Assembly: GCA_037447655.1 (NCBI GenBank)
Contig: JBBHKE010002277.1
Span: 215,571-279,570 of the forward strand
DNA from: Zygnema cylindricum
Taxonomy: Eukaryota > Streptophyta > Zygnematophyceae > Zygnematales > Zygnemataceae
Direction: 5' to 3'
Length of the DNA stretch: 64,000 nucleotides
Position numbers and translations under genes: made by a program. Positions within the stretch are counted from its first letter, which is position 1; each line of letters opens with the position of its first letter. A model generated the notes under the pieces. That model was not told where the DNA came from. It saw nothing but the letters and a program-made list of their open reading frames with translations, and made no database searches. Positions 1-64,000 of this stretch are shown one piece after another.

Positions 1-347
1 CTATCAATTTACTTGACCATTTTTAGTGATTCTTTTTGCCGCGGACTCAGGGGAGTCCAGGCTACACAACGGTCTAGTCAGTCAGAGTTTTTTTCTGCCA
101 GGGTGGCTGCATTTATAAGGGAAATTCAAAGTGGGTGAATGTGTCCAAATCTCATATTCAAACTTTGCATTCTGTGGTGGAACTGAGCACACAAAAAGTG
201 TTATTTCACAGGGGTGAATCTATATTGGGATTGTGACTATCAAGGGGTGAGTCATTTGGGTTTATATCGACTTGAAGTCGGCACTATCTGGATTAGCTTC
301 TTTTGGATCTGCTTACTCTGAGGGCCAATGGAGGTCTAAAAGTTTCA
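1..347 (+). repeat. 3' end of a Copia-H LTR, cut by window edge
   Basis: This stretch matches the last third of the solo LTR at 56073-57221: the same run of phrases (TTACTTGACC, GACTCAGGGGAGTCC, GGGTGGCTGCATTT, CATTCTGTGGTGGAACTGAGCAC) occurs in the same order. It stops at a terminal TTTCA at 343-347, where Copia-H LTRs end, and Gypsy coding sequence follows at once. It is therefore an LTR inserted into Gypsy copy A; its 5' part and the other flank lie outside the window. Confidence 0.8.
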
Positions 348-2163
348 CTATGTTGAGGAAAGGAGGGAAGCCCGCGCTCAGGCCCAGGAAAGGAACCGAG
401 TGTCTCCCCGTGCCTGACCAAAGCCGCACGCGTAGAGGGAGCCCCATTTGGGTCCTCTTCTCGAGGTCAGACTTCACACCAGATCCAAGATTCCCTGGGC
501 CGAGATTCAGATTGACCCCGTTTTTTGATGGATCCATGTCGCCCAGGTCATAAGGAACTCCTTGCCCTTCACGACCTCCATGAGCTGAAGGTGAAGAAGG
601 AGTTGGTACAGAGTATGGCTCGAACAGATGTAGTCAGGATGGTAAAATCCGTGGGAGGGTTGGTGGAGATTTTAAGCAGCTTTTCGGAGAGCGGCTCTTC
701 ACAGTCAATGTAGGACCGGTCATAGAGAGCTCGTTATTCTCGCCCTTCTCCATCTTCCCCTCAGGCTACCGCAGCCAGCAGACCTTCCCAAGGGTGAATC
801 TCTTTGCACCCTCGTCGAGGAGAAGGGGGTAGCGAGAGGGAGGCTCTAGATCCATTGAGAGGAAAGCGGTTTGACCACCAGGACAGCTAGGGGAAATTTG
901 CACCTCTTCCCAAGAAGGAGACATCCCCAACTCCAATGTCAACCTTAACCAAGTGAGCTTCTCTTACCCCACCTCGTGATTGCCTTGCCGAAGGGCTCGG
1001 GCGAACAAACCTATTGGTCTAGAGGTTCCGGGTACGGGATCAGAAGATTTGTCTAAGGGATGGTGGAGGACCAGACCCAATGATCCCAAAATTTCGGAAA
1101 TGGGGATAGCGGATCTCACCAAAGTTGTCGAAAAGGCCAAAGAACTAGTGGAGGTTCTAAAATCCGAGGGACTAGCTACGGCGGGGGCTGAACATGCCAC
1201 CGTAGATTAGGAGGCATTAGAGGTAGAAAGGAGAAAAGTATTGGAATAGGATTTGATGCTTATTTGGGAAGCTCGGTTTAGGACAAGTGGAATTCTCAGC
1301 GGGCAGACCCCTCCTACACCGGAGACAGGGCCGCATGCCGAAGCACCAGCTTTGGGAACTTCTTGTCTCGTAAGCACAGATCCTGACGTTCCTTCCTCAG
1401 GGCCTAGCCGAGAGCCTCCTCTTCAGCGGGAAGGGGGGGAAACAACAGAACCTAATAGGAAGGGTTTGGGTGCAGATTTACTTACTAAGTCTACTGCTGT
1501 TCCCCGGGAAGAGCTAACCTTAGTCTGGCTGGAGGTGTATTTGGCAGTGGAGGCTTTGGTGGAGTTACGACCAATTGAGAAGATTCACATTCTCTTGAGG
1601 TCTTCAACACCCCCTTCTCCACCTCTCAGAGCATCTCAAGATCTCCCATCTTCTCCTCCTCTTCATTCCCCTCACTCCCCAGGTCTTACTACAGTGCCCC
1701 GCGATTGCCCTTCACCATTTGTTTCTCTCGCTGCAGCACTTTGTGGGTCTCCGGAGCCGCCTGTTTTACCTTACAAGCACGTCCTCGCTTACTCACCTCC
1801 TCACTGAAGCTCCCGATCCTCCAGCTCAGGAACTCCTCCTCCCGAGACCTCCGAAGGCACCCAAGGAGATAGAAACCTTTCAGGAGACAGACACCTTCTC
1901 CTCAGAGCCTACAATTTGCCCCTTCTCCGCCACCATCCCTTCGGTAAAGACCTTGACCTCGCCTCCACATCCCATCGGTGGATCAGGTTCTTCGGGAAGA
2001 AAAATACTCTCTTGGATATAGAGGAGTAGTGGGGAATATCCTTCTTCCAACAATCCTTTCCGGTGCTGGTACTTCCTCTTTGGGAGGAGGATCCACACCT
2101 ATCAAAGCATCACCTGCTTTCGCAAGAGGACACGGTTCCGCTCCCGAGGAAGAGGATACATAA
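348..2163 (+). pseudogene. Gypsy A N-terminal (pre-gag) polyprotein region
   Basis: Low-complexity, Pro/Ser/Glu-rich coding remnant homologous to 19570-20798 and 30532-30930 of copy B. Shared patches include GHKELLALHDLHELKVKKEL (about 545-605), GIADLTKVVE (about 1105-1135) and YRGVVGN (about 2018-2038). No known enzymatic domain is visible; it resembles a long, disordered gag extension. The frame changes near 525-540 and there are stops at 1208, about 1246 and 1805. The stops at 1208 (TAG after TVD) and 1805 (TGA after SPPH) occur at the same places in copy B. Function unknown. Confidence 0.6.
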
Positions 2164-2244
2164 GTCCTCTCCCCGGCTCAGTTTGTCAGTCCAACCGGGC
2201 CTTCCTCTTCACATTTCACCAATTCTGTAGAGGAAGAAAAGAAA

Positions 2245-3020
2245 ATGGGGGACATCCGGATCTTTACAGGAGATAGCTCGGGGATCGCATTTTCGGACTT
2301 CGAGTTGTTGTGGAAATCTTTCACACAATCCGGAATCAATAAGTACAAGAGAAGAGCCATTCCAGATTACTTCGAGACAACCCTCTTCCCCATGATGGTC
2401 AACTACCTTTCTGGAGGGGCGTTGGCAGATTACAAGAAGCATCAACCTCTTTTGATGGCTCATAACATCAAGATCTCGGATCCAACCCTTAATGCGGCAG
2501 TCTTGCTAGTGGAGGTTGACTTAGCGGCAGCGGCTATAACCCCTGTGACCGCTACCTTCACACAGGACATGAAATTGCAAGCACAAGGAAGTGCCTATGT
2601 TTACCAGCAGGAAGCCATTCAGGCAGCCCATGCAGCAACTCGCATGGTTGCTAATCCTAACCCTTGTACCACTCTGCTGAACATCTAGAGACTCCTCTAC
2701 ATAAAGAGGAGCGAGTCAGCAATCAAAGAATTCACGGAATTCCGATGCTTGAAGAACGAGACTCCCCAAACTCTCTTCAACCGACTTTCAAGACTTTGTC
2801 AGAAAAACGAAACTGTCCACGATTGACCTTCTAGCAATAGCAACTAAATACTTTATCATTGTCAGTATTTCATTCGGACCGATAGGGCACACTGCTCTAG
2901 ATAACTTGATTGTCGGACAAGCAATTTAGGGAATTAATCCCTCCACCAAGGACATTTCGCTGGTGGCAATGAAATTGTACGATCACTTCGTCCACAATGA
3001 GGCAAGGGAGAAGGCCGTAA
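2245..3020 (+). pseudogene. gag: Gypsy A gag (capsid) fragment
   Basis: The open part (2245-2688, start MGDIRIFTGDSS) matches copy B at 30927-31360 almost residue for residue: FSDFEL, WKSFTQS, TTLFPMMVNYL, GGALADYK, NIKISDP. Homology continues through stops (FTEFRCLKNETPQT near 2735-2770, MKLYDHFVHNEAREK near 2970-3010) and then breaks abruptly at about 3020, where inverted sequence begins. This is the capsid-like domain of a Gypsy Gag, which would assemble the retrotransposon particle in the cytoplasm. Broken by several stops; about 140 bp relative to copy B is lost at the breakpoint. Confidence 0.75.
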
Positions 3021-3670
3021 CCGAAGTGGTTATCAGATTTAGTGGTGCTCTTGTGTCGACCACTGCATCGTGGCATCCTTTGTATCCGTTAAGTTTGAAA
3101 TTTCCTATTCGGTTGAGGATAAGCGCCACGGATAACGTCTTATAATCCCTATCCATCATAGGGGTTTTGGGGTCTGCGGACAAAAAGACTGATATGGGTT
3201 GATCTGCCAGTTCTCTCTTCTCCTTTCCCGAGTGTATTTCCTCTCTAAATGCATGAATGAGGATATCTTCAATCAGGTTTTGGGACGAGGCTAGTGTTTT
3301 CACATGAGTGAGGGCGTAAGGCATGAGGTGCCTTCCTTGCATAACCGCTAGTTTGGAAGAAGGAGGTTGAGTTTTTGGCAATGAAATGGAGGAACCTGGT
3401 TCCTCCAGTTTCTCCCGCTCCCCCCCCCCTACTTCCTCACTCTCATTATCTAATTTTGGTGTGGGCGGTGTTGCTGGAGTGTTGTCCTCCGAGCTTTCCG
3501 CCAAGTATCGTTCAAACCAATCTTGGTTTCTCAAAGTTTCATCTTCATGTGCCTGTTTTTCAATCTCCCTTTGTTTGTTTGTTTTGTAATCTTTGAATCC
3601 GCGAGGTAGTTTCTTTACGGCAAGGAGAGGTGGATTGGTTAACTTGATTCGGAGACCGATGTCATTTTTG
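3021..3670 (-). pseudogene. Inverted Gypsy gag-protease fragment, part 1
   Basis: The minus strand encodes QDWFERYLAESSEDNT, SSKLAVMQGRHLMPYALTHV and SADPKTPMMDRDYKTLSVAL, then ends in a protease-like DAVVDTRAPLNLITTS. The same string of motifs lies on the plus strand at 11140-11650 of copy A, so this is a second copy in the opposite orientation and not copy A's own sequence. The protease site reads D-T-R-A here, where family members would have D-T/S-G-A. Copia-P inserted at its 5' side (at 3670/9734), and it continues on the far side as part 2. Confidence 0.75.
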
Positions 3671-3675
3671 AGAAT

Positions 3676-4322
3676 TGTTGGATTATTATCGTTTCGTGGT
3701 ATTTCCGCGAAGCGTCATACCAACATTTAATTGTTGACGTGAAGTACCACGTCATCATACGAAACGTACGATGTAATTTTCGTGGTACTAATTTTGAAGC
3801 GTCCGCGAACGAAACATACTATTTCGTTTCGCGTGACTTTTGTCTTCATGTACAGATGTTTGATTTTGCGTGCAGGTGTACTTGTGAAGCGACACGTGTT
3901 AAGTCAACGTTTGGAGTTTGTTTTTTCGAAGGAAGAAAGCGCGTACGCCTTCCTTCGTGGAATTTTCATTGAAGAGTGCACAATCAGCTAAGGACAGACT
4001 TCGTCGCTACGCTAAGTTCTGCTTGTCTTATCTTGTTGTCTCTTAGTGTAGAGTAACGAGTATATATAGGCAGCAGTGTACATGTGCAGAGTATTAATTA
4101 ATTGACCAATTAATCATAGAGAATTAATTAACCAATTAATCATAGAGGATTAATAGTGAAGAGAGAGAAGAGAGAAGAGACATGATGTAAAGAGGCTTCG
4201 GCCAAGAACACTTATAAATCTTTTTGGCTGAATATTCCTCTTGTCTTTTATGAGCTTCCGCTATGTAATGATTTTTGTATTGTGAATTATTTTTGTAAAA
4301 ATCTTTTGCTTAAGATCCTACA
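3676..4322 (+). repeat. Copia-P 5' LTR
   Basis: Starts TGTTGGAT and ends ATCCTACA; the 3' LTR has the perfect terminal inverted pair TGTAGGAT/ATCCTACA. It carries a TATA-like box at 4061-4068 and a nearly exact tandem copy of a ~26 bp AT-rich unit around AATTAATTAACCAATTAATC (about 4094-4150), followed by a GAGAGAAGAGA purine run. These lie where U3 promoter and R would be expected. Confidence 0.97.
4061..4068 (+). promoter_or_regulatory. TATA box of Copia-P 5' LTR
   Basis: TATATATA followed by GGCAGCAG, about 260 bp before the LTR end; conserved exactly at 9467-9474 in the 3' LTR. Position fits the U3 core promoter that would drive the genomic transcript. Transcription start not determined. 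Confidence 0.6.
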
Positions 4323-4324
4323 TT

Positions 4325-4340
4325 TGGTATCGGAGCCAGG
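4325..4340 (+). other. Copia-P primer-binding site (initiator tRNA-Met 3' end)
   Basis: TGGTATCGGAGCCAGG begins two bases after the LTR. It matches the complement of the 3' end of plant initiator tRNA-Met at 15 of 16 positions (A to G at position 8). This is the usual Copia priming site. Confidence 0.93.
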
Positions 4341-4363
4341 TTTCGGAGATAGAGAGAGAGCGC

Positions 4364-5600
4364 ATGGGGAGGAAGAAGAATAGAAATACTCCTTCCCCCA
4401 TGTCGACTTCGGAGGGAGCAAGAGAGTTCAGTTTTTCGGGTTCTCAATTTGAGGAGACTCGGAATACGGAGAGAAAATTTGAGGAGATGTTTGATACATT
4501 AATGAGATATGTAGATTCACGATTTCAAACTCAATCTAGTGAGAAAAGAGAATTTGCTTCATTTCAGGCTGCCGATCCATTCAGTGGAGGAGCTAATGAG
4601 AGTGAGATAAAAGAGAGAATTAGGAAAGGTAAAGCAAAGATAGAGGAAGATTCAGATTTTGAAGAAGCGTTGGATAATGAAGATTATTATAATATGTCGG
4701 GGAAATCCGTGGCCTTTAATGGCACCAATTATGCGGTTTGGAAGAAATTTATTTCAAATCAACTTATTCTCAAGAGGCTTTGGAGGATTGTCAATGGAGA
4801 AGAGAAGATGCCAACGGAGAGCAAGGCACGTGCTCAATGGAGGTTGAAAGATATTGCGGCAACGACCGGTTTGATGAAGAATTGCACTTCTTCCGTGCTT
4901 GATCATTTCCTCGCTCACGGAACGGCCCATGAGTGTTGGCAAGCACTTTGAGAGCAATATGAGAAAGGTGTTGAGAACAAAGGTCAATATGTTTATACGG
5001 ATTTTATGAATTTTAAAATCAAGTCAAATGAATTGATGGATGATGCCGTGAAGCGCTTCAATATCATACTCGAGCAATTACTCAACAATGGTCGAGTTAT
5101 TTTGGATGCGGATAAATTAAGCGTGTTTCTTAACGCTTTGCCGAAGAAGCTTTCGCATCTTAAAGCTATTTTACGAGCGAAGGCGGATAACACTTTCGGA
5201 TTCACCATCAATTTTATCAAAATGTCGGAGGGAACTCCATCGGCTTCTTCAAGTGGAGGAGGAGGAGTTCTCAACTCTACTACTCCCGAAACCCCGGATC
5301 TCAACTATGCCGGTGGTAGATGAGGTGGTAGAGGAGGTGGCCCGAGAGGTGGTGGTGGCGGCCGAGGCAACAAGAGGGAGCAAGGTCGTCCACCGAAAGT
5401 CCCTTCGGATCTTTCCAATGTGACATGCTACTGGTGTAACCGGCTTGGACATTTGTCTTCATCTTGTCTGGATAAGGATAAGCAATGTCATTTTTGCGGT
5501 AAGTGGGGGCATACGATCCCTCAATGTTATGCAAAGAGTGGAGATTCCGGAGGTGGAAGAGGAGCTAGAGGAGGTGATAGAGGCGCCCGAGGTGGCGGCC
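4364..5600 (+). pseudogene. gag: Copia-P Gag with tandem zinc knuckles and RGG repeats
   Basis: Start ATG at 4364 is the first in the frame after the primer site (MGRKKNRNTPSP). The capsid part includes FNGTNYAVWKKF and LMKNCTSS...ECWQAL, typical of Copia gag. Two CCHC knuckles follow: C-x2-C-x4-H-x4-C at 5426-5467 and again at 5486-5527, with Gly/Arg-rich RGG-type stretches on both sides (about 5320-5380 and 5545-5635) that should bind RNA. Stops at 4949-4951 and 5321-5323 are both TGA and both could come from CGA. Role: particle formation and RNA packaging. Confidence 0.9.
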
Positions 5601-5929
5601 GAGGAGGACGCCGCGGTGGTGGTAGTGGTTACGGTAATGCAAATTACTTTGACTATGGTAATGAAACCGGTGATGTTTTTGCGGTTCTTAACCTTACCCT
5701 TGATTCGGTAAGTAGTGGAGGAAATTTGGAAAAAGAGTGGATCATTGATACGGGGGCATCTCACCATGTTTGCACGGATGTTACCTTGTTTGATGACATG
5801 AGGGAACTTACGGTTCCAAAGTTTATTACGGTAGCAAGCTGCCATGTCATTTCGGTTGGTACGGTTGGCACGGTTCGGCTTGATCTTCTTTCATGGGATA
5901 ATGATGGGAAGGAGAGATCGACGGAGTAA
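5601..5929 (+). pseudogene. Copia-P aspartic protease
   Basis: Continues the gag frame. The active site WIIDTGASHHVC has its catalytic Asp-Thr-Gly at 5747-5755, followed by CTDVTLFDD. This retropepsin-type protease would cleave the polyprotein. The frame closes at a TAA (5927-5929) before RLQNTLYIPDGSVNLLSV, which is normal protease C-terminal sequence and shows the stop is a mutation, not a natural end. Confidence 0.9.
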
Positions 5930-7489
5930 CGTCTTCAAAATACTCTTTACATTCCGGACGGTTCGGTCAATTTGTTAAGCGTTCCACAAATCCAAAAGAG
6001 TGGTGGAAGTTTACTTGCGAGAGGTGATCAATCTATCGAGATTTGGAATGAGAAGGGGAATGTAATTGGAGAAGGAGTTGTAACGGATGCGAATCATAGT
6101 CGGCTCTTATGGAGGAGGCCGAAATCTAAAGTTCCCACCGAGGGAATTTCACATCAAATTTCGGAGTTGAAAGGTGATCTTACCTTATGGCATCATCGAA
6201 TGTGTCATACATCCGAGGTAAGTTTGAAGAAGATGATTCGTTATTCTTCGGTGAGGGGTTTGGACCTTGCATCCGGTGAGAAGGTGAACCGATGCGGAGG
6301 ATGTAGCAAAGGACGTCAAATTCGGAAATCCCATCAGAATAAAGACATCAAGCATCGTGCTCAAAGTCCTTTGGAGGTTGTTCACATCGATCTTTGTGGA
6401 CATATTAAACCCGAGACAATTGGAGGTAATAAGTATACTTTGGTGATTGTTGATGACTTCTCTCGGAAGTCATGGGTGTACTTATTGAAAAAGGAATCGG
6501 ATGCATTTGAAAAATTTAAAGAATGGCATGTAATGGCCGAAAGGCAAATTGATAAGAATCTTAAGTCTATTCGATCGGATAATGGAGGGGAGTTTGTTGT
6601 TTTTGAGGGGTATTGTAAGGAGTGGGGGATAAGGCATCAATTCAAGGCGCCTTATTCTCCGGAATCAAATGGAGTGGCCGAGAGAAAGAATCGTACCTTA
6701 CAAGAAATGGTCCGTGCGATGGTTCATAGCTCCGGACGAGAAATGTTTTTGTGGGGAGATGCGATTCTTACGGCGAATTACATTTGTAACCAAAGACTCA
6801 CTTCGGTTTCCGGAAGAAAAACACCGGAGGAGTTATGGAGTGGTAGAAAGCCCACGGTTCATCATTTGAGAATTTGGGGATGTCATGCTACGGTTTATGT
6901 AGAATCAATTAAGAGGAAGGGGAAATTTGCACCAAGGTGTTGGCCGGGAATTTTTGTTGGTTATAGTGCGAAGGGGAATTTGTACCGAGTGTATGATCCG
7001 GCTCGTCACACCGTGGAGGAATCTCGGAATGTGGATTTTCATGAGGATCTCAAATCCGCCATGAATTCCGTTGGGAAATTTAAAGAAAATTTAGATTTCT
7101 ATGAGGAGAGTGAAATTGAGAACTTTGCGTTCATTTGGGATTCGGAATCCGATGTGGAACCGAATGAGAACACTAAGAAAAAGAACTTGACGAAATCGGT
7201 TGAAATTGAATTTGAAAGAAAGAGTAATGGATCTTTGGATTCCCGAGTGCTTTCGGACATTCGGAAATCTCAAAGTTCTAAATTGAGTTCTAAATCGAGT
7301 GAGAAGGAAATTGAAATTGAATCCGAGGAAGACAAAGAAGAAAAAGAGGAGGAGCAAGTTATTAGGAGGAGCTCTCGGATTACAAAGGGGAAGAAACCGG
7401 AGAAACTCACTTACGATCCAAAAGGGGAAAATACATCAAATTCGCATTATTTTCTTTCCGATGCTAAGGAGACGGAGTTTCTTTTGTAG
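5930..7489 (+). CDS. pol: Copia-P integrase segment of Pol (open after 5929)
   Basis: The first methionine in this open stretch is at 5972 but is not a true start; the frame is continuous with gag. It holds the pre-integrase zinc region (LWHHRMCH...CGGCSKGRQ, about 6185-6320) and the integrase core with D (6389-6391, VVHIDLCG), D (6578-6580, RSDNGGEF) and E (6680-6682, NGVAERKN), the D,D-35-E triad. A charged linker with E/K-rich runs (about 7140-7380) joins integrase to RT. It ends at TAG 7487-7489, probably from CAG. It would insert the cDNA into chromosomal DNA. Confidence 0.93.
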   Translation, partial: RLQNTLYIPDGSVNLLSVPQIQKSGGSLLARGDQSIEIWNEKGNVIGEGVVTDANHSRLLWRRPKSKVPTEGISHQISELKGDLTLWHHRMCHTSEVSLKKMIRYSSVRGLDLASGEKVNRCGGCSKGRQIRKSHQNKDIKHRAQSPLEVVHIDLCGHIKPETIGGNKYTLVIVDDFSRKSWVYLLKKESDAFEKFKEWHVMAERQIDKNLKSIRSDNGGEFVVFEGYCKEWGIRHQFKAPYSPESNGVAERKNRTLQEMVRAMVHSSGREMFLWGDAILTANYICNQRLTSVSGRKTPEELWSGRKPTVHHLRIWGCHATVYVESIKRKGKFAPRCWPGIFVGYSAKGNLYRVYDPARHTVEESRNVDFHEDLKSAMNSVGKFKENLDFYEESEIENFAFIWDSESDVEPNENTKKKNLTKSVEIEFERKSNGSLDSRVLSDIRKSQSSKLSSKSSEKEIEIESEEDKEEKEEEQVIRRSSRITKGKKPEKLTYDPKGENTSNSHYFLSDAKETEFLL

Positions 7490-9049
7490 CAATCACTTAC
7501 GGAAAATATGACCGGCGACCCTCAATCTTATGTCGAGGCTAGAAGGTCGGTTGATTGGGAGAGTAAGTGGAAACCGGCGTGGGAGAAAGAATTTAAATCG
7601 GTGGTTTTTAATCGAACTTTTGAGGAAGTGAAATTACCGGAGGGGAAAAAGGCGATTGATGCAAAGTGGGTCTTTAAAACCAAAACTGGAGCGTCGGGTG
7701 AAATTATTAAGTACAAGGCGAGGCTTGTGTCTAAGGGGTTCCAACAACGTGAGGGAATCGATTTTAAGGAGACTTATGCGCCCGTGGTGAAGTTCAACTC
7801 ACTACGGATTATTATTGCAATTGCAGCGATGGGGAAGAAGCACGTCCATCAAATGGACGTTGAGACCGCGTTTTTAAATGGTGAGTTGGAGGAAGAGGTA
7901 TATATGAAAGTACCGGAAGGTGTCTCTCCTTTGAAGGAAGGAAATGTATGGCGTTTGAGAAAATCATTATATGGTTTGAAACAAGCACCACGCACTTGGT
8001 ATTTGAGACTTCATCAAGTGTTATTGAAGTTTGGATTTGTACGGACTACGTCCGATTGTGGAGTTTACGTGAAAGGTGAAGGAGTTGATCAAATCATCTT
8101 TTCTGTTTATGTGGATGATTTCTTGATGGCATGCGACAAGTTGGAGCGCATTCATGAGTTGAAATGTTATCTTGGATTACATTTCAAAGTAACGGATCTT
8201 GGAGAGGTACGATATATTTTGGGGATTGAAGTGATACGTGACAAGGAGGGGAACATTAAATTGAGTCAAGCTCAATATTGCAAGGAGATTTTGGAGAGAT
8301 TCGGTATGACTGACGCGAAACCGCTTTCTACATCGTTGGATGCAAACCTGCACATTCGTAAGTTTGAAGAGGAGGATTCTATCGACGTACCTTATCGAGA
8401 GGCGGTTAGTTCACTTATGTACCTTAGCGTTGGTACTCGTCCAGATATTTCGGCCGCGGTTTGTATCGTCAGCCGTTATTGTCACGAGCCAAAGAAGGCG
8501 CATTGGGAGGCCGTACGACGTATCTTTCGATACTTGGTTGGTACGATTGATCTTGGACTTTTGTTTACTTCTGACAAAAATTCTTTGGAGTGTGTTGGGT
8601 ATTGTGACGCGGATTGGGGCGGCGATTTTGATTCAAGTAAGTCTACTTCAGGATATGCATTTATTTTTGGAGGAGTTGCGATCTCGTGGAGTTCAAGGCT
8701 ACAACCTACGGTTGCGTTGATTTCAACAGAATCTGAGTATATGGCTGCGTGTCATGCAACTAAGGCTTCGATTTGGATTAAGGAGATGTTACGTGAGTTA
8801 AGCATTCCTATTGGTTGTATGACGATTTATTCTGAGAGCATGAGTTCTATGGCGTTGGCGAAAAATCCTGTGTTTCACAAGAGGACGAAACACATCAGGA
8901 TCCAATGGCATTTTGTAAGAGATTTGGTTACGGCAAATGAGATTGAATTTTCGTACGTACCAACTAAAGAGGAGGCGGCTGGTTTGTTGACAAAGGCTGC
9001 TACACATGATGTGTTTGAGAGGGGACGACCTAAACTTGGATTATTTTGA
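7490..9049 (+). CDS. pol: Copia-P reverse transcriptase and RNase H segment of Pol
   Basis: Open for 513 codons from the methionine at 7508; still in the gag frame. RT begins with AIDAKWVFKTK and YKARLVSKGF, followed by VHQMDVETAFLNGEL (catalytic Asp), [13 protein letters not shown] and the YVDD box at 8108-8119. RNase H has CDADWGGD (about 8603-8626) and STESEYMA (about 8724-8747). All catalytic residues are intact. It ends TGA at 9047-9049, 21 bases before the purine tract. In a working element it would copy the RNA into DNA. Confidence 0.95.
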   Translation, partial: QSLTENMTGDPQSYVEARRSVDWESKWKPAWEKEFKSVVFNRTFEEVKLPEGKKAIDAKWVFKTKTGASGEIIKYKARLVSKGFQQREGIDFKETYAPVVKFNSLRIIIAIAAMGKKHVHQMDVETAFLNGELEEEVYMKVPEGVSPLKEGNVWRLRKSLYGLKQAPRTWYLRLHQVLLKFGFVRTTSDCGVYVKGEGVDQIIFSVYVDDFLMACDKLERIHELKCYLGLHFKVTDLGEVRYILGIEVIRDKEGNIKLSQAQYCKEILERFGMTDAKPLSTSLDANLHIRKFEEEDSIDVPYREAVSSLMYLSVGTRPDISAAVCIVSRYCHEPKKAHWEAVRRIFRYLVGTIDLGLLFTSDKNSLECVGYCDADWGGDFDSSKSTSGYAFIFGGVAISWSSRLQPTVALISTESEYMAACHATKASIWIKEMLRELSIPIGCMTIYSESMSSMALAKNPVFHKRTKHIRIQWHFVRDLVTANEIEFSYVPTKEEAAGLLTKAATHDVFERGRPKLGLF

Positions 9050-9070
9050 AGAGTTTGGCGATTCCGACAA

Positions 9071-9081
9071 TAAGAGGGGGG
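9071..9081 (+). other. Copia-P polypurine tract
   Basis: TAAGAGGGGGG lies one base upstream of the 3' LTR. Position and composition fit the RNase H-resistant primer for plus-strand DNA synthesis. Confidence 0.85.
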
Positions 9082-9082
9082 T

Positions 9083-9728
9083 TGTAGGATTATTATCGTT
9101 TCGCGGTATTTCCGCGAAGCGTCATACCAACATTTAATTGTTGACGTGAAGTACCACGTCATCATACGAAACCTACGATGTAAGTTCATGGTACTAATTT
9201 TGAAGCGTCCGCGAACGAAACATACTATTTCGTTTCGCGTGACTTTTGTCTTCATGTACACATGTTTGATTTTGCGTGCAGGTGTACTTGTGAAGCGACA
9301 CGTGTTAAGTCAACGTTTGGAGTTTGTTGTTTCAAAGGAAGAAAGCGCGTGCGCCTTCCTTCGTGGAATTTTCATTGAAGAGTGCACAGTCAGCTAGGGA
9401 CAGACTTCGTCGCTACGCTAAGTTCTGCTTGTCTTATCTTGTTGTCTCTTAGTGTAGAGTAGCGAGTATATATAGGCAGCAGTGTACATGTGCAGAGTAT
9501 TAATTAATTAACCAATTAATCATAGAGAATTAATTAACCAATTAATCATAGAGGATTAATAGTGAAGAGAGAGAAGAGAGAAGAGACATGATGTAAAGAG
9601 GCTTCGGCCAAGAACACTTATAAATCTTTTTGGCTGAATATTCCTCTTGTCTTTTATGAGCTTCCGCTGTGTAATGATTTTTGTATTGTGAATTATTTTT
9701 GTAAAACTCTTTTGCTTAAGATCCTACA
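9083..9728 (+). repeat. Copia-P 3' LTR
   Basis: 646 bp, TGTAGGAT...ATCCTACA, nearly identical to 3676-4322 and carrying the same TATA box (9467-9474) and tandem AT-rich unit. Followed directly by the target duplication AGAAT. Confidence 0.97.
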
Positions 9729-9733
9729 AGAAT

Positions 9734-10038
9734 CACCGCCGGGGGAGTGAAGGACAAAGGTCCTGTGACTTTCTTGTTATGGTCCCCTTTGGCCATTCTT
9801 TGTTTGTACTTCCTTTGCTCAGATGTTGAGTTGCAAAGTTGCCTGCGACTGTTGCCCACGTCCACATTGTAAGCTCCGGACAGAAAAAGTTCTTCTGTGA
9901 TGGGCTTTCGAAGGTTCCATATCCCACCCCATAACATCGTCATCATCTCCACCCGCCGTGGATTCCTGTTCAAACTCCGCCAGCTTTTGTGATAACTCAT
10001 GTTTTTGGTTTTTGGAGTCTCTTTGTTGCCGTCAAAGG
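9734..10038 (-). pseudogene. Inverted Gypsy gag-protease fragment, part 2
   Basis: Minus-strand translation gives LSQKLAEFEQESTAGGDDDD, then GWDMEP, matching KLAKL...AGGDDDDLMGWDMEPP of copy B at about 32505-32585. Joined to part 1 (3021-3670) by removing Copia-P and one AGAAT, it forms one ~960 bp fragment equivalent to about 32455-33385 of copy B. Its 5' boundary, about 10038, is where plus-strand gag homology resumes. Confidence 0.72.
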
Positions 10039-10935
10039 AGGTGTTTTAGGAGAGAAGACGACAGAGTTTTCCTTTACAATTGCCTAAATTGTCAGCAATC
10101 CGGTCATGGGTGGAAGCACTGAACACGAAAACTTAAACCGGAGTTGGCCTTAGAGGTAAAGGAATGGGAAAAGGAACATGCAGAAAAGACCTTCAAATAG
10201 CAAAGAAATCTCAAGGGAGGGAGAGGAGAGGACAAGACCTTTGTAACGAAGGATACTTACCGTCCCACTCCACGGAGCGAAACCTCTAAGATGTCCAAAT
10301 CACAATTTCGGCAAATCAAACTTCCAAAGTTTGATGACGCTCAAATCTCCAACGAGATCAGGAGTAAATATACCACCGAGGGCGCCAAGTGCGAAGCTTG
10401 TGGATTTCTGGGGCACAAGGAAAGGCAATGTTTCCGGAAAAATGGAGTACCAAAGGAAATGATGCAATTTGCTTTGTTTACTAGAGAAGGAGAAATAGCC
10501 GTTAACCCTCTCCCACTCCAACTTCTTAACCCTTGGGGTTGCCAACTTATGTCCACGCCGGAGAGACTTGAGCGAGCCCCGGCAGCTCCAGCCAGGCTTA
10601 CGCCATAGATCATCATACACAAGCAAAGTCCGCAGCTGGCCTTAATGGCTTCATAGTTGGCTGCCCTACGCTTGGGATCTTTTTCCCGGCCTACTCCTTT
10701 CACAGCAGCACAACGACTTCAAAAGCAGAAACAATAGTTGTTACAGAAGCTCGCGGAGCTTAAAGTTCAAGGCACAGCGAGTGCCAACGATGACGACTTA
10801 TTGTGCTGGGATTTGGAACCCCTAAATGCCCACCATGCCCAAACCTTCCTGTCCGGAGCTTGGAATGTTGGGGTTGGAGACAGCCGCCGCCAACTCCGCA
10901 ATTCCACATCGATATAAAGATAGGACACGCATAAA
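10039..10935 (+). pseudogene. gag: Gypsy A nucleocapsid region with two CCHC knuckles
   Basis: The plus strand resumes gag at about 10075 with YNCLNCQQSGHGWKH, a CCHC knuckle whose last Cys has become a stop. A second knuckle, C-x2-C-x4-H-x4-C in CEACGFLGHKERQCFRK, lies at about 10390-10437 inside the open stretch 10291-10608. The rest to 10935 is linker with stops; it matches 31843-32640 of copy B (AAQRLQKQKQ, DDDLLCWDLEP). Zinc knuckles package the RNA. Two separate knuckles divided by a ~100-residue linker is unusual for Gypsy Gag. Confidence 0.75.
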
Positions 10936-12171
10936 ATGGGTCAGAGGGATCACAACCGAAAAGCTACAGGGCCTTTGTCATTTACTCCCAGTGCACTAAT
11001 GCTGAACAACAACATCGGCTTAGGAATGAAACCCTATCACCCACCATCTCTTCCTCCCAAACCTAAATTGCCTCCTGGTTTTGAAAATTACCAAAACGAG
11101 AAACAACAGCGAGAGAAGGAGTCACTAGAACGAGAGAAAAAGGACAATCAGGACTGGTTTAAGAAATATATGGCAAAACGCCTGGAGAATGACACACCCC
11201 AAACACCTCCAACCCTAGATTCCGGCTCCGAAAGTGAGAAAGAAGAACAAGATCAGGATATGCAGGAAATGAACTCATCCCCATCTTCACCGAAAGCAAC
11301 ACGTCGTTCCTCCAAACTGGCTGTCATGCTAGTCCGGCACCTCATGCCATATGCCCTCACCCAGGTGAAGACTCTAGCATCCTCCCACAACCTGCCCGAA
11401 GAAATCCTCATTCAGGCAATGGGAGAGGAGATCCACTATGAAAAGGGAGGAGTCGATAGGACAACTTCGCCAACCGCAGTCTTTTTGTCCACCGATCCGA
11501 AAACCCCTATAGTGGATAGGGACTACAACGCCTTATCAGTGGCTCTTATACAAAACCGAACGAGGAACTTCAAGCTCAACGGTTACGGGGGATACTATGA
11601 CGCTGTGGTCAACATCGGGGCACTCCCCAACCTCATCACCGCCTCCGCTTTGCAAAAGATGCCCGAGGAACTCTAGCCCAAAATCTGCCCTAGCAATATT
11701 TGCTTAAGCACCGTAAGGAACGGCAGTCAACCAATCCATGGAATAATCAAGGCCTTGGAAATCGAGTTTGCTGATGACGGAGGCCAACGGGTGAAAATTG
11801 AGCTTCCCTTCTTAGTGGTGAAAGGGACTCAATTCGAAATTCTGTTGGGAATGACCCCTTGGACCCGGCTCAATAGGAGTTTGAGCGTGTGGAATAAACA
11901 ATGTACCGTTTGGGACCACGGAAATCGTGAAAGAACCAAAGTGGTGTTTCCTTTGAATTTATCGAACTGGCGGAAGACAAATGTCATAGTGTCTGGTTGC
12001 TACCCGATGTATATTACATCATCTCCTACAGAACTGTTTAGCAATTCTACAGATATCGCCAAAGAAATCTTGCAATTCCCAATTTCCAAGCGGTGGGAAG
12101 AGGAATATAAGAATAGATTATTGCAGGTAGCAAAACTTCGGCGGGGAGTGGATAAGGTATTTTCGGCGTAA
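10936..12171 (+). pseudogene. Gypsy A protease region
   Basis: Open 10936-11673, stop TAG 11674-11676, open again to 12171. The first half is a charged linker (KLPPGFENYQ, about 11060-11090; KDNQDWFKKYMA). The retropepsin-like fold follows: YDAVVNIGALPNLITASALQ at about 11596-11655, where family members should read D-T-G-A, so the catalytic Asp is lost here (NIGA). Then LPFLVVKGTQFEILLGMTPW (about 11800-11860), which matches the flap and ILG strand of retroviral-type proteases. It is in the same frame as the methyltransferase that follows. Confidence 0.75.
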
Positions 12172-12198
12172 ACATTAAAGGAAGCTGTTTCTACACCA

Positions 12199-13197
12199 TT
12201 GTCTAATGCTTCCAAACCCAAGTCCGGTAACGAGGAGTCCAATCGACAAGTGGTGTCATTGGCAGTCCCCGATTCCGGACTGCGTATTTTATCTCTATTT
12301 TCGGGAAATAGTTCCGATTTGAAAGCAGTTTTGAAAACAGGATACCTGGTGGAATTATACACAGCCGTGGAAATATCACCCGAGGCGCGGGCTGTGAGCA
12401 AACACCGCCTCCATCAACTTCATCACCTATATCCTCAACATCTTCCGGTGACAGCCTTTTCCAAAACTCACCAAAGTCTTACCCAAAATGTAGAAAACAT
12501 CATGGCGCACCATCTAGCCAGTTTTGGAAGAGTGGATTTGGTGTTGGCAGGCTGGCTGTGTCAGGGATACTCCCAAGAGGGATAAGTAAAAGGGCATCAA
12601 GACCGCAGAAGTGGAACATTTCACCCGATGATTGAATAAATCACGTGGCTTCAACAGCTCCAAAACACACCGGTGGGGTACGTTCTGGAGAATGTCAACC
12701 TTGGAGATGATAAAAAGAAACAGGTTGCGGACAGATTAAATCACGTAACCTGAATTTTAGGAGCTCCCTTACTTTTTGACGCCGCACAGATGGGATCCCG
12801 TGCACACAGAGTAACGGCATATTGGACCAATATGATCGCGCTTCTAGTACTCCGACGACTGTTAGACAAGCAAATTCCCGACCCGTAAAATTAGGTGCAT
12901 CAAATACTTTGGGAAGGCAAGATGGCCACCCCTGTGAGGCAACCAGACCGCTCTCCTTTCTTTTGGTGCAACAAACTAAGATTACCATGGAAAGCACTCT
13001 CAACATTGGTTTCTTTCCCTCAGAGTCAAGCTTATCGGAAAAGAGCACCGGGAATGATTTATGACACCAAGGCGAGAATCTCCAAAACACTGACGATTCT
13101 AGAACAACATATGGGTTTCATGAGCACGGAGGTACCACCGGTGTTCAGACTTGAGGTGAGCCTGGTGGGCGGTATGGATTTAAATTCGATCACATAG
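12199..13197 (+). pseudogene. Gypsy A C5-DNA methyltransferase domain (DNMT3-like), degenerate
   Basis: Motifs appear in canonical order in one frame. Motif I is LRILSLFSG (12289-12306 for LSLFSG). AVEISPEARAV is the cofactor-loop acidic strand. Motif IV is AGWLCQGYSQ, where the catalytic Cys is TGT at 12559-12561 and the preceding Pro has become Leu. Motif VI is VLENV (ENV at 12688-12696). GSRAHRVTAYWTN (about 12790-12830) corresponds to the SAAHRARYFWGN segment of DNMT3. ILEQHMGF and VGGMDLN follow. Stops at 12583 and several more downstream. It lies in frame with protease upstream, hence was part of Pol. The product would methylate cytosine-C5 in DNA. Order I-IV-VI-VIII argues against the permuted plant DRM layout. 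Confidence 0.88.
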
Positions 13198-13606
13198 GTA
13201 CTCAAGCATGCCGCCTTTAAGTCTGAGTCCCTGAATCCGGCCGACACCTCAAGCTCCTCAGTTGTTAGTGATGAAGTAACTTTGCACCTTGAAGGGAGAA
13301 TGGAGAAGAAAATTGGCATTTAACCCCGCAGTTTTCGGTGGGGGCCGATGGCGATAGCTTAGCGGAAGTTGTCAACAGTAGCGTCCTAGCCGGAGGAGTA
13401 AAGGCCAATCCACCGGTAGGATTGGGATTCGACATTAACCTCTGGGGTAGACCGCCGAATGCTTGGGCTGCTGTAGAGCCTGGGAAAATGGATTAGACAC
13501 TGAGGGAGTAGTTGGATCCTCAAGAGAAGGCGTGGCTCTCCGAGCTATTGGCCGAAAACAAGCAGTTGTTCTCATGGTTAGAAACAGATGTCAGTATTTA
13601 CAAAGG
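13198..13606 (+). other. Gypsy A spacer between methyltransferase and RT
   Basis: Stop-ridden linker matching 34999-35400 of copy B: LNPADTSSS..., VLAGGVKANPPVGLGFDINLWG (cf. VLAAELGMDPQVELEFDISLWG; about 13390-13445), and EQLLF-type peptide before RT. No catalytic domain recognised. Probably the flexible connection between methyltransferase and RT. Confidence 0.5.
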
Positions 13607-14480
13607 AACACCTTTCCGAATCGATTTGATCCACGAGAAGGCTACTGTTTAGCAGAAGAAGAATCCTCTCAGTTTCAAAGAAAAGGAATTCATCACGGCT
13701 AAATTCCAGACTTTGGTGGAAGTCGGATTAGTTCAGGAAATTACACAACTTCATGGGTTTGCTTCCTCGACAGTTCTCCCTCCCAAGAAAGACTCATCAG
13801 GGAAGACTGTAGATTTCAAAATGTGTGGAGATTATCCCATTCTGAACACGGCAACCATCTCTCATCAGTATCTGATGCCGACCCCGGAAGAGATAATCGA
13901 CTCTCTTGCTGGCGCCACTATCTACTCTACTCTGGACATGAAGAATGGATTCCACCAGATTGCCATGGAAGCGAAGCACAGGGAAAGAATTGCATTGTGG
14001 GCTAGTTCTAGACTTTATGAATGGATTTACATGCCGTTCGGGCTTAAGAATGCACCGGCCAAATTCCAACGGGCAATGGACGAAGCGCCCCGGGGAATCA
14101 ACTGTGCCCGGTGTTATGTTGATGATGTAATCATCTTCTCAAAGACTTTTGGGGAATATCTTCAGCATGTATACATCTTTCTCCAGGCACTCGAAGCCGC
14201 ATGCTAGAAACGTCACCCAGGCAAAGGTATTTTTCTAGTACAGAAAATCATTTACCTCGGACATGAGGTGACTCCCGCGACTGTGGGTCCCCAAATGGTC
14301 AAGATGGCAGCCCTTGACGCTCTTCCCCCACCGCACGACATCTCGGCCCTTCGCACCTTTCTGGGTGTGGCCAACTACTATCGGCGGTTTTTCCCCGAGT
14401 TCAGTAGTCACGCTCAGCCCCTTAACTAGCTATTGCGGAAAGACCAAGAGTGGCAGTGGGCCGAAGAACAACAGATATCC
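13607..14480 (+). pseudogene. pol: Gypsy A reverse transcriptase
   Basis: Starts around TPFRIDLIHEKATV. It carries VLPPKKDSSGKTVDFKMCGDY (interrupted in some blocks), IYSTLDMKNGFHQIAM (catalytic Asp), [14 protein letters not shown] and the YVDD box at 14115-14126. LRTFLGVANYYRRFFPEF (about 14350-14405) ends the connection domain. The stretch 13713-14207 is open; stops follow at 14205 and about 14427. Sequence order and YVDD context are typical Ty3/Gypsy. Confidence 0.92.
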
Positions 14481-15180
14481 TTCCAGTTCTTGAAGAATGC
14501 TCTGAAGCAGCACCTCGTGCTCCGAATGCCTGATCACCACAGGCCTTTCCTCCTATATATTGATTGAAGCACGTTTGGATTGGGAGTAGTTTTGGCTCAA
14601 GTCGATGACGTAGGAGCTGAATATGTGGTGGCCTACGCCAGTTGGAGCAATGATAGAGAAAAGGGGAATTATACCAGTTACCACGGAGAGTTACTCGCAG
14701 CGGTTTGGGCCATCCAACATTTCTGGCCTTATTTGTATAGAGTCCATTTCCCCTTGATTACAGATCATCAATCCCTGAAATAGATCACGGAAAATAGTTA
14801 GTTAACTTGCAAACTAACTAGATGGGTTCTTATCCTGCACGAATATTATTTTCGACATTGTTCATAGGGTAGGGGAAATCCATGGTAATGCAGATGGACT
14901 TAGCCAGAATCCTCATCCCTCCACCATGGATTCTACCGGGGGTCGGCATGATGAGGACCCTGAGATCAGTCTTGGGCTCATTCGAGCATCCTCTCCTCTC
15001 ATCTGGCTTCCCCTAACTGGGGGGAAACTGTCAACTTTCTCGGTCAACGTGGAGGGGCAGGCGCCCATAGGGGCCGGACGAAAGGACATCAGGAACGACC
15101 AGAATGCTCTCTAATCTATCCTGCACTGGTCGCCTCTTCCCCACTTGATTGGAATTGAATTATCCCGAGTATAGACGCGC
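14481..15180 (+). pseudogene. pol: Gypsy A RNase H and connector
   Basis: RPFLLYID (first Asp), then FGLGVVLAQ, VVAYAS, YHGELLAAVWAIQHFWPYLY (Glu) and LITDHQSLK (Asp): the standard Gypsy RNase H signature, about 14545-14780. Beyond about 14785 frame is lost, but ILHEY, GEIHGNAD-type and EISLGLIRASSPLIWLP (about 14963-15015) match copy B at 36640-36830. It would remove RNA from the RNA:DNA hybrid. Confidence 0.85.
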
Positions 15181-16310
15181 ATGGCTGCGTATGATTGGAA
15201 CAGAGGCGTGCTCTTTCGGAAATGGTCAGACAACACGAGGAAAGTGGTTCCTCCCCCCTGTGACCGAGAAACTTTGATTACCAATCTCCATCGGCAATGT
15301 GGACACTTCGGGAAAAAGCGGACAACTTCCGTGGTTATTGGCTCTTATTGGTGGCATGGGTTGCGGACCCTAGTCATCCGAATTGTGGAGATTTCATCCT
15401 CATGTGATCGAGTTAAGGCAGATTTTGACAAAATGGGCGAGACTGAGCTTCATTCGCTTCGTATCTGGGGGATGTTTTATCGGTGGTCGTTGGATCTTTT
15501 AGGACCTCTTTCGACCAGCAAGCGTTGAAACCGCTTCGTGTTGGTCATGATAGAACATTTTTCCAAGTGGATCGACTTGGTGGTTTTGCCCCAGAAGGAG
15601 TCCAAGGCAATCGTAGATGCCTTTTTGCGAAGGGTTTAAGCCCAATTCGGGGCGCCTGCGGAAGTTCTAACGGACCAAGGCTCTGAATTTGCCAGAGAAT
15701 TTTCCAACCTTTTGGAAAAATGCCTAGTTAACCATCGTTTGACCAGCCGTGACCACCCTCAAGACGATGGTTTGACCGAAAGGTGCGTACAGACTGTTAA
15801 GTGGTCACTTTGAAAATATGCAGTTGAAGAACATTTGGGGGAGTGGGAGAGAAAAGTGCCTTCGATTGGTATGGGTTACAGATTCAGCAGTTAGGCTTCT
15901 CTCCACTCCTTTAGCTCTTATTTCATTCTATTTGGACGGCATCCCATCTTGCCCGGGGCTGCATCAACACAAGCGGTAGTCCTTCCGGAGATGGATGCCA
16001 AGGGGACAGTCGAAAAATTGATCGCTGATAGAGCCAAGATATTCCACCGAGAGATGCCTCTCGCCATGGAAAATTTGCAGGGGGCTCAACACCGAGATCA
16101 GTTGTGGTATTCTCAACGCTAGAGCGGGAATTATGTTCCCCGGCAGGGACGATTTATGCCGGGGACTTTGTATATCGGATGCAACAGAAGAAGGACAAGT
16201 TGGATATTTTTGGCGGGAGAGTAATTTTTAAAGTGGTTGAAGTTTCCAACAAAAGGGTTCTTACATTGGAGGGGAAGAATGGTTGACGAATTAAAGAGAA
16301 TCAGATCAAT
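15181..16310 (+). pseudogene. pol: Gypsy A integrase
   Basis: Zinc-binding HRQCGH and SSCDRVKA (first Cys of the CC pair missing; present in copy B), then the core with SLDLLGPL (Asp), VLTDQGSEFAREF (Asp) and DDGLTERCVQTV (Glu). FILFGRHPILPGAAS and the C-terminal MPGDFVYRMQQKKDKLDI, VVEVSNKRVLTLEGKNG (about 16155-16285) follow. Stops at about 15526, 15640, 15811, 15892 and 16122. No chromodomain is visible after it; instead a PHD-like finger follows. Confidence 0.88.
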
Positions 16311-16571
16311 GTGGTCCCTTGCCATCTTCGGGGATTAGAAGACGAACCCACTTTCCACTTAACTTACTTTGCCGATCCTCCTTTCTTTTCATCAGCTTGC
16401 ACTCAGTCCTCCCAGCTTCACAACATATTGGTGTGCAATCAGTGTGGTCAGTGTTGGCATTCAACCTGTCTCCCCTCTTTTTGGGAGCCACACCCTCTAC
16501 CCTCCAGCACCTGGTTTTATGGGAACTGCGAACGGAGCGGGCAATTGTTTTTATATCTTAGTCACGGTTGA
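16311..16571 (+). pseudogene. Gypsy A C-terminal PHD-like zinc finger
   Basis: After the junction CHLRGLEDEPTFHLTYF, Cys/His residues in order are C (SSAC), C-x2-C, W-H, C, W...C: SAC-x13-CNQC-GQCW-H-STC, then WFYGNC (16398-16532). Copy B has the full C4-H-C3 set (38198-38343); here the first Cys and the Cys of W-x-C are replaced (FFSSAC, WFYGNC). PHD fingers read histone H3 tails. At the C-terminus of integrase it would be well placed to direct insertion. Ends TGA 16569-16571, just before the purine tract. Confidence 0.65.
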
Positions 16572-16573
16572 CT

Positions 16574-16585
16574 AAGAGGGGGGGA
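16574..16585 (+). other. Gypsy A polypurine tract
   Basis: TAAGAGGGGGGG follows the last stop at the same place as TAAGAGGGGGGG of copy B (38385-38396). Marks the start of the 3' LTR. Confidence 0.8.
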
Positions 16586-17895
16586 AATTGGTATGTCAGC
16601 CCTATTACCGAGACCCAAATCCCTTTCCCGGGCCAGGGGGGATCGGAAGGGGGAGGGGATAACTTTCGCCTTCCCCCAACGCTCATCCTTATTCCTTGTC
16701 CAAGCATCTCTCCGATTTTGCATGCATATCTATGGAAGGGATATGGGCAGCAGTGGGCATAATCATCATTTTGGGGAGCATTCGCATTCGAGATTTATTT
16801 GCAGAAATCCAATGCCGACAACTCTCGGCTAAGGGCCCTTCCCTCACGTTAATGAAGCACGCTCAACATCTGTCAAACGCATGTGTTTTTCAGGCATACC
16901 TTTATATCACCAAGAATTTCCGGGCCCTCTTTACCCTGTACGGTCTTCAAATACGGAGAAGTGACAACACCAAGCAGGATGAGATCCTTGTATTTCCTAA
17001 ACTGAGCCGAACGCACTTTATTTGGCGCCTAACGGAGGCCGGACGACAAATTTGTACCGTCTCAAATATTGCAATTTCGTTACATGGGACCTGTTTCCAA
17101 CCGCCCCCGTGGGGGGTACATTGTGGATTGCCACGTAACTTCCCGGATTTGCATTTAGATTATGCTGGTAGCCGTCAGTAGGAATTGAGTTCAATCTCAG
17201 CGAACTGTTGGTCCATTAATTACGTTAGGTCAAAGTCTGTCAAGTTAGTGTCCTTTTCAGGACTTTGTCTTATAATAGTGGACCAAATAATTACTTTTAG
17301 CCGCAGATCTAGCGGCAGTCGGGAGCATAACTTTTGCCTTGAGTGTAATACAAATTATTTTGTCTCATGTAAGTTCCATTACACTTGCTTGCCGCTCATT
17401 GGTTAACACCGTAGCTTTGACTTTTGGACCTGCAATTTGACAAACTTTGATATATAAGGCACTTGGGGTCGAAGGAGACATGTTGTTTTTTTGTACTGTC
17501 TCTTGTGAAAACCCTCAGAAATTCCAACAAACCTTCTTTTGGAGAATCTTTGTGTTGTTTAGACTCTATTGCCATCTTGGTTTTGGATTTGTCTTTTGTG
17601 GAAATCACAGTCCGAGCGGGTAGTTGGCACTATCTTCCTTTTGGGTGATTTTGGACTTTTTGCTGTTTGGAACCGAGAAAAGTCTGGTAGGTTCTAAGCT
17701 GCGGACACCGAAGGTTGCAGGAGTACCATACCTTTTAACGATACTATCGGGAGAGGGTTCACCTTTTTCTAATTGTCATCGTTGATTGTTGGGGTATGTT
17801 AAGCTTGCTTTGCTATATTTCACATTTTCTATCTTTTATTCTCTTTTCAAGGGCAAGGAGATATTGTTAAATCTGGAAATCCAATCATATTTATT
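16586..17895 (+). repeat. Gypsy LTR (copy A side), lacking both ends
   Basis: Begins directly after the purine tract with AAATTGGTATGTCAGCC. This is an internal LTR position: the LTR at 39861 onward shows about 390 bp before it (40250). Landmarks shared with other copies: ATTACCGAGA, GGCAGCAGTGGGCAT, CACGTAAC, ACTTTGACTTTTGGACC and GGCAAGGAGATATTGTTAAATCTG. It breaks off at about 17895, where a second LTR begins mid-sequence. Diverged ORFs inside it are not genes. Confidence 0.75.
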
Positions 17896-19113
17896 TATAT
17901 ATATGTACATGTTAGTGCATTTTGTCAAGCTTGGACGCTTCACAAGCACCCTTTCATTTCTTCCAAGGATTTCCGGACCTTTTTCTTTTACCTTGTACAA
18001 TCACCGGAGTACGGAGGAAAGGAGTGCTCTCAGCTGGACGAATCTTTATATTTACCAAACTGAGCGGAACACACTTTACGTCACGCCTAACAGAGGCCGA
18101 ACAACAAAGTTATTTCGTTTCAAAGATGACCAGTCTGTTTCCTGTGACTCGTTTTCACCTCCTGCGGTGGGGTGGTACATTGTGGAACGCCACGTAACTT
18201 TTTGGCTAGTCTTCTAGATTTTGCTATTAGTTGTCCGTAGGATGTCAGTTCAGGTCCACCAGACAGGCAAAGCATTTATTACTTAGAGTCAAAGATTAGG
18301 CGTTTCACGTCGATTCAGAACTTTGTTACTCCTAAGTGTCGGATAGAAGTACATGTGGTTTCCTCTTGCAGAAAATGGAAACCTAAATTTTAGCTCTAAG
18401 TGTAGTACAGCCTGTTTTGTCTTAGGTCCGTACGATAAAAATTTCTGGCCGCTGATTTGCTCTAGGTATTGCTTTGACTTTGGCACTTGTAGTAGGACAA
18501 ATCTTGCTCGTATAAGGCACTTGGGGCCGAAGGAGACAGGTCGCTTTTTCAGTACTGTCTCCTGAGAAAACCTCAGAAAATACAATCACTCTTTCTCTTG
18601 GAGAACTGTTGCATTGTGTCGTGAACTCTATTGCCATCTTTGTTTTGGATCGTCTTTTGTGGAAACCGTAGCTCGGTTCGGTGGTTGGCACTATCCTCTC
18701 TTTGGGCGGTTTGGATTTTCGATGTTTGAAACTTAGAAGAGTCAGTACTGATCCGTGCGGCGGAACCAAAGGTTGAGGGAGAATTATATCACTCTTCGGG
18801 GCAATTGGGAGAGGTTTCCCTTTCTAATTTGTCTCTTTGTTGCACTCCGGGGTATGTGTGCTCGCTTTACCATTTTCATTGATTTATATATTTATTTCTC
18901 TTTTCTGGGGCAAGGTGATATTGTTGAATCTGAAAAAGCCAATATTTATTATTTCTGTATTTCTGCGTAGAAGTCATTTGCACACTATTTGGGGTCGTTC
19001 TTGGTTTCTGTCCGGAGTTATTGCGGGTCAAATTGGAAGACTCGCATTCCCTTCCCATCCTTTAGGTAGTATTCAGGGGTGTAGCATTTATTTGGCCTCA
19101 GGCGGAAAAAGCA
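17896..19113 (+). repeat. Gypsy LTR (copy B side, 5' truncated)
   Basis: Starts mid-LTR (TTGTCAAGCTTGGACGCTTC) and runs to GGCGGAAAAAGCA at 19113; matches 38660-39860. With the preceding LTR it forms a head-to-tail pair, as left by recombination between LTRs or adjacent insertions. Copy B internal sequence follows without a recognisable primer-binding site. Confidence 0.75.
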
Positions 19114-20805
19114 CTATACTGAAAAAGCACCCTGTCTCTTTAGGTTAAAGAGGATAGGCGCTTAGGGTAGAGTACTTCTATAAAAATGGATTAGGTCTTC
19201 TGTTTCGGCCAGCTATGGGAGGAGGAGAAGTTCAGGAGAAGGATCTTCCGGGGTTCAGATCGGAAGAGCAGGAGAGGCAGGAAGTAGTGGCCCGAGAGGA
19301 AGAGTTACAGGTGCCCGAGGAAGCACCCCCCTTTAGCTCGCCTTTACACATAGAGCGGTTTCTTAAGGGAGAGATGCCTTTGGAGGTTGCAGTCGAAACT
19401 CCTCTAGAGCAGCCAGAGGGGCCCTCTCCTCCACCTCCACCTGTCTTTTCTCTGGAGAATTTTCCAACATTGTCCGAGGGTGCAATAGTTTGGGCAACGG
19501 AGAGGGCGGAGAGGCCTCCATTATCTCCTAAATCACGTAGGAAGGGCTTGGCACATAACGAGGTGGTCCCCGGTCACCCTCTTGAAGTAGGATGACATAC
19601 GAGATCTAAGGCTCCTATAGCAGAGATGTTTATGGATCCCGAAATGATGGCGGATCCTAATAGGCCCGGTCGCAAAGACATCTTAGCCCTTCATAATCTG
19701 CACGAGTTTAAGGTTAAGAACGAGCTGGTACAGTGGGTACGTAGGTCAGACCGAGCCGGGATAGTACGCCCAATGGGAGGGGTAGTGGAGATACTAAGTA
19801 GTTCTTCAGAGAGTGGCTCTTCAACTTCTGTCCCAGAACAACCGGGAAGGCCTTCAACTTCTCACCGGGAACCTACCCAATCTCAAGACACTGCGACCAG
19901 TGGACCATCTATAGGTAGGGCAACCTCACGGGCTGGGGTCGGAGAAGGAATCAGGAAGCGGGGGCTATCGGAGTCCAAGAGAGTGAACCGGTTCAATCAC
20001 CGAGACAACAAGGGCCGATTTGCGCCGCGACATAAAAAGAAGTCGTTCTTCCCTTCCGCCTCAGTCTCTCCTAGCACCCTGACCCCCTCAGCGCGGATTT
20101 TGCGACCATCTTAATGGTTGTGGCATTCGAGACCTATAGACCCCGAAGCACCTGGCTTGGGGATTGCGGATCTCTCGGGTGTGGTGAGCAGCACGTAGAA
20201 GCTGGTTGATTTTCTGCCATCGCAGAGTCAGGCTACAGTGGGGGCCGGACCCGTCACGGTAGACTAGGAGGCTCAGGAAGAGGAACGAAAGAAGGCTCTT
20301 GAACAAGAACTGCTCCTCATCCAAGAGGCTAGGCGAAGAGCAGGAGGGACACTGAGTGGATAGGTCGATCTCCCTCGAAGAACAGGTCCCTCTGGGGGAG
20401 TACAACTTCAAGGCCAAGCGACTCATCCTGCCACACAAACTACGGAGGCTCAACCAGGACCTAGTCAAGGATATCCTCTTTATCCGGAAGGGGGAGAAAC
20501 AACAAGGCCTAACGAAAAGGGGATGGGTCCAGATCTATTGGGTAATTTGGCAGATGTGTCCACTAATCTTCCTACCCTTGTCTCGATGGCGGGGACTTCC
20601 ACTGTGGAGGCCGTGGTGCAACTTCAACCCGACCAAAAATTACACATTTCTCTCGGATTATCCACCCCTCCACCATCACCACCTCATACATCCTCTTCTT
20701 CTCCATCCGTTTCTCCCGCTGCAGCCGTTCGTGGGTCGCCGGGTCCACCTGTTTTGTCTTACAAATACGACGTTCCGACCTACTCTCCTCCTCACTGACA
20801 ATCTC
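19114..20805 (+). mobile_element. Gypsy copy B, 5' internal part
   Basis: Leader plus N-terminal polyprotein. It stops at ATCTC (20801-20805); the same ATCTC starts the second part at 30447, and copy A homology is continuous across the two. Parts 19114-20805 and 30447-38396 are therefore one element split by Copia-H1. The leader 19114-19214 shows no PBS that I can identify. Confidence 0.9.
19215..20798 (+). pseudogene. Gypsy B N-terminal (pre-gag) polyprotein region
   Basis: Start chosen at the first ATG after the LTR (MGGGEVQEKD, 19215). It is in frame to 20114 apart from TGA 19593-19595 (probably CGA). Acidic/Pro-rich first half (EEAPPFSSPL, PSPPPPPVFSLENFP), then DPNRPGRKDILALHNLHEFK, homologous to copy A at 530-600, and a basic patch RHKKKSFFPS. 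Later segments with stops carry GIADLSGVV, EAQEEERKKALEQ and TPPPSPPHTSS. The stops TAG 20265 and TGA 20796 are at the same positions as 1208 and 1805 in copy A. No enzymatic domain recognised. Confidence 0.65.
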
Positions 20806-21262
20806 TATAGAAATTAATGCTCCATTTTAAGTATTTTCTAGGTCTAAATAGAAATATAGAAAGAAGCCGAGGCAGTCTACCTCTAACTTCTCTCTCCAAC
20901 TCTCAAACTTGTCGAAGTCAGTGAGAAATTGGAGAAGAAGCTAGAGCCATGGCTACCTAGGCTATCAAGAGGTTTTCGGGAAATATATATTAGTTAGGGG
21001 TTTATTTACAACAAGGTATGTGTCGGCCAGAGGATTATATCCTGGTACCTACCGGCCGGTACACAGCCGGTAGTCGGTAGCCTTAGCCGTTAAGTCTAGA
21101 AATAGTGTTACATACTATATGGTTTGATAATTAATTAAACATTATCAGATAGGATAATTCATTTAACTGTAATTGTTTACGGGATACATAGATCCAGTAA
21201 TGTAAAAGTACGGATTACGGTACGGATAAGAAGTCAATACCGCGCATTTATTTCTTTAATGA
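20806..21262 (+). repeat. Copia-H1 LTR 5' portion, first copy
   Basis: 457 bp, near-identical to 23511-23967, differing at a few bases near the start (AATTAATGCTCC against ACTTAATAGTCC) and near the end (AAGTC against AAACC). It stops at GAAACGA, where inverted Copia coding sequence begins. Much closer to its twin than to the 3' LTR at 28917. Confidence 0.85.
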
Positions 21263-21605
21263 AACGACATAACCACTACAATCATCCATCATTTCATTAT
21301 CTTTAAACTGAATGCCTTCTACTACGCCAAGCTTTTTCATTTCCCTCAACCTATCAAAATGCACATGTCCCAACCGCTTATGCCAAATCATCAATTTAGG
21401 AACACCAACATAATAAACATTGTTCTTTTCATTTCTTAGGTTAAGCCTAAACATTCCTTAGATACCTTTATTTGCCGTGAAGTAAACTTCATCCCATACT
21501 TAGCTTTAAAGACTCCCTTTCTAGTGAAGTTATCAAACTCCTTGTCATTTAGCATGTACGTAGAGACAAGATTTTTACTCAGCCGAGGAATGTAGAGTAC
21601 ATCTG
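21263..21605 (-). pseudogene. Inverted Copia protease/pre-integrase fragment
   Basis: The minus strand reads MFRLNLRNEKNNVYYVG, MIWHKRLGHVHFDRLREMKK and EDCSG-type zinc residues. This is the region joining protease to integrase, very close to the minus-strand Copia-H4 at about 63783-63966. It is cut off at both sides and joined tail to tail with plus-strand RT sequence. Filler DNA in a rearranged LTR. Confidence 0.8.
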
Positions 21606-22488
21606 AGAATGTAAGGGAAGAAGATTATCAAACTTACTCAGAAAAAAACAATAGGTAATATGCTTGAGAAATTCCAGATGGAAAAAGCTAACCGTTGTAC
21701 CACTCCCATGGACTTGAAAAAAGTAAGTGATGTCAGTGTAGGAGGAGTGATGATCTTAGATGATCAGATGAGTCCAGAGGAGAGAGAGTTTATGAAGTCT
21801 ATCCCTTATAGACAGGTTGTAGGAAGTATAATCTATCTCATGAATTGTACCAGGCCGGACATAGCGGCAACAGTAGAAGTACTCAGTAGGAGTCTTAATG
21901 AACCTAGAAAAAGAGATTGGGAGGCAGCCAAGAGAGTCATGAGATATCTGGTAGGAACCAGAGAGTTATGGTTTCATTTTGGAGAGGAGCACATTGACAT
22001 CACTACTTGGAGTGATGCCAGTAATGAGGATGCATCTATGAGAAGTTGCAGTTCTGGTTTTTTTTTGTATGTTGGGGAAGGTGCTTGCTGTTTGAGCAGT
22101 AAGCAACAAAAGGTGGTTGCTCAGTCTACTATGGAGGCTGAGTACATGGCCTCTTGTTATGCTGTGAAAGAATTGATGTGGGACAAGTCCTTGCTGCAAG
22201 AACTAGGGTATATGAAAGAGGCAGTGCATGAAGTGCTTTGTGATAATCAAGCTGTCATTGCAATTGCAGCTAATCCAAAATATCATTTTAAGGCTTAACA
22301 TATGGACATAAGATAAAGTTATGTTAGAGAAAAAGTTGAGAATAAGATCGTGAATCTTGTACATAGATCTGATGAGGAAATGGTAGCTGATATAATGAAA
22401 AAAACGACGCGTTCTCCCAAGTTAAAATATTGCTTAGAAAAGTGTGGATTAAAACTGAAAATTAAATTAGACTAGAAAATAACGGGAG
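21606..22488 (+). pseudogene. Copia-H RT C-terminus and RNase H fragment
   Basis: Open 21660-22298: MLEKFQMEKANRCTTPMDLK, then [48 protein letters not shown] (RNase H Asp) and STMEAEYMASCYAVKELMW (Glu), DNQAVIAIAANPK. Downstream stops at about 22296 and 22315. It has no YVDD part. It is about as close to the Copia-H4 pol (61048-61962, minus) as to H1's own pol, and ends at a purine-rich tract and an LTR start at 22489. Confidence 0.88.
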
Positions 22489-22532
22489 TGTTGAAATTAT
22501 TAGTTGTATATGGTATTTTCTAGGTCTAAATT
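22489..22532 (+). repeat. Start of a Copia-H LTR (44 bp stub)
   Basis: AACGGGAG then TGTTGAAATTATT and TATTTTCTAGGTCTAAAT: purine tract, LTR start and the conserved box found in all Copia-H LTRs. After this the sequence changes to inverted Gypsy LTR. Confidence 0.7.
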
Positions 22533-23510
22533 TAGTACAAATAGTGTCGAGCGTGCTTGGGGACCGTGAGGTTCCAGTAAGATGTCCTATGAGGTGTGCA
22601 TGAGAAATATGCCATCCACCCCAAATGCTGATGATTCCCCGGACCCGTGACCATGCCCTTCTCTGTCTCCCCCCGGAAGGGATATACTGAGGTAATAATG
22701 AGGAATTCAGTGAAAAAAAAAAGTACCCCGTACCCCTTCTTAGTTTGTGCTTATCCACTAGAAGCCTACAAAACGCTACTCGCCTGACCACTCTCCAAAG
22801 AATAGAAAGGAAATGATAATCGACCGATCTGACGCACCAGAACTCCGGACATAAACCAAAGATGACAACAAAAGTACGAGAATAACTCCCACGCTGAAAT
22901 ATAGAAAGAATAAAAATCGGCTCTTTTAGATACAACAATATCACCTTGCCCCAGATAATGGAAATAAAGATATAAGTCAATAATAACGGTGAAGCGAGCG
23001 AACATACCCCGGAGTGCAACAATAACAAAAATTAGAAGAAGGAAACTCTCCCAATGGCCCCAAAGACAGGTATGAGTCTCCCTCACCCCTCGCTTCCGCC
23101 GTATGAATCCGACAAGACTATTCTAAGTTTCAAACAACGAAAATCCAAACCACCCAAATAGATGATAGTGCCAACCAGCCACCTAATCTATGGTCTCCAC
23201 AAAAGACAATCCAAAACAAATATGGCAATAGAGTCAAAGACGCAATGCAACAGTTTCTCCAACAAAAAGGTTGATTCAATTCTCTAGGGGTTTTCTCAGG
23301 AGACAGTACTGAAAAAGCAACTTGTCTTCTTCGGCCCCAAGTGTCTTATACAAAAAAAGTCTGTCCTATTGCATCTACCAAAGTCAAAGCAATGCTCAAA
23401 GCCAATCAGCGGCTAACAATTGTTATCGTACGGACACAAGACAAACCAGGCTATACTACACTCAGGGCAAAAAGTTAGGCGAATGGCTCCGACTGAAGTG
23501 ACAGCCAAAG
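22533..23510 (-). repeat. Gypsy LTR fragment in inverse orientation
   Basis: The reverse complement follows 18380-18900 and 39100-39800 closely (TTGCACTCCGGGGTATGT, GGCAAGGTGATATTGTT, AGTACTGTCTCCTGAGAAAA). Past the LTR's 3' end it runs into the LTR's 5' sequence (AAGAAGGGGTACGGGGTAC, CATTTGGGGTGGAT), repeating the LTR-LTR junction seen at 39860. ORFs within it are not genes. Confidence 0.8.
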
Positions 23511-24565
23511 TGTAGAACTTAATAGTCCATTTTAAGTATTTTCTAGGTCTAAATAGAAATATAGAAAGAAGCCGAGGCAGTCTACCTCTAACTTCTCTCT
23601 CCAACTCTCAAACTTGTCGAAGTCAGTGAGAAATTGGAGAAGAAGCTAGAGCCATGGCTACCTAGGCTATCAAGAGGTTTTCGGGAAATATATATTAGTT
23701 AGGGGTTTATTTACAACAAGGTATGTGTCGGCCAGAGGATTATATCCTGGTACCTACCGGCCGGTACACAGCCGGTAGTCGGTAGCCTTAGCCGTTAAGT
23801 CTAGAAATAGTGTTACATACTATATGGTTTGATAATTAATTAAACATTATCAGATAGGATAATTCATTTAACTGTAATTGTTTACGGGATACATAGATCC
23901 AGTAATGTAAAAGTACGGATTACGGTACGGATAAGAAACCAATACCGCGCATTTATTTCTTTAATGAAACGAATATCGCGCATGTATTTATTATGGCTAC
24001 GATTAAATGTGAATTTAATCGGACGGCCGGAATTAACGCCAAGATCGCGGAAGACGATTTCAGCGGTTTGTGGTCATCGCCACATCGGATGACACGTGGC
24101 GGAATGACATTGGATCGCGGCATCTTCGAGGATTAAGGGAGCGAATCCGGACATACCACGTGTCGACATTTAGGCCATGTCGTACAATGGCCGTACATAA
24201 AGTACACCGGCAGCTGTATTTTTTTGTATTAAACTAAAATTTGATAGGCTCCGTACATCAGTAGATAGAGTCTGTGAGAGAGATAGGACTTAGAAAAATT
24301 AGAAGATAGGACCTTCTCTCCCAGAGAGCTTCTGTACAAAAGGTCAACTTTGACCCTCCATAACTTACTGCTCAAGGGAGCAAATTCAGAGATTCTTTTT
24401 GCTATCAACTCAGGGGAGTCTTGCCTTCACAAGGGTGAAGTTGGCTAGAGATATTGTTTGCCATGGTGGAAGTTATTCTTTCTGAAACACAAAGGGGCTA
24501 GGGTTATCCTAGAGGCTTCTTGGAAGCTGTCCACTCAGAGGACTTATGGAGGTCTCAGAGTTTCA
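23511..24565 (+). repeat. Copia-H1 5' LTR (full length, 1055 bp)
   Basis: TGTAGAACTTAATAG to GAGTTTCA. Contains the family boxes: TATTTTCTAGGTCTAAATAG, the hairpin CTAACTTCTCTCTCCAA...TTGGAGAAGAAG, the ATATCCTGG tRNA-like stem, ACCGCGCATTT repeats, CGGACGGCCGG, GTAGATAGAGTCTGTGAGAG, and GAGCAAATTCAGAGATTCTT near the end. The gag ATG (24546) lies 20 bases before its end. A primer site follows. Confidence 0.88.
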
Positions 24566-25560
24566 GATAATGGGCCCACCCTCTAGGATACCCATCTTTA
24601 ATGGAACTGGCTTCATATACTAGGAAAGTATGATGATAAGAGCTCTATGCGAAAAAAGGTTTTGGGGGATACTGAGTGGACGGTTGGGGCATCCATCAAG
24701 TCTTAGAATTCCTCGAGGGTTTGGAGGAAGCAGATTCACCAAGAAAAAGGATCCACCTTTAACGGAGGAATCAAAAGAAAGAGAGGTGGTGGACAAAGGA
24801 AAAGAGAAGGAGGCGACCACACCAATAGCAATTTGTTCGGCAATTATGTCACCTATTTCGAGGAACGACGAGAATGATACTGAAACCTGGGACTTCAACA
24901 ATATGGCGGCAAAGCACTTCATCCTACGCCATCTCACTCAAGGAATTGCATGTCCTCATTTGCAGGTAGAAACGGCATCCGATCTTTGGATGGCTCTCAT
25001 AGAGATGTACCAAAGTGGTACGATTCAGCAACAACAGTTCGTTGATCAGAAAGTTAATGAGTATGTATACAAAGGGGGGAAGATGTTGGATTTTTGCAAT
25101 GAGCTTGCTACACTCTTCATGGAGCTAGAGAGTGCAGGAAAAGATTTTTAGTGAAAAAGAAAAGGTTAATTGTTTACTGATGAAGTTACCCGATGAGTTA
25201 GAGAACATAGTTTACCGTGTGCAGGACTTGCCAGACTCAAGGTGGATATGGAACTCAGTGGTAGGGATGATTCTCGTTCGGGAGAATACGATTGAGATCC
25301 GAAGGGGAGGAAAAAGTGGCCAAGCCTTGGCAACTGCGACCGATTGGAGGAACAAGGATTCCCGTAAACTAGTCGGAAACTATGGGGGGAGGGAGCAGAA
25401 AAATAGGGGCGACGAGTTCGGACCAAGGGCTCCCAAAGGTTTATGTCATTTTTGTAAGAAACCTGGGCACTATATGGCAGATTGCACTAAGCTAACCGAG
25501 CTTCGGTTAAAGGAGTGGCAAACCGGTGGTACCCGAAAGGAAAGAAAAAGGCCCTTTTGA
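24546..25560 (+). pseudogene. gag: Copia-H1 Gag
   Basis: ATG at 24546, inside the LTR, opens MEVSEFQIMGPPSRIPIFNG in frame through the primer site; TAG at about 24621 interrupts, then open 24630-25151. Capsid signatures: EKRFWGILSGR, DFNNMAAKHFILRHLTQ, LWMALIEMYQSGT, VNEYVYKGGKMLDFCNEL. A frameshift near 25135 moves to 25132-25560, with LLMKLPDELENIV and the CCHC knuckle CHFCKKPGHYMADC (about 25446-25487). Confidence 0.87.
24566..24580 (+). other. Copia-H1 primer-binding site (tRNA-iMet anticodon arm)
   Basis: GATAATGGGCCCACC, 13/15 to GGTTATGGGCCCACC, the complement of the plant initiator tRNA-Met anticodon stem-loop. It directly abuts the LTR. Drosophila copia is known to prime from a half-tRNA at this place. 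Confidence 0.82.
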
Positions 25561-26093
25561 CACAGGTACATGAGGTAGGATCCGAGGACAAGGACGATGA
25601 GCTCTTTTTAGATAAGGAGTTGGAGGCGAAAAACGAGGTCAAAATTCCACGAAGGCAGAAATGTGCTTACGGTGGATTGAGAGGTGAAGCAGGCAAGATT
25701 GTAGATTCAGGTGCCTCAATGCACAAGTGTAAGGATAGGCACCTGTTCACTAAGATAAGAAATATTCCCACTGTATAGATAAAGTACGGGGATGGGAGGA
25801 TAGTCACCACTACTCTTGTAAGATCGGTAGATTTGAAAGTGTTAGTAGAAGGAAAGACATCCATAGTAACATTCTCGGATGTATTGTTTATTCCGGAGCT
25901 GAACAAAAACCTCATCTCTAAATCCGTATTAGATGATAAGGGTTTTTTTACTAGCACTAGGGAAGGAGTCTTTACTGCTAGTTTTGAGGAGGATGTCTAT
26001 TTCATGGTTGAGAAAGGTAGCCAGGGGATGTTTAGACTGGTTTTAAGTAATGAAAAGAAGAAACTTTATTATGCTGGTGTTCATGATATATGA
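25561..26093 (+). pseudogene. Copia-H1 protease
   Basis: Reading continues in the frame of 25515-25778 (EVGSEDKDDELFLDKELEAK, then KIVDSGASMHKCKD). The Asp-Ser-Gly-Ala active site is at 25704-25715. After a TAG at 25776, IKYGDGR and VTFSDVLFIPELNKNLISKS (about 25868-25925) complete the protease; MFRLVLSNEKKKLYYAGVHD leads to integrase. Catalytic Asp intact. Confidence 0.85.
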
Positions 26094-27379
26094 TGTGACA
26101 TAAGAGGCTTGGGCATGTGAATCTAGACATGTTAAGAGAGATGAAAAAGATGGGAGTGGTGGAAGGGATTAAGTGCAGTGAGAGTGATAATATAAGTGAT
26201 TGTAGTGGATGTGCTTAAGGTAAAACACACAGATTACCCTTTCCTAAAACAGCCACCTATAAGGGAGAAAAAATTGTACATCTAGTACACACAGATATTT
26301 CGGGACCGGCTAAAGTGCCTTCACCGGGGGGGAAAAGATTTATGATGACTATCACTGACGATTGGTCTCGGTATTCCCGAGTGTATTTTTTGAAAAACAA
26401 GTTAGAAGTTGAGGATTGTTTTAGACAATATAAAGCATGGAGCGAAAAACTCCATGAAACTCCAATTAAGAGAATAAGGAGTGACAATGGTGGAGAGTAT
26501 ACATCTAACCAGTTTGAGGATTCTCTCAGGGAAGATGGGGTCCAACACCAAAAGACAGTTCCAGAAAACCCAGAACAGAATGGGGTAGCTGAAGGGTTAA
26601 ATAGAACACTAAGTGATAGTGCTAGAAGTATGTTGTCTGATAAGAAGATAGGAAAAAGGTTTTGGGCAGAAGGAATGAACTGTGCTAATTACCTCAAAAA
26701 TAAAGTTTTTACTTAGCTATAAAAGATCAAACACCTTATGAGAGATGGACAGGCCAGAAACCAGACATATCTCATTTAAAGGTTTTCGGCAGTCAATTAT
26801 TCAGTCTAGATACAGATCGGTCTAATTGGAAGCTAGATCCTAAAAGAAAACCGGGATACTTATTAGGATATGATGAGGATGTTAAAGGATATAGAGTTTA
26901 TGATGTAAAAAAGGAAGATATAATTTTAGTAAAGCATCTAGTAGTTATGGACGAATGAAAGTCTGTGGATCCCTTCAAATATACAAAGTCAGTAAAAATC
27001 AGATTTGAGTCAGAAAAATCCAATGACTTTGAGCTTCCTAACTATCCAGGTTTTAAAGAAGATGACATTCTTGCAGGTACAAATCAGACCGATAAGGACT
27101 CGGCTGTGGAAACTCTTGTGACAACTCTACCTGAAGCGGAAGACGTGGTGGAAATTGATTCGGAATCAAGGGATAGGGGAGAAGCCGAGTATGTTCGAAA
27201 GAATCCACGAGAACCATCTATTTCGGCCTCAGATTTTGAGGGGGGGAGGAGAAGTAGCAAAAGACTGCAAGAAAAACAGGTTAATAATAAGTAAACTAAA
27301 CTATCTCATCAAGATGAACCTCAAACTTATGGAGAGGCGATGACTTGTCGATAAAGATATCGGTGGAAGACAGCCATCA
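26094..27379 (+). pseudogene. Copia-H1 integrase and acidic linker
   Basis: Pre-integrase zinc region KRLGHVNLDMLREMKK and CSGC lies about 26100-26215. The core has LVHTDISGPAKV (Asp), TPIKRIRSDNGGEYTSNQF (Asp) and NPEQNGVAEGLNRTL (Glu), about 26280-26610, open 26315-26716 in another frame. TAG near 26714, then YERWTGQKPDISHLKVFGSQ and HLVVMDE continue to about 26960. 26965-27294 is an acidic linker (FKEDDILAGT, EAEDVVEID). At least two frameshifts. Confidence 0.85.
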
Positions 27380-28903
27380 ATGAGGAGATGGCCTCAATTA
27401 TGGCAGCCGATACTTGGGAGATGGTGGATTGTCCACCTAACCGAAAAACCAATTGGTTGTAAGTGGGTTTTCAAATTAAAACTGAACCCAGATAACACAA
27501 TCGTGCGCTACAAGGCCAGACTAGTGGCAAAGGGATTTACACAAAAGGAGGGAATTGACTACGAGGAAACCTTTGCCCCAGTGGTCAGATTTCCCTCTGT
27601 CTGCATACTTCTCAGCCTGGCAGCAGCGGAAGACATAGAAGTGCACCAGATGGACATCAAAACAGCCTTTTTGCATGGAGAATTGGAAAAGGAGATCTTC
27701 ATGCAACAACCCGAAGGGTTTGTGGAAGAAGGAGAGGAGAGTAAGGTATGCCGGCTGATTAAATCTCTTTATGGTTTGAAACAGGCGCCACGACAGTGGA
27801 ATAAGAAGCTTGATGAGTTTCTTACCGGTCTAGGATATATTCGGATCAGCTCAGATCACTCAATCTATGTTTTCGAAGATGAGGAAGGTTTTATATTTAT
27901 TGCAATTTATGTTGATGATTTGCTTGTTTTAAGTAAATCAATGGAAAAAATTAATAAACTGAAAACCGATCTTAAGGGGAGATTTGAAATGAAGGATATG
28001 GGGGAAGCAAAATATATTTTGGGAATTCAAGTAGAGAGAGACCGAAAAAGAAAAATTATAAGATTGACTCAAAAGGAAGCAATAGGAAACATGCTTGAAA
28101 AATTTCAAATGGATAAAGCTAATAGTTGCACAACTCCAATGGAATTGAAGAAGGGAAGTGAGGGGAGTGAGGAAGAAGGAGTCATAGTCTTAGACGAGGA
28201 ATTATCTCCTGAAGAACAGAAGTTCATGCAGACTATTCCTTACACGCAAGTAGTGGGAAGTCTAATCTATTTTATGAATTGTACCCGGCCGGATTTAGCT
28301 GCAGCTGTAGGAGTGCTGAGTAGAAGTCTAAATGCTCCCACTAAGAAGGATTGGGAGGCAGCTAAGAGAGTCCTTAGATACTTGGTAGGAACTAGAGATC
28401 TATGGTTGCATTTGGGTGGGGAGAATACTGACATCACTACTTGGAGTGATGCCAGTAATGGTGATGCTCCGATGAGGAGATGCACTTCTGGATATGTATT
28501 ATATGTGGGTGATGGGGCTTGCTATTGGAGTAGCAAACAGCAAAAGGTTATTGCTCAGTCCACCATGGAGGGTGAGTATATGGCCTCTTGCTTTGCTGTA
28601 AAAGAATTGATGTGGGTCAAGTCTTTGCTTGGTGAGCTTGGTCACCTTAAGAGTGGTGTGCAGAAATTTTTTTGTGATAATCAAGCAGCAATCGCTATTT
28701 CTGCCAATCCTAAACATCATTTTAAAGCCAAACACATGGACATCAGACTCAGCTTTGTTAGAGAGAAAGTAGAAAACAAAATAATCAGTGTAGAGTACCG
28801 ACCAGATAGTGCGATGGTAGCAGATATGATGAACAAACGTGTGCCTTCCCCTAAGCTAAATTTCTGCAGGGAGAAGTGTGGTCTGAAATTAAAGATTGAC
28901 TAA
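27380..28903 (+). CDS. pol: Copia-H1 reverse transcriptase and RNase H
   Basis: Uninterrupted 507-codon reading frame; the methionine at 27380 is merely the first and not a native start. [63 protein letters not shown] and YVDD (27908-27919) give a complete Copia RT. RNase [39 protein letters not shown] and [20 protein letters not shown]. All catalytic residues look present. Ends TAA followed by the purine tract. Confidence 0.95.
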
Positions 28904-28916
28904 AAAATAAGGGGAG
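28904..28916 (+). other. Copia-H1 polypurine tract
   Basis: AAAATAAGGGGAG immediately before the 3' LTR start; matches AAATAAGGGGAG on the minus strand before Copia-H4's LTR at 61073. Confidence 0.8.
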
Positions 28917-29972
28917 TATAGAAATTAATGGTCCATTTTAAGTATTTTCTAGGTCTAAATAGAAATATAGAAAGAAGCCGAGGCAGTCTACCTCTAACTT
29001 CTCTCTCCAACTCTCAAAACTTGTTGCAGTCACTGAGAAATTGGAGAGGGAGCTAGAGCCATGGCTACCTAGGCTATCCAAAGGTTTACCGGGAATTTAT
29101 ATTAGGGTTTATTTATTTAATTAAAAGGTATGTGCCGGCGGCAGGATTTGATCCCTGTACCTTCCGGACGGCAGATAGGATATAGCCGGTAGCCTTAGCT
29201 GTTAAGTCTAGCGGTAGTGTTACGTAGCATATAGTTTGATATTTATTTAAATATGTATACGTGCGATAAACCATTTAACTGAAATGAATTACGGGATACA
29301 TAGATCCAGTAATATATAATGTACGACTTACGGTACGGACAAAAATCAGTACCGCGCATTTGTTTCGTAAATGAAACAAATACCGCGCATGTATTTATTA
29401 CGGCTACGATTAAAGCCGAATTTAATCGGACGGCCGGGATTAGCGCCGAGATCGCGGAGGAAGATTTCGGCGGTTTGTGGCCATCGCCACATCGGATGAC
29501 GCGTGGCAAAATTCCGTTGGATTGTGGAATCTCCGGAGATTATGGCACCGAATCCGGATTTGACATGTGTCGACATTTTGGCCATGTCGTACAATGTCCG
29601 TACATAAAGTACACCGACAGCTGTACTTTTGCGTACGTAACTCAATTCTGATTGGTTCCGTACATCAGTAGATAGAGTCTGTGAGAGAGATAGGACTTAG
29701 AAAAATTAGAAGATAGGACCCCCTCTCCCAGAGAGCTTCTGTACAAAAGGTCAATTTTGACCCTCCATAACTTACTGCTCAGGGGAGCAAATTCAGAGAT
29801 TCTTTTTGCTATCGACTCAGGGGAGTCTTGCCTTCACAGAGGTGAAGTTGGTCAGCGTTTTTGTCTGCCAGGGTGGCAGTTATTTTTGCTTAAACACAAA
29901 GGAGTCATAATTATCTTAGAGGCTTCTTGGAAGCTGTCCACTCTGAGGACTTATGGAGGTCTCAGAGTTTCA
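28917..29972 (+). repeat. Copia-H1 3' LTR
   Basis: 1056 bp from TATAGAAATTAATGG to GAGTTTCA, the same length as the full 5' LTR at 23511 but clearly diverged from it. Includes the family hairpin and AGGATTTGATCCCTG tRNA-like stem. Confidence 0.88.
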
Positions 29973-30446
29973 ATACCTGGCGGAATGACATTGGATCGCA
30001 GCATCTCCGAGGATTAAGGGAGCAAATCCGGACATACCACGTGTCAACATTTAGGCCATGTCGTACAGTGTCCGTACAGAAACTACAGCGGCAGCTGTAC
30101 TTTTGTGTACGGAACTATAATTTGATTGGCTCCGTGCATCAGTAGATAGAGTCTGTGAGAGAGATAGGACTTGGAAAAATTAGGAGATAGGACCTTCTCT
30201 CCCAGAGAGCTTCTGTACAAAAGGTCAACTTTTACCCTCCATAACTTACTGCTCAGGGGAGCAAATTCAGAGATTCTTTTTGCTATCGACTTAGGGGAGT
30301 CTTGCTTTCACAGGGGTGAAGTTGGTCAGAGTTATTGTCTGCCACGGTGGCAGTTGTTTTTGCTGAAACACAAAGGGGTCAGGGTTATCTTAGAGGCTTC
30401 TTGGAAGTTGTCCACTCTAAGGACTTATGGAGGTCTCAAATTTTCA
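29973..30446 (+). repeat. Extra partial LTR copy at the right end of Copia-H1
   Basis: After ATACC, the last ~469 bp of an LTR repeats (TGGCGGAATGACATTGG to ATTTTCA), equivalent to about 24106-24565 and closer to it than to 29507-29972. The target duplication ATCTC follows its end, so it belongs to the inserted DNA. Confidence 0.85.
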
Positions 30447-30451
30447 ATCTC

Positions 30452-32030
30452 TTTCTTCCAGCGTAGGAACTCCTTCTTGAGAGACCTCTAGGAGGCGAAC
30501 CAGGGAACAGACACATTTTGGACAAAGCCCTGTGTTGTCTTCTTCCCCATCGCCCCCTATTCCTCAAAGACCTCTTGTGATCAAACCTCGATTTCCCATT
30601 CTTTCAGTGGCGGAAGTTCTTAGGGGAGAACAAGTCTCTACTGGGTATAGAGGAGCAGATGTTCAGACATCTTTCCCCAAATTGATACTTTCATCTTTTC
30701 CCAGAGGCAAACCAGCAAGAAATATAGGCCTTTCTTCTAGATCTTCTGTAGCGGGAACTTCGGCAGCAAGGGAAGGAACCTTTTCTCACCGCGCGGCTCT
30801 TTCGACCGAAGAAGAAGGCGGCCCCGAGATTGGAGATGCAAATCCAGGGGCCATTTCACTGGTTCAGTTTGTCAACCCACGAAACAAGAATCTCCCCAAT
30901 TCACCCACCTTGTGGAGGAGGAAAGAATAGGAGACATCAAAATCTTCACGGGAGATAGCTCAAGGATCGCCTTTTCTGATTTTGAACTGCAATGGAAATC
31001 TTTCACGCAGTCTAAGATAAATAAATACAAGGGAGGGGCCATCCGGGGGGATTTTAAGACCACACTCTTTCCTATGATGGTGAACTATCTAGTTGGAGGA
31101 GCTTTGGCCGACTATAAGGAACGTCAACCCGCTTTGATGGCTCCTAACATCAAGATCTCAGATCCGGCACTTGACGTCGAAGCCCTTGACGCAGCCGCTG
31201 ACTTAGCTGCTGCCGCAACCATCCCTGTGACTGCCACTCTCACCATGGACATGAAACTGCAGGCTCAAGGGAGATCATATGTTAATCACCTGCAGGCAGT
31301 GCAGGTCGTTGAGTTTGCTACCCAGATGGTGGCCAAGCCATGTCCTTGCACCGCTCTTCTGGACGCTTGGAGACGATTTTATACAGAAAGAAATGAAACT
31401 GCAATCAAGGAATTCACGGAATTCAGGTGTTTGAAGAATGAGACGCCGCAAACGCAGTTTAATCGCCTCTCAACCCCATGTCAAAAGACCAAGTTGTCTA
31501 CAATTGACACCCCAGCCATGGCCACAAAATATTACGTTGCTGTTTGGAATTCATTTGTACCCACGGGACAAGCAACTCTTGAGAATTAGAGTGCCAGTCA
31601 GGCCATCCACGACAGGAATCCCACGGCACAAGAAATTTCATTGGCTGCCATGAAGTTATATGATCATTTTGTCAACAGCGAGGCTAGAGAAAAGGTTGTT
31701 ACCAACAAAGCGCGAGCCAACTTCGCAGGTTTCATAGGGGAATCCTCTCTTAACCAGGAGGAACAGGTAGAACTTCAAGCTTTAAGGAAGCTTAAAAGAA
31801 AACAGCAAGCCGAGGCCCGACCCGAACCTGTAATGGGGGCGGATGAAAAGGTTTACCTGTACAACTGCTTGAACTGCAACCAAACCGGTCATAGGTGGAA
31901 ACGATGCCCCAGGAAGCTCAACTTCGAACTTACTATCAAGCAAAAGGAGTTTGAAAAAGAACTGGCAGAAAGGACGAGGAAACAGCAGGAACGCAGACAT
32001 GGAGGAGGAGGAGGGGACCGCACGCCGTAA
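30452..32030 (+). pseudogene. gag: Gypsy B gag with CCHC knuckle
   Basis: 30532-30930 continues the N-terminal region (VLRGEQVSTGYRGADV). After a shift, 30912-31586 is open: GDIKIFTGDSS, FSDFELQWKSFTQSK, TLFPMMVNYLVGGALADYKE and EFTEFRCLKNETPQTQFNRL, a Gypsy capsid. TAG 31587-31589 interrupts; in the same frame, MKLYDHFVNSEAREK, a coiled basic/acidic helix and the knuckle CLNCNQTGHRWKRC (about 31866-31907) lead to TAA at 32028. Apart from that stop, gag is complete. Confidence 0.85.
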
Positions 32031-33249
32031 CAAAATAAATTATAAACCTACTCCCTGATCTGAAACTCCAAAAATGTCTCAAGTTCAGCTGAGACAAATC
32101 AGACTCCCTAAATTTGATGAAGCTCAGATCTCAAATGAATTAAGAGGGAAGTACACCACCGAAGGGTCAAAATGTGAAGCTTATGAGTTCATGGGCCACA
32201 AGGATGGACAATGTTACCGGAAGAATGGGGTCCCAAAAGAAATGATGCAATATGCTTTGTTCACAGGCAAAGGAGAAACCGCCGTTAATCCTCTGCCATT
32301 GCAACTTTTGTATCCCTAGGGACTTCGATCTCCTAAGGAACCGGGACCAAGCAACATGACGCCGGAACAAATCATCCAGCAACAAAGCACTCAATTGGCT
32401 GCCATGGCAGCAGAATTGGCCTCCCTCCGTTTGGGGTCAAAAACCCGCACACCTCCACCTTCGACGCACGCTGAGAAGCTATATCAACAAAAACAAGAAC
32501 TGCTACGAAAGCTAGCGAAGCTGTAACAGCAAGCCATGGCAGGTGGAGATGATGATGACCTCATGGGTTGGGATATGGAGCCTCCGAAGGCTCATCATGC
32601 TCGATTATTTCTGTCGAAGCCTGGAACGTCGGAGTCCGGGACAATCGCAGGCAACTACGATCTACCACTGCTACAACAAGAAAGGACAAACAGCCAATGG
32701 ATTAGGGAGACCACAGTCGCAAAACCACCGGTCCTTTATCCTTCACACCGCGGGTTGTGATATTCAAAAGCGACATAAGGCTAGGCCTAAAACCAACACA
32801 TCCTCCTCCTCCGGTTCTAAAGAAACTTCCTCCTGGTTTCGAAAAATACAAGAAATCCGAGTCGAGAAAATAAGTCTCAAACACTGAAACAGATCATGAA
32901 TGGTTCAATCGATACTTGGCAGAAAGACCAACCGCAGATCCACTAATTACACCTCCAACGGGAAACACTGACGCAGAGGATGAAGAAGCACGGGGCGGGG
33001 GGGAAAGGAGAAATCGGAAGATGAGGACTCACCCATTTCATCGCCAAAAGCTCACCCTCCTTCTTCCAAACCGACAGTTATGTTAGTGCGACACCTGACG
33101 CATTGACCCACGTCAAAACACTAGCTTCCTCCCACAATTTGTCCGGAGAAATCCTCATTCAGGCACTAGGGGAGGAGATTCACACCAAGAGGGAAAGGGT
33201 AGCATTGGGAGAACCGCCCAAGACAGTCTTCATGTCAGCAGAACCGAAA
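32031..33249 (+). pseudogene. Gypsy B second knuckle and linker
   Basis: 32074-32319: KFDEAQISNELRGKYTTEG then CEAYEFMGHKDGQCYRK, where the second Cys of the knuckle is Tyr (Cys in copy A). The linker has MTPEQIIQQQSTQLAAMAAE (possible coiled coil, about 32355-32415), GGDDDDLMGWDMEPPKAHHA (about 32550-32605) and RHLT...LASSHNLSGEILIQALG near 33085-33170. Frames shift at least twice. No enzyme recognised. Confidence 0.65.
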
Positions 33250-34017
33250 ACTTCTATAGCAGATTGAGATTATAAAACCCTATCGGTAGCCCTTATTCTG
33301 AACAGGACAGGTAATTTTAAACTTAATGGATACGGCGGGTATCAAGATGCCATGGTTATACTGGAGCCCTTCCTAATCTCATTACCACTTCAGCATTGCA
33401 GAAAATGCCCGAGGAAATCAGGCCAAAAATCAGTCCTAGTGAAATATGCCTGACTAAAGTCAGCAGTGGGAGCCAACTAGTATATGGCATCATTAAAGCA
33501 ATGGAAATTGAATTCGCGAACGACGCAGGTCAACACGTTCAAATCCAGCTCCCCTTCCTGGTGGTGGAAGGGAAGAAATTTAAAATTATGTTGGGTATGG
33601 CCACCTCGACAAGGTTGAACATGGAGCTGAGTATATGGAAAGAACAAAAAACCGTTTCAGACCCGGAAAATCCTGAGGGCACCAAGGGAGTGGTCCACTT
33701 GGATTTATGGAACCAGGGGAAAATAACTCTTCTTGTGGCTGGATGCTATCTGGTGTATTCGGCATCCACCCCTTCAGAGCTGTTCGAGGATTCCACCGAT
33801 ATCGCAAATTCAATCTAGCAATTCCCCATCTCCAAGCGGTGGGAAAGGGAGTATGAACGCAGATTCGTAAGATGGCCACACTCCGGCGGGGAGTGGACAA
33901 GGGCTTCGCAACTATATCATACGGAACAGCAAAGCTCATCTGGCCCGAACTCCCAACGGTGCCTAATCTAGGGTAAGACTTCAACCGGCAAGTGGTGTCA
34001 CTGGATATCCGCCCTTA
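33250..34017 (+). pseudogene. Gypsy B protease region and spacer
   Basis: RTGNFKLNGYGGYQDAMV precedes the active-site loop, which is frameshifted here so the Asp-x-Gly is not readable. 33396-33818 then gives MPEEIRPKISPSEICLT, MEIEFANDAGQHVQIQLPFL and FKIMLGMATSTRLN, matching copy A at 11655-12000. TAG at about 33816. The spacer holds QFPISKRWE and NRQVVSLD, the same lead-in to the methyltransferase as in copy A. Confidence 0.7.
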
Positions 34018-34998
34018 GGACTCCGAATTCTCTCGCTATTTTCCGACATTAGTTTCGACCTAGAAGCCGTCCTGATAGCGGGATACCAAGTAGAAACGTA
34101 TTCGGCAGTCAAAATTGACCCAGACGCCCATGTAGTTAGAGAGCATCGACTACAACATCTGCACCAACTTTATCCACAACAACTCCCGGTGTCCGCCATG
34201 TCTAACTCTCACCACAGACTTCCCCAAAATGTAAACCACATCACGAATTCACATTTGGAGAAGCTTGGAACGGTAGACTTGGTGATAGCTGGCTGGCCTT
34301 GCTAGGGGTATTCGTTAGCAGGAGAGGGCAAAGGACACCAGGATGTCCGTGGCAGAACATTTTTTCAAATGACTCGATTGATAACAGGGTTACACGAACG
34401 CCAGGATACACTAGTGGGGTACGTCTTGAGAAATGTTCACACGACAGATGATAAGAGGAAACAGGTAGTCAACAGCTGGAACCAAGTAACCAAGGTTCTG
34501 GGGACTCCCATAGTATTTGATGCAGCTCAATTCGGGTCTCGAGCCCACCAAGTTAGAGCTTATTGGACCAACCTGGTCCCACTTCCTGTCCTGCAACAGC
34601 TGTTGAACACCGAGGTTCCGGATCCCAACATCACAGTTCAACAAATTCTCGAACGAGGGCGAATGGCCACCCCAGTGACCACAGCCGACCGAGCACCCTT
34701 CTTCGGTAGCAATAAATGCAGAAATCCACGGAGGGCCTTACTAACCCTGATATCTTTCCCTAACAGCCATGCTTACAAGAAGGGCGCACAAGGGATGATT
34801 TTTGACAGGAAGACCGCTACGTGGACAGCACCAAATATTGAGGAACTGGAACAAGCGATGGGATTTCGACCAGCAACCACAGCAACACCAGGAATATCAG
34901 CCTCGAGAAGGTGCAGTTTAATCGGGAAAAGTATAGATTTGAATGCAGTTTCATGGATGATGCGACATTCTTTGGCCTTCTCCAACCTCTATCCGTAG
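34018..34998 (+). pseudogene. Gypsy B C5-DNA methyltransferase domain (DNMT3-like), one stop
   Basis: 327 codons in one frame with a single stop. Motif I GLRILSLFS (34018-34044), then AVLIAGYQVETYSAVKIDPD. Motif IV AGWPC-stop-GYS: catalytic Pro-Cys intact (Cys TGC 34300-34302), the next codon CAG now TAG (34303-34305). GRTFFQMTRLI resembles the GRLFFEFYRLL segment of DNMT3. Motif VI YVLRNV (Glu of ENV changed to Arg, 34429-34431). FDAAQFGSRAHQVRAYWTN (about 34513-34569), EELEQAMGF and SLIGKSIDLNAV complete the fold. It would methylate cytosine in DNA, possibly the element's own cDNA. Copy A retains ENV and this copy retains PC. Confidence 0.92.
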
Positions 34999-35399
34999 AA
35001 TCACGATCAACATACCTTCAAGCTCCACTGTTGTTGGCCAGGCAAGCAACTCTACAGTTTGAGGGGGGGAGAAAGACAAGAAGGGAAAAATTCAGCAAAT
35101 TCTATTCAGGGGGATCAATGCACACAGAAGTTTCCTCAGTGGGGGGAACGCAGGTTCAGAACAGGACAGCTTAGAGGAAGTTCGCAGCAGTAGCGTTTTA
35201 GCAGCCGAGCTTGGGATGGATCCACAGGTAGAACTGGAATTCGACATCTCTCTTTGGGGTTGGACACCGAAAGCATTGGCGGCAGTGGAACCCAGGAAGA
35301 TGGACTGGACTTTGGGGGAACAGCTAGACCCATAGCAGAAGGCCCAGCTCTCCAAGCTGTTAGAGGAAAACGGGCATGTGTTCTCCTGGTCTGACACAC
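34999..35399 (+). other. Gypsy B spacer between methyltransferase and RT
   Basis: Homologous to 13198-13606. Contains LGMDPQVELEFDISLWG-like peptide (about 35208-35260) and the pre-RT LSKLLEENGHVFSW (about 35349-35390), a typical Gypsy lead-in to RT. Frameshifted; no catalytic domain seen. Confidence 0.55.
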
Positions 35400-36290
35400 A
35401 TGTAGGGATTTATAAGGGGACCCTTTTTTGCATTGACCTGACGGACGAGACGGCGACTGTTTGGCAGAAAACAGTACCCTCTCAGCTTTAACGAGAAGGA
35501 GTTCATCACAGCAAAGGTCCAGACTTTGGTGGATGCAAGGTTGGTGCAGGAAAGTACAGAGCTACATGGGTTTGCCTCTCCCACAGTGCTCCCACCAAAG
35601 AAAGATTCATCTAGAAAAACTGTAGATTTTCAGATGTGTGGGGACTATCGGATGCTAAACGCGGCCACGGTTTCTGACCGCTATCCCCTGTCCTCCCCGG
35701 AAGAAATCTTCGACTCTCTTGCCGAGGCCAACATTTACTCTACGTTGGATATGAAGAATGGATTCCACCAGATTGCAATGGAGCCAAAGCACTGAGAGAG
35801 GACCGCTTTTTGGGCAGGATCCAGGTTGTATGAATGGCTGTACATGCCATTTGGTCTCAAAAATGCACCTGCCACATTTCAAAGGGTCATGGACGAGGCT
35901 CTTTGAAGAATCGATTGCGCACGGTGTTACATCGACGATGTGATCATTTTCTCCAAAACATTCCAGGAACACTTGGAGCATATACAGATCGTTCTCCAAG
36001 CTCTTCAAGTAGCGGGCTTGAAGTGTCACCCGAGGAAGGGCATTTTTGGAGTGCAGAAAATCGTCTATCAGGGTCATGAGGTGATTCGAGGGACAATGGG
36101 TCCCCACATCGTTAAGGTGGCAGCCCTTGACGCCCTTCCACCCTCGCAGGACACTTCTGCTCTTCGCACCTTCTTTGGGCTGGCCAACTACTACCGGAGG
36201 TTTATCCCCAAATTCAATACCACGCCAAGCCATTGAATCTATTACTAAAAAAAGACCAGGAGTGGCAGTGGGCGGCAGAACAACAGACTG
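35400..36290 (+). pseudogene. pol: Gypsy B reverse transcriptase
   Basis: FNEKEFITAKVQTLVDARLV, GFASPTVLPPKKDSS, FQMCGDYRMLNAATVSDRYP, IYSTLDMKNGFHQIAMEPKH (catalytic Asp), [15 protein letters not shown] and YIDD at 35928-35939 (YVDD in copy A). GLANYYRRFIPKF ends it. Stops at 35793 and about 35905; frameshift near 36230. Confidence 0.92.
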
Positions 36291-37087
36291 CTTTTTAATT
36301 CTTGAAGGATTCCCTAAAGCAGCACCCCGTGCTTCGGATGCCGGATCACCAACGCCCCTTTCTCCTTTACACTGATTAGAGTAGGTTCGGATTGGGAGCC
36401 GTGTTGGCTCAAGTGGACGATGCAGGAGCTTAGTATGTGGTGGCTTACGCCAGCCAGAGTAATAACACAGCGGAGGGGAACTACGGCAGTTACCATGGGG
36501 GGCTCTTGGCGGCCGTTTGGGCAATTCAGCATTTCAGACCATATTTATACGAGATCCACTTCACCCTCATTAGTGACCATCAGCCTCTGAAATGGATCAT
36601 GGAAAATAGTAAATTTACCGGCAAACTCGCTAGGTGGGTTTTGATCTTGCAGGAATACGATTTCAGCATCATTCACCGGGTAGGAGAGATTCACGGGAAT
36701 GCCGACGGACTCAACCGAAATCCTGACCCCTCCACATTGGATTCTACTGGGGCGCGGCATGATGTGGATCCGGAGATTAGTTTGGGACTTATACGAGCCT
36801 CCTCGGCTTTAATCTGGCTTCCCCAAGCTGAGGGGGAAATATCCACCTTTGCGGTCGACGTTGAAGGACTTGCACCAATAGGAGCCGGACGGAGAGATAT
36901 ATGGATGACTCCGACACTCTACAATCCATCCAGCGGGGATCTCCACTTCCACACTTGGATGGTGCTCATTTATCCCGTGTACAGACCCAGATGGGGGCAT
37001 ATGAATGGGACCAGGGAATTCTCCTGCGGAAATGGGCTGACGGGACGAGGAAAGTGGTTCCTCCTCCCGCAAATTGAGAAACTCTAA
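36291..37087 (+). pseudogene. pol: Gypsy B RNase H and connector
   Basis: RPFLLYTD (Asp), FGLGAVLAQVDDAGA, stop, then open 36437-37087: VVAYASQSNN, YHGGLLAAVWAIQHFRPYLY (the Glu of YHGELLA is Gly here), LISDHQPLKWIMENSKFTGK, LQEYDFSIIHRVGEIHGNAD. The loss of the catalytic Glu would inactivate RNase H. The tail EISLGLIRASSALIWLP leads into integrase. Confidence 0.87.
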
Positions 37088-38160
37088 TTTCCCGCCTCCA
37101 TCAGCAATGCAGGCACTTCGAGCAGAAACGGACTACTTCTTTAGTCAAAAGATCTTATTGGTGGCACAGGTTGCGAGCCCAAGTCAATACGATAGTGCAG
37201 ACTTGCTCTTCATGTGATCGAGTTAAGGCAGCTTTTGACAAAAAGGGCGGAACTGAGCTTCACTCTCTCCCTATCCGAGGGATGCTTTATCAATGGCCGT
37301 TGGATCTTTTGGGACCTTTTCCAAGCAGCACGCGGGGGAACTGCTTCATACTGATCATGATTGAACACTTTTCAAAATGGATAGAGTTGGTGGTTTTGCC
37401 CCGGAAGGAATCTAAATCAATTGCAGAAGCCTTTTTGCAAAGAGTGTTGTCACATTTTGGGGCGCCAGCAGAGGTTCTAACCGACCAGGGATCATAATTT
37501 GCTAGAGAATTTACTAACCTTCTGTAAAATTGCCACATTGACCACAGGCTGACTAGCCAAGACTACCCACAGGCCGACGGTTTGGCCGAAAGGTGCGTAC
37601 AGATAGTGAAGCGGTCACTACGAAAATATGTCGTGGAAGAAGATGTGGGAGAATGGGACAGGAGAGTGCCTTGGATAGCAATAGGATACCGGTTCAGCAT
37701 GCAGGCCTCTCTCCATTCTTATTGCCCTTACTTTATTCTTTTTGGCCGACATCCCATCCTTCCTGGAGCTGCATCGGCTTAGGCAGTTATACTCCCGGAA
37801 ATGGACAATTGGGGGACGCTGGAAAAGCTGATTGCCGACAGAGCTAAGGTATTTCAGCGGGAAACGCCTCTGGCTATGGGCAATTTACAGGCTGCTCAGC
37901 ACAAGGATCAGCTTTGGTATCCCCAACACAGGAGCCGCGATTACGTCCCTCGGCAACGGCGGTTCATGCCCGGGGAATTCGTGTATCGCATGCAACAGAA
38001 GAAGGACACTTTGGACATTTCGGCCGGACGGGTGATTCATAGAGTAGTATAGGTTTCTAACAAAGGAGTTCTGACCTAAGAAAAGAAGGATGCCCGCAAA
38101 ATTAAGGAAAACCATATTAATGTTGCCCCTTGCCATCTACGAGGGCTGGAAGACGAACCC
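37088..38160 (+). pseudogene. pol: Gypsy B integrase
   Basis: Zinc region RLHQQCRHFE and TCSSCDRVKA (CC pair intact); core PLDLLGPFPSS (Asp), EVLTDQGS (Asp, then stop TAA at about 37495), and ADGLAERCVQIVKRSL (Glu). FILFGRHPILPGAAS, then MPGEFVYRMQQKKDTLDIS and IKENHINVAPCHLRGLEDEP. Stops at about 37495, 37527, 37780, 38050 and 38078. The end merges directly into the PHD-like finger. Confidence 0.9.
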
Positions 38161-38355
38161 ACTTTTCACCTCACTTACTTTCTAGATCCACCCCCATGCT
38201 CCTTAGCCTGCAACGGGTCTTATTTTCCCAGCTTCCTATCCATGTGTGATCACTGTCATCAAGGGTGGCATGACGTCTGCCAACCATCCACTTGGGAGGC
38301 CCGCTCTCAAATCGCAAATCCGTGGTTCTGTGGGGACTGCGAATTTGGCGGCTAA
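38161..38355 (+). pseudogene. Gypsy B C-terminal PHD-like zinc finger
   Basis: Cys/His spacing C-x3-C-x13-C-x2-C-x4-H-x2-C-x20-C-x2-C (38198-38343), with W before His (GWHDVC) and WFCGDC at the end: the C4-H-C3 pattern and aromatic positions of a PHD finger. C-x3-C in place of C-x2-C at the first pair is slightly atypical. One stop (TAG, 38183-38185) precedes it. Natural end TAA 38353-38355. PHD fingers usually bind histone H3 tails; at this place other Gypsy lineages have a chromodomain. Zinc-finger type is inferred from spacing alone. Confidence 0.72.
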
Positions 38356-38384
38356 TTTATCTTAACCTCTTAGTTAAGCGAGAC

Positions 38385-38396
38385 TAAGAGGGGGGG
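38385..38396 (+). other. Gypsy B polypurine tract
   Basis: TAAGAGGGGGGG just before the 3' LTR start TGATTTTAGGG; same as in copy A. Confidence 0.85.
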
Positions 38397-39860
38397 TGAT
38401 TTTAGGGAAGGGGGGTCTGGGACACTTTTTCCTCTTCCACTTTCCCCCTCATTTCTACCCATGCGCATTTTAAAAAAGGAAGATACAAAACAGAGCATTA
38501 TCACTCATCCGGAAGGGAATCAACATTTGGGGTGGATTGCAAGTCTTCTATGCACACCTTCTCGGACCTCTCTCTCTCTCGAACCACCCGGTTTCCAGGA
38601 TCCCAATGCACTCTCCTTCTCACGGGGAAACTTTGTTTAATGTTGTTCTCGGCACGCTTGACATCTGTCAAGCTCGGACGCTTCACAAACACCCTTTCAT
38701 TTCTTCCAAGGATTTCCGGACCCTTTTTTTTTACTCGGTACAATCACCAATGTACGGAGGAAAGTAGTGCTCCCAGCCGGACAAATCTTTATATTTACCA
38801 AACTGAGCGGAACACACTTTACGTCACGCCTAAAGGAGGCTAGACAACGGAGTTATTTTGTTTCAAAGATAACCAGTCTGCTACCTATGACTCGTTTTCA
38901 CCTACTCCAGTGGGGGGGTACATTGTGGAACGCCACGTAACTTTTGGGCTAGTCTTCTAGATTTTGTTGTTAGCTGTCCGTAGAATGTTAGTTCAGGTCC
39001 ACCAGACGGGCAAAGCATTTATTACTTAGAGTCAAAGATTAGGCGTTTTACGTCGATTCAGAACTTTTTTAGTCCTAAGTGTCTGATAGAAGTACATGTG
39101 GTTTCCAGTCTCGCAGAAACTGGACGCTTAACTTTTAGCCCTAAGTGTAATACAGCCTGTTTTGTCTTAGGTGCGTACGATATTAATTTCTGGCCGCTGA
39201 TTGGCTCCATGTATTGCTTTGACTTTGGCACTTGCAGTAGGATAAATCTTGCTTGTATAAAGCACTTGGGGCCGATGGAGACAGGTTGCTTTTTTAGTAC
39301 TGTCTCTTGAGAAAACCTCAGAAAATACAATCAATCTTTATGTGGGAGAAGTGTTGCATTGTGTCGTGAACTTTATTGCCATCTTTGTTTTGGATTGTCT
39401 TTTGTGGAAACTGTAGCTCGGTTGGGTGGTTCGCACTATCCTCTATTTGGGCGATTTGGATTTTCGCTGTTTGAAACTTAGAAGAGTCTGTACGGATCCG
39501 TGCGGCGGAACCAAAGGGTGAGGGAGAATCATATCAGTCATCGGGGCAATTAGGAGGGGTTTCCTTTTCTAAGTTGTGTCTACGTTGCACTCCGGGGTAT
39601 GTGTGCTCGCTTTACCATTTTCATTGATTTATATCTTTATTTCTCTTTTTCGGGGGGCAAGGTGATATTGTTGAATCTGAAAAAGCCGATATTTATTATT
39701 TCTATATTTTTGCGTGGAAGTCATTTGCACACTATTTGGGGTCGTTTTTGGTTTCTACCCGGAGTTATTGCGGGTCAGATTGGAAGACTCGTATTCCCTT
39801 CCCATCCTTTGGGTAGTATTCAGGGGTGTTGCATTTATTGGGCCTCCGGCGAAAAAAACA
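38397..39860 (+). repeat. Gypsy B 3' LTR
   Basis: TGATTTTAGGGAAGG to GGCGAAAAAAACA, about 1.46 kb; from about 38660 it parallels 17896-19113. Compared with the next LTR it seems to lack a ~400 bp block between two GGCACGCT repeats (38656 region), as a deletion by short direct repeats would leave. Short ORFs inside are not genes. Confidence 0.82.
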
Positions 39861-40530
39861 TTATTTAGGGAAGGGGGGTGCGGGAAAAACTTTTTCCTCT
39901 TCCACTTTCTCCCTCATTTCCACCCATGCACATTTTAAAGAAGGAAGATACAAAACAGGGCATTATCACGCATCCAGAAGGGCATCAGCATTTGGGGTGG
40001 ATTCCAGGTCTTCTATGCACACATTCTCGAACCTCTCTCTCACGAACCACCCGGTTTGCAAGATCCCAATGCACTCTGCTTCTGATGGGGAAACTTCCTT
40101 CTATGTATTTCCCGGCACGCTCAGCAATTTGCGTCTTCGTCTGGAGTTCTCTTTGCTTTGGGGTGACCGTTCCGGAGTAAACTGAAACCCCCTGGATTTG
40201 GAAAGTGGGTTTTGAGGGAACACGTGCGATAGACTTCTCGTAGACAAAGCAAAATTGGCATATCAGCCGGATTACCGAGATCCACATCCCTTTCCCCGGC
40301 CAGGGGGGGAAAAGAACGGGGAGGAGATAACTTTCGCCTTCCCCGTGCGCTCATCCTTAATCCTTGTCAAAGCATCTCTCCTATTTTTCATGCATATCAA
40401 TGGGAGGGATGTGGGCAGTAGTGGGCATGATCATCATTTAGGGGAGCATTCGCATTCGGGGTTTATTTGCGAGACTCCAATACCTACGACTACGGGCTGT
40501 GGGCCCTTCCCTCACGTTAATTAGGCACGC
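39861..40530 (+). repeat. Second, partial Gypsy LTR joined head to tail
   Basis: TTATTTAGGGAAGGGGGG follows the preceding LTR with no spacer, repeating its first ~250 bp. It then carries the AATTGGCATATCAGCC block (40250 on) found at the start of 16586-17895. It stops at about 40530 (GGCACGCTCGACACG). An LTR-LTR junction like that of two-LTR circles. Confidence 0.75.
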
Positions 40531-40574
40531 TCGACACGATTTTATCGTGGTTCCGACACAATCACCACCGAACA

Positions 40575-41200
40575 CTTAATTCTCGGCCTTATCCGTTAGG
40601 TCTTGATAAAACGTTATATATATTGGGTGTGATTTGTATTTAAAGATAAAACCATTCTATATACTCCGTTTCATGGATTACGAAACAAAACGACATTTAA
40701 TTTAAACAAACGTGATTAATTGTCGACTTCAGATCGAACGGCTCACAGTGGAGCCGATGCATCGGAATGATCATTTGGCGGTTTGTGAGCCTATGTCCGC
40801 CGATAACACGTGGCAAGTCATAAGTGGACGGCGCATATTACGAGGAGAGCGACCATGGGCCAGGATCTAACAGATGTCAGTGGTACGGCCATGCCATACC
40901 ATGGCCATACAAGAAGTACCGCGACAGGTGTACTAATTCTACTTTACAGTCTTAAGATTGGTTGAGTACATGGGTTGAGAGAGGGAATTAGGACTAAGAC
41001 ATTTATGAGGCACCTCTCTTTAAGAGACCTTTTGTATTTATAGGCCATTGTTGGCGGAGAATAACTTACTGCTCAGGGGAGCAAATTCAGAAATTCTTTT
41101 TGCATCTGACTTAGGGGAGTAGGACCTTCATAAGTGTGAGGTTGGTCAGAACTCTTGTCTGACCGGGTGGCATTTATTTGGTCTGAAAGTCAAAGGGGTG
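40575..41200 (+). repeat. Diverged Copia-H LTR body
   Basis: Follows the LTR from the tRNA-like stem onward (CTTATCCGTTAGGTC, GGCGGTTTGTG, ACACGTGGC, GAGAGGGAATTAGGACT, CTGCTCAGGGGAGCAAATTC, GACCGGGTGGCATTTATTTG) and breaks at CAAAGGGGT, where a new LTR start is fused. The 40531-40574 bases before it are unassigned. Confidence 0.75.
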
Positions 41201-41265
41201 TTGAAATTCAAGGATTTTCTAGGTCTAGAGATTGTAAACTAAAAGGCAAAAAAAAGACACTGACG

Positions 41266-42274
41266 GCTTTCCAAAAAACCAACCGGAGTAAGGATGAAAC
41301 GGAAGGTGAAGGGAAAATCATAACCATGGAAGAGGGAAAAGGGGAGAAGGATAAAGGGACACTGATGGTGATGGGAGCTAGGCTCTCAGCTACCGTTCCA
41401 CTTGTGGAGGTTATAACTGAACCAAAAACTAAAGGAAATGACAGAAAAATTTGAGAATATAAAAACACTATAGCAAAACATCTCATACTTAGATATGTGT
41501 CTAAGTCCATCGATATCACTCTTTTAAATCTAACCAAGTCTTCGGAAAATCTGGGAAACACTAATTCGGATTTATAAGACTGAGGCTATACAGAGGCAGC
41601 AGTTAGTAAAACAGGAAATAGAGGCCTATGTTTATAAAGGCGGTAGCATGATAGAGTTTTGCAATGATATTGCTGCGCTATATGTTGAGCTTGCTAGTGC
41701 GGGATATGTAGAATCTGAGGAGAAGACGTTGTATGTTGAGCTTGCTAGTGCGCGATATGTAGAATTTGTGGGGAGAAAGATTAATACACTACTCATGAAA
41801 CTCCCAGATAAGTACAAAAACATTATTTGTCGTATGCAGGCAATGGATGGCTACTCATGGACTTGGAGCTTTACCATGGGGATAATTCTTGTGAGGGAAA
41901 GCACTTTGGAGCTTCGTAGGGGAAGTGACAGGGTGAATGCATTTACAGCTGGTGGTGATTGGAGGAAGTGTGATGAAAGGAACGGTGGTGACGAGCGGAA
42001 GCGTGATAAGAGAAAGAAAGACAAAGGTAAACCTTATCAAAACTTCGGTGGAAAGAGAGGGAGAGGAAAAGAAAAGGGAGCTTTGAAAAAAGGGGTTTGC
42101 TTCTTTTGTAGGGAACCGGGTCATTATATAGAGGAATGCCCTTGTTTGGAAGAACGTACAGGTAAGAATGTGGATGAGGAGGAAGAAGGGGAAGAGGAGA
42201 AAGAGGATGAAGATATGTTGGAGCTTCTCTGCATCGGTAGTATGGGGAAGAGAGAAAAGCACACAAAAATTTGA
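41266..42274 (+). pseudogene. gag: Copia-H2 Gag remnant with zinc knuckle
   Basis: Lys/Glu-rich N-terminal part, then stops, then open 41648-42274: MIEFCNDIAALYVELASAGY, NTLLMKLPDKYKNIICRMQ, MGIILVRESTLELRRGS and the knuckle CFFCREPGHYIEEC (about 42100-42141), ending in a long acidic run (EEEEGEEEKEDEDM). It contains a 51 bp tandem duplication (LYVELASA occurs twice, about 41678-41780). Same family as Copia-H1 Gag. Confidence 0.8.
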
Positions 42275-43015
42275 CGAAAGCAACAGTGTGCTTTTCGACG
42301 TATAAGGGAATTAAAGAGAGAAGAGAAACTAGAGGGAGTTCAAAATATTGAGGATAGTTTCATAGATATTTTGGAAACAGAAAACTGGTTGAAAAAGGGA
42401 ACTAAAACGGTTTTCAAGGATAGGGGAGAAGAGGAATATTTAATGAAAGGTTTAGGGGAGGAGAAATATTTTTTGTGAATAAAAATAGAAAGTGATAGTG
42501 GAAAAAATTCCATGGGAGAGAGTGAGGAAAGTTCAGAATATAGGGTAATTATCATGGATAAAAATATGAGTAAGGAAGATGTAGATCTTATGAGGAACTT
42601 AGTGGGGACTAGTGGCTTTTGGGAAAATTTGGGGGGGGGTAGATTTGATATCACTCCTTGGTGTAATGTCGCTTATGAAGATATTCTTGTTAAAAGGTTA
42701 TCATCCGGGTATATGTTGCAGATTGAGGATGGGGCTGACTGTTGGAAATGCAAAAGGGATAATGGATTTTGCTGGGATGAAAAAGGGAGGAGGTGAATAA
42801 AATCTTTGCTCGGATTTATGAAAAGTGGCATGCAAAATAAAATGTATGATCAACAAGATGAAATTATTTCGGATCATCTAATACACTTTTATAAATATGA
42901 AGGTATTCGCTTAAAGCTTCATGAAGGAAAAAGGAAAAAAAAAAAAATTATATATATATGTATTTATCGTTTTTGATTGGAGTTGAAAGAAAAGTAGACT
43001 AGAAAACAAGGGGGG
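42275..43015 (+). pseudogene. Copia-H2 RT/RNase H scrap and polypurine tract
   Basis: 42512-42796 reads MDKNMSKEDVDLMRN, VGTSGFWENLGGGRFDITPW and RLSSGYMLQIEDGADCWKCK. These align with the RT-RNase H junction of Copia-H1 ([45 protein letters not shown]) with the middle deleted. The end, AAAACAAGGGGGG (43003-43015), is the purine tract. Confidence 0.7.
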
Positions 43016-44271
43016 TGTTAAAATTTAAGTATTTTCTAGGTCGAGAGATTGTAAAATAAAAGGCAAAAAGGATACACTGACAGCCTACCTCTAACTCTTC
43101 TCTCAAGTCCCCACACTTGTCGCAGTCACTGAAGACTGGAGGAGGAGTTAGAGCCATGGCTGCCTACGCTGTTCAAAGAGGATAGGAAGGCCAATCTTGG
43201 TAGAGTTACAAAAGGTTTGACAGATCCAAGATTTGATCCTGGTACTTACAGTCCGTCAATCTAGTAGTTAGCTTTATCCTATAAGTTTATGACCAGTGCT
43301 AGGATATATAGAGTTTGACATATATATAAATAGTTACATGCACACTTTTCGTTTAACGGGAAATTGATACGTAGTACATATATACAATTTTAGATAGTAC
43401 AGAGTACGGTTTTATGTATTGCATGAAACGGATACCGCGCATTTGTTTCGACCGCAAAACAAATACCGCGCGTCTATTTTCAACAGCTAGAAATATATCC
43501 GGTTTTGATCGGACGGCCACGATAGGCGCCGCGATCGCGAAAATGTACTTATGGCGTTTTAAGGTCGTCGCCACGTCAAGGGACACGTGGCGCGTCAACA
43601 TTGGATTGCGCTAACTCCGGAGATTAAGGGGACAAATCCGGATATGACATGTGTCGACATTTTGGCCATGTTGTACGATGGCCGTACAGAAAGTACATTG
43701 GCACTTGTACTTTTTTGTACGACACAGTAATGTGATTGGTGCCGTACGTCACTAGATAGAGTTTTGAGAGAGATAAGACTAAGAAAATTTAGTAGGTAGC
43801 CCCCTATCTCCGAGAGGGCTCCTGTACAAAAGGTCATCTTTGACCACTCATAACTTACTACTCAGAGGAGCAAATTCAGAGATTTTTTTTGTAGCGGACT
43901 CAGGGGAGTCCAAGCTACCCAAAAATGTAGTCCGTCAAAGTTTATGCATGCCAGGGTGGCTGCATACCTAAGGGAAAGTCAAACTGGGTGAATATGTCCA
44001 AAAGTCATATTCTAACTTTGCATTCTATGGTGGAACTGAGCACACGGAAAGTCTTATTTCACGTGGTGAAGCTATAATGGGCTTCTGATTCTCAAGGGGT
44101 AAATTTTTTGGGTTTACATAAACTTAGAGTCGGCACTACCTAGGTAATCTTTTCGTGAGCTACCTACTCTGAGGACCACTAGAGGTCTCAAAGTTTCAAG
44201 GGGAAAATATTATCCTAAAGGCTTCATATAAATTGGACATTTTGTGGGCCAATGGAAGTCACATAATCACA
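43016..44271 (+). repeat. Copia-H LTR shared between H2 and the next element
   Basis: TGTTAAAATTTAAG to AATCACA, 1256 bp, with a purine tract immediately upstream and a primer site immediately downstream. It therefore serves as the 3' LTR of one copy and the 5' LTR of another, as tandem elements produced by LTR recombination do. Carries the family hairpin at about 43089-43152 and the tRNA-like stem near 43220. Confidence 0.88.
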
Positions 44272-45368
44272 GGTTATGGGCCCACCCTCTAGGGTGCCCA
44301 TTTTCAATTGAACGGGTAGGCCCACCCTCAATGGTGCCCATTTTCAATTGAACCGGGTTCATATACAGGGAAACTACGATGAGGGGTGCACTTTTTGAAA
44401 AACGGCTATGGGGCATTATGAGTGGTCGTGTGCGGCGGTCATCTGCAAAATTGGGGAATTTCACAAGGGTTTGGAAGAGCTCGATTCTGAAGATTATTTG
44501 TGGAGGCAGAGGTGACAGATGAAGTTGGAGAAAGAATCGTGTTGGACAAAGGGAAGGAGAAGGGGAAGGAGAAACTCACACCGATAGCTACTAGATCGGT
44601 ACCTGTAGTGGCTAATCACAAAACCAGGGCAAATAATACTGAAATCAGAGACTTTAACAACACAGTGGCAACTCATTTTATTCTCGGGCGTCACTTTTAT
44701 GTGGACAAGGGGGCGATCTGTGAGAGGCTCTTGTAAATATTTACAAGAGTGGTACGATTCACAAGCAGAAGCAGGTTGATCGGATCGTGGAAGCATATGT
44801 TTACAAAGGAGGAAAGATGCTTGATTTTTGCAATGACTTGTCTAGATTGTTTATGGAGTTGGAGAGTGCTCGAAAACAGGAGACAGAGAAAGAAAAGGTG
44901 AATACTTTGCTAATGAAACTACTAGATGATTATGAGAGCATCGTTAACAAGGTTCAAGATTGGCCAAGTCATCGATGGATTTGGTACTCCGTTGAAGGGA
45001 TGATTTTGGTTCGGGAAGCACAACTGAGATTCGGAGAGGAGGAAAGAGTAGTCAAGCCTTGGCTACTAGAAGTGATTAGAGGAATCAGGATTACAAGAAA
45101 CATTTTGGAAAATTTTGGAGGAGCGAGAGGAAATCAATCGGATGGATCCGGATCTAGGCCTCCAAAGCGACTCTTTCATTTTTGTAAGAACTTATGACAT
45201 TATATGGCAGAGTGCAATAAGTTGACGGAGATGAGACTTAAGGAAAGGCGGACCGGTAGATTAGCCAGCAGAAATAAAAAGGCACTTGTGGCAAATCAAG
45301 TAATAAGAGAGGATTCAGATGAAGATGATGGAGAATTTCTTCTCTACAAGGAATTGAAGGTGAAAACG
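44252..45368 (+). pseudogene. gag: Copia-H2b Gag remnant running into satellite
   Basis: ATG 44252-44254 lies in the LTR 20 bases before its end (MEVT), as in H1 and H3; a stop follows. Recognisable parts: 44500-44736 (GERIVLDKGKEKGKEKLTPI, DFNNTVATHFILGRH) and 44787-45197 (YVYKGGKMLDFCNDLSRLFM, NTLLMKLLDDYESIVNKVQ, GMILVREAQLRFGEE), with a damaged knuckle HFCKNL-stop-HYMAEC (about 45177-45218). It runs through LLYKELKVK and is cut at about 45368 by satellite. Nothing downstream of gag survives. Confidence 0.8.
44272..44286 (+). other. Primer-binding site, complement of tRNA-iMet anticodon arm
   Basis: GGTTATGGGCCCACC, 15/15 to the complement of the plant initiator tRNA-Met anticodon stem-loop; abuts the LTR end with no gap. 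Followed by a tandem copy of a ~38 bp block (CCCACCCTC...GCCCATTTTCAATTGAAC). Confidence 0.9.
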
Positions 45369-47744
45369 TTAATTATTAGGCTCACAAAAATAGTAAAAAA
45401 TAAACCCTCGACTATGTTTCCAACACAAATTTGTGTTTGCGTTAACAACAAAAATATTAACGAACAAAGTTTATTGTTGACGCAAATAAAAAGAGTTAAA
45501 AAAACCGCAAACCATGTTTCTATCACAAATTTGAGTTTGCCCTAGCAAAGATATTTCTAACAAACAACGTTTACTGTTCGGATTCACTATTCCATCACAA
45601 ATTTGAGTTGGCGCAAACAAAGATATTTGTAACAAACAATGTTTATTGTTCGCGCTCACAAAAAGAGGTAAAATAAATTGTGAACCATGTTTGTAACACA
45701 ACTTTTTATTTGCGCTAAAAAACAATAATGGTAACATCACTATAAATTGTTATTGCTCACAAAAATATTTCAAATAAACTCTCAACCATGGTCATAACTC
45801 AAATTTGTGTTTGCGCTAACAATAATTTCTTGTAAAGAACAACGTTTATTATTACGCTCACAAAAACAGTAAAACAAAACCCTAAAATATGTTTGCAACA
45901 CGAATTTGTGTTTTCGTTAACAACAAAAATATCAACGAACAAAATTTATTATTAATGCACACAAAGAGAAATAAAGAAAAGCCTTAACGATGTTTTTATC
46001 ACAAATTTGAGTTTGCGCTAACAAAGATATTTGTAACAAACAACTTTTTTTGTTCGCTGTCACAAAAAAACGGAAAATATTCTTTGAACCATGTTTGTAA
46101 CTCAGGTTTTTATTTGCGCTAACATCAATAATGGTAACATCACTATAAATTGTTATTGCTCACAAAAATAGTTCAAATAAACTCTCAACCATAGTCATAA
46201 CTCAAATTTGTGTTTGCACTAACAATAATTTCTTGTAACGATCAACGTTTATTATTACGCTCACAAAAACAGTAAAAAAAAACCGTAAAATATGTTGGCA
46301 ACACAAATTTGTGTTTGCATTAACAACAAAAATATTAACGAACAAAGTTTATTGTTAACGGACACAAAGAGAGTTAAGGAAAACCCTAAACCATGTTTCT
46401 ATCACAAATTTGAGTTTGCGCTAGCAAAGATATTTGTAACAAACAACGTTTATTGTTTGCGCTCAAAAAGAGGTAAAATATACTTTGAACCATGTTTGTA
46501 ACACAATTGTGTGTTTATGGAAAAAATAATATTGGGAACAAACACTTTATATTGTTATCACTCAAAAAAATAGTTCAAATAAACTCTCAACTATGTTTAT
46601 AATTCAAATTTGAGTTTGCGTTAACAATAATTTCGTGTAACAAACAACGTTTATTATTACGGTCACAAAAAACGTAAAAAAAAAATCCTAAAATATGTTT
46701 GCAACACAAATTTGTGTTTGCGTTAACGACAAAAATATTAACGAGCAAAATTTATTGTTAATGCCAACAAAGAGAATTAAAGAAAAGCCTTAAACCTGTT
46801 TCAATCACAAATTTGAGATTGCACTAACAAAGATATTTGTGACAAACAACGTTTATTATTCGCGCACAAAAAGAGGTAAAATTAACTGTGAAACCATGTT
46901 TGTTACACAACTTTTTGTTTGCCCTAACAACAATATTGGTAACAAACACTTCATATTGTTAGCGCTAACAAAAACAGTTCAAATAAACTCTCAACTATGT
47001 TTATAACTCAAATTTGTGTTTTGCGCTTACAATAATTTCTTGTAAAGAACAACGATTATTGTCACGCTCACAAAAACAGTAAAAAAAAACCTCCAACTAT
47101 GTTTGCAACACAAATATGTGTTTGCGTTAACAACAAAAATATTAACGAACAAAGATATTGGTAACACACAGAAAGAGGGTTAAACAATACCATAAACCAT
47201 ATTTCTATCACAAATTTGAGTTTGCGCTAACAAAGATATTTGTAACAAACAACGTTTATTGTTCGCGCTCAAAAAAAAAGGTAAAATAAACTCCGAACCA
47301 TGTTTCCAACACAACTGTGTGTTTAGGGTTATAACTATATTGGTAACAAACACTTTATATTGTTATCCCTCACAAAAATTATTCAAATAAACTCTCAACC
47401 ATGTTTCCAACTCAAATTTGTGTTTGCGCTAACAATAATTTCTTGCAACGAACAACGTTTATTATGACACTCACAGAAACAGTAAAAAAAAACCCTCGAC
47501 TAGGTTTGCATCACAAATTTGTGTTTGCGTTAACAACAAAAATATTAACAAACAAAGTTTATTTTTAACACATACAAAGAGAGTAAAAAAAAACCCTTAA
47601 CTATGTTTCTATCACAAATTTGAGTTTGCGCTAACAAGGATATTTGTAACAAACAATGTTTATTGTTCGCGCTCACAGAAATAGGTAAAATAAACTATGA
47701 ACCATGTTTGTAACACAACTTTTTGTTTGCGCTTACAACAATAT
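45369..47744 (+). repeat. Satellite array, left part, four-monomer higher-order repeat
   Basis: About 100 bp monomers of four types follow one another in fixed order: A (ATGTTTGCAACACAAATTTG), B (ATGTTTCTATCACAAATTTG), C (ATGTTTGTAACACAACTTTT), D (ATGTTTATAACTCAAATTTG). Type A starts near 45891, 46292, 46696, 47099 and 47502, a period of about 403 bp. The first unit has an extra partial B monomer. Each monomer ends with a variant of CTCACAAAAA and contains a GCG(C/T)TAACAA...TTGTTAGCGC dyad. Confidence 0.95.
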
Positions 47745-47987
47745 CAAAGTGGCGCATATTTCATCGTTTCGTACATTTTAAATCGGATCGCTTCGCAATC
47801 CGCCGTCTATTTTTTACTGTGTGTTCACACCACTCAATAAGTCATTTTCTTCACTTTTGTTTTATCCGTACGTTTGCTCCCCGAATCCGTGAATTCATTC
47901 GAACCTCCACATTAATAATATACGTATGAAATGTCACAAGCGTATAAAATGTCCCGTACGCACGAAACTAACTTTTCAAAAACAACA
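47745..47987 (-). repeat. Putative 3' LTR part of Copia-R
   Basis: On the minus strand CGGGGGAG then TGTTGTTTTTG looks like a purine tract followed by an LTR start at 47987. Two similar motifs (GGGGAGTGTTGAG at about 48358, GGGGTGTTGT at about 48503) occur further upstream, so which one is the real LTR start is unclear. Confidence 0.4.
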
Positions 47988-48049
47988 CTCCCCCGAAAAT
48001 TTAGTTTCGTGCACCGAGAATAAAATATGTAGCGTGTCAAGTGTCAAAG

Positions 48050-48215
48050 GTCACCACTGCTTCCGCTGTGTTTCTATGCTGCGTTGCGACGCGAACTGCT
48101 TCCGTTGATTCACCACTACTTCCGCTGCGTTGCTTGCTGCGTTGCGACGCGAATTGCTTCCACTAATCACCCCTGATTCCGCTGAGTTGTTATGCTGCGT
48201 TGTTGCGAAAGAAGT
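48050..48215 (-). repeat. Short tandem repeat of about 57 bp
   Basis: Three imperfect units of TGCTTCCGCTG...TGCTGCGTTGCGACGCGAA (plus-strand reading) at about 48057, 48115 and 48172. GC-rich against AT-rich surroundings. No function evident. Confidence 0.65.
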
Positions 48216-48739
48216 ACATTACACTCTTTTGTACCTGAGTAATTGTCACACTATTAAAGGTAAGTATCACAAGGATTTATACTAAAAATATTCTAAGCCC
48301 TAACAAAAATAACTCCCCTCACAGCCTTATAAACAGAGGACTAAAGCTTTCAAACTCAACACTCCCCTAAAGCTTTAGACTCGGTACTTCACTCTGTCTG
48401 CAAATCTTTCTACTCTTATGGAGGTACATTCAAAAGCAAGGACTTAGAAAAAAAAAATCTCTCACACCCTCCACTACAAAATATCCAAAAAATTTACACA
48501 AACAACACCCCTCGTTTTAGTATTAAGCAATCATATACAGGTAATTCTAAAATTTTGTCAGACTTTTAGTCCCCATTTCAGCTGCCCCAATATTTCTTCC
48601 GTTTAGACAATGATTTTTCCCATTGTAGGTGTCGGTTTTTCCACTTCAAAAATGGTTTTTCCGGTTCTTTGTGTGGTCGCCTTTGGAGTTGGTTTCCTCT
48701 CCAGATGGTCTTCCTTAAACTGTATCTTCTTCTTGTTCT

Positions 48740-49875
48740 CTAACGACCTTCTTGTCTCCTCATACAATATAAACTTTTGCCACGGTGTGTCTTCTCATAA
48801 CCTCTATAACGTGTGGATTTCTTCACTAATTTTTGGTCTTTTTCCGTAGATCTGCCACTCCCCTTAAGTGTATTCCTTTTGAAGGTTTTCATTTTGATTC
48901 CTTTTTCAATTAGCTGCTCTTTCCTTTTCCTAATATTCTTTTTTATTTTCCATATTCCTCCAATTATATGATCTTTTCCGCTCTCAAAATTTTCCTTTCT
49001 TAGCCTCATTTTCTCAACAATTTCTACCGATTTTTCGTTGAGTTCATTATTATGTAAGTCCACACTATTCTCCACTTCTGATGTTAATTCCCCATTTTGT
49101 GCGAATTTACCATTTTCCCTCTCATCATCTTTTTTTTTTCCCTCTAAGTTATGTTTTCAGTTCAGTGTTCTCTATATCTAAAGAATATTCGTAAGCCAAT
49201 TTTACTACTCTAACTCCCTTTTCTTGAAGAATCTCTTCTCCTTTTAAGTCATTCCCATACATCTATCTATTACAATAAATGGTCAAAAAAACCGAGTCTT
49301 TTTCACTCTTGTCTGTCTCCACACTATCTTCGGTGATAATAATATGTCCAATCCCTTCCACTTCCATGTGCCCTTCACTTCTTTCAACTCCTCTTACTTT
49401 GGTTACCTCTTTTTTTAGTGAGTTTGTGCCACTCACCAATCTGTCATAAAAAATATTGACAGAATCCTTTTCTGTCACCTCTTTCTCCTCATTCCGAACA
49501 ACATAAAAGGTCGGTAAGTAAATAAATTCGTCAACAAAAGGTGTATGCCTTTTGTCATCGGTCGAGTCTTGTCTCTCACTCATGAAAACACTTGATTCTC
49601 TTCTTGTTGAGGGTCGAACCAGGTTGTTGTCCCATCCATTTCTGAAATTTCCTGTAACACATGCACTTTTATAGGATGGACATACCTTGAAGGTATGTCC
49701 TAAATCATTACACTAAAAACAATTCTTAGGTCAATCTCCAAACTCACCATTACTCTTACTTTTCTGAAACTGAGACTTAGATTCGTTCATATTTCTCTCA
49801 CTTGATATGACCTTTCTATTAGCCTCTTCATCTAAAACAACTCGTCTATCTACAGTTAAGCTCCAATCCTTCAAT
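48740..49875 (-). pseudogene. Copia-R gag C-terminus with damaged zinc knuckle
   Basis: Minus strand: CCHC knuckle C-F-stop-C-NDLG-H-TFKV-C at 49680-49721, then ORF 49583-49263 (MSERQDSTDDKRHTPF, EKEVTEKDSVNIFYDR) and 49075-48740, a Lys/Arg/Glu-rich peptide (KIKKNIRKRKEQ). Similar charged tails follow the knuckle in Copia-H2. No protease motif was found downstream. Confidence 0.55.
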
Positions 49876-50464
49876 TTAAGTCAATCGATCTAATGCACTC
49901 TTATATTCTTTAGGTAGGCTTCTCATTAACAAGAGAGCTTGTTGAGCATCTGTAAAGTTTCCTCCTATCGAATCATTTTTTACAAATAATGCTTGTAAGT
50001 CAATACAGTGTTTCTCAGTACTACCTCCTACATACTTGTATTCAACTATTTTGGTAACACTACTAAGCCAATGATATAAAGACGTCTTTGCATACGTACA
50101 TTCTAAGCACTTCCATAATTCAGCTGCACTTTGAAAAATTAGGTTTGTCATTACTTGTTCCTCAATCAAGGAGTTCTTAATAACCCTTAGTCACTGATGG
50201 TTCTTCTTTTTCCATCCATTTGATGTTTCGGCCAAAGTACCTTCCACCACATCCATTAGCTCCATCATCTCGAAGTAGCTCTCCAATATACACCTCTAGT
50301 AATGATATTTGATCCATCAAACATGGGTAGCCATGGGTGTGGGCCCATAACCAGTTGTGCATAGCCTTTTTCAGCCATGGATCACTCTCGGAAGCACCAC
50401 AGACAACCCCCAAAACAGCTCTCTCTTTTGGGGGTAGTCTATGGTGCTTCCGAGAGTGATCCAT
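49876..50464 (-). pseudogene. gag: Copia-R gag capsid remnant
   Basis: Minus strand 50464-50177 (MDHSRKHHRLPPKERAVLG, KKAMHNW, IKWMEKEEPSVTKG), then after a frameshift 50169-49876: MIEEQVMTNLIFQSAAELWK, LECTYAKTSLYHWLSSV, ALLLMRSLPKEYKSALDRL. The second part matches the pattern of Copia gag (UBN2-type) domains: LW..L...Y, L...L..L...Y. The N-terminal part includes one arm of the inverted repeat at 50361-50480. Confidence 0.7.
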
Positions 50465-50480
50465 GGCTATAATAGGCTAT
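50361..50480. repeat. 55 bp inverted repeat (hairpin) at the satellite/Copia-R edge
   Basis: Left arm 50361-50415 and right arm 50426-50480 are reverse complements with only a few mismatches (two in the inner 43 bp), separated by 10 bases. It contains CCATGGATCACTCTCGGAAG and its complement. Satellite resumes 9 bases later. Confidence 0.93.
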
Positions 50481-50488
50481 AGACAACA

Positions 50489-53400
50489 AATATTGGTAAC
50501 AAACACTTTAATTGTAAGCGCTTACAAAAATAGTTCAAATCAACTCTCGACCATGTTTATAACTCAAATTTGTGTTTGCGCTAACAATAATTGCTTGTCA
50601 CGAACAACATTTATTATTACGATCGCAAAAACAGTAAAAAAACCCTAAACTATGTTTGCAACCCAAATTTGTTTTTGTGTTAACAACAAAAATATTAACG
50701 AACAAAGTTTATTGATAACGCACACAAAGAGATTAAAAAAAAACCTTGAACCATGTTTCTATTACAAATTTGAATTTGCGCTAACAAAGATATTTGCAAC
50801 AAGCAACGTTTTTTGTTTGTGCTCAATAAGAGGTAATATGAACTTCAAACCATGATAATAACACAACTTTGTGTTTGCGCTAACAACAATATTGGTAACA
50901 AACACTTTCAAAGGTGGCCTTAGCCGGAGCGGATTACACAAAAATAGTTCAAAATAACTCTCAACCATGTTAATCACTCAAATTCCTGTTTGCGCTAACA
51001 ATAATTTCTTCTAACGAACAACGTTTATTATTACGCTCACAAATACAGTAAAAAAATAACCCTAAACTTTGTTTCCAACACAAATTTGTATTTGCGTTAT
51101 CAACAAAAATATTAATGAACAAAGTTTATTGTTAACACACACAAAAAGAGTTAAATAATACTCTAAACCAAGTTTCTATCACAAATTTGAGTTTGTGCTA
51201 ACAAAGATATTTGTAACAAACATCGTTTATTTTCGCGCTCACAAAACGAGGTAAAATAAACTCCGAACCATGTTTGTAACAAAAGTGTGTCTTTGCGGTA
51301 ATAACAATATTGGTAACAAACACTTTAAATTATTATCGCTCACAAAAAAAGTTAAAATTAACTCTCAACCATGTTTATAACTCATATTTATGTTTGGGCT
51401 AACAATAATTTCTTGTAAGGAACAACATTTATTATTACGCTCACAAAAACAGTAAAAATAACCCTAAACTATGTTTGCAATACAAATTTGTGCTTGCGTT
51501 CACAACAAAAACGAACAAAGTTTATTGTTAACGCACACAAAGAGAGATAAAAAAAACAATAAACCATATTTCTATCATAAATTTGAGTTTGCGCTAACAA
51601 AAATATTTGTAACAAACAGCATTTATTGTTCACGCTCACAAAAACATTACTTTGTGTTTGCGTTAACAATATTGGTAACAACCACTTTATATTGTTTCCT
51701 CTCACAAAAATAAGTCAAATAAACTCTCAACCATGTTTATGCCTCAAATTTGTGTTTGCGCTTACAAAAATTTATTGTAACATACAACTTTTATTATTTT
51801 GCTCACAAAAAAAGTAAAAAAAAACTTAATCTATGTTTGCAACACAAATTTGTGCTTGCGATAACAACAAAATTATTAACGAACAAAGTTTATTCTTAAC
51901 GAACACAAAGAGAGTTAAGAAAAACCCTAAACCATGTTTCTATCACTAATTTTTGTTTGCGTTAACAACAAAAATATTAACGAACAAAGTTTATTGTTAA
52001 CGTAAACAAAGAGACTTAAAAAAAACCTTAAACCATGTTTTTATCACAAATTTGAGGTTGCGTTAACAAAGATATTTGTAACAAACAACGTTTATTGTTC
52101 GCGCTCACAAAAAAAGGTAAAATAAACTCTGAACCATGTTTGTAACACATCTTTTTGTTTGCGCAAACAACAATATTGATAACCAACACTTTATAATGTT
52201 AGGGCTCACAAAAATAGTTCAAATATACTCTCAACTAAGTTTATAACTCAAATTTAAGTTGCGCTAACAATAATTTTTTGTAACAAACAATGTTTATTAT
52301 TACGCTCACAAAAATAGTAAAAAAAAACCCTCAATTATTTTTGCAACAAAAATTTGTGTTTACGTTTACAACAAAAAAAATTACGAACAATGTTTATTGT
52401 TAACGCACAAAAAGAGAGTTAAGAAAGACCCTAAACCATGTTTCTATCACCCATTTGAGTTTGCGCTTACAAAGATATTTGTAACAAACAATATTCATTT
52501 TTTGCGCTCACAAAAAGAGGTAAAATAAACTCCGAACCATGTTTGTAACACAACTTTTTGTTTGGCTAACAACAATATTGGTAACAAACTCTTTACATTG
52601 TTAGCGCTTACAAAAATAGTTCAAATAAACTCTCAACCATGTTTATAACTAAAATTTGAATTTACGCTAACAATAATTTCTTGTAACGAACAACATTTAC
52701 TATTACGCTCTCAAAAACAGTAAAAAAAAACCCTCAACTATATTTGCAACACAAATTTGTGTATGCGTTTAGAACAATATTATTAACGAACAAAGTTTAT
52801 TGTTAACGCACACAAAGAGAGTTAATAAAAACCCTAAACCATGTTTCTATCTCAAATTTGAGTTTGTGTGAACAAAGATATTTGTAACAAACAACGTTTA
52901 TTTTTCCCCCTCAAAAAGAGGTAAAATAAACTTCGAACCATGTTTGTAACACAACTTTGTGTCTGCGCTAACAACAATATTGGTAACAAACAGTTTATAT
53001 TGTTAGCGCTCACAAAAATAGTTCAAATAAACTCTCAAAAATGTTTATAACTCAAATTTGTGTTTGCGCTAACAATAATTTCTTCTTACGAACACATTTA
53101 TTATTACGCTCACAAAAACAGTAAATAAAAACTATAAACTATGTTTGCAACACAAATTTGAGTTTGGCTAACAAAGATATTTGTAACAAACAACGATTAT
53201 TAATCGCGCTCACAAAAAGAGGTAAAATAAACTCTAAACCATGTTTGTAACAAAACTTTTTGTTTGCGCTAACAACAAAAATGGAAACAAACACTTTATA
53301 TTGTAAGCGCTTACATAAATAGTTCAAATAAACTCTCAACCATATTTATAAATCAAATTTGTCTTTGCGCTTACAATATTTTTTTGTTACGGACAAAGTT

Positions 53401-56050
53401 TATTATTATGCTCACAAAAACAGGAAAAAAAATACCCTAAACTATGTTTGCCACACAAATTTGTGTTTGCGTTAACAACAAAACTATTGACGAACAAAGT
53501 TTATTGTTAACGCACATAAAGAGAGTTAAGAAAAACACTAATCTATGTTTCTATCACAAATTTGAGTTTGCGCTAACATAGTTATTTATAACAAACAACA
53601 GTTATTTTTATACAGTTATTTTTATTGTTCGTGCTCACAAAAAGAGGTAAAATAAACTCCGAACCATGTTTGTAACACAGATTTTTGTTTGCGCTAACAA
53701 CAATATTGGTAACAAATACTTTATATTGTTAGCGGTCACAAAAATAGTTCAAATGAGCTCTCAGCCATGTTTATAACTGAAATTTGTGTTTGCGCAAACA
53801 ATAATTTATTGTAACGCACAACGTTTATTATTACGCTCACAAAAACAGTAAAAAAAACCCTAAACTAAGTTTGCAACACAAATTTGTGTTTCTATATACA
53901 ACAAAAATATTAACGAACAAAGTTTATTGTTAACGCACAGAAAGAGATTAAAATAAACCTTAAAAAATGTTTCTATCACAAATTTGAGTTTGCGCTAACA
54001 AAGATATTTGTAACAAACAATGTTTATTTTTCGCGCTCAAAAAGAGGTAAAATAAACTCCAGACCATGTTTTTAACAAACCTTTGTGGTAGCGCCAACAA
54101 CAATATTGGTAACAAGCACTTTATATTGTTAGGGCCCTCAAAAATAGTTCAAATAAACTCTCAACAATGTTTATAACTCAATTTGTGTTTGCGCTAACAA
54201 TAATTTCTTGTAAAAGACAAGGTTTATTATTACGCTTACAAAAAGAGTAAAAAAAAATCCTTAATTATATTCGAAACACAAATTTGTGTTTGCGTTAACA
54301 ACAAAAATATTAACGAACAAAGTATATTGTTAACGCACAGGAAAAGAGTTAAAAAAACCCTATACCATGTTTCTATCACAAATTTGTGTTTGCGCTAACA
54401 AAGATATTTGTAACAAACAACGTTTGTTGTTGGTGCTCACAAAAAGAGGTAAAATAAACTCCGAACCATGTTTGTAACTCAACTTTGTATTTGCGCAAAC
54501 AACAATATTGGTAACAAACACTTTTTATTGTTAACGCTCACAAAAATTGTTCAAATAAACTCTCAACCATGTTTATAACACAAATTTGTGTTTGCGCAAA
54601 CAATAATTTTTTGTATCGAACAACGTTTATTATTACTCTCACGGAAACACTACAAAAAAACCTCAACTATGTTTGCAAAACAAATTTTTGTTTGCGTTAA
54701 AAACAAAAATATTAACGAACAAAATTTTCAATTAACGCACACAAAGAGAGTTAGGAAAAACCCTTAACAATGTTTCTATCACAAATTTGAGTTTGCGCTA
54801 GCAAAGATATTTGTAACAAACAACGTTTATTGTTCGCGCTCACAAAAGAGGTAAAATAAACTCCGAACCATGTTTGTAACACAACTTTGTCTTTACGCTA
54901 ACAACAATATTGGTAACAAACACTTCATATTGTTAGCGGTCACAAAAATAGTTCAAATAAACTCTCAACCATGTTTATAACACAAATTTGTGTTTGCGCA
55001 AACAATAATTTTTTTTATCGAACAACGTTTATTATTACTCTCACGGAAACACTACAAAAAAACCTCAACTATGTTTGCAAAATAATTTTTTTTTTGCGTT
55101 AAAAACAAAAATATTAACGAACAAAATTTTCAATTAACGCACACAAAGAGAGTTAAGAAAAACCCTTAACAATGTTTTTATCACAAATTTGAGTTTGGGC
55201 TAACAATGATATTTGTAAAAAACAACGTTTATTGTTCACGCTCACAAAAAGAGGTAAAATAAACTTTAAACCATGGATATAACATAACTTTGTATTTGCG
55301 CTAACAAAAATATTGGTAACAAACACTTTTTATTGTTAGCGCTCACAAAAAATTTTCAAATAAACTCTCAACCATGTTTATAACTCAAATTTGTGTTTGG
55401 GAAAACAATAATTTCTCGTAACGAACAACGTTTATTATTACGCTCACAAAAACAGTAAAAAAAAACCATAAACAATGTTTGCAACACAAAGTTGGGTTTG
55501 CGTTAACAACAATAATATTAACGAACAAAGTTAATTGTTAACATACAAAAATAGAGTTAAAAAAGCCCGAAACCATGTTTCAAACAAAAGTTAAAGTTTG
55601 CGCTAACAAATATATTGGTAACAAACAACGTTTGTTGTTCACGCTCACAGAAATATGTAAAATAAACTCCGAACCATGTTTGTAACACAAATTTTTGTTT
55701 GCGCTAACAACAATATTGGTAACAAACACTTCATATTGTTAGCGCTCACATAAATAGTTCAAATATACTCTCAACCATGTTTATAAGTCAAATTTGTGTT
55801 TGTGCTAACAATAATTTCTTGTAACAAACAATGTTTATTATTACGCAAATAAAAGTAGTAAAAAACAACCCTCAACTATGTTTCTAACACAAATTTGAGT
55901 TTGCGTTGACAACAAAAATGTTAACGAACAAAGTTTATTGTTAAGTCACATAAAGAGAGTATAAAAAACCCTAAACCATGTTCTATCACAAATTTGAGTT
56001 TGCTATAACAAAGATATCTGTAACGATCAAAGTTTATTGTTTGGGGTCAC
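50489..56050 (+). repeat. Satellite array, right part, higher-order repeat
   Basis: About 14 further ABCD units of about 400 bp. Type A monomers start near 50652, 51067, 51471, 51833, 52337, 52738, 53142, 53446, 53869, 54270, 54669, 55069, 55475 and 55876. Some unit boundaries are recombinant (about 53142 joins A to B; about 51920-51980 repeats A). No coding capacity beyond short repeat-derived ORFs. Confidence 0.95.
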
Positions 56051-56072
56051 AAATGTCTGGTACATTTGTTTC

Positions 56073-57221
56073 TGTTGATATTTGAGTATTTTCTAGGTCT
56101 TCATTAGGATAGGAAAAAGAGCAAAGGTTGTCTGCCTCTAACTCCCTTCACCAAGCCCCCACACTTGTTTTAGTAATTGAAGCTAGGAAAGGGAGTTAGA
56201 GCCATGGTTGCCTAAGCTCTCCAGAGATACAGGAGTACATAATGGTAGGTTTTACTAAAAAAGGATCTTGACGGACCCAGGATTTGATCCTGGTATCTGC
56301 AATCCGTCAAGACTTTGACAGCCAATAGCTTTATCATATAGTCTAGGATCCTTCCTAGAGAATATAGGGTACAATAAATCAATAAACATTAATACGCAAC
56401 ATCTTTCATTTAACTGATTACCGGACGGGCTGTACACGGAAATGAATTAGTGCGCACAAATTCTGGACGACACGGAATTATTGAAACAACATTCTTTTCG
56501 ACGGCTAGGATTAAATTCAGGTATTCATCAAACGGCCGTGGTAGGAGCCGAGATTGCGGATAGGGCGTTTTGGCGTTTTCCGGACGCCGCCACTTCTGAT
56601 GACACGTGGCGACATCGTACAGGTTTGCGGAATTCTCGGAGTACAAGACAACAAATCTGAATGTGACACATGTCACGTGTATGGCCCGGAAGTACAGTTG
56701 CCATACAAAAATTACACTTGCGCCCTTACTTTTCTGGACGGTATAGTCCTATGATTGGCGCCGTACTTCAGTAGAAGGGATTTTAGAGAGGGAATAGGAC
56801 TTAGAATATTTTTGGTAGGTAGTCGCCTCTTTGAGAGAGCACCTTGTATAAAAGGTTAACTTTGGGCAGCCATAACAATCAATTTACTTGACCATTTTCT
56901 GTGATTCTTTTTGCTGGGGACTCAGGCGAGTCCAGGCTACAAAGGACTTTAGTCGGTTAGAGTTTTTGCCTGCCAGAGTGGCTGCATTTCTAAGGGAAAT
57001 TCAAAGTGGGTGAATGTGTCCAAAACTCATATTCTAACTTTGCATTCTGTGGTAGAACTAAGCACACAGAAAGTCTTATTTCACAGGGGTGAAGCTATAA
57101 TGGGTTTCTCATTGTCAAGGGTTCAGTCATTTGGGTTTATATCAACTTGGAGTCGGCACTATCTAGATAAGCTTCTTTTGGATCTGCGATTTCTGTGGGC
57201 AATGGAGCACATAGAGTGTCA
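56073..57221 (+). repeat. Solo Copia-H LTR with target duplication
   Basis: 1149 bp from TGTTGATATTTGAG to GAGTGTCA, flanked by GTTTC at 56068-56072 and 57222-57226. No purine tract before or primer site after. All family boxes present, including an 11-12 bp perfect hairpin stem CTAACTCCCTT...AAGGGAGTTAG and the tRNA-like stem at 56270-56308. The full element was lost by LTR-LTR recombination. Confidence 0.93.
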
Positions 57222-57234
57222 GTTTCGTGCTGGT

Positions 57235-57624
57235 TTTTGTTCGCACCATATTCTAACTGGTCTCTATGTTCTTTATCTCCAATTCCGCTAATCGGATTAA
57301 AGTTCTTAACAATGTTTAAATAGCATTCAAACCCTATGTAGTCTAACGGACTCCTACGACAGACTGGTTAAAGCTGACGACTACGCCTCGTGCTGGTCGA
57401 AGGTTCGAGTCTTGCCAGACTCTACCTTTTTGTTAAGAGTGACTTATGTCACTCTTCAGTCTTGCCTATGGAGCTAAGGCAGCCATGGCTCCACCACTCT
57501 CTCTTTCTTTCAGTGACTACAACAAGTATGGGGGCTAGAGAGAGAAGGTGGAGGCAAGCTCCTTACGGTTTTATTTAATCTATTCATACCTAAAAAATAC
57601 CCCCTAAATCTAGTGATTTCAACA
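57235..57624 (-). repeat. 5' part of a Copia-H LTR, inverted
   Basis: Minus strand begins TGTTGAAATCACTAG at 57624, then GGTATTTTTTAGGT, the hairpin region CTCCACCTTCTCTCTC...AGAGAGTGGTGGAG, GAGCCATGGCTGCCTTAGCT and the tRNA-like GGTTCGAGTCTTGCC (reading plus). Its 3' boundary near 57235-57300 is unclear. No TSD found. Confidence 0.75.
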
Positions 57625-57812
57625 ATATTATTGTAAGCGCAAACACAAATTTGAGTTATAAACATGGTTGAGATATTATTTGAACTCTTTTTGTGAGATC
57701 TAACAATATAAATTGTTTTTTACCAATATTAATGTTTGCGCAAATAAAAAAAAATGTTACAAACATGGTTCAGAGTTTATCTTACCTCTTTATGTGAGCG
57801 CGAACAATAAGC
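57625..57812 (-). repeat. Inverted satellite fragment
   Basis: The reverse complement of this stretch contains D- and C-type satellite monomers (CTCAACCATGTTTATAACTC, GAACCATGTTTGTAACA, GCGCAAACATTAATATTGG), so about two monomers lie opposite to the main array. The inverted LTR 57235-57624 abuts it. Confidence 0.8.
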
Positions 57813-58331
57813 TTTTTTGTTTTATTTAGCGTTCCCTCTTTTCTTTGTTCTCTTTGCCTTTGTCTATTCCCCTTTGACTTTTGTGGTTTTTAAATGTTAT
57901 TTTTTTTTTACCCCTTTTCTACCCCGATGGTTATTCCATCCCAAATATAACAACAAAGTTTACCTTACTGAGGATGTTTTACACAAATAGTTTTGTTGTG
58001 CATATAAAAAAAGTGAGGTAGGCTTTGCTGTGTCGTTTTGTAGTGTTGGGTGTTGTTCAACATAGTCGGTGGGTGAATATGGAAACCGCGTAAGGGCTAT
58101 ATTTGGAACGCTTTCATAAAAGCTTGACATACGAAGCGAAGGAAATTCTAGTATGTTAGCAAACCGCCCTAGTTATTGGCCAGTAGAACAAAACTGAGCA
58201 TGACAACACACTCTTCACACAAACCCACATTTCTCTTAAGGGACAAACCCTCGTTGAGCCGTAAATAACTTATAATTGGTATACCGTAAAACCCACGTTA
58301 CCCCTAAAGGACAAACCGTCATAAAAAACTG
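57813..58331. other. Unassigned AT-rich spacer
   Basis: 519 bp with poly-T runs and no similarity to other parts of the window that I can see. No long ORF, tRNA or LTR boxes. May be old host or unknown repeat sequence. Confidence 0.5.
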
Positions 58332-59382
58332 TGTAGAAATTGATGGTTCTTTTAGTATTTTCTAGGTCTAAAATAAAGTGCAGATAAAGAAGCCGAAGTA
58401 GTCTGTCTCTAACTTCTCTCTCCAACTCCCACACTTGTTGGAGTCACTGAGAAGTTGGAGAGGAAGTTAGTGCCATGGCTGCCTATGCTATCCAAAGATT
58501 TACCGGGTAGTAAAGTAGTTGATTTACTAAAAGGATAGTTATCGCCTACAAGATTTGATCCTGGTGCCTACGGATGGATAATGCCGCCGGCAGTCGGTAG
58601 CCTCATCCATTTACCCTAAGATTAGTGGTTAACAATATAGGGTTTAATAAATATATAAACGTTAATATATAGGCTAATTCATTTAATGGCAACTTTAAAC
58701 GGAATATATAGAGTTTGTTATGAAAAGTACGGATTACGAGTACGGAGAAGAAATAAGTACCGCGCATTTGTTTCGATAGCAAAACAAATACATCGCAAAT
58801 ATTTATGACGGTTATGATTGAAATCGGCATTCAATCGGACGGCCGGAAAGAATACCAAGATCGCGAAAGAAGATTTCGGCGGTTTATGGTCGCCGCCACA
58901 TCATATGACACGTGGCACCACGACATTGGATTTCGGCATCTTCAGGGATTACGGAAACAAATCCAGAAAAAGGCACGTGCCGACTTTTTGGTCATGTCGT
59001 ACAATGTTTGTACATAAAGTACACCGGCAGCTGTACCTTCATGTACAGTACAGCAATATGATTGGTGCCGTACGTCAGTAGATGGAGTTTTAGAGTGAGA
59101 TAGGACTTAGAAAAATTTGGTAGATAGGACCCTCTCCCCCAAAAAGCTTCTGTACAAAAGGTCAACTTTGACCTCCATAACTTACTGCTCAGGGGAGCAA
59201 ATTCAGAGATTCTTTTTGCTATCAACTCAAGGGAGTCTTGCCTTCACAAAGGTGAAGGTGGTCAGAGTTTTTGTTTGCCAGGGTGGCAGTTATTCGTGCT
59301 AAAAGACAAAGGGGTCAGGGTTATCCTAGAGGCTTCGTGTGAGGTGCCTACTCTGAGGTCCTATGGAGGTCTCAGAGCTGCA
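58332..59382 (+). repeat. Copia-H3 5' LTR
   Basis: TGTAGAAATTGATGG to GAGCTGCA, 1051 bp; the best example of the hairpin (58409-58427 with 58453-58470, 18 of 19 paired). Primer site CGTTATAGGCCCACC follows directly (59383-59397, 13/15). Confidence 0.92.
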
Positions 59383-60054
59383 CGTTATAGGCCCACCATC
59401 TAGGGTGCCCATATTCAATGGAGCTGGCTTCATATACTGGGAAAGTATGATGACAGGAGCTCTATCTGAGAAACGGTTTTGGGGAATAGTGAGTGGACGG
59501 GTGAGGCGTCCATCCAATCTTGGGTTGCCTCAAGGTTTTACAGGAGGTAGATTCACTAGAGATGCAGATCCATCTTCAACGGAGGAGACAAAAGAAGAAG
59601 AGGTGGTGGAGAAAGGAAAGGAGAAGGAGACGACCTCACGAATAGAAATTGGTTCGACATTCATGTCACCTATTCCAAGGAACGAGGAGAATGATATTGA
59701 TACGTGGGACTTCAACAATATGGCGGAAAAACACTTCATCCTCCGCCATCTTACTCAAGGACTTGCATGGCCTCATTTGCAGGTAGAAAATGCATCCGAT
59801 CTTTGGATGGCTCTCATAAAGATGTACCAAAGTGGTACGATTCAGCAACAACAGTTTGGCTGATTAGAAAGTTAAGGAGTATGTATACAAAGGGGGGAAG
59901 TTATTAGATTTTTGCAATGAGCTAGCTACACTTTTCATGGAGCTACAGAGTGCTGGAAAATACTTTAGTGAAAAAGAAAAGGTTAACTATTTACTGATGA
60001 AGTTACCTGATGAGTTCGAGAACATAGTCAACCGTGTGTAGGACTTGGCGGACT
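59363..60054 (+). pseudogene. gag: Copia-H3 Gag, 5' part, cut by Copia-H4
   Basis: ATG 59363 is inside the LTR and the frame runs open through the primer site for 166 codons (MEVSELHVIGPPSRVPIFNG, FIYWESMMTGALSEKRFWG, DFNNMAEKHFILRHLTQ, DLWMALIKMYQSGTIQQQQF), supporting this as the real start. After TGA at 59861-59863, homology continues in shifted frames (YTKGGSY, NYLLMKLPDEFENIVNRV) until GGACT at 60050-60054, where the H4 LTR begins. Confidence 0.88.
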
Positions 60055-61072
60055 TGAAATTCTGTGTCCTCCATTGGACTACAGAATACAGGAAGCCTCT
60101 AGATAGTATTTAACTAACCCACTTTAAGCCACGACCACTACTTCTCAAGAAGGCAAACTGACAATTTGATTGCACCCGTGTGCAGCCTAGACTCCCCTAA
60201 GTCCGTAGCAAAAAGAATCACTGAAAACGGCCAACCAACCGATAAGTTATGAGGCAGTAAAAATGCCAATTTGTACAAACTCTCAAAGGGAGAGGTGACT
60301 ACCTACCAAAATTTTCTAAGTCCTAATTCCTTCTAATAACTTCTATCTCCTGAAGTACGGACTTATCAAATTACTGTACCGTACCAAAAGGTACTACTGC
60401 CGGTATACCTTTTGTACGGCCTATGTACGACAAGGCTATTAAGTGGACAAGTGTCTGCTTTTTACTTGTCCGTACATTCCTCGGAATTCCAATGACCAAA
60501 TGTCATCTCTCCACGTGGCTCTAGGTCATGCCACGTCACAAAACGCCAAGGTGACCACTCCGGGATTTCGGCGATGACGTGCGCCGTCGGAGTCGTAATG
60601 AGACGTAATCGTAGCCGTCATAATTACTTGCGAGATATTTGTTTCGCTGTTCAAACAAATGCGAGGTATTCATTCTGAAATGATGTCGTACTAAAATTGT
60701 ATCTATGCACGCCGTATCTAGTTTTATTTAAATGGATTTCTTACTTCCTAAATGTATATATATCTATCACACTCTATAACATTTAGCATTAGTCCTAGTC
60801 TAGTAGGATAAAGCTGACCGCTATCGGCCAACTTGACGAACCGCAGGTACCAGGTTCAAATCCCGGGTCCGTCAGGAATATTTGTAGTAACCTACTAAAA
60901 ATAACTGCCTGTTGAACTAAGGCAGCCATGGATCAACCACCCTCTCTATCCTTCAATGACTACAACAAGTATGGGGGCTAGAGAGAGGAGGTGGAGGCAG
61001 GCTGTCTGTCCTTTTTCTTTTTCCTAACATATTAAACCTAGAAAATACTATAGAAATCTATGAATTTCAACA
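60055..61072 (-). repeat. Copia-H4 3' LTR
   Basis: Minus strand TGTTGAAATTCATAG (from 61072) to GACACAGAATTTCA (60055), 1018 bp. Contains on the plus strand a tRNA-like run: A-box-like TAGTCTAGTAGGATAAAG (about 60794-60812) and B-box-like GGTTCAAATCC (about 60851-60861). Confidence 0.9.
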
Positions 61073-62730
61073 CTCCCCTTATTTTCTAGTCTAATTTTAT
61101 TTTTTCTTAACCCGCATTTCTCCCGACAATATTTTAATTTAGGAGAGGGCACAGGTTTGGTCATCATGTCAGCCACAATTTCTTCATCAGGTCTATACAC
61201 AAGATTTAAAATTTTATTTTCAACTTTTTCTCTTACGAAGCTTAATCTTATGTCCATATGTTTTGCTTTGAAATGGTGTTTTGTATTGGCTGCGATTGCA
61301 ATTGCATCTTGGTTATCGCAAAAGATTTCATGCACTCCCTCCTTCATATATCCCAGTTCTTGCAACAATGACTTCACCCAGATTAGTTCTTTTACAGCAG
61401 AACAAGACGCCATATACTCAGCCTCCATAGTAGACTGAGCAACCACCTTTTGTTGCTTACTGCTCCAACAGCAAGCTCCTTCCCCCACATACAAAATATA
61501 TCCAGAAGTGCATCTTCTCATAGGTGCATCCCCATAACAGGCATCACTCCAAGTGGTGATATAAGTGTGCTCCCCTCCCAAATGCAAACATAATTCTCTG
61601 GTTCCAACCAGATATCTCATGACTCTCTTGGCTGCTTCCCAGTCTCTTTTCCTAAGATCATTAAGACTCCTACTGAGTACTCCAACTGCTGCCGCTATGT
61701 CCGGCCTGGTACAGTTCATAAAATAAATTAAACTTCCTACGACCTGTCTATAAGGGATAGATTTCATAAACTCTCTCTCCTCTCGACTCATCTGATCATC
61801 TAAGATCATCACTCCTCCTTCTACACTCCCATCACTTACTTTTTGCAAGTCCATGGGAGTGGTACAACTGTTAGCATTTTCCATCTGGAATTTCTCAAGC
61901 ATATTACCTATTGCTTCTTTCTCAGTAAGTCTGATAATCATCTTCCCCCTATCTCTCTCCATTTATATCCCCAAAGTATATTTTGCCTCCCCTAAATCCT
62001 TCATATCAAATCTGCCCCTAAGATCTTTCTTTAGCCTATTGATATTCTCCAAAGACTTACTTAACACAAGCAGATCATCCACATAAATTGCAATAAAAAT
62101 GACACAATTCTCATCTTCAAACATATAGATAGAATGGTCAGAGCTGATCCGGATGTATCCCAGATCGGTGAGAAACTCATCTAGTTTCGTATTCCACTGT
62201 CGGGGAGCCTGTTTCAGTCCATATAAGGACTTTATGAGCCTGCACACTTTGCTCTCTTCTCCTTCTTCCACAAACCCCTCGGGTTGCCTCATAAAAATTT
62301 CTTCCTCTAACTCACCATTAAGAAAAGCAGTCTTAATGTCCATCTGGTGTATTTCCATGTCTTCCGCTACCGCCAGAGTGAGGAGAATCCTTACTGATGG
62401 GAACCGAACAACTGGAGCAAAGGTCTCCTCATAGTCAATCCCCTCTTTTTGGGTGAACCCCTTCGCTACCAATCGAGCCTTATACCTCTCAATTGTATTT
62501 TCTGGGTTCAGTTTTAGTTTAAATACCCATTTACATCCAATAGGTTTTGTGTGTGGAGGACAATCTGCTAGTTCCCAAGTATTTGCTTCCATGATAGAAG
62601 CCATCTCGTCATTTATGGCTCTAATCCATCTTTCTTTCTCTGGACTATTCACTGCCACTAAGTAAGACTGAGGCTCATCTGGGTGAGATAGCTTAGTTAC
62701 CTTCTGAGCAACTTGTTTTTCCTCTATCAT
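61048..62730 (-). CDS. pol: Copia-H4 reverse transcriptase and RNase H (one stop)
   Basis: Minus strand. 62730-61966 is [72 protein letters not shown] and YVDD (62074-62085). A TAA at 61963-61965 falls in LGI-stop-MERDR, where Copia-H1 has LGIQVERDR, so CAA to TAA. The same frame continues 61962-61048 with [32 protein letters not shown] (RNase H Asp), STMEAEYMASCSAVKEL (Glu), [20 protein letters not shown]. The frame runs past the purine tract into the LTR before its stop. Confidence 0.94.
61073..61085 (-). other. Copia-H4 polypurine tract
   Basis: Minus strand AAAATAAGGGGAG immediately before the LTR start, identical to the tract of Copia-H1. Confidence 0.85.
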
Positions 62731-63162
62731 TTTGCTGCTCCTCCTTCCTTCTTAAAACTCTCAAGCTGGAATGGATGGAAGTCTTGGCTTTCTTCTCACT
62801 GTCTCATCGGTTCCGCTCTCCATGGAAGCCGGTTCTTGTCCAGCTTCTTCTATCTCCTCGAAGTCCATAGGAGTATGTGAGGTTTCTGTTGAGTCTCCAA
62901 TATCTTAGATCTCCCTTGAATCTGCAGTCACGGTTTCACTCATGTTCCTTTCCGGAACGACCGAGTTCTCCTCACTTTCGGACTCAAATCTGATCCTTAT
63001 CTTCTTTGTATATTTGAATGGGTCAAATGACTTCCCTTCATCCATGACAACTAAGTGTTTGACGAGAATAATATCTTTCTTTGCTAAGTCATAGACTCTA
63101 TATCCCTTAACATCCTCATCATATCCAACAAAGTATCCACGTTTTCCCTTAGCATCTAGTTT
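62731..63162 (-). pseudogene. Copia-H4 integrase C-terminus and linker
   Basis: Same minus-strand frame: GYFVGYDEDVKGYRVYDLAK, HLVVMDEGKSFDPF, RIRFESESEENSVV, then an acidic stretch and GRRSSK. Stops near 62905 and 62745-62755. Equivalent to 26830-27270 of Copia-H1. Confidence 0.8.
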
Positions 63163-63966
63163 CTAGTTTTTCCTATCCGTGTCTAGACTGTAAACTTGGC
63201 TACCAAATACTTTAAGGTGTGAGATATCTGGTTTCCTTCCAACCCATCTCTCATAAGGTGTCACTCCCTTTACAGCTGAGGTAAGGACTCTATTTTTAAT
63301 ATAGTTGGCACAGTTCATTGCCTCTGCCCAAAATCTCTTTCCTATTTTCTTGTCTGCCAACATACTGCATGCACTATCTCCTAGTGTTCTATTCAACCTC
63401 TCAGCTACCCCATTTTGTTCTGGGTTATATGGTACAGTTTTCTGGTGCTGCACTCCCCCATCTCTCAGATATTCCTCAAACTCGTTAGAGGTATATTCCC
63501 CCCCATTATCACTCCTTATCCTCTTAATGGGGGTTTCATGCAACTTCTCACTCCAAGCTTTATATTCTTTGAAGTAAGTTTATGCTTTAGACTTTGTTTT
63601 CAGAAAGTAGACTCTAGAGTATCTAGACCAATCATCAGTTATTGTCATCATAAACCTCTTTCCTCCAACCGAAGGTACTTTTGCAGTTCCCCAAATATGT
63701 GTGTGGACCAAATTTAACACTTTCTCACCTCTATATGTGGCGGCTTTGGGAAAGGGAAGTCTGTGAGCCTTACCTTGAGCACAACCACTACAATCATCCA
63801 TCATTTCATTATCCTCAAACTGAATGCCATCTACTACCCCAAGCTTTTTCATTTCCCTCAACCTATCAAAATGCACATGCCCCAACCGCTTATGCCAAAT
63901 CATCACCTTAGGAACACCAACATAATAAGCATTTTTCTTTTCATTACTCAGGTTAAGCCTAAACAT
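63163..63966 (-). pseudogene. pol: Copia-H4 integrase and pre-integrase zinc region
   Basis: Minus strand, 63966-63583: MFRLNLSNEKKNAYYVGVPK, WHKRLGHVHFDRLREMKK, DCSGCAQGKAHRLPF (zinc residues H-H-C-C) and TITDDWSRYSRVYFL. TAG at 63580, then 63543-63166: TPIKRIRSDNGGEYTSNEF (Asp) and NPEQNGVAERLNRTLGD (Glu), WVGRKPDISHLKVFGSQV. The first catalytic Asp (VHTHIWG) is His here, since Copia-H1 has VHTDISG, so this integrase would be inactive. Confidence 0.92.
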
Positions 63967-64000
63967 TCCTTGGCTACCCTTATCTGCTATGAAGTAAACT

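Follow-up and report, generated by a model that had tools for sequence, protein, structure and literature searches.

A DNMT3-like cytosine methyltransferase domain in two decayed Ty3/Gypsy retrotransposon copies from Zygnema cylindricum

Cytosine methylation is a weapon of the host against retrotransposons, and an element that carries its own methylating enzyme is therefore a puzzle. The closest described system is KnitGypsy-Dnmt3 of the alga Klebsormidium nitens, reported in 2018, in which the enzyme is part of the Pol polyprotein and the copies are intronless and under purifying selection (PMC5890265). When tested in yeast, the enzyme of this alga produced no methylation, an outcome that the authors regard as inconclusive (PMC5890265). 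SymbioDIRS-Dnmt3 and SymbioLINE-Dnmt of Symbiodinium are likewise retrotransposons with a captured C5 methyltransferase, but are DIRS and LINE elements, not Gypsy, and are treated in the same report as separate acquisitions; in yeast, the enzymes of SymbioDIRS-Dnmt3 carry out de novo methylation at CG (PMC5890265). The statement in the original prediction, made from the letters of the sequence alone, that retrotransposons of charophytes and dinoflagellates have captured methyltransferases agrees with this literature. A 2025 paper repeats the Klebsormidium finding, but as an LTR Copia element (PMC12344493), and a 2019 opinion article describes such transposons as absent from land plants, such as tracheophytes (PMC6338049). 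An orchid Gypsy element with an m6A demethylase domain also combines a plant Gypsy with a nucleic-acid-methylation domain, which in that case is an RNA demethylase and not a DNA methyltransferase (PMC9289625). A DNMT-bearing Gypsy element is not named in the available portions of PMC6453930 and PMC10538959, and among the titles and abstract openings searched, few of them from subscription journals, there was no further DNMT-bearing Gypsy and no PHD-bearing Gypsy integrase.

Two Ty3/Gypsy elements with a methyltransferase domain are present in the window, which is the whole stretch of 64,000 nucleotides of Zygnema cylindricum DNA analysed here. They share with KnitGypsy-Dnmt3, as it is described in PMC5890265, a Dnmt3-type domain of canonical motif order in a Gypsy polyprotein. 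The Klebsormidium element, compared by its description and not by its sequence, has DIRS-like repeats and is reported from one alga (PMC5890265), whereas the elements described here have a probable 3' LTR and polypurine tract (the element ends being incomplete), bryophyte relatives and two positions of the enzyme. There is also a PHD finger, distinct in an intact relative (L002) and weak in the two window copies, a domain which the main text of the 2018 report does not name (0 occurrences). A DNMT-bearing Gypsy is thus already known; what is new is the moss and liverwort relatives, the two enzyme positions, the leaky-stop motif of L002 and the PHD finger.

The methyltransferase domains lie on the forward strand at positions 12247-13191 (copy 1, in element 1) and 34015-34950 (copy 2, in element 2). 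A profile built from the relatives in alignment A3, with the window row removed, was run against the six-frame translation of the window and gave exactly two matches above 5 bits, at these two places (294.1 and 360.0 bits, respectively), and the top score in 20 shuffled windows was 2.6 bits. With its internal stop read as X, copy 2 scored 33.7 bits against the Pfam C5 cytosine methyltransferase family PF00145 (cut-off 22) and matched DNMT3A in the PDB with an E value of 1.2e-11. The isolated 230-aa open stretch of copy 2 was weak in the PDB search (E 0.006), and neither this stretch nor the 137-aa open stretch of copy 1 had a Pfam match, so the strong scores depend on the entire domain. Similarity is nearer to DNMT3 than to DRM, DNMT2 or bacterial enzymes. 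The motifs run in the order I, IV, VI, VIII, followed by GFxxG and an end of the LLGQAMDLN type, which is the canonical, unpermuted order unlike that of plant DRM, as had been predicted. The predicted fold of the methyltransferase of the relative P0001 aligns end to end with DNMT3, DNMT3A structures being among the matches; the model was obtained from a 60-row alignment (pLDDT 95), and one from a 7-row alignment (pLDDT 50) was set aside. Both copies therefore almost certainly carry a captured DNMT3-like enzyme, and the original prediction of such a capture, together with the C5-methyltransferase identity for which it proposed a profile search, is borne out by the Pfam, PDB and fold matches and by the relatives.

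Of the individual motifs that had been predicted for both copies, LRILSLFS (motif I) and the RAHxVxAYWTN segment are present in both translations, and the other two are each whole in one copy. Copy 1 keeps the catalytic Cys and Glu and reads ENV, and its motif IV context has become AGWLC with loss of the Pro (LC for PC). Copy 2 keeps the Pro-Cys in AGWPC, directly followed by an in-frame TAG, and reads RNV for ENV, with Arg in place of the catalytic Glu. As each motif is whole in one copy, we infer that the common ancestor of the copies probably had both PC and ENV intact.

Both elements are on the forward strand and have the Ty3/Gypsy order of RT, RNase H and integrase, which L002 has as well. 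Element 1 consists of gag pieces from 2170, Pol to 16529, a putative polypurine tract and a probable LTR to 17922, and element 2 extends over 30454-39861. In element 1 a gag part at 2170-3022 (67.6 % DNA identity to 30856-31703 of element 2) and a second one at 10066-11607, recognized by its DNA match to element 2 and containing weak CCHC-like zinc knuckles (seen by eye, below the Pfam cut-off), precede a protease region at 11608-12168 in which the active site is not intact. The corresponding parts of element 2 are a gag region at 30454-33326, assigned by DNA matches to element 1 and cut at its left end beside a piece of copia LTR, and a protease region at 33327-33968. The two protease regions were assigned by position and by the relatives, are 57 % identical in protein sequence and have no Pfam match. 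RT and RNase H follow the methyltransferase at 13560-14852 in element 1 (tblastn with L002 ORF2, 45 % identity; RVT_1 65 bits at 13653-14207) and, in two frames, at 35466-36775 in element 2 (tblastn with L002 ORF2, 45 % and 63 %; RVT_1 30.2 bits at 35907-36233; RNase H 78.6 bits). The integrases are at 14851-16164 (tblastn with L002 ORF2, 45 %) and 36904-38205 (L002 ORF2 over 36904-38280, 44 %; Integrase_H2C2 46.6 bits, rve 37.6 bits). Behind them, at homologous places, are PHD-finger remnants at 16395-16529 and 38206-38340, then putative polypurine tracts recognized by inspection at 16574-16584 and 38386-38396, and probable 3' LTRs which begin directly after these tracts and were recognized as repeats (16585-17922 and 38397-39861). 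No 5' partner for either probable LTR was found within the window, and both left ends are cut or rearranged. A candidate LTR pair at 451-1807 and 19572-20798 was rejected because the two are only 57 % alike; they were taken as probably gag-like sequence, perhaps of a third element, and the elements consequently carry no date. An inverted gag/protease fragment lies inside element 1 (3023-3674 and 9732-10040), split by a young copia element. The probable Gypsy LTR recurs as partial copies at 17923-19117 and at 22747-23481 (minus strand), the first being 91 % identical to the LTR of element 2 and about 69 % identical to the adjoining LTR of element 1.

Both copies in the window are dead: the methyltransferase domain of copy 1 contains five in-frame stops and is closely followed by another, and copy 2 has one inside (the TAG at 34303, in motif IV) and one behind the domain. 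The domain had been described as in frame between protease and RT, which proved incorrect: in copy 1 the protease region and the methyltransferase share a frame and RT is in a different one, and in copy 2 all three are in different frames. The position of the copy 2 TAG is occupied by Gln in 56 of the 57 other alignment rows with a letter there, and the frames of the copia element are split by single stops. An alternative genetic code was considered on these grounds and was rejected in favour of ordinary decay because the 51 stop positions within the tblastn alignments (21 TAG, 20 TAA and 10 TGA) face Trp, Arg, Gln, Lys, Leu and other residues.

DNA identity of the copies is 65 % for the part from gag to the methyltransferase and 73 % between RT and the Pol end, and the domain lies ahead of RT in both, in agreement with the predicted divergence of two copies that keep it at the same place. 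Over 302 aligned methyltransferase codons compared between copy 1 and copy 2 with stop codons skipped, pN was 0.27 and pS 0.72, with a ratio of 0.14 (bootstrap 0.07-0.23; 235 of 300 resamples finite). Ratios of the same type were 0.13 for the protease region, 0.09 for RT, 0.07 for RNase H, 0.17 for integrase, 0.17 for the integrase C-terminus (interval 0.15-0.60) and 0.20 for the PHD region (0.09-0.42); dS is near saturation and all of these ratios are rough, though pS is far above pN. Differences in the methyltransferase by codon position were 0.31, 0.25 and 0.59, an excess at third positions that is absent from two noncoding repeat pairs behind Pol (0.35, 0.34, 0.29 and 0.09, 0.11, 0.08) and less clear in the PHD region (0.29, 0.29, 0.48). 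Counting only rows that have a letter at the position, the alignment of relatives, window row included, keeps the catalytic Cys in 56 of 58 and the catalytic Glu in 53 of 59. These comparisons show purifying selection on the methyltransferase in the past, and the enzyme very probably worked in earlier members of the family. The prediction that the domain is a family trait is upheld by the selection ratio and by the wide set of relatives which carry it.

A first search gave 7 related proteins and a profile search 195, the best 120 of which were examined. All 120 match the P0001 methyltransferase; 102 of them match it alone and 18 also contain a flanking piece. The flanks, assigned with phmmer, are protease-plus-linker before the methyltransferase in 10 (the piece termed protease includes the linker behind it, and several of the 10 match the linker only), RT after it in 2, RNase H before it in 2, integrase after it in 3 and PHD after it in 1. 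The named relatives include P0029 from the liverwort Calypogeia fissa (25 Mb contig) and P0054 and P0082 from the moss Sphagnum troendelagicum (23 and 15 Mb contigs), P0082 having the protease motif LLDSGA ahead of the methyltransferase. The moss and liverwort relatives, on chromosome-sized contigs, extend the question to land plants and contradict for bryophytes the statement of absence in PMC6338049. P0041 is filed under a bacterial MAG, which is probably a case of misbinning. The bryophyte proteins belong to a clade with 11 members, which has support 100. In the FastTree tree the window copies are joined as a pair with 0.96; the placement of this pair is uninformative since the outgroup is a single DNMT3A fragment on a long branch.

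The position of the enzyme within the polyprotein varies among the relatives. In P0006 and P0013 the methyltransferase runs straight into RT in one frame with no stop. In L002 it instead forms the C-terminus of the frame that encodes Gag and protease, and RT follows an in-frame UAG; the predicted location inside Pol thus needs refinement. Five relatives (P0057, P0072, P0075, P0076 and P0107) have RNase H before or integrase after the methyltransferase, and the constant position that had been predicted for the family is accordingly kept only in part. These five form one clade with P0087, P0090 and P0110 (ultrafast bootstrap 100; FastTree 0.997). As the integrases of this clade are 44-47 % and the RNase H domains 52-59 % identical to those of L002, one broad Gypsy lineage holds the enzyme at two places, protease-DNMT-RT and RNaseH-DNMT-integrase, which may have arisen by relocation or by a second capture. 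P0090 (EukProt, 392 aa) has the methyltransferase directly followed by a PHD finger, with no retroelement domains visible, and may be a host gene made from an element or a fragment of a gene model.

Viral and prokaryote collections were also scanned and contributed 1, 76 and 55 loci (132 in total). Only L002 matches its own ORF2; 86 loci match ORF1 alone and 45 match neither (E 1e-5), and the loci other than L002 were taken as prokaryotic or phage methyltransferases. L002 (CADCWO010000201.1) is 9285 bases long and its ends overlap by 127. The first open frame, of 1162 aa from the contig start, contains zinc knuckles (by eye), an aspartyl protease (Pfam 20.5 bits, below the cut-off of 24.3) and the methyltransferase (45.9 bits), and the second, of 1047 aa, contains RT, RNase H, integrase and a PHD finger. 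The two are in one reading frame and are divided by a single TAG, followed by CAATCA at 3489, which is of the CARYYA type and has no second example on the same strand of the contig. A UAG followed by CARYYA is a leaky stop known from plant viruses (PMC3542737). The stop is hardly a sequencing error, given that P0034, from a separate source, ends with the same residues, NALSATK, as the first frame of L002. In both window copies the junction between methyltransferase and RT is decayed and has no CARYYA-type motif, and a leaky stop is not general in the group because P0006 and P0013 read through from the methyltransferase into RT without any stop. The methyltransferase of L002 is 34 % and 38 % identical to those of the window, and RT, RNase H and integrase are 44-63 % identical. 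The alignment with L002 runs through these domains, spanning the PHD region in copy 1 (30 %, over 16050-16538) and entering that of copy 2; it is therefore probable that the family in the window shared the domain order of L002, PHD finger included. The L002 contig is filed under a Synechococcales cyanobacterium MAG yet is a Gypsy retrotransposon, and is probably a eukaryotic sequence that was wrongly binned.

Against the PHD family PF00628 (cut-off 24 bits) the window remnants score 21.7 bits in copy 1 and 17.0 bits in copy 2, compared with 39.9 bits for L002 and 43.7 bits for P0090. Among the best 60 of 96 matches, the finger of L002 is most like those of CHD4, Cph2, PHF12, UHRF1, MLL3, KMT2D, KDM5, PHF21A and AIRE. 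Several fingers of the CHD4, UHRF1, KDM5, PHF21A and AIRE type bind histone H3 that is unmodified at K4 or R2. Chromoviruses are Gypsy elements with a chromodomain behind the integrase; in them, too, the integrase ends in a domain that reads histones, a chromodomain there and a PHD finger here, and the Pfam scan of L002 ORF2 found no chromodomain. The finger may serve as an integration tether or target reader, a role for and against which we see equal weight.

On the account that we favour, and to which as a whole we give an even chance, the window contains two insertions, old and inactivated, from a single Ty3/Gypsy lineage, with the methyltransferase between protease and RT and the PHD finger behind integrase, and the enzyme would have methylated the element's own cDNA. 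The domains and their order, the past purifying selection on the methyltransferase and the same order in L002 are observed; everything beyond a conserved enzyme in a polyprotein is what we infer. In the living family the enzyme would be synthesized along with Gag and protease. In L002 it would be produced at the level of Gag, and putative readthrough of the leaky UAG would yield a longer product with RT, integrase and PHD finger. The enzyme would then be carried into the virus-like particle and methylate the cDNA before or at integration, and the PHD finger on the integrase side would contact the tails of histone H3 at the target. New copies might thus be methylated on arrival, sit in chromatin of a matching kind and be taken for native silent DNA. 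More broadly and more tentatively, in a reading that we hold to be somewhat less probable than its opposite, a Gypsy lineage of mosses, a liverwort and other hosts would carry a writer-reader pair, in which a DNMT3 enzyme, produced in Gag-like amounts owing to a leaky stop, methylates the DNA of its element in chromatin selected by an integrase-borne PHD finger of the kind that reads unmodified H3, the two places of the enzyme in the polyprotein being due to relocation or second capture. The catalytic domain of animal DNMT3 works with ADD, a PHD-like reader of histone H3. There the reader and the enzyme are in one host protein, whereas here the reader would sit behind the integrase of a mobile element; if true, the pair would rebuild the logic of animal DNMT3 (enzyme and ADD reader) in such an element. 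The PHD finger, the two positions and the leaky-stop motif are separately testable parts, concerning the amount of enzyme, the target of methylation and the chromatin that is met.

Several observations weigh against this mechanism. The activity of Gypsy-borne enzymes is putative, the yeast result for the Klebsormidium enzyme being nil and inconclusive according to its authors (PMC5890265). Both window copies are dead and their PHD remnants are under the Pfam cut-off. The leaky-stop motif occurs in one relative, is absent at the window junctions, and has no counterpart in P0006 and P0013, which lack the stop. The same genome also has thriving elements that carry no methyltransferase, for example the copia elements of the window.

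Whether the enzyme acts on the DNA of the element itself is, in our judgement, evenly balanced. Self-restraint, in which the enzyme methylates inserted copies or the DNA around them, silencing them early and thereby sparing the host and hence the element, was raised as one option in the 2018 report (PMC5890265) and is compatible with the conservation of the domain (ratio 0.14); hosts silence elements unaided, however, and action on integrated copies is nowhere indicated here, which makes this reading fairly unlikely. The enzyme might instead act on RNA, or on the chromatin of the host in general (to disturb host silencing, for example), and not on the element's own DNA, a doubtful alternative that draws on the shared fold of DNMT2-type RNA enzymes and on the RNA role proposed for SymbioLINE-Dnmt (PMC5890265). 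A passive passenger, captured once and merely not yet lost, would fit the broken state of both window copies, but it is contradicted by pN far under pS, the third-position excess, the retained catalytic residues and the wide set of relatives, and is very improbable. Defence of the host or the element against DNA viruses, for which a published speculation on methylases in retrotransposon polyproteins (PMC6338049) is the one argument, we regard as highly improbable. Chance resemblance of motifs in decayed sequence, to which the weak or absent scores of the separate open stretches might point, can practically be dismissed in view of the shuffle control, the whole-domain Pfam and PDB scores and the relatives with the same domain order.

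The remainder of the window includes the young copia element at 3675-9728, with LTRs 97.5 % identical and a 5-bp duplication, AGAAT (by eye). An in-frame TAG CAATCA at 7487, the same nine bases as at the stop of L002, separates the integrase frame of this element (5930-7489) from its RT frame (7490-9049). The best match, P0121 (517 aa, 62 % identical), begins near this stop, which may therefore be programmed; three more in-frame stops lie upstream, at 4949, 5321 and 5927. In the copia coding part (4286-9049) there are 12 CAG and 15 CTG sites, which are 0.22 and 0.33 of the first-order expectation, and CCG and CGG are not depleted. Rfam and ARAGORN scans of the window found nothing. Satellite arrays with a unit of about 101 bases occupy 45365-47745 and 50483-56053 (G+C 0.29 over 50500-56000) and are possibly a centromere-type repeat. 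The Gypsy copies do not share this shortage of CAG and CTG, which is pronounced in both the young copia element and the satellite and which, in the copia element, possibly reflects avoidance of CHG methylation.
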